22,151 nt of DNA from a virus (IMGVR_UViG_3300047497_000262:1-22151), one strand, 5' to 3'. Counted from the stretch's first letter, positions 1 through 22,151 are shown. The notes: generated from the letters alone by a model not told the origin. Translations and numbers: made by a program.

Positions 1-363
1 CCGTACCCTGGTGGTGACTTCCCTTTCAGCAGCGCCGTCGTCGTGGGCAACACGGCGTATCTGTGCGGCCACCTCGGCCTCACGCCCGGTACGCGCACCG
101 TTCCCGCTGACGTCGACGTCGAAATTCACCTGATGCTGTCTTCTCTCCGCGATACGCTCACCCGCGCGATGCTGACGATGAACGATCTCGTCTTCGTTCA
201 GGTCTTCTGCTCCGACGTCTCTCTCTTCGATCGCTTCAATGCCATCTACACCACCTACTTTCAGTACCCTCTTCCCGCTCGCGCTTTCATCGGCTCCGGC
301 CCGCTCCTCTTCGGCGCCCACTTCGAGATCCAGGGCATCGCCGTCAAAGCCTCCGACGCATAA
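1..363 (+). CDS. RidA-family (YjgF/YER057c/UK114) protein, 5' partial
   Basis: The reading frame is open from base 1 and ends at TAA, giving 120 residues. The RidA family is usually about 125-130 residues, so only the first few are missing off the left edge. Family landmarks are visible: the PYPGGDFPFSSAVVVGNTAYLCG stretch (its first 20 residues start at base 1) matches the N-terminal strand of RidA, and PARAF near the C-terminus carries the Arg that in E. coli RidA holds the substrate carboxylate. The last strand, FEIQGIAV, matches the usual VEIEAVA ending. Canonical RidA is a cytosolic trimer that hydrolyses reactive enamine/imine intermediates of PLP enzymes; some subfamilies lack this activity, and the subgroup cannot be fixed here. 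It converges with the minus-strand gene ending at 387 and looks like ordinary host flank. A GTG at 43 could be mistaken for a start, but the family similarity continues upstream of it. Confidence 0.85.
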   Translation, partial: PYPGGDFPFSSAVVVGNTAYLCGHLGLTPGTRTVPADVDVEIHLMLSSLRDTLTRAMLTMNDLVFVQVFCSDVSLFDRFNAIYTTYFQYPLPARAFIGSGPLLFGAHFEIQGIAVKASDA

Positions 364-386
364 AGTGCGCGGCATGCGTCCCGACC

Positions 387-755
387 TCATTCCCCTACCG
401 GAATCTCTTTCTGCAGTGCCGGCACCTTCGCCGCCGCCCAATCTACCAAACTATTCCCGCTCAGCCCGAACATCGCCGCCGTCGCATGGCCCGGTTCGAG
501 CGTTAAATTTGCGCTGACTCCAAACGTCGAAAGCATATGCGTCGCGGCGTCCGGATGGGCCAGCCAGTATGAAAACGCCGCCGCGTTCACGAAGAACCGT
601 ATCGTCAGATTCATCGCATTCGTCTTAATCCACTCCATTCGCGTTTTCGTTCCCGATAGCGAAGACTGCGCAGAAAGGCTCGCCCGCTTCAGCACATGCA
701 GCCCGTGCCCAGTCAAAAAGAGCGCCCAGTAGTGAACCGCCTCCGGAACTTGCAT
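387..755 (-). CDS. Hypothetical small hydrophobic protein downstream of beta-helix protein
   Basis: This is a 122-aa protein whose function I do not recognise. I chose the ATG at 755 because GGAG lies just upstream of it; a longer form starting at 782 has no clear ribosome site. Three stretches are fairly hydrophobic and aromatic: around YWALFL, around the RFFVNAAAFSYWL segment, and around AAMFGLSGN. They could be membrane helices, but none is strongly apolar along a full 20 residues. There is no signal peptide. The gene follows the large beta-helix gene on the same strand with about 90 bases between, so it may share its transcript. A holin-like role is possible from position only; nothing in the sequence proves it. 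No terminator is visible before the convergent RidA gene. Confidence 0.6.
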   Translation of the reverse strand: MQVPEAVHYWALFLTGHGLHVLKRASLSAQSSLSGTKTRMEWIKTNAMNLTIRFFVNAAAFSYWLAHPDAATHMLSTFGVSANLTLEPGHATAAMFGLSGNSLVDWAAAKVPALQKEIPVGE

Positions 756-843
756 GCTTCTCCGTCGCAGACCTCGCCCCACCGCAGCATAAGGCTCCGC
801 ATATCAGTTGCAGTTTTTTGTTGGAAGTAAGAAATGCCTCGCG

Positions 844-3800
844 CTAGTTCGGATTCCCCACGCAAATGTACATGATCGTGTCCGTCCCGCTTCCCTGAGA
901 GAGCGTCAGCGTACTGGCCGTCGTCTGCACTCGGACGGTCGCAACCGCTGACGTATCGTTTGCCACGCATACCGGCGCCGAGGCGTACGCCGTCGGAAAT
1001 GTCACTGTCGCCGTCCCTGACGCAAGCGCCACGCTCCCTGCAAACGTGTTCGCGGCTCCCTGATTCAAGTGCTGCGAAATCCCAAGCGATCCGTACACCT
1101 GCGGATTTCCCGAATCTCGCAGCGGTGCGAGCCGCAGATCCGGCGTTACCGGGCCCTGCGACAAAATCACGTCGTCGAAATAAACGTAGTTGTTCGCGGC
1201 CGCCGTATTCCCTAGCAGCAGGATTCGCATCGAGTGCGCCACCGTCGTGCCAACCGAGTACGCATTCGGCGCGCGAAAAATCAGTCCGAAGTTCCGTGTG
1301 GGCGTCCAGGTGTTCGCCGTGCCCACTTGCCAGTCCGCACCCGTCACGTTGCATCCGCAGGTTATTCCGTTGTTGTACGTCAGCGATGCGTTGGTCGACT
1401 GATAATTGCCGGTCGCTGTTGACGCACCCGCGTAGTTCACCGGCGAAAGCACCCGCGCATTCGTCGCCACGCTGGAGATCACATCCGCCGCCGTACAGTT
1501 CTCGTCATAGTAGAAGCGAATGCCCGGTCGGAAGGTATTTGACGTAGATCCCGAAGCCACGCGCATCATCAGCGTGTATTCCTTCGTTGCGTCCACCGGT
1601 ATGCATCCGGAGTTCACCCCTAACCCCGCGGTTGCGCCGTCTCCGATGCGCAGGTTATAGCTGCCCTGCGTAAAGCCGTCCACCGCCGGCGTGGCGCTCG
1701 AAGAGGCGTTCTGCAAATAAATTCCGCTGCCGGGTTGATTGATCGTCCCGCCCGCCGCCACGCCGCCCCACGCATACAGCGTCGTCGTGTTCTGCCATCC
1801 CTCAAAGCTCGCGTTCCCGATCAGGTTGTCGCCGGCTAGATCGTTCATCCCGTAGTGCATCGAAGGCGTCCAGTTGTGCCCGTTGTTATCGATAGCCACC
1901 ATCGACGTTGCCGGCTCATTCGGCTTGATCTGCGTGTTATTCGTGATCGAAAGATACGGGTCGAGGACGTGAATGCCGTCCGACGATCCATCGCTCGGAA
2001 ACTGATAGCAGTTGTAAACGTTCTCGCACCGGTTGTTCGGCCCAAACGTAATCGACGTCACGCCCACGATGTTGAAGCAAATCTGATTGAACGCCTGTGA
2101 AGCTGTCTCGCAATCGTTGCCGTACACTTCGTCGTTGTTCGGATAGTTTCCGTTCGTGTCTTTCGCGAACGTGTACCCGGTTGACGCACCCGGCGGCAGC
2201 ACGCACGCATTCTGCTCGAGCACTACCGCGTTGTAGGTTCCCGCCAGGTAGAAGCACGTGTCGCCCGCCGTCTCCGGCGAGAAGTTGTTGTGCTTGAAAA
2301 GCGTGTTCGACCCGTCAAATCCGCCCACCGAAGAATTTCCATACACGCCGTACGAGTTTCCGCCCGTCCCGAGTTGCAAGTTGTCGTTCTCGAGGTCCGA
2401 ATGCCCGATCGACGTCATGTCGATAACTTTCGAATTCGCCCCGTTCGCTTGCAAATACATTCCGAAGATATGCACGTAGTTGATTTTTGATGTCGCCTGG
2501 TTCGGATTCTTCACCACCGTGCAGCCCGCGATCCCGCAGCCGATGTAACCGGAAGTGTCCGGCTTAGCCACCGTTCCAAGCCCAGCCTCCTGGTAGCCCA
2601 CCAAGGACGCGCCGTCTCCCGTCAATTCAATCGCGTCGTTCGTTGTCGAATCTGAAATCACCAGCTGCGCCTGTCCCCATTCCAGCGTCGTGCCGGCAGG
2701 AATGGTCAGGTGATGCGTACTCGTCAGCGTTCCAACCAGCCCCCTCGCGTCGCACACACTTGACGTCGCCGCGGCCGCAGTTAGGCACGCGTTGATCTTC
2801 GCGCCCGCGTCCGCGCCGGTGAATCGCTCCGCCTTCTGCACGCCATTCAGCGAATTCACAGCCGCGCTTCCGTTCACATCCAGGTTGTACTGTGGGTTCA
2901 GCTGATTGATCCCCAGCCCATTCGGCGTGAACCGGTGTACCGCCGCAAGTACCGACGACACGGGAAGAATTCCAAACGAAATGGGCAGTGACGTAACCGT
3001 CGTGCTGGTCGTAGATCCGCCACTAACCAGCACCGCGTTCGTCTGCGTTGGCGCCCAGTAACCGCCCGCGTTCATGCTCGGCGTCGTCGATACGTTCACG
3101 CAATATCCCAGCACCGTCGCCGTCCCCGCCGGCGGCACGGTCCAGGAAACCGTCAGCGCGTTATTCGCTCCCGAAATCGCCACACCGGCGCTTTGCACCG
3201 AAATCGGTGATTGATGCGTGCAGTTGTCCGACGTTGAAGTTACCGTCGCATAATACGTTCCGGCCGCCAGCGTCCCGCCCGTCGTCGCCGTCTCCGTCAC
3301 TCCCGTCGGGGGATAAAGCGTCGCGAATTGCACGTCGATCGACGCTGCCGCGTTCTCTACGAACGACGCACCGTACCCGAAAGAGTTTCCCGATCCGAAC
3401 ATGTAACCCGCCGCCGGATCGATCGCGACCGTTGCGAATCGTGTTCCCGCCGCGATCGCTCGAAACGGCGCCGAGTTGTTGTCCGCAATCGGATAGACGT
3501 CGCTGCGCAGGCGATCGCTCGAAGATGTATTCACCACGTAGTCGAAGCCGCTCGAGTTCTGCGTCGAGCACCCGCCCACCGGCATACCGCTCGAATCCAC
3601 CACCCACGTTGACGCAAACTGGTTCGCGCCCACCACATGGCAGCCCGTCAGAGCCCCCGCATCCATGCGAATCGCCGGCCCCTGCCCACCGTTCCCTGCA
3701 TACGAATTCTCGATGTGCACGCCCTGCAGAGTCGATCCCGGAGAATTGAACTCAATCACGGCACTGGAGAAAACCGTGCCGTCGGACATCGAAACGTTGT

Positions 3801-5214
3801 CGAACGTCATGTTTGAAAATAGCGGAAGCGCCACGCTTCCAGGATTGCCCGTAGCGTTCGTCACCGTAAAAAAGCTCGTGTTAGAATTCTCAAGAGCCGC
3901 CACGTTGCGGAACACAAAGTTCCCCGGCCCCGAACCCGTCGTATTCACACGCTGTATGTATTGCATCCCGCCGCCGCTGCCCTGGATGTTCGTGAAGAAC
4001 GCCAGACCCACGAGCGGATTCTCTCCGGATAACGGCGTTTCGCCGGTAAACAGAGCCACCGGTACTGTCGCTCCCGCCGTCTGCAAACAGCCGCCGTCCA
4101 TGAAGAACCAGAATGAATTCGTCATCTTCAGCGCCGTGTTGTCCGTCTGCCCCGAGTTCGGCACCGCTAGGCACACGTTCTTCAGCGTATTGTCCGTCGC
4201 TCCATAGATGCTGAGCGCCTGGTTGTGCCCGTTGATCGCCAGATTTTCAAAAGTGATCTGCTGGGCTGGCGCGGTCACTGAAAACACGGCCGCGGCGTTG
4301 GGGCTCGCGCCAGGTTGGACGTTGATTCTCGTCTGCGGCGGGCGGGCGAACTGCGCGGCATCCAACGAATAGTCCGTGCCGTTCCCGCCTTGCAGGTGCA
4401 GACCATTGCAGGGCAACGGAAACACGGCCGCCGTCGATGGTGTCTGAGGTTGCGCGACGTTATACACGCCGGGCGGAAAGTAGAGTGTTCCCCCGCCAAG
4501 CGAATGTCCGTACGTACCGCAAACCGCCGCGATGGCCGCCGTGATCGCCGCGGTGTCATCCGTGATCCCGTCGCCCTTCGCGCCGTACGCCGTCACGTCC
4601 ACGCGCGGCCGCGAACCTTGCACTGTCTCATTTCCCGTCACCGAAATTGTCGTCGGGGTCAAAGTCCCGGGATTGAAACCACCGCTCGTCAGCGTTCCCG
4701 TGATCGTCGCGTTGCCGGCCACGCTCAAGTTTCCACCGAGCGTCAGCCCAAACGCCGAAATGTTGCTTCCTGTGTCCGACGACGATAAATCCGCCGGTAG
4801 AATCACGTCCGGATACGTAATCGGCACCGGAATCTGCGAGCCGCTGATCTGCACTGTGTAGCGCCCCGCCGGCGCGTAGAAGTGATAATTCCCGATTCCG
4901 TCTGTTTGAAATGGGTTCGCTGCCGTCACCGTAAGCGTCGCGTCCGTGTAGATCGTGGCGACCGGCGAACAGGGCGTTCCCGTCGCAGTCGGCATGCACA
5001 CCGTTACCGTCGCATTCGCCACCGGATGTCCCGTTGGCCCGAATACCACATCGTCTTTGCGCGAGCCCTGCGCCATCGCATTCGGCGCCAATAGCCCAAC
5101 GCACACGAACACGCCGCACAACGCCAAGACCCACGCCAAGCGGCCGCGCCTCGACTCTTCGTTCCCCACCCTGGTCACGCCTTTCCGCCGCAAATCCAGT
5201 TCGCTCACGTTCAT
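844..5214 (-). CDS. Secreted pectate-lyase-fold beta-helix protein (tail-fibre/depolymerase-like)
   Basis: This 1456-aa protein starts at the ATG at 5214, which has a strong GAGGAG site 5 bases upstream; an in-frame extension to 5319 lacks one. Residues 1-48 form a Sec signal peptide with a long basic n-region, a hydrophobic core (about 26-43) and an AMA-Q cleavage site. A small beta domain follows (DDVVFGPTGHPV... to about 125), of the kind found at the N-terminus of phage tail fibres and surface proteins. The motif VDVTAYGAKGDGITDDTAAI (about 205-225) is the classic start of the pectate_lyase_3/phage tailspike beta-helix, followed by GGGTLYFPPGVY. A second helix-like unit begins at AGAKINACLTAAA. 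A NASFEGW segment resembles a carbohydrate-binding beta-sandwich, and a Cys-containing beta domain (PVCVAND, MYICVG) ends the chain. It likely binds or cleaves a polysaccharide. A Sec signal is unexpected for a virion protein, so a host-secreted role is equally plausible. Confidence 0.85.
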   Translation of the reverse strand: MNVSELDLRRKGVTRVGNEESRRGRLAWVLALCGVFVCVGLLAPNAMAQGSRKDDVVFGPTGHPVANATVTVCMPTATGTPCSPVATIYTDATLTVTAANPFQTDGIGNYHFYAPAGRYTVQISGSQIPVPITYPDVILPADLSSSDTGSNISAFGLTLGGNLSVAGNATITGTLTSGGFNPGTLTPTTISVTGNETVQGSRPRVDVTAYGAKGDGITDDTAAITAAIAAVCGTYGHSLGGGTLYFPPGVYNVAQPQTPSTAAVFPLPCNGLHLQGGNGTDYSLDAAQFARPPQTRINVQPGASPNAAAVFSVTAPAQQITFENLAINGHNQALSIYGATDNTLKNVCLAVPNSGQTDNTALKMTNSFWFFMDGGCLQTAGATVPVALFTGETPLSGENPLVGLAFFTNIQGSGGGMQYIQRVNTTGSGPGNFVFRNVAALENSNTSFFTVTNATGNPGSVALPLFSNMTFDNVSMSDGTVFSSAVIEFNSPGSTLQGVHIENSYAGNGGQGPAIRMDAGALTGCHVVGANQFASTWVVDSSGMPVGGCSTQNSSGFDYVVNTSSSDRLRSDVYPIADNNSAPFRAIAAGTRFATVAIDPAAGYMFGSGNSFGYGASFVENAAASIDVQFATLYPPTGVTETATTGGTLAAGTYYATVTSTSDNCTHQSPISVQSAGVAISGANNALTVSWTVPPAGTATVLGYCVNVSTTPSMNAGGYWAPTQTNAVLVSGGSTTSTTVTSLPISFGILPVSSVLAAVHRFTPNGLGINQLNPQYNLDVNGSAAVNSLNGVQKAERFTGADAGAKINACLTAAAATSSVCDARGLVGTLTSTHHLTIPAGTTLEWGQAQLVISDSTTNDAIELTGDGASLVGYQEAGLGTVAKPDTSGYIGCGIAGCTVVKNPNQATSKINYVHIFGMYLQANGANSKVIDMTSIGHSDLENDNLQLGTGGNSYGVYGNSSVGGFDGSNTLFKHNNFSPETAGDTCFYLAGTYNAVVLEQNACVLPPGASTGYTFAKDTNGNYPNNDEVYGNDCETASQAFNQICFNIVGVTSITFGPNNRCENVYNCYQFPSDGSSDGIHVLDPYLSITNNTQIKPNEPATSMVAIDNNGHNWTPSMHYGMNDLAGDNLIGNASFEGWQNTTTLYAWGGVAAGGTINQPGSGIYLQNASSSATPAVDGFTQGSYNLRIGDGATAGLGVNSGCIPVDATKEYTLMMRVASGSTSNTFRPGIRFYYDENCTAADVISSVATNARVLSPVNYAGASTATGNYQSTNASLTYNNGITCGCNVTGADWQVGTANTWTPTRNFGLIFRAPNAYSVGTTVAHSMRILLLGNTAAANNYVYFDDVILSQGPVTPDLRLAPLRDSGNPQVYGSLGISQHLNQGAANTFAGSVALASGTATVTFPTAYASAPVCVANDTSAVATVRVQTTASTLTLSQGSGTDTIMYICVGNPN

Positions 5215-5423
5215 TTGCTCCTCGCATCCGCAAGCTGTGTCGCCGTCTCCGGCGCCGTCCGGTTCACCGCATATCGATGGAAAACAGTTTCCACGGCTGC
5301 TCAGTTCACTTCTAATCACCTACTCCTCGCGATACTCGTACCATAACTACCTGTACGGAGAAAGGTTTTCGCCGCGCATACGCCTTCCGCTAGGCACACC
5401 CCTGCAATCCGGTCCACACATCC

Positions 5424-5975
5424 ATGCGCCCCACCTACCAATTTTGTCGCAAGCACGCATTCCTCGCCCGGCTGCTCGCCTTCGCTGCCGTCGCCGCGAT
5501 CTTCGCGTTGGCGCCGTCCGCCGCGCACGCCGATTCCAACATCACCTATAATTTCGCCGGCACGATGTCCAATGGCTCGTCCTTCACCGGCACGCTCGAT
5601 TTCGACACCGCGGGAGGCGTCACCTCTCTCGTTGACACGACCGTACATCTCGGCGGCATGACCTTTACCTGCGACGGCGCATCATCGAATCTGTGCATCG
5701 TTCAGAACTCCGGCTTCTCGCAATACTTTCAAACACTGAACGGCAGCGCCCTTTTCCTGCTCAGCTGGAACACGGTCGACTTCACCAATCCGCCCCCAAC
5801 GCTCACCTTTAACGGCGGTTACTGCATGAACTGCGCCGCTGGCGCCGTCTTGATTGTCACCGGCGGCACCGCCACCGTCGCTCCCGAGCCCGAAACCATC
5901 ATGCTTCTCGCGGCCGGCCTGGTCGCCTTAATCGGCATCGGCCGCCGCAAGCGCATCATCGGCTCCGATCTCTAG
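5424..5975 (+). CDS. PEP-CTERM sorting domain protein
   Basis: This 183-aa exported protein has a signal peptide (basic start, hydrophobic core, cleavage near AHA-D at about residue 36), a beta-rich middle with one tight Cys pair (YCMNCAAG), and a textbook C-terminal tripartite signal: PEPE at about residue 154, a hydrophobic helix (TIMLLAAGLVALIGIG) and a basic tail (RRKR). PEP-CTERM proteins are recognised and cleaved by exosortase in bacteria that make exopolysaccharide or biofilm matrix. No exosortase is in this window. The gene lies alone on the plus strand between two minus-strand phage-cassette genes and is divergent from the beta-helix gene, with 209 bases between. The ATG at 5424 lacks a clear Shine-Dalgarno sequence, so translation may be weak or leader-poor. 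A degenerate REP-like hairpin follows the stop codon. Confidence 0.85.
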   Translation: MRPTYQFCRKHAFLARLLAFAAVAAIFALAPSAAHADSNITYNFAGTMSNGSSFTGTLDFDTAGGVTSLVDTTVHLGGMTFTCDGASSNLCIVQNSGFSQYFQTLNGSALFLLSWNTVDFTNPPPTLTFNGGYCMNCAAGAVLIVTGGTATVAPEPETIMLLAAGLVALIGIGRRKRIIGSDL

Positions 5976-5977
5976 TC

Positions 5978-6002
5978 GTGGCCCACGCAATCGTGCCTGT
6001 GC
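5978..6002. repeat. Degenerate REP-like hairpin relic
   Basis: This stretch begins GTGG and ends AATCGTGCCTGTG, the 3' arm of the REP-like hairpins found elsewhere in the window. The 5' arm has drifted (CCCACG instead of CACAGGC), so only a short CACG/CGTG pairing remains. It lies directly after the PEP-CTERM stop codon. I read it as a decayed member of the repeat family. Confidence 0.4.
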
Positions 6003-6096
6003 ACACGCCGTCGCTTTCGCCGTCCGACAAATCTCTTCAGCGCGTCACTCTCATCGTTACTTTCCGCCAGGCCTTGCTCCGCTCGCCCTCCGCGGT

Positions 6097-6780
6097 CTAC
6101 CTCTCGGCGTAACTTCTCCCACCCACGCGCGCCTCACTCGTTTGGCTCGCGCTCACCGCTCGCCCCGGGCCCAATCCGTGCTTCGCCGCCTTCTCCGCAT
6201 CCAGAATCGCCGCACAGTGTCTGCACACCGCCACGCCCGGCTTTACCTTTTCCCCGCACGCCGGGCAGTCGTTCATCCGCGTCGGTACATACGCCCACTC
6301 GCGCTCAAGCCCTAGCGCCAGCGCCGCGCGTCGGTGCAAATCCGAGATCTCGCGGAACGAATGCCCGCGAGCCCACATCACGTCCGCCTCTGTCACGAGC
6401 TTCTGGTGAAACGCTTCACACCGCCCTCGCGCCGCCGCCAGTTCCCTCTCAGTCGGTTCAGAGCTTGCGCACAAAAACACACCGTGATCCTGCAAGTTCT
6501 GCAGCAAGTCCTCTGCGATGTCGCGCGCTGCGATCAGGAACGGCATCCTGCGGTTGTCGCCCAGGTCGATAATGTCCTCGCGCGCCGTAATACGCATCGT
6601 CGTGAACGCTTGGCCTTTCGCACACGCTGGGATCTGGTAAACGCCGTGCGTCCGCGAGATGTACCAATCCTGGTCCGAGATCGACGCCACCACCGCCTCT
6701 CCACCCTCTTCGCGCTTTGACCTCGTGTCCACAATCACTTCCCTGCGCCCCGTCAACGCAGCCGCCTGCAATGTGCTCAT
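6097..6780 (-). CDS. Phage-cassette protein with C-terminal zinc ribbon
   Basis: This is a 227-aa cytoplasmic protein. The ATG at 6780 is chosen because AGGAG precedes it at a normal distance; a TTG-started form from 6831 is possible. The N-terminal two thirds are alpha/beta with no motif I recognise, including RITAREDIIDLGDNRRMPFL and a helical stretch around AARDIAEDLLQNL. The C-terminus has CPAC (Cys172, Cys175) and CRHC (Cys186, Cys189), a compact four-Cys zinc ribbon, followed by a basic, Ala-rich tail. It follows the 196-aa gene closely on the same strand, so the two are probably co-transcribed downstream of the capsid gene. Position after the capsid gene suggests a head-completion or DNA-associated role, but that is inference only. 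Confidence 0.75.
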   Translation of the reverse strand: MSTLQAAALTGRREVIVDTRSKREEGGEAVVASISDQDWYISRTHGVYQIPACAKGQAFTTMRITAREDIIDLGDNRRMPFLIAARDIAEDLLQNLQDHGVFLCASSEPTERELAAARGRCEAFHQKLVTEADVMWARGHSFREISDLHRRAALALGLEREWAYVPTRMNDCPACGEKVKPGVAVCRHCAAILDAEKAAKHGLGPGRAVSASQTSEARVGGRSYAER

Positions 6781-6834
6781 CCTCGCTCCTGACGCGAGCG
6801 TCAGAACTCCGTCTCGCGCGAATCCTTCCAACCA

Positions 6835-7425
6835 TTACACCGTCACAAAATCCTTTCCGCCAAATGCCGGCCCCGAATCACCCAGCAGATCGTCCGCCTT
6901 CGAATCCCATCTCTTCTCTCGCTCCGCTTCGCGCTGATCCAGCGCTGCACGCCGCGCGCGCCTCGTCTGTCCGTTCGACCACGCAACCGCCCTCACCACC
7001 CAATCGCACGCCGCTCCCGTCAGCGGCAAGAATTCCCCGAGCGCTCCACTCAACGTGAAGCAATGCTCGTAATCTCCCCGGGCTGGGTATGGCCCGAGTG
7101 AAAGCACCCGCACGCCGTCTTCAATTTCCGTCGTCAGCTCTCGCCACTCATCCGGCGTCCCGTAACTCGTCGCGGGCATCCATCTCTCGATGTGCCACCG
7201 ATTCTCCGGCAAGTACTTCGGCACGCGCCGAAGCTCGATCGCCTCGCGAATGAAATTCCCACTCGCGTCGTGGTCCACCCATCGCCCGCCGATCCAGCAC
7301 AGCCGCGATCCGCCCCATACCACGCGAAAATTCGGCTCGCCATACAAATTCCAGCCGCCGCTGCGCGCCACTCGCTCCTGCACGCTGTCCGGCGCCTCGT
7401 GTGTTTCCCGCGTGACTCGAATCAT
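6835..7425 (-). CDS. Hypothetical phage-cassette protein downstream of capsid
   Basis: This 196-aa soluble protein has no signal peptide or membrane segment. It is rich in Trp and Arg in its first half (GGWNLYGEPNFRVVWGG, WHIERW) and ends in a charged helical region (ARRAALDQREAEREKRWD) that may form a coiled coil. No family is recognised. The start at 7425 is ATG with only a weak GGGTGA upstream. It lies just past the capsid-gene terminator (7445-7480) and about 55 bases ahead of the start of the zinc-ribbon gene. Either it is reached by read-through past that terminator or it has its own promoter, which I could not identify. A connector or head-to-tail joining role would fit the position but is not shown by sequence. 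Confidence 0.75.
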   Translation of the reverse strand: MIRVTRETHEAPDSVQERVARSGGWNLYGEPNFRVVWGGSRLCWIGGRWVDHDASGNFIREAIELRRVPKYLPENRWHIERWMPATSYGTPDEWRELTTEIEDGVRVLSLGPYPARGDYEHCFTLSGALGEFLPLTGAACDWVVRAVAWSNGQTRRARRAALDQREAEREKRWDSKADDLLGDSGPAFGGKDFVTV

Positions 7426-7444
7426 TCACCCGCACCGTCCAAAC

Positions 7445-7480
7445 AAAAAAGGGACGGCTCGCACCTCGCAAGCCGTCCCC
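7445..7480 (-). terminator. Rho-independent terminator after capsid gene
   Basis: Read on the minus strand, a 9-bp perfect stem (GGGACGGCT/AGCCGTCCC, loop of 11) is followed directly by six T. It lies about 28 bases past the capsid stop codon and before the 196-aa gene, so it probably ends or attenuates a capsid-only message. Confidence 0.85.
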
Positions 7481-7507
7481 GTCAAGAGAGAACCCGATCC
7501 CCCGAGT

Positions 7508-8782
7508 CTAGTAGCCAGTCGGAATCGCTAAATTGTTGATGTAAGCTCCACTCCGCGGAGATTCGTTCCACACTTGGAATCCCGTCACGAAGTAGAAAAT
7601 GTAAGCCGAAGCGATGCCGCCGCTCGTTCCATAAATCGGAAACAGCGTCTGCCCGCCCACGTCGTAGAAATCGATGTCCTGCATCACCGCTCGTCCCCAA
7701 TGCGACAAGTCGAGGAAATCCACTCGTGTCTGGTTCGCATTGATCGACGACTTGATCGGCACGCCCGCCATCGACTTCTCGCCCGTGAACAGCAAATCCA
7801 GATCGCTCGCGCGGCCGCCCGCCCCTTCCTTAATGATCTGCGAAATCGTCACGCCGAGCTGTTCCCACTGATGTTCCTGCTCGAGTGACGTGTACGCGAT
7901 CAGCTTCGACACCTGATTCGAGCCCAACGCTTTGCGCACCTTGTTGATTGCCAGCCGTACTGCTCCCGGCGTGATCGCCGAGTTGTTTCCGTTTACGTTC
8001 GGCGTCGCCAGCTCCACTGGATACGTCGCCCGGTTGAGGTTGAGCCACGTCCCCGTCGTCGCATTCGTCTGGTGATACAAAATTCCGAAGAGCGAAGTCG
8101 GCTGCGGTCCCGTCAAGCCGTCGTGAACGATCAAATCGTTCACGCTCGTGCCCGCCGGCAGCGAATCCACTTGGATGAAAGAATTAAACGGATCCACCAG
8201 CACCACGTTCGCCGACCCGCGGTTCGTCGTCAGCGTCGGGTCGTACACTTGCACGGTTTGGTTGTAGTAGAAAAGCATCGCGCCCGGCGGCTTCGCCAGG
8301 CCAAACTGTGCTGCCACGCCCGACGGCAAGCCGGTCGTCGTGATCGAGCCCACCGTTCCGAGCACGCCGTTGCCGTTCGTCTGCATCACCTTGTCGAGAA
8401 ACGAGCGGAATTGGCCCATCGCGTTCTTCACTTCTCGCTTCGCCGCGTTCTCGATCGCTTTTTCCGGCGCGTTGCTGGCATATTCCACCAGCTTCGTCAT
8501 TTCCACCGCGTGCCGAAAAAATACCGGCGTCACCTGCGCCACGTCGTAGGTCGTCCCCGATCCGCGTCCCAGGTCGCCGCCATCCATGTTTGCCAATCCA
8601 GCCTTGCCGCCGGGACGAATCTGCAGCGGAAGCCGCATGTTTCGCGAGCTCACTCGCTCCACATCGCCGCGCTGCTGAATCATCGTCAATAAGATGTCGT
8701 CGCGCTCATACAGCAACGGCAGCTTGTCCCTCACCTTTTCCAATTGCAGCGCGACGGACTGCGCGTTTTGCATCTGCGCCAT
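7508..8782 (-). CDS. Major capsid protein (HK97-fold-like)
   Basis: This is a 424-aa protein preceded by an excellent AAGGAG site 9 bases before the ATG. The layout fits an HK97-type capsid: a helical N-terminal arm, a Gly-rich loop (RPGGKAGLANMDGGDLGRGSG, about 56-76) where the E-loop is expected, then a long spine-type helix (about 104-134, ENAAKREVKNAMGQFRSFLDKVM) ending in QTNGNGVLGTVG, which resembles the NGDG..GI turn seen in this fold. Later, YTSLEQEHQWEQLGVTISQI matches a P-domain helix region, and the chain ends in a beta-rich segment. It would assemble the icosahedral shell with the scaffold protein encoded upstream. Unlike most phages, capsid and scaffold genes are separated by an opposite-strand gene, and the capsid gene has its own terminator. 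The fold is assigned from pattern and context, not alignment. Confidence 0.8.
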   Translation of the reverse strand: MAQMQNAQSVALQLEKVRDKLPLLYERDDILLTMIQQRGDVERVSSRNMRLPLQIRPGGKAGLANMDGGDLGRGSGTTYDVAQVTPVFFRHAVEMTKLVEYASNAPEKAIENAAKREVKNAMGQFRSFLDKVMQTNGNGVLGTVGSITTTGLPSGVAAQFGLAKPPGAMLFYYNQTVQVYDPTLTTNRGSANVVLVDPFNSFIQVDSLPAGTSVNDLIVHDGLTGPQPTSLFGILYHQTNATTGTWLNLNRATYPVELATPNVNGNNSAITPGAVRLAINKVRKALGSNQVSKLIAYTSLEQEHQWEQLGVTISQIIKEGAGGRASDLDLLFTGEKSMAGVPIKSSINANQTRVDFLDLSHWGRAVMQDIDFYDVGGQTLFPIYGTSGGIASAYIFYFVTGFQVWNESPRSGAYINNLAIPTGY

Positions 8783-8861
8783 ATTTGAGATCTCCTTGTT
8801 GTGAACACACCCATGCCACCGCGCACGCCAGGCCCGTGCGCCCTCCTGCCTCTAAACCAAT

Positions 8862-9020
8862 TCAGAACTTGTACTTCGGCGTGACCTTCCGTTCTACCCA
8901 GCTACGTCCTGTACCGCTCTGCCGGCCCCGCTGTCCCTCTACCCCGTACAAACACTGCCCCTGGGTCCAGTTGAGTGCATACAGAAAATCCTGCATGCTG
9001 TCTTCGCACCACAGCCGCAT
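8862..9020 (-). CDS. Small ORF (52 aa) upstream of capsid gene
   Basis: A short frame starts with ATG at 9020, directly after an in-frame TAG, and ends with TGA at 8862. The product begins MRLWCEDSMQDFLYALNW and ends WVERKVTPKYKF. The composition (four aromatic residues in the first 18, a mixed charged and aromatic C-terminus) looks like a real protein rather than the Arg/Ala-rich noise of shadow frames nearby. No strong ribosome site precedes either Met1 or Met9. It lies 79 bases ahead of the capsid start on the same strand, where phages often encode small decoration or accessory head proteins. It could also be the remnant of a longer gene broken by the TAG. Confidence 0.45.
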   Translation of the reverse strand: MRLWCEDSMQDFLYALNWTQGQCLYGVEGQRGRQSGTGRSWVERKVTPKYKF

Positions 9021-9130
9021 CTAGAACTGCAGAAGCCCCTGCTGTTTGTGAAAATTCGTAGTGTGTGACCGGCCTGCGCCCCCTCCCGCGTGCGCCTGTC
9101 GCGATTTCCTGGACCCCGGGAGGTTCGGCC

Positions 9131-9841
9131 ATGTTTTCCAAGAAGTCTGCACTTTTCGTTCTTTCATTTTTTCTAGCGGCAGTCTTCTGCGCCACATCGA
9201 CCCAAGCCCAAACGCCTTCCAATTGCAAAGCCTCACAGGCGGATGCCGTTGAATGCTTCGTCGCCAACGCCGTTTCCACGGGCCTTGCAAAACCAACCCA
9301 CGGAATGACGCTCGCTCAATATGAACAGTATGGCGTCGCAGTGAATTCGATTCTTCAGACCAACCACACTTACATCGTTCTGCTCGGCCTCTCGAGCGCC
9401 ATCGCCGATGCCATGCCGCCGACCAATGCCAACGGCTCAGCGAACACCTCGGCTCAAGGCGCGGCCATCGGAGCGATAGTCACGGCCGCCGTCGCCGACC
9501 ATCTCATCAGCCTTCCCTCGGGTGTTAGCGTTACGCAGCTCCAATATTTCTGCATGGACATCGTCTCCGCCATGAACGACAACAATGGCTACCTCGCCCT
9601 TCTTACTCCAGGCGTCAGCTTCCGCATGGTCGACTCCTATCTGATCTCATCCACCATCAACGGCACCGTAAACTGGACGGACGTGAACACCGGCCTGGCC
9701 GCCGCCGTCGGCAATCTCATCAAGTCTGGCCTGATCAAAGTTCCATCCGGCGTCACCGCCCAGGACATCGAGTGGTTCTCCGACGCGATGGCCAAAGCCA
9801 TCTACAACTACAAAACGTCCACCAACCGCAAAACTCTCTAA
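9131..9841 (+). CDS. Secreted protein of unknown function
   Basis: This is a 236-aa exported protein. The ATG at 9131 is preceded by GGGAGG at 8 bases and opens a clean Sec signal peptide (MFSKK, then a hydrophobic core, cleavage near TQA-Q at residue 26); an earlier in-frame start at 9065 would spoil it. The mature part is largely helical, with three or four Cys, and includes repeated-looking units with LPSGVSVTQLQYF and VPSGVTAQDIEWF, suggesting an internal duplication of a roughly 90-residue helical unit. No family is recognised. It is a lone plus-strand gene inside the phage cassette, between the capsid side and the scaffold gene, and REP-like hairpins follow it. Its C-rich plus-strand coding bias matches the other host-type genes. 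Confidence 0.75.
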   Translation: MFSKKSALFVLSFFLAAVFCATSTQAQTPSNCKASQADAVECFVANAVSTGLAKPTHGMTLAQYEQYGVAVNSILQTNHTYIVLLGLSSAIADAMPPTNANGSANTSAQGAAIGAIVTAAVADHLISLPSGVSVTQLQYFCMDIVSAMNDNNGYLALLTPGVSFRMVDSYLISSTINGTVNWTDVNTGLAAAVGNLIKSGLIKVPSGVTAQDIEWFSDAMAKAIYNYKTSTNRKTL

Positions 9842-9866
9842 TCACCGCCTTACGCCCTACGGGAGC

Positions 9867-9942
9867 GCGGTGGCTTGCCACCGCTATCGGCACCGCCGCC
9901 ACTCCGGCGCAACGCAATCGAACCGGCCGAAGGCCGGTCGCG
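9867..9942. repeat. REP-like double hairpin between secreted-protein and scaffold genes
   Basis: Two strong stem-loops lie 37 bases apart. The first is an 8-bp perfect stem GCGGTGGC/GCCACCGC with a TT loop (9867-9884); the second is ACCGGCC/GGCCGGT with a GAA loop (9922-9938), followed by CGCG. The order of two hairpins and the GGTCGCG ending recall the REP pairs at 12445 and 18605, but the stems differ. There is no T tract, so this is not a standard terminator, though it lies between two convergent genes. Confidence 0.55.
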
Positions 9943-9970
9943 CACTCAACACTTGCGTGTCGAGACTCTC

Positions 9971-9992
9971 GTGGCCATAGGCATGTCCTGTG
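9971..9992. repeat. Diverged REP-like single hairpin
   Basis: A GTGG head is followed by CATAGG, CATGT and CCTGTG, a 6-bp stem with one G-T wobble. It resembles the copy at 15094-15118 with three bases missing, so I read it as a diverged member of the same family. Confidence 0.4.
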
Positions 9993-10035
9993 ATCGCTCC
10001 GCCCTCAACAGGCTGCTGCATCGCCCTAGGATCCT

Positions 10036-11118
10036 TCACAAATTCAAAATATCCGCATCCGACATCCTTCCATAATCAATGTCCTTGCTCGTCGTCGCCC
10101 GCCGCTGCCCTGTCGCTCCGCCGCCAGTTCCCGCAATATCCACTCGTCTCTCCGCGTTCCGCTGCCGCGCTCGCCGCTCTTCGTTCAGCGTCACCACCGT
10201 GCCCGTCCACTCGTTCATCACTCGCTTCGCCACGGTCGGCAAAGACTGCTTCGCCCGCGCAGTGATCAACCCCACGAATGCACGCTGGTGCTCCGCATCA
10301 AACCGTCCGCTGCGCGCCGACTGCAAAAGTTGTTGCGTCAGCACACGATTCCCTCGGAGCGCCGTATCCAACTCCCGATAGATTTCCCCCACCAGCCGAT
10401 TCCGCGAAGCCTTTCCAATCCCATCTGGCAAAAGTTTCGCCACTTGCGTCTCGATCTCTTCCACCACGCTTTGCACCGCCGCCGCGTTCGCACCCTGCAA
10501 AAAATCCCGCTGCGCCGCGCCCGCATCCGCCTTGGCCTGTGCAGGATCCGTTTCAACTCGCGCATTTGGAGCTGCGTCGGAAAGGTCCGGACGGTCGTCC
10601 TTCTCACCCCTGTCCGCCGGCCGCCCAGCCAGCTCTGCCATCGACCGTGCCAGCGATGCGAATGCCTCCCGATCCATCGCCGCTACCGCTCGCGCCAACT
10701 CCGCGTGATCCTCAGGATTCTTCGAAAAGAAGAGCGTATCCAGCCTCGAAACCTCGGCCGCCCGTTCGCGCGCCTGCCGCGCCTCACTCGGCGTCGCAAA
10801 AATTTCGCGATACTCTTCCACATCCTTCACCGCGTTCGCGGTCTGCCCGCCTCCGTCCGCAGGCTCATCGGAACTCGCCTCGTCACCCGAAGCGCTGGCG
10901 CTCCGATCCCCCAACTCGTCCGCGAATCCCGTCGCGTCCGATGCCGCGCCGTCGCGTGTGACGTTCTTCGAGGCATTTCTCGAAGTGTCGATTCCAAGAA
11001 TCTCGTCATCGCTTGGCCGCGCCACAGGCACAGGTGGGCGCGCCGCCGGCGCCGCCACTCCCGCAGTGCTGTCACCCCCACTCACCGGCCCTGTCGTCGC
11101 CGTCACATGCCCCGCCAT
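10036..11118 (-). CDS. Scaffold-like phage head protein
   Basis: This is a 360-aa, very hydrophilic, Ala/Asp/Glu/Arg-rich protein with no signal peptide. Residues 1-100 are Pro, Ala, Ser and Asp rich and probably disordered; from about 100 the chain is almost entirely helical and charged (EEYREIFATPSEARQARERA and onward), with likely coiled coils, ending in a short DIDYGRMSDADILNL tail. This composition and the place between portal and capsid genes fit a scaffolding protein that guides procapsid assembly and then leaves. No Ser/His/Asp protease signature is visible, so it is not an obvious protease-scaffold fusion. The ATG at 11118 has GGAGG about 8 bases upstream. It is convergent with the secreted-protein gene and divergent from the PilZ-receiver gene, so it must be transcribed alone or from a nearby promoter that I could not identify. 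Confidence 0.7.
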   Translation of the reverse strand: MAGHVTATTGPVSGGDSTAGVAAPAARPPVPVARPSDDEILGIDTSRNASKNVTRDGAASDATGFADELGDRSASASGDEASSDEPADGGGQTANAVKDVEEYREIFATPSEARQARERAAEVSRLDTLFFSKNPEDHAELARAVAAMDREAFASLARSMAELAGRPADRGEKDDRPDLSDAAPNARVETDPAQAKADAGAAQRDFLQGANAAAVQSVVEEIETQVAKLLPDGIGKASRNRLVGEIYRELDTALRGNRVLTQQLLQSARSGRFDAEHQRAFVGLITARAKQSLPTVAKRVMNEWTGTVVTLNEERRARQRNAERRVDIAGTGGGATGQRRATTSKDIDYGRMSDADILNL

Positions 11119-11427
11119 CGTCTCGCCTCCGATACTCCCCAGCCGTATTTCACCGAATCTTCACCTCGGGCAAACCTGCACCGAAACGGCCGTTCGCCTT
11201 TCCTCTGAGTATCAACTCTGTTAACTTTCGGCGCATTCCCACAAACCTCACCGCGTCAGCGCCTTACGGCCCCTCAAAAGCTCGCCCATCTTTCGTTTGG
11301 GAAATTGAACCGTCCGTACTATTCCCGCCCGCGCATCCTCACTCTAAATTTACAGGTAGCGGGGGGAGCTGTTCCGCGGTGCAGTTGCAAACGGTCAGCC
11401 CGCAATACCAGCACCTGAGGTGCAGTA
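11119..11427. other. Divergent intergenic region, scaffold / PilZ-receiver
   Basis: These 309 bases separate two divergent genes and should hold promoters for both. I see no convincing sigma70 pair on either strand. There are AT-richer stretches near 11210-11235 (with GTTAAC) and 11340-11352. Apart from the 13-base palindrome at 11411-11423 I find no ORF, repeat or RNA gene that I can support. Confidence 0.5.
11411..11423 (+). promoter_or_regulatory. Palindrome covering the PilZ-receiver ribosome binding site
   Basis: The sequence GCACCT-G-AGGTGC is a perfect 6-bp inverted repeat around a single base, and its right arm is the Shine-Dalgarno sequence (GAGGTG) of the gene starting at 11428. 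It could be a protein-binding operator; a 1-base loop is too tight for a stable RNA hairpin with all six pairs. Chance cannot be excluded. Confidence 0.35.
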
Positions 11428-12306
11428 ATGAGTTCATCGTCCAACGTCGCCACCGAAACCAGTTCACTTCCACTCGACGCCAAAGCCTCCCAATCGATCG
11501 GCGTTCCCGAAGAGCGTCGTACGCGCCGCCGCGCCAAAATCACAGCCTCGGTTCACGTTCGCGGCCTGGACGCTCCTGAGTCCTTCGAAGAAGTCTGCAA
11601 GTCCATCGATGTCTCTCGCGACGGACTCCTGATCCAGGTCGCCCGCTCTGGCTATTACAAAGGCCAGCAGCTCGAAGTCACGTTTCCGTATTCGCCGGCC
11701 GCGGCCGCCTCCACGAAGACGCCCGGTCAGCGCGCCGAAGTCGTTCGTGTTACCGAAGTCTCCAACGGCCACTTCCAAATCGCCGTGCATTTCGCCTCAT
11801 CCAAGCCGGCCGGCCCACGTTCCGAGAATGGCAATCGACTCGGTTCCACTCCCAGTTCGGCGCCTCAAAACGCGCCGCAGACTGTCGTCCTCGGCGTCGA
11901 ATCCGATCCGAAAGTGGCTGAGATCATGCGCACCATTCTCACCAACGACGGCTACACCGTCCTCATCGTTCCCTCGGCCCAGGAAGCGCTCGACATTTTG
12001 CGCACCACCGTCCCGGCCGTCTTTATCGCCGAAGTCGAAGGCCCGGAGATGAGTGGACACGATCTTTGCCTGATCGTGAAGCGCAATGACCGCCTCAGCC
12101 GCGTTCCCGTCATTCTCGTTACTGCTTCGGCTCAGCCTGCCGACTACAGCGCAAGCCACCAAATGGGCGCCGTTGTCTGCATGGCCAAGCCCTTCAAGCC
12201 GGAGCGCCTGTTGCACGTCGTGCGCTTGGTCGCGCCGCCGCCGCAATTGCGCTCGCCGTATCAAACCGCGCGCCTCAACGGCACGGCCGTCGAACGCACC
12301 CTGTAG
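11428..12306 (+). CDS. PilZ domain plus receiver-like domain regulator with Glu at the phospho-site
   Basis: This is a 292-aa cytoplasmic protein. Residues about 28-123 form a PilZ domain with both c-di-GMP motifs: the Arg cluster RTRRR (31-35) and DVSRDG (61-66), followed by the beta-barrel strands ending QIAVHF. A Ser/Pro linker leads to a CheY-like receiver domain (about 151-268). Aligning its EVEGPEMSG with the usual D-x-x-MPxMDG puts Glu202 where the phosphorylated Asp should be. The switch Thr232 (LVTAS) and Lys254 (AKPF) are kept, and the acidic pocket is E158/D160. So it is probably a c-di-GMP-binding protein with a non-phosphorylatable, possibly locked-on, receiver. No output or kinase domain is present. 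GAGGTG precedes the ATG and a strong terminator follows (12357-12404), so it is a single-gene unit, oriented against the flanking phage genes. Confidence 0.85.
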   Translation: MSSSSNVATETSSLPLDAKASQSIGVPEERRTRRRAKITASVHVRGLDAPESFEEVCKSIDVSRDGLLIQVARSGYYKGQQLEVTFPYSPAAAASTKTPGQRAEVVRVTEVSNGHFQIAVHFASSKPAGPRSENGNRLGSTPSSAPQNAPQTVVLGVESDPKVAEIMRTILTNDGYTVLIVPSAQEALDILRTTVPAVFIAEVEGPEMSGHDLCLIVKRNDRLSRVPVILVTASAQPADYSASHQMGAVVCMAKPFKPERLLHVVRLVAPPPQLRSPYQTARLNGTAVERTL

Positions 12307-12356
12307 TCTCAGCGCCTCGCGCATTCTCGGCGCTCGACTCACGATCTTGCATCACC

Positions 12357-12404
12357 GCGGCGAAGTTCGCAGATGACCCCTGCGTTCTTCGCCGCTTTTC
12401 TTTT
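12357..12404 (+). terminator. Rho-independent terminator of PilZ-receiver gene
   Basis: A 9-bp stem GCGGCGAAG/CTTCGCCGC, with a further CGCAG/CTGCG pairing inside, is followed by TTTTCTTTT on the plus strand. It starts 50 bases past the stop codon. Confidence 0.85.
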
Positions 12405-12444
12405 CCGCCTTTCCGCCACCCCCGCATTCACTCACGCATCTTCA

Positions 12445-12496
12445 GTAGCACAGGCAATCCTGCCTGTGCGCGACCGCCTTCAGTCGGTCGCGTTTT
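12445..12496 (+). repeat. REP-like double hairpin, GTAG-headed
   Basis: GTAG is followed by hairpin 1 (CACAGGC, loop AATCCT, GCCTGTG) and hairpin 2 (CGCGACCG, loop CCTTCAGT, CGGTCGCG) and TTTT. It is the same length as the copy at 18605-18656 and differs from it at 5 of 52 positions, four of which form two compensating base-pair changes. GTAG plus hairpin is the known form of REP sequences mobilised by RAYT (TnpA_REP) transposases. It lies between the convergent PilZ-receiver and portal genes. Confidence 0.8.
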
Positions 12497-12523
12497 GACT
12501 TCGCCTCCCCACCCATTTCCGCC

Positions 12524-14959
12524 TCACCCTCTCTTCGTCCCGCTCGCCGCCACTCCCGCCTGTGCCATCGTCTGCTGCTTCAGCAAATACTCCCGATGAA
12601 ACATCGCATGCGCCCTCACGTTCGCGTACCCCAGCGGGCTTTCAATCTTCGCCACCTGCCCCGCATCCGACGAAAACCACCGCATGCAAATCTCCAGCTC
12701 CACCTGGTGATTGTCCGCGAACTCATCCGGTAACACGCTCGGCAAAATCACATCCGCCTCGCTCGCCGTCCCCGTCAGGTGCGTCACGTCCTGCGTCCGC
12801 ACCACCGGCGCTTCCGCCACGAGCTGCGCGATCTCCCGGTACTGCTTGTTCCGCGACTCTTCGTCCGGAATCACAAACTCTTCCAGCCCCAGCAGCCGCT
12901 TAATGAGCGCCATGTTCTCTGGATGTGCCAGCACCGTCTGCATCTGCGGGTCGGGGCTTCCCATCATCTGCATCAGCACGGCACGCTGCTGGCTCCAGAG
13001 CGTCGGATACTGCTCATCCGTCTCCGGATAACTGAAAAGATTTCCCTTCAGATCCGCCAGCCGAATCCACTTCGATTCGAACGCCGACCCAGCGCCCAAC
13101 AGCGTTACTTCCACGTCGTGCGGCCTGTTTTTTCGGAAACAATCCACCGCCAGCAGCATGATGTCCGCGTGGAAGAATTTCATCCTGCGCCACACCAGCC
13201 CAATCCGCCCCATTGCCTGCTCGCGCGCCATCGCGTAGCCGGACGCCGTATCGTTGTTGCTCATCGCTCCGCCAAACAACGCCGGAAACGCGCCCGTCAA
13301 AAATTGCGAGATCGGCCCCATCAAATCCGCCGCGTGCTCGCTCAGGTCGCCCGGCACTTCCGCCGGCTCGGGCTGGAAAAATCCGCTGGCCAGGCTCTGT
13401 CCTGGTTTCGCACGCGCCGGATAATGCGATCCCGGCTCGGCCGTCTGATTCTGCAGCGAATCGAAGTCCAGCACTTCGCTGTCCGCGTAAATCGGCGGAA
13501 TGCCGTACTCATACGTTTCCATCTGCAAATTCGAAAGCGTATTGAACCGCTCCTGCACGCTGATCATGGAATCGCCCAGCGCCGGTCGTCCGCTTGACCC
13601 ATCGCCCGGCAATGCGTGCAGCACCCGCCAGTGATCGTCCATATTCTCGTTACGCGCTTCGCAGTAAACGTCTCCCGCAAACGCCACATACGCGCCATCC
13701 GGAAACAGTTCCAGCAGCTCGTCGCGCAGCGCCTTATCGTCCAGCGCGAAAAACGCCCATGGCCGCAGCCACGTCCGCTGAAACGTGATCAGGTTGATGT
13801 TGAAGTCGCCGCCTTCCGTCAGCGGTCCTCCCTGCGACTGCGCCAGTCGCGCCAGCCGCTCGTACTCCTGCCCGCCGCTCGCCACCGGCGCCCCAATTCG
13901 ATCCGCCGCATGTGGGTACGCGGCTCGCAGTCGCGCCTGGTGCACTTCCATGTTCCACTGCAGATACGGATACTCATGCATTTCGTCGGCCCAGGGCGGC
14001 GTTTTCAGCGCCAACCCGCCCACGATCGTTACCACTTCCTGCCCATTCGGAACTCGCGCCCGAGTCTGCGCTTCCGGCACCGCGAGCGTTTCCGCCGCTA
14101 CAAAATCTTCTTCCGTCAGCAATGCCCCGCACGCGTCGCAATTCCGCGTCGCGATCTCCGCCGCCGCGGCCACGTCCGCGCCGCCCGTCGCAACCGGCGT
14201 ATTCGTGCCTTTCAAATCACTCTGCGGATTTTCCTTCCCGCATTCCGGGCACACATACACATCCGTGCCCAACTTCACCGACCTCATCCCAATTTCCGTT
14301 TCGGGATGGAATCCGAATCTTTGCCCGTCCACCACGTACCGCACGTACGCGCCCACCTTCCCGTCCGTCCAAAGGTTGAACGCCTCCTCCACAATCAAAT
14401 TCCCAATCCGGTTATTCCGCTCCACGAGCTGCGCCACTTCCATCGCCGCCTTCGCCGCGCTCACATCCTCTTCCGCCTGCGCCGACGAAGGGAAAAATCG
14501 CACTCGCGGCACATCCTGCGAAAGCACCGCCACCAGCGAAAGCCCAAACGCCTGGTAGATATTCGTCACGAACTCGTACCGCGGCAAATCCTCAAGCGAT
14601 GAGTTGTCCGTCAGTTTCTGCTCAAACGGCAAATGCCAGTTCTGGTCCCTCTCGTTCCACCACAGATACTGCAGCCCGCGCCAGAATTGGTGCGCCTGCT
14701 TGATCCGTCGCACCTCTTGTCGCCGGGTCGATTCCGATTCCGTCGAATACTGGTGCACCAGCCTCCGCATCGCCGCCTGCAAACGCTCGGGCAATTGCTC
14801 GTTGTTCGCGCCGTACGCTGAGTTGCCGACGCGAACGCTCGCGTTCGCGTCGCCGCATCCCCGACCGCGTTCCGTGCGCTCCACAGGCTGCCCCGCCACC
14901 GGTCCTTCCACTGCAACAATCGCCGGATCCGCCGTCACCCCGTTGTTCCGCGTCGGCAT
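12524..14959 (-). CDS. Phage portal protein with inserted zinc ribbon
   Basis: This is an 811-aa soluble protein from the ATG at 14959. Its size, its place between terminase and scaffold/capsid genes, and its mix of helical and beta segments fit the large podovirus-type (P22-like) portal, the dodecameric ring through which DNA is packaged. The helical stretch RRQEVRRIKQAHQFWRGLQY starts the conserved-looking part. An insertion carries CPEC (Cys237, Cys240) and CDAC (Cys274, Cys277), a zinc ribbon with a 33-residue low-complexity loop, which is unusual for a portal. The C-terminal third (LWSQQRAVLMQMMGSPDPQ onward) is helical like a portal stem/crown. The start is uncertain: no good ribosome site precedes 14959, the first 60 residues look unconserved and contain a DNA palindrome, and an ATG at 14770 with AGGCGG nearby is an alternative. 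Confidence 0.8.
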   Translation of the reverse strand: MPTRNNGVTADPAIVAVEGPVAGQPVERTERGRGCGDANASVRVGNSAYGANNEQLPERLQAAMRRLVHQYSTESESTRRQEVRRIKQAHQFWRGLQYLWWNERDQNWHLPFEQKLTDNSSLEDLPRYEFVTNIYQAFGLSLVAVLSQDVPRVRFFPSSAQAEEDVSAAKAAMEVAQLVERNNRIGNLIVEEAFNLWTDGKVGAYVRYVVDGQRFGFHPETEIGMRSVKLGTDVYVCPECGKENPQSDLKGTNTPVATGGADVAAAAEIATRNCDACGALLTEEDFVAAETLAVPEAQTRARVPNGQEVVTIVGGLALKTPPWADEMHEYPYLQWNMEVHQARLRAAYPHAADRIGAPVASGGQEYERLARLAQSQGGPLTEGGDFNINLITFQRTWLRPWAFFALDDKALRDELLELFPDGAYVAFAGDVYCEARNENMDDHWRVLHALPGDGSSGRPALGDSMISVQERFNTLSNLQMETYEYGIPPIYADSEVLDFDSLQNQTAEPGSHYPARAKPGQSLASGFFQPEPAEVPGDLSEHAADLMGPISQFLTGAFPALFGGAMSNNDTASGYAMAREQAMGRIGLVWRRMKFFHADIMLLAVDCFRKNRPHDVEVTLLGAGSAFESKWIRLADLKGNLFSYPETDEQYPTLWSQQRAVLMQMMGSPDPQMQTVLAHPENMALIKRLLGLEEFVIPDEESRNKQYREIAQLVAEAPVVRTQDVTHLTGTASEADVILPSVLPDEFADNHQVELEICMRWFSSDAGQVAKIESPLGYANVRAHAMFHREYLLKQQTMAQAGVAASGTKRG
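14828..14851. repeat. Perfect 10-bp inverted repeat in the portal N-terminal coding region
   Basis: GACGCGAACG and its exact reverse complement CGTTCGCGTC are separated by four bases. It falls in the poorly conserved-looking start of the portal frame and encodes part of DANASVR. Its role is unknown; it may lie upstream of the true start codon. Confidence 0.7.
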
Positions 14960-15252
14960 ATTTGCGCACACCAATCCCTTTAAATTAGTTCTGCTTTTAA
15001 CTTTTGTTCTGGAATCGCCGTCGTCACAGCCCAGCGTCACTCGCTACCGCAATCTCAATCCATCCGGCACCCAACAAAAATCCCGGAGCCTTGGTGGCAC
15101 AGGCATGTCCGGCCTGTGTCCGGTCCACGCTTTTGCCGCCCGCGTCACTTTGCCGCCGCGCCTCGTCGCTCTGCGTTGCGATGCTCGCGCTCTCGTATCC
15201 TGAGGCTTTGTTCTTTTGCCGTTCACTATCCGCGAGTCACCCGCGAACTTCC
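14960..15252. other. Intergenic region upstream of the portal gene
   Basis: These 293 bases between the 345-aa gene and the portal gene hold an AT-rich patch (about 14975-15010) that could house a minus-strand promoter, though no clear pair of boxes is visible, and the single REP-like hairpin at 15094-15118. A 70-aa minus-strand frame overlaps the end of the 345-aa gene but runs straight through the repeat and looks like noise. Confidence 0.5.
15094..15118 (+). repeat. REP-like single hairpin, GTGG-headed
   Basis: GTGG is followed by CACAGGC, loop ATGTCCG and GCCTGTG, the same 7-bp stem as hairpin 1 at 12445. The second hairpin is missing, so this is a half element. Confidence 0.7.
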
Positions 15253-16290
15253 TCACCTCACCTCCACATCCCCCTCGCCCCGCAAAATCGCATCGACAAT
15301 CTTTTCCCCGCCGTCCGTCACGCTGAACCCAAAGTTACAATTCTCAAATCGCACATTCTTCATGCTCACTGGCCCGCGCTCATACCTCACGCGCGTCCCC
15401 ACAAACGTAACATCGTTCCAAATAATTCCATCCAGCGTCTGCGCCGCCCCCGCGATCGTCAATCCAGTCACCTTCACGTCGTCAGCCATCTCTCTCGATG
15501 CCGGCGGCAAGAAAACTTCCGACGCCCCGGGCATCCGTGTCGCGTCCACAAAACTCCCGCCCAGCGTTGTTGGGTTCAAGTTCTGCTTGGCGCTCACCGC
15601 CTTCGGCGCTTCTAGGATCACGCGCTTCCGCCCGCCATCCGCACCACTTGGCCCCGCCGCTTCCGTGTCGTCGCGCTTCGGTTCTGCCGCGCCCGCGATA
15701 GCAGTATCAGTCCCCGCCGTTCCCATCGATACGCGCAACTCCGCCAGCGCGATCTTCGTCTGGAAAATATGCTCCCGCAGTCGGTCGCTATCCGGATGCA
15801 TGTCTCGAATCGCGTTGAGTTCGCGCAGCGCCGTCGTAAAAAATTCTGCCGCCGCATCGAACTTCCTGGGCCGTGCCGACTCCAAGATCGCCGTCGCCCG
15901 GTCCGCTGCCTCTTCCGCGCCGGTCACATCGCCGCCCTTGCTCAGCTCGTTCGCGACACTCGCTGCATTCTCAAAATCGCCTTCCCACCGTCGCGCAACA
16001 GTTTCGCTCGAGCTCCGCACGCCCCCACACGGCCGGTCCACCACCGCAACTTCCCCGGCGCCCTTCTGCTGCTCCGGATGCTCATATCGCTGCGCCGCCT
16101 GCCATCCCAGCGTCCCCACCAACACCAGCGCCAGCAGAATCACCACGTACCGCAACCATTTCCCCAGCGCATCTTCGCGGTCGGGCTTGTAGCTCGACGC
16201 CTTCCGCCGCCGCACGCGCACACTCCCGCGGTCGCCTCCGCTCGCTCCCCAATTCTCGCCGCCACTGCTCACTGCTTCACTCTCCACCAC
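15253..16290 (-). CDS. Single-pass membrane protein of unknown function within the head cassette
   Basis: This is a 345-aa protein starting at GTG (16290, or GTG at 16287) with no clear ribosome site; the first 40 residues are Ser/Gly and then Arg/Lys rich. A strong transmembrane helix at about 45-63 (LRYVVILLALVLVGTLGW) would anchor it with the basic N-terminus inside and the rest in the periplasm. Residues about 95-200 are helical and tetratricopeptide-like in feel (NAASVANELSKGGDVTGAEE, AAAEFFTTALRELNAIRD). The C-terminal part (VKVTGLTIAGAAQ, GIIWNDVTFVGTRVRY, MKNVRFENCNFGF) has the regular spacing of a short beta-solenoid. No family is recognised. A membrane protein between packaging and portal genes is unusual; it may be a host gene captured in the same orientation, or an anchor for assembly at the membrane. 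Confidence 0.7.
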   Translation of the reverse strand: MVESEAVSSGGENWGASGGDRGSVRVRRRKASSYKPDREDALGKWLRYVVILLALVLVGTLGWQAAQRYEHPEQQKGAGEVAVVDRPCGGVRSSSETVARRWEGDFENAASVANELSKGGDVTGAEEAADRATAILESARPRKFDAAAEFFTTALRELNAIRDMHPDSDRLREHIFQTKIALAELRVSMGTAGTDTAIAGAAEPKRDDTEAAGPSGADGGRKRVILEAPKAVSAKQNLNPTTLGGSFVDATRMPGASEVFLPPASREMADDVKVTGLTIAGAAQTLDGIIWNDVTFVGTRVRYERGPVSMKNVRFENCNFGFSVTDGGEKIVDAILRGEGDVEVR

Positions 16291-16357
16291 CGCGCCAAAT
16301 TCTACCGGATTCTCACCGCCCTCGCGCCCGAAGATAGCCTGCCGCTCCGCCAGCCTT

Positions 16358-16714
16358 TCACTCTCCGCCCAAGGCCCCGCTTACGAAATCCGCCACGTCG
16401 CGATGGTTCGTGAACACATGCGTCTCCGGCCGACCCTCCGCCTTTGACGGCAACCCACTCGCCCGCGCACCACTGGCTGCTCGATGCGCATGCACCACGA
16501 AGCCACTCCGCGCCCTTCCACAATGCGCCGGCACCACCTCCGTCGCCTCAATCACAAGCCGATGCACAGCCCCCTTTCCTACTTCCCGCCCCGCACCACC
16601 AATCAATTCCTCGTCAGAGGCAGCCCCGTCATCATCGGTCGCCGCCGCCCGCGCGTTCTCCACGCCCTTGCCGTACCCCGGGTTTGCATAGAACTTCCCG
16701 CCGATAAAAGGCAT
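16358..16714 (-). CDS. Hypothetical small phage-cassette protein
   Basis: This is a 118-aa soluble protein with a strong GGAGGAAGGG site directly before the ATG. It begins MPFIGGKFYANPGYGKGVE, has an acidic Ala/Asp linker (ATDDDGAASDEEL), then a probable beta domain (VHRLVIEATEVVP, SGFVVHAHRA) and ends with ETHVFTNHRDVADFVSGAL. No signal peptide or membrane segment is present and no family is recognised. It lies between the coiled-coil gene and the 345-aa gene in the packaging cluster, so a minor head or packaging accessory role is a guess from position. A REP-like element sits 12 bases upstream of its start codon, just outside its ribosome site. Confidence 0.7.
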   Translation of the reverse strand: MPFIGGKFYANPGYGKGVENARAAATDDDGAASDEELIGGAGREVGKGAVHRLVIEATEVVPAHCGRARSGFVVHAHRAASGARASGLPSKAEGRPETHVFTNHRDVADFVSGALGGE

Positions 16715-16726
16715 GCCCTTCCTCCA

Positions 16727-16774
16727 GTGGTACAGGCATTCGTGCCTGTGCGCCCCCGAATGTCAGTCGGGGGC
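16727..16774 (+). repeat. REP-like double hairpin, GTGG-headed variant
   Basis: Hairpin 1 is ACAGGC, loop ATTCGT, GCCTGT; hairpin 2 is GCCCCCGA, loop ATGTCAG, TCGGGGGC. Compared with the copies at 12445 and 18605, hairpin 2 has changed at two stem positions on both arms, keeping full pairing, while the loop keeps TCAG. This paired change argues that the fold, not the sequence, is preserved. Confidence 0.75.
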
Positions 16775-16807
16775 CGGTTATACGATCTCCATATCAGCGC
16801 CAACCGC

Positions 16808-17143
16808 TTAAATTTCCTCACTCGCCGGCTTCACTCGCGCCGCGTCAATCTCAAGCATCCGGTTCACCTGGTGCCACGAGCGCCGCCGCAGTGGCGTCAC
16901 GTCGTTCTTGACCGCGCTCGCCTCTCGCTTCCTCTTCGCCGCAGCCACGGTGCTCTCCACATCCACAGGGAGAGCCGCAGCGCTCTCCGAAGAAACCGTC
17001 ACCGGCGGAACTCCCGCAATCCCCAGGATCGAATTCATCAGCGCGCGATTTTCTGCGCGCAGCCGCGTAACCTCTCTCTCCAGCTCGCGCCGCCTCCCCG
17101 CCACGGCGCCGCGCACAGCCTCGAGAAAATCTCGCCACCGCAT
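16808..17143 (-). CDS. Small coiled-coil protein following the large terminase
   Basis: This is a 111-aa protein from the ATG at 17143, which has AAGG 8 bases upstream; a GTG at 17149, overlapping the terminase stop as GTGA, would add two residues. The first 45 residues are a basic helix with a leucine-heptad look (RRRELEREVTRLRAENRALM), likely a coiled coil, followed by a hydrophobic turn (ILGIAGVPPV), a disordered Ala/Ser/Val linker and a basic C-terminal helix. It is tightly coupled to the terminase gene, so it probably serves the packaging machine or head, but no family is recognised. Confidence 0.7.
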   Translation of the reverse strand: MRWRDFLEAVRGAVAGRRRELEREVTRLRAENRALMNSILGIAGVPPVTVSSESAAALPVDVESTVAAAKRKREASAVKNDVTPLRRRSWHQVNRMLEIDAARVKPASEEI

Positions 17144-17145
17144 AC

Positions 17146-18594
17146 TCACCGCCTTTTCCTCACAAACCGCACCGGCTTCGCCGCCGACGTCTCCACCAGC
17201 CTCGCTGCCTTCACCTGCATCGCGCGCACTGTTGGATCTACCGACGTCACACGCTCCGCAATGCGCTGCTCGATCGGCGGCCGAACCGTCCCATTTCGCT
17301 CCGCCGAATACCGCGTCTTGATCCCGTACCGCGCCGCATCCGCCGCGTCGTCCCCATCCATCTTCGACACATCCTCAACTCTCGCCGGATCGCGCAGCAA
17401 TGTTGGCAACACGCGTACCAACTCCGTGCAGTTGCTCGTAATCGTCCACTCGTCCGCAGCGAGCATCTGGTACATCAACATCCATCCGCCTACGCGATCG
17501 TTGTCCGCCGGCGTCGGCCTCGGCAACCCCGCGCTCGCAAACACGTCGCCCATCTGCTCCGCGATGGACGCTTCATCCGTCCGCCGCGCGAACGCATCCG
17601 GCGAAAGATAAATCGCATCGATCTTCTCGCGCCCATCCGCACCGGCACATCGCTCCGCAATCTCTCTGGCCAGTTCCCGCGGCGCCGTGCGATGCGTCAC
17701 ATACTCGCGATAGGTCGCCACCCGTCCGCGTCCATCCGATCCGCCGTCGCCAATCGTTCGACTATGCCAGTACGCCGCCGCCGGATGCTCGAATCCCCAG
17801 TCCACCGAAATCCATCGCGGCCACCACGTCTGCCAGGCAATCTCTTCCGCGCGCCGCACGTTCTGCGAAATATCAAACCGGTCGAAATACTGCCCCGCGA
17901 ACACATCCCAGTTCCCGTCCAAAAATGCCCGTTTCAAGTCCCCTGGCAGCGCCGCCAGTGTCCGCTTATAATTTTCATCCTTCGCATAAACCGGATTGTC
18001 CTCCAGCCGCGCCTGCACAAATTCATAGTCGCTCGCGCAATACTCTTCCGGACGTTCCATCCCCGGCGCCGGCTCTCGCGTCACCCACAGCGCCTTCACC
18101 CACGCATGTCCAATGTTGCCGGGATTCGTTGCGCCCGCCATGCACGGAATCGCGCCCGCAACCGGGCACCGGTTTCTGCTAGTCAAGAATTGCCACTGCC
18201 TCAACGTGAAATGCGTCAGCTCATCGATCCCGATAAACAAAAACTCCGCACCCTGATACTGGTAAACGTCCCTCTCGTTCGCGCAATACCCAAACCGAGT
18301 CGTCGATCCGTTGTGCCACGTCACCACATGTTTCGACTCGTTATAGCTCCGGTACAACTCCCGCGGCACATCCCTCCGAAAGTAATGCAGCAGAGACGCG
18401 TCCAGCTCTGGAAACGTCCTCCGCAACAGCAACGAATGGGCACCAGGAATTTCCAGCGCCTGCAGCACCCCCTCCATCAACAACGCCTTCGTCTTCCCCG
18501 GCCCCGCCGCCCCTCCAAAAAGCCGGTACTTGGCCCGCGAACGATGAAACTGCTCCTGCCTCGGGAACGGTCTATATCCCAACTCAACTTTCAC
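17146..18594 (-). CDS. terL: Phage terminase large subunit (packaging ATPase-nuclease)
   Basis: This 482-aa protein has the full two-domain plan. In the ATPase domain: Walker A GGAAGPGKT (27-35), an Arg-rich strand (LLLRRTFPEL), Walker B FLFIGIDE (118-125, catalytic Glu125) and coupling motif GATNPGN (154-160). The RNase-H-like nuclease domain has its three acidic sites: Asp265 in SVDWGFEHP, Asp333 in SPDAF and Asp415/Asp416 in MDGDDAADAARYG. It pumps DNA into the procapsid through the portal and cuts it. All catalytic residues are present, so the gene is not visibly decayed. The start is GTG with only a weak GGGCGA upstream, and a REP element begins 10 bases before it (18605). The last bases overlap or abut the coiled-coil gene. 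Confidence 0.93.
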   Translation of the reverse strand: MKVELGYRPFPRQEQFHRSRAKYRLFGGAAGPGKTKALLMEGVLQALEIPGAHSLLLRRTFPELDASLLHYFRRDVPRELYRSYNESKHVVTWHNGSTTRFGYCANERDVYQYQGAEFLFIGIDELTHFTLRQWQFLTSRNRCPVAGAIPCMAGATNPGNIGHAWVKALWVTREPAPGMERPEEYCASDYEFVQARLEDNPVYAKDENYKRTLAALPGDLKRAFLDGNWDVFAGQYFDRFDISQNVRRAEEIAWQTWWPRWISVDWGFEHPAAAYWHSRTIGDGGSDGRGRVATYREYVTHRTAPRELAREIAERCAGADGREKIDAIYLSPDAFARRTDEASIAEQMGDVFASAGLPRPTPADNDRVGGWMLMYQMLAADEWTITSNCTELVRVLPTLLRDPARVEDVSKMDGDDAADAARYGIKTRYSAERNGTVRPPIEQRIAERVTSVDPTVRAMQVKAARLVETSAAKPVRFVRKRR

Positions 18595-18604
18595 TCGCCC
18601 ATCC

Positions 18605-18656
18605 GTAGCACGGACAATCTTGTCCGTGCGCGACCGCCTTCAGTCGGTCGCGTTTT
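18605..18656 (+). repeat. REP-like double hairpin abutting the terminase start
   Basis: GTAG is followed by hairpin 1 (CACGGAC, loop AATCTT, GTCCGTG) and hairpin 2 (CGCGACCG, loop CCTTCAGT, CGGTCGCG) and TTTT. Hairpin 2 is identical to that at 12445. Hairpin 1 differs by two compensated base pairs. On the terminase mRNA the fold would lie immediately upstream of the GTG start codon. Confidence 0.8.
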
Positions 18657-18677
18657 GACCTTGTCGTATGCCCTTAA

Positions 18678-18690
18678 GTACAGGCAATCT
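18678..18690 (+). repeat. Truncated REP-like arm
   Basis: GTACAGGCAATCT matches the first arm and loop of the neighbouring REP-like hairpins, but the matching 3' arm is absent. It lies 21 bases from the complete copy and may be a fragment. Confidence 0.35.
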
Positions 18691-18756
18691 CGAGAGCTTC
18701 ATCCGCGAGCCCCGGCAGCCTTTGCCTTTGTTTCCGTCTCCCTCCGCATGCAACCT

Positions 18757-18921
18757 CTATACCAGCGTCCGAATCTTCTCCCCCACGTAGTACGCCGCCG
18801 CCCCTCCCAAGAACGTCGCCGCCACCGCGATGTGATGAATGCTCAGTATTCCGCCGATCACGAACGCACCCAGCCCGCACGCCTGCACGATGTATCCCAC
18901 CGTCGTCTTGCTCGCGCTCAT
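18757..18921 (-). CDS. 54-aa two-helix membrane protein between terminase genes
   Basis: This short gene starts at ATG 18921 with a perfect GGAGGAGG site upstream, and its ATG overlaps the stop of the previous gene as ATGA, so the two are translationally coupled. The protein begins MSASKTTVGYIVQ and has two hydrophobic segments, ACGLGAFVIGGILSI and HIAVAATFLGGAAAYYVG, separated by His-His, then a short basic tail (EKIRTLV). Two short helices in a tiny protein fit a class II-like holin or a small membrane peptide, but holins usually sit beside an endolysin, and none is seen here. The function is therefore open. Confidence 0.75.
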   Translation of the reverse strand: MSASKTTVGYIVQACGLGAFVIGGILSIHHIAVAATFLGGAAAYYVGEKIRTLV

Positions 18922-19271
18922 CTGTCCTCCTCCACGAATTCAAAACCAATCTGCCTCGATTCCCCTTGCTGCCTCTCCCGCGCCGGACGCGCCACGTGAT
19001 GCACCAGCTCCACCACCGGCCCGCCATCCTCTCCATCGCAAACTCGTTCCCGCAGCTCCACCGGAGCGCCCAGATGCCGAGCCCACTCCTTCATCGCATC
19101 CAGCCACAATTTCCCGAAGCTCACCTCTTCCTTTTTCTCGCTCATTCGCTTTAGCAACCCGTCGAACTCCTGCGCGTAACGGTCCTCGCCAAGTCCCGCC
19201 GCCCGCAATGCATCGCGCAGCCCCATCGCACCCGCCTCTCGATCGCCGGCACTCTGCCGCACCGTTTTCAT
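18918..19271 (-). CDS. Candidate terminase small subunit
   Basis: This is a 117-aa soluble protein. The ATG at 19271 has GGAG about 7 bases upstream; an upstream in-frame start at 19292 lacks one. It is mostly helical: an N-terminal helix pair (MGLRDALRAAGLGEDRYAQ, EFDGLLKRM), a Lys/Glu-rich turn (SEKKEEV) and FGKLWLDAMKEWARHLGA, followed by a charged tail. This size and the pattern of a DNA-binding-like helical head before an oligomerisation helix, together with its place before the large terminase, fit a small terminase subunit that recognises phage DNA. The assignment leans on context; there is no diagnostic motif. Its stop codon overlaps the start of the 54-aa membrane protein. Confidence 0.6.
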   Translation of the reverse strand: MKTVRQSAGDREAGAMGLRDALRAAGLGEDRYAQEFDGLLKRMSEKKEEVSFGKLWLDAMKEWARHLGAPVELRERVCDGEDGGPVVELVHHVARPARERQQGESRQIGFEFVEEDR

Positions 19272-19362
19272 TCGCGCTCCACCTAAGAACAAATCGGCGC
19301 CGCAAAAAACGGCGCAGGACGCACGTCCACCAGGGTTGGTCCGAGCCCTCCTAAGAGTGGCG

Positions 19363-19686
19363 TCAGTTTTTCCTCCGCTGGCTCATCGTGCGTCCTGCAT
19401 AGGGCAACAACCTCAGCAACGCATCGCGAATCCCATTCCCGCCCTCGGTAAACAGCAGCGCAATCCAGTCGGCTGCCTCGCGATGCTTTCCACAAAATCG
19501 GTCGTTCTTCCGCGGACGCTTCTTGCACGGCTTCCATCCCGATCCGTTCCACCCTGTGCGATCCATCCCGACACATCGCGTCGCCACGTGTCCCACTACC
19601 TCTCGCTCCCATGCATTCGGCTGTCGCGCCGCGCATTCACACAAATCCACCCCGCGCCTACAGGGCACGCAAAATGTTTTCGTCAC
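19363..19686 (-). CDS. Cys-rich small protein, probable zinc-binding
   Basis: This is a 107-aa basic protein from GTG at 19686 with only a weak GAGA upstream. It has CVPC and CEC near the N-terminus and later CKKRPRKNDRFCGKH, a Cys-x(n)-Cys-x2-His arrangement like short zinc knuckles found in many phage and mobile-element proteins. The C-terminal half (ADWIALLF, IRDALLRLLPY) is helical. It is the first gene after the terminator at 19722-19751 and precedes the small-terminase candidate by about 90 bases. It may be a DNA-binding regulator or nuclease-type accessory, but no catalytic motif is seen. Competing frames on both strands are more Arg/Ala-rich and less convincing. Confidence 0.5.
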   Translation of the reverse strand: MTKTFCVPCRRGVDLCECAARQPNAWEREVVGHVATRCVGMDRTGWNGSGWKPCKKRPRKNDRFCGKHREAADWIALLFTEGGNGIRDALLRLLPYAGRTMSQRRKN

Positions 19687-19721
19687 GTTCTGTCTCGATC
19701 AGCTCACTTCAGGCAGGGCAC

Positions 19722-19751
19722 AAAAAAAGACGCAGCCAACTTCGCCGCGTC
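19722..19751 (-). terminator. Rho-independent terminator after the 154-aa gene
   Basis: On the minus strand an 8-bp stem (GACGCGGC/GCTGCGTC, one G-U pair) is followed by seven T. It lies about 30 bases past the stop at 19779 and resembles the terminator at 21109-21143 in sequence. Confidence 0.8.
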
Positions 19752-19778
19752 TCTCACCTCATCAGTCCTCAGTCCGTT

Positions 19779-20243
19779 TTAATTCGCCGGCCCCACCGTC
19801 ACAATCGTCTGGCACAGGCTCGGATCGCTTTGCACGTTCTCCGGCGTCACCGCCGAAACTCCCAACTTGTGCTTCCCAATCACAAACGGCAACTTCGGGC
19901 CTTGTGCGCGAATCAGATTCGTCTTCCCCGCTGCACCCGGCGGCACCGCAATCGAAAACAGTTGATGCTGTATGCCTGGCAGCGAAATGTCATATACCAC
20001 AAAGTGCGCCACGCACCCCGTCGTCACCGTCGCCGAACATGCCGGCGTCTTTGTGAAGTCGTAGTTGAACGCAACGCTGATCGAGTGCACTGCCGACGGG
20101 GGCCCGGCCGCAGTAGGCCCAGGAGCCGCCCCCTTCTGCAACAATACCGCCGCGGCTCCCGCCGCGAACATCGCCACACCCCACAGCACCAACACCACCG
20201 CGCAACCCGCTCGCGCCTTTCGCTCTCCACCGCCGTGCAGCAT
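19779..20243 (-). CDS. Membrane-anchored periplasmic protein, unknown
   Basis: This is a 154-aa protein from the ATG at 20243, which has GGAGG 7 bases upstream; longer in-frame starts have no such site. After a short basic start it has one hydrophobic helix (about 14-34, VVLVLWGVAMFAAGAAAVLL), then a Pro/Ala linker and a beta-rich domain of about 100 residues (SISVAFNYDF, HFVVYDISLPG, HQLFSIAVPPG, HKLGVSAVTPENV) that looks like an Ig-type sandwich. Three Cys are present and could form a disulfide outside the cytoplasm. It lies between the 126-aa gene and a terminator. No family is recognised. Confidence 0.7.
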   Translation of the reverse strand: MLHGGGERKARAGCAVVLVLWGVAMFAAGAAAVLLQKGAAPGPTAAGPPSAVHSISVAFNYDFTKTPACSATVTTGCVAHFVVYDISLPGIQHQLFSIAVPPGAAGKTNLIRAQGPKLPFVIGKHKLGVSAVTPENVQSDPSLCQTIVTVGPAN

Positions 20244-20305
20244 CACCGAGCCTCCGCGCGGCAAGTATCCCATATGGACCAAATCCCGCCCACACCCGCG
20301 CAAAA

Positions 20306-20686
20306 CTATCCCAGGATCTGCACCGTCACGCCCGACCCACCCGTGATCGAAATCACCTTCGCCCTTACGAAATTCGCCCGCACCCCAGTCACCACCTGGC
20401 TGTCGCCCGTCACCGTCGTCGAATTCTGCGCACCCGTGCTCGGTGCCGAATACTGCGCGTCCACATCATTGATCGCGGTCTGCAACTGAACCTGCACCGC
20501 ACTGGGCGCTGTCGCGTAACTCGTCTGCCAGCGGATCGTGCGTCCGTTCTCCGGAAACCCCGCATAGCTCGGCAGCGCGAATTGCTGGCTCGCTTGTCCC
20601 GCTGCCGGGCTCTCCGCGTTGAACGCCAGCGCTACATCGCCCGGAAATACCGAATACGGCGGATTTTGTGCGTTGTAATTCGGCAT
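20306..20686 (-). CDS. Hypothetical beta-rich protein, first gene of the minus-strand cassette
   Basis: This is a 126-aa protein from the ATG at 20686 with GGGAG close upstream. There is no signal peptide or membrane segment. It starts MPNYNAQNPPYSVFPGDVAL, contains an aromatic-rich stretch (FPENGRTIRWQTSYATAP), an amphipathic helix (VQVQLQTAINDVDAQYS) and ends in repeated beta strands (STTVTGDSQVVTGVRANF, AKVISITGGSGVTVQILG). Small soluble beta proteins near head genes can be decoration or fibre parts, but nothing here is diagnostic. It is the first gene downstream of the strong promoter at 20937-20965 and its structured leader. Confidence 0.7.
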   Translation of the reverse strand: MPNYNAQNPPYSVFPGDVALAFNAESPAAGQASQQFALPSYAGFPENGRTIRWQTSYATAPSAVQVQLQTAINDVDAQYSAPSTGAQNSTTVTGDSQVVTGVRANFVRAKVISITGGSGVTVQILG

Positions 20687-20769
20687 AGTTCTCCCCATTC
20701 TCAAGAATTTCCCGCTCGTTCGTCATCGTCACGCGCAAATTCCACAGCGCGAGCCACACGCACATCGCC

Positions 20770-20803
20770 TAAAAAGCGAAAAGCGCGGCCACCAGCGCCG
20801 CGC
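20770..20803 (-). terminator. Terminator or attenuator hairpin in the leader
   Basis: On the minus strand a 7-bp GC-only stem GCGCGGC/GCCGCGC with a 7-base loop is followed by TTTTCGCTTTTT. It lies about 130 bases downstream of the predicted transcription start and 84 bases before the first gene, so it would either end a small RNA or regulate read-through. Confidence 0.7.
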
Positions 20804-20930
20804 CTCGACCCACCCAAACACACCACGACCCAATCAATCGTTTCTGCTCCAAAAGTTGTTTCAAGAAGGAACTTCAGACCAGTGCCCAAGTCCCTGCGGC
20901 TGTCCCCAGTCACAGTTCTCTAGGCTAACG
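20770..20930 (-). ncRNA. Candidate leader or small RNA between strong promoter and terminator
   Basis: A transcript from the promoter at 20937-20965 would run about 160 bases to the hairpin at 20770-20803. Its 5' part can fold with GAACT pairing AGTTC around an inner GACTG/TGGTC helix (about 20870-20918). I cannot match it to a known RNA family. A 70-aa GTG-started frame (20701-20913) overlaps it, but it has no ribosome site and runs through the terminator hairpin, so I favour RNA over protein without being sure. Confidence 0.35.
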
Positions 20931-20936
20931 AAAACA

Positions 20937-20965
20937 ATTGTACACCAACTCGTAAACACTGTCAA
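20937..20965 (-). promoter_or_regulatory. Near-consensus sigma70 promoter driving the phage cassette
   Basis: Read on the minus strand: TTGACA (20965-20960), a 17-base spacer, then TACAAT (20942-20937). The -35 box is perfect, the -10 box is 5 of 6, and spacing is ideal. It lies in the most AT-rich patch of the window, between the terminator at 21109 and the first cassette gene. Confidence 0.85.
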
Positions 20966-21108
20966 GCCCTTATTCTACTTGTATATATTTACCCAAGTCA
21001 CTTTTCCCGTGTTAGCCGCACTTTTCGCACCTCGCGCACCCACCCGTTCGCCGAATGTGATTGAAACCATTCCATTTCGCACCAACGCCCGCCGAATTGC
21101 CACCGCAC

Positions 21109-21143
21109 AAAAAAAAGACGCGGCGAAAGCTCTCGCCGCGTCT
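21109..21143 (-). terminator. Rho-independent terminator of the Gly/Tyr-rich protein gene
   Basis: On the minus strand an 11-bp perfect stem (AGACGCGGCGA/TCGCCGCGTCT) with a 6-base loop is followed by an eight-T run. It starts about 20 bases past the stop codon at 21165. Confidence 0.92.
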
Positions 21144-21164
21144 CACCACAAATCACAAACCCCG

Positions 21165-22151
21165 TTACTTCTGTTCCCTCGGCTGCGACTTCAGCGAAAA
21201 CTGGTTCCCCTGCTTCGCGTTCTCGTCCACCGTGCGTTGTATATCCAGCTTCCCCAGATCCGTCTTATTCTCGCCGCCGTACGAAGTCACGTAGTGCAAC
21301 TTCCCGCCGGCCAGCCAGTAATCCGAAACTGCGAAGCTCGATCCATCCTTCATATACAGCAGCGTAGGCGTTGCTGGCGCAGCAGGCGCAGTGCCCGCAT
21401 CGTTCAACGTCACCGTCGGCCCGCTCGCGTCCGCTGTACCATTCGCCTCCGCCGGATTCGCCGCCACGGTCGCATTCGCGTCGGTGCCGTTCGCTCCGCT
21501 CGCATCCAGCGTGTAGTCTACGCCGGCTGTACCGCCGCCCGATCCCACCGCATTGCCGGATGACGCATACGTCCAGCCATTCACATCGCCGCCGCCAAAA
21601 ATTCCATAACCGCCACCGAACCCGTATCCCAGCCCGAATCCGCCGCCCCATCCATAGCCGGCGCCGAATCCATAGCACCCGAAGAAAGGATCACACGGCC
21701 CGCCAAATCCAAATCCGTAATACCCCAGGCCAAAGTACGGGTAGCCGTAAAATCCATACCCATACGGATAGTACGGGTAATATCCGCGAACCGGGGTCCG
21801 TGGCCCTGCGGGGATTCCATTCGCTCTCGCCTGTGTCGCGTTTTGCCCTACGAATCGGCCTCCGCCATTCGGATTCGCAGGATTCGAACCATTCGCCGTA
21901 GTTGCCGGTTTCGCGCTCGTCGAATTACTGTGCGTCCCTGACCCACTATTTGCCGTTCCGCGCGAGGGTCCTGGTGCGGAGCTCCCGCGCGATGCCGAAG
22001 GCGCAGGTGCCCATCCACCGCCGCCTCCGCCGAAATGTCCGCCACCGCCACCACCACCGTGCCCGCCGCCGTGTTGTGCAAACGCGCCAGGCGCCAAGGT
22101 CAACGCCGCGCACACCAACCCAGCGCAGAGCCATTCACGTGAAATCTTCAT
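21165..22151 (-). CDS. Gly/Tyr-rich secreted protein, start at the window edge
   Basis: This 328-aa protein has its ATG on the last three bases of the window. A clean Sec signal peptide (MKISREWLCAGLVCAALTLA, cleavage near AFA-Q at residue 25) supports this as the true start, though upstream sequence is not visible. The mature protein has a His/Gly run (GGGHGGGGGGGHFGG), a Ser/Ala/Asn linker, a strongly repetitive Gly-Tyr-Phe-Pro region (YYPYYPYGYGFYGYPYFG is typical) and a folded C-terminal domain of about 65 residues (LLYMKDGSSFAVSDYWLAGG, LHYVTSYGG, LDIQRTVDENAKQ). I associate that C-terminal domain with secreted proteins of Acidobacteriota. It is probably a host cell-surface protein and not part of the phage cassette. 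Confidence 0.85.
   Translation of the reverse strand: MKISREWLCAGLVCAALTLAPGAFAQHGGGHGGGGGGGHFGGGGGGWAPAPSASRGSSAPGPSRGTANSGSGTHSNSTSAKPATTANGSNPANPNGGGRFVGQNATQARANGIPAGPRTPVRGYYPYYPYGYGFYGYPYFGLGYYGFGFGGPCDPFFGCYGFGAGYGWGGGFGLGYGFGGGYGIFGGGDVNGWTYASSGNAVGSGGGTAGVDYTLDASGANGTDANATVAANPAEANGTADASGPTVTLNDAGTAPAAPATPTLLYMKDGSSFAVSDYWLAGGKLHYVTSYGGENKTDLGKLDIQRTVDENAKQGNQFSLKSQPREQK

Follow-up and report, generated by a model that had tools for sequence, protein, structure and literature searches.

Gene content of the window

The stretch of DNA analysed here (the window) is the complete IMG/VR record IMGVR_UViG_3300047497_000262:1-22151, a fragment of 22151 bases that ends in the middle of a gene cluster. 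All of its core particle genes lie on the minus strand and are full length and stop-free in an ORF check, and they comprise a small terminase candidate, the large terminase subunit (TerL), three small or membrane proteins, a portal candidate, a scaffold candidate and a putative capsid protein, which are followed on the same strand by two conserved post-capsid proteins and a 1491-aa protein of predicted pectate-lyase fold. Four plus-strand genes, for a PilZ-receiver protein, a secreted protein, a PEP-CTERM protein and a RidA protein, lie between the particle genes. No tRNA was found in the 22151-base window, which is laid out as follows (G, related genomes; L, loci).

21165-22151, minus: conserved upstream gene, 328 aa, Gly-rich secreted protein; touches the window edge; no Pfam match; homologue upstream of the cluster in G031, G033 and L005
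20306-20704, minus: small protein opening the cluster, 132 aa; same place in most relatives, 44-81% identity
19779-20303, minus: conserved small secreted protein of the leading group; no Pfam match; homologues in G031, G467 and G464
18918-19292, minus: small terminase candidate, 124 aa; precedes TerL; homologues in G031, G478, G490, G024, G033, G027 and G029
17146-18594, minus: TerL, 482 aa; PHROG 979, Pfam Terminase_6N; conserved motifs
16808-17149, minus: conserved small protein after TerL; homologues in most relatives
16358-16714, minus: conserved small protein; homologues in nearer relatives
15253-16290, minus: conserved membrane protein before the portal candidate, 345 aa; no Pfam or PHROG family match; homologues in nearer relatives
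12524-15040, minus: portal candidate with zinc-ribbon insert, 838 aa; position, length and an invariant core in 17 sequences
11428-12306, plus: embedded host-like gene, PilZ plus response-regulator receiver by Pfam; intact in G498 and G499, where capsid genes are decayed
10036-11118, minus: scaffold candidate, 360 aa; fills the portal-capsid interval in nearly all relatives
9065-9841, plus: embedded host-like gene, secreted protein; same place in G031, L005 and G490; intact in the decayed G498 locus
7508-8782, minus: putative major capsid protein, 424 aa; PHROG 14242; 54-95% identity over 19 relatives
6835-7425, minus: conserved post-capsid protein, 196 aa; in intact relatives including those of other orders
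6097-6831, minus: conserved protein with C-terminal zinc ribbon, 244 aa; Zn_ribbon_3 at E=4e-5, under the curated cut-off; in relatives including those of other orders
5424-5975, plus: embedded host-like gene, PEP-CTERM secreted protein with PEP-CTERM motif; homologue at the same place in L078
844-5319, minus: tail spike or fibre candidate, pectate-lyase fold, 1491 aa; Pfam and PHROG matches
387-782, minus: small membrane protein between the spike and adaptor positions, holin-like by place only; no Pfam match; homologues in L002 and L011
43-363, plus: embedded host-like gene, RidA family (Pfam Ribonuc_L-PSP, E=1e-16); same place in G031 and L078; intact in the decayed G498 and G499 loci

The gene at 17146-18594 is identified from its sequence with certainty as TerL, matching PHROG 979 at E=2e-38 and also Pfam Terminase_6N in profile searches, and its Walker A, Walker B and nuclease-type motifs are retained in 23 relatives, which bears out the original prediction that the terminase keeps its ATPase and nuclease residues. 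Between the ATPase and nuclease parts there is a linker insert (residues ~280-314) whose length is highly variable among relatives, and the TerL open frames of the relatives run from 482 to 766 aa. The major head protein (7508-8782) matches PHROG 14242 at E=1e-4 and a distant relative reaches 1.6e-8, so that the assignment of the window's own protein is a modest one, with the same family matched by distant relatives. A predicted structure of the capsid protein (mean pLDDT 44; fold matches with TM <0.4) was set aside as too weak.

No convincing family match was obtained for the portal candidate, the best being the head-tail adaptor family PHROG 332 (E=0.008, in three of 17 relatives), and the scaffold (10036-11118) and small terminase (18918-19292) candidates gave zero matches in Pfam and PHROG. 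The putative roles of these three proteins are drawn from position and gene order, length and conservation. Hence the capsid and packaging module in canonical order, as predicted, stands as regards the ORFs, their order, TerL and the capsid protein, and is provisional for the portal, scaffold and small terminase. Profile searches of the PDB returned only zinc fingers for the portal candidate and nothing usable for the capsid, nozzle and adaptor proteins, comparison of the portal and adaptor with phage proteins at E up to 10 gave noise only, and among 50,697 phage records there were no relatives of the capsid or portal proteins. The insert in the portal candidate is zinc-ribbon-like, with paired CxxC motifs and variable length, which is an unusual feature in a portal.

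The minus-strand protein at 844-5319 is a candidate tail spike (Pfam Pect-lyase_RHGA_epim, E=9e-12; PHROG tail fibre, E=0.002). It evolves fast, with 61% identity in G031, and the G467 group has instead a different spike of 1100-1450 aa that has the N-terminal domain (QGSRKDD-type) in common. In the joined chromosomal loci of relatives the cluster continues beyond window base 1. There an adaptor-like protein of 240 aa, which matches the structural proteins of PHROG 399 (best E=6e-4), is followed by a small protein and by a nozzle-like protein of 790-1000 aa, which matches the virion structural proteins of PHROG 3287 (E=8e-9 to 9e-8). Further on, an acetyltransferase-like protein and an Ala/Gln-rich protein precede a transglycosylase, which matches Pfam SLT at E=3e-11. 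The adaptor and nozzle roles are putative. A structure model of the nozzle-like protein (mean pLDDT 51; fold matches with TM <0.4) was too weak to use, and its fold list held a few phage tail proteins (SU10, Pa223 and VP1) among many unrelated beta proteins.

Since the record is only 22151 bases long and the cluster of relatives goes on beyond base 1, the absence of other tail and lysis genes from the window is an edge effect. The suggestion that tail genes lie outside the window was thus correct, with adaptor-like, nozzle-like and transglycosylase genes past base 1 in relatives, and the accompanying claim that no tail or lysis genes are visible was made for an interval that leaves out the spike candidate. 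The unknown genes said to take the place of the missing ones include some on the opposite strand (PilZ-receiver, PEP-CTERM and RidA) that look host-derived. Neither a tape measure nor a tail tube was recognised in the window or in the continued cluster of relatives, and for this reason the cluster layout, judged by gene order, appears to be podovirus-like.

Chromosomal site and inheritance in related genomes

Searches with TerL and the capsid protein yielded about 60 IMG/VR contigs, and a portal search of genomes yielded 17 Acidobacteriota MAGs, several of which are named Candidatus Acidiferrales; the order of the carrier genomes is likely Acidiferrales. Across the phylum the capsid query matched in only 2 of 396 genomes, and within the order to which G031 belongs 45 of 95 genomes have the capsid gene and 52 of 95 the portal, with fragments counted, where absences are soft because the genomes are mostly MAGs of uncertain completeness. 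Almost every genome of this order has a single locus; second partial copies in two MAGs (G506 and G477) may be assembly redundancy.

The capsid gene and a gene for NAD+ synthetase (query taken from the G031 flank) are on one contig, convergent and 16-28 kb apart, in 14 genomes (G031, G490, G459, G464, G467, G474, G443, G481, G507, G506, G452, G469, G444 and G470), a count that covers same-contig cases, with contigs of many other genomes breaking off within the cluster. This linkage spans the tree from the G031 clade to the deep-branching G481, and on the opposite flank the better-sampled family has genes for ParA, ParB, thioredoxin reductase and a MOSC protein. The exceptions are G478, with the synthetase 128 kb away, and the G032 clade, in which the cluster is located elsewhere and reordered. 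Hence the cluster is not strictly immobile, having been relocated or reordered in the G478 and G032 clades. In relatives it has a length of 25-32 kb and is endogenised, lying within chromosomal contigs of 309 kb, 624 kb and 1.6 Mb with housekeeping genes on both sides, and in seven genomes its G+C content is at most 2.5 points from that of the flanks, which range from 55 to 64%. The chromosomal setting of the window itself is presumed from these nearest relatives.

A tree of the capsid, portal and TerL proteins from 23 genomes has 14 of 20 splits in common with the rpoB tree, compared with at most three in label permutations (n=2000), and the Mantel rho is 0.86, or 0.91 without two long-branched genomes (G466 was left out of the congruence test). 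Conflicts are mostly inside families or at the deepest, long branches. The cluster has therefore co-diversified with its host, with the G032-clade TerL and the relocation in two clades as exceptions, and the host-independent phylogeny of a temperate prophage is not what is seen, as the trees are congruent and the site is orthologous. Pairwise dN/dS values, from a rough Nei-Gojobori calculation, were 0.02-0.11 for the capsid, 0.05-0.13 for TerL and 0.08-0.32 for the portal, and those of the scaffold and post-capsid proteins were higher; the frames ran from stop to stop, so upstream non-coding codons inflate changes slightly. No PF00589 tyrosine integrase was found inside the cluster in 11 genomes, and the nearest on the same contig is about 23 kb or more away and of XerC/D-like length, so that the integrase in or beside the element that marks a temperate prophage was not found with this profile. 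Among the cluster ORFs scanned, a subset of the cluster, no replication or repressor genes were recognised.

The TerL proteins of G032, G038 and L046 have a different Walker A motif, GGAMGGGKS, and that of G481 has GGSRGGGKS. The G032-clade TerL is on a separate long branch, although the capsid protein there is 81% identical to that of the window, and its sequence suggests that it was probably replaced from another lineage. On that basis gene exchange with phages would have occurred.

Decay at the site and more distant relatives

Decayed scraps of the cluster are present at the same site in G446, G451, G457, G458, G460, G462, G472, G475, G498 and G499. By large internal deletion, the first ~210 portal residues of G460 and G475 run directly into the Ala/Gln-rich gene, with TerL still intact in G475. 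The capsid gene of G498, which groups with G031 by rpoB, is down to 32 residues (97% identity) and only scraps of portal, scaffold, spike and nozzle persist, next to intact genes for the PilZ-receiver, RidA and secreted proteins and a further opposite-strand gene (s26). The picture in G499 resembles that in G498. Smaller scraps lie between the MOSC and NAD synthetase genes of G446, G451, G457, G458, G462 and G472, and none were found at the site in G445, G461, G465, G480 and G484. Because the scraps are at the orthologous site, much of the order must descend from a carrier of the cluster, which was lost many times, and as the cluster is missing or decayed in about half of the genomes of the order, it is dispensable. 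The idea of an eroding prophage thus fails for the intact copy in the window and holds for the decay in about ten related genomes.

The deletion junctions in G460 (L146:9406-10468) and G475 (L147:1008-1988) are very similar in genomes that are not rpoB sisters, and either shared ancestry or the spread of a deleted allele by recombination could account for the likeness. The embedded genes are intact where particle genes are shredded and hence are host-owned and independent of the particle genes. A role of the PilZ-receiver protein as a particle regulator was rejected as the simplest reading, as the gene is intact in genomes without particle genes; PADLOC gave only a receiver-domain match for it.

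All of the approximately 60 IMG/VR records (loci L002-L071) are classed as viral. At least some of them are probably pieces of chromosome with the cluster on them, and some IMG/VR contigs with cluster genes could be viral genomes. Chromosomal flank genes occur in none of these records, partly since they are short, and 0 of 21 IMG/VR relatives are rated at least 90% complete. Relatives in other orders have the same core set in a compact form; G680, G701, G674, G757, G751 and G723 are among the other-order genomes. One of these (G723, L196) has an integrase gene (C49:2766-3272) about 7 kb from TerL and is possibly a true prophage of the same lineage, of which live phages may exist. The single-contig 6.24 Mb genome G680 of the class has the core set spread over about 35 kb (L188, L189 and L206); should it come from an isolate, it would lend itself well to experimental tests.

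A proposed gene transfer agent and its alternatives

We propose that the window is part of a vertically inherited, caudovirus-derived cluster that is kept by selection, has been repeatedly lost, and is most likely a gene transfer agent, a reading to which we give a probability of roughly two in three. It draws on the fixed place, the match to the host tree, the purifying selection, the intact terminase motifs and the lack of integration genes, and in one order of soil Acidobacteria the particle genes appear to have stayed at a fixed chromosomal place and to have been inherited for a very long time. Such a chromosomal cluster in Acidobacteriota would encode terminase, portal, scaffold, capsid, post-capsid proteins, spike, adaptor, nozzle and transglycosylase, would have lost its own integration genes or never had them, and would be retained by purifying selection. 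From the protein families and the layout we infer that a few cells would make short-tailed particles, that the terminase would load the heads with host DNA, that the transglycosylase and the holin-like protein would open the cell, and that the particle would pass DNA to kin with the spike serving in recognition. The more specific version, in which a podovirus-like gene transfer agent of independent origin was present in the ancestor of the order, anchored between parAB and NAD synthetase, and is retained in about half of the lineages with decay in the others, we regard as slightly favoured by the evidence. The original prediction had listed a capsid-forming element akin to gene transfer agents among its possibilities, and this is the one best supported by fixed-locus inheritance, purifying selection and tree congruence, with the checks it called for (extension, conserved position and dN/dS), carried out on relatives, favouring the same reading.

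An ordinary temperate podovirus, whose prophages sit at one preferred site and whose integrase or regulators were not recognised, would explain the full particle gene set, the compact clusters in other orders, of which one has a neighbouring integrase gene, and the listing of about 60 contigs as viral by IMG/VR. It is rather unlikely given that 11 genomes have no tyrosine integrase in or beside the cluster, that no replication gene was recognised among the genes scanned, that the cluster tree is congruent with the host tree and the site is the same from close to deep relatives, and that there are ten decayed copies at the site and host genes embedded between the particle genes. All of the evidence for domestication fits equally well with a vertically inherited particle that has another job and does not spread genes, for example a PBSX-type particle used in killing or defence, or a delivery shell, and the fast-changing spike and scaffold could then reflect conflict with a target. 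We consider this decidedly unlikely, as a DNA-free device would not need the terminase motifs that are intact over the order, but the rival hardest to tell apart by sequence is a PBSX-like particle that kills and also packages host DNA.

The origin of the record in IMG/VR, and the lack of a chromosomal flank gene in it and in its IMG/VR relatives, would suit part of the genome of a lytic or extrachromosomal Acidobacteriota virus. This is highly improbable, however, since the nearest relatives in the tree include chromosomal MAG contigs, one of 309 kb with the cluster inside, the RidA, PEP-CTERM and PilZ-receiver genes are embedded, and none of the 21 rated IMG/VR relatives reaches 90% completeness. 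A decaying prophage as the source of the window is scarcely credible, even though sister genomes commonly hold decayed copies and opposite-strand genes interrupt the module, because the core ORFs here are full length and stop-free, pairwise dN/dS is far below 1, and the interrupting genes are conserved in intact relatives. A capsid-forming satellite (cfPICI) was also provisionally set aside, as tail-like genes are present and no integrase was seen.

Acidobacteria are among the most abundant bacteria of soil. If the gene transfer agent reading is true, this would be the first such agent in Acidobacteriota, with its fragments filed as viruses by public databases; the open full-text literature, of which coverage is incomplete, yielded no report of such an agent for Acidobacteria, Acidobacteriota or Acidiferrales. 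Because the orthologous site occurs with the cluster whole, half deleted or shredded, a gene transfer agent is easier here to distinguish from a prophage. Host-owned genes can be entered as viruses in viral catalogues, and the case identifies genomes in which particle production is testable.

Comparison with known systems

Gene transfer agents have been defined by six features, in which tailed-phage-like particles are made from tailed-phage-derived proteins, mostly random host DNA is packaged, the agent's own genome is not fully packageable, the DNA is delivered to other cells, the genes are fully endogenised, often at several loci, and inheritance is mostly vertical with host co-diversification (PMC9662315). 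In the present cluster TerL and the capsid protein are recognised by profile as phage-derived. The sequence families that these belong to are the PHROG 979 and PHROG 2 terminases and the PHROG 14242 head proteins, the latter likeness being faint at E=1e-4 for the window's own capsid protein. The acidobacterial prophage clusters 140 and 153 (Eichorst et al. 2018, PMC5900883) are similarly prophage-like with capsid, TerL and portal, but they are described as prophages of cultivated subdivisions, for example in Granulicella and Terriglobus, and are set apart here by that description.

FpGTA of Faecalibacterium is likewise a candidate outside the Alphaproteobacteria and, in a 2026 report, was called the first such element of podovirus-like morphology (PMC12946183). 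It differs in belonging to the Firmicutes, in having operons of 10.5 kb and 5.5 kb and in having long-read evidence of packaging (PMC12946183).

The cluster is set apart from RcGTA by the other phylum and by the host-type genes mixed into it. RcGTA is siphovirus-like and has a tape measure, and the particles of the Bartonella GTA and Brachyspira VSH-1/BhGTA, which have other gene sets and are of other phyla, are known experimentally. With RcGTA and the RcGTA-like agents of Alphaproteobacteria (Rhodogtaviriformidae) the present cluster has in common a chromosomal head-tail cluster, vertical inheritance and co-divergence with the host, and it is like the Bartonella and Brachyspira agents in that these are independent exaptations of tailed phages that co-diversify with their hosts (PMC9662315).
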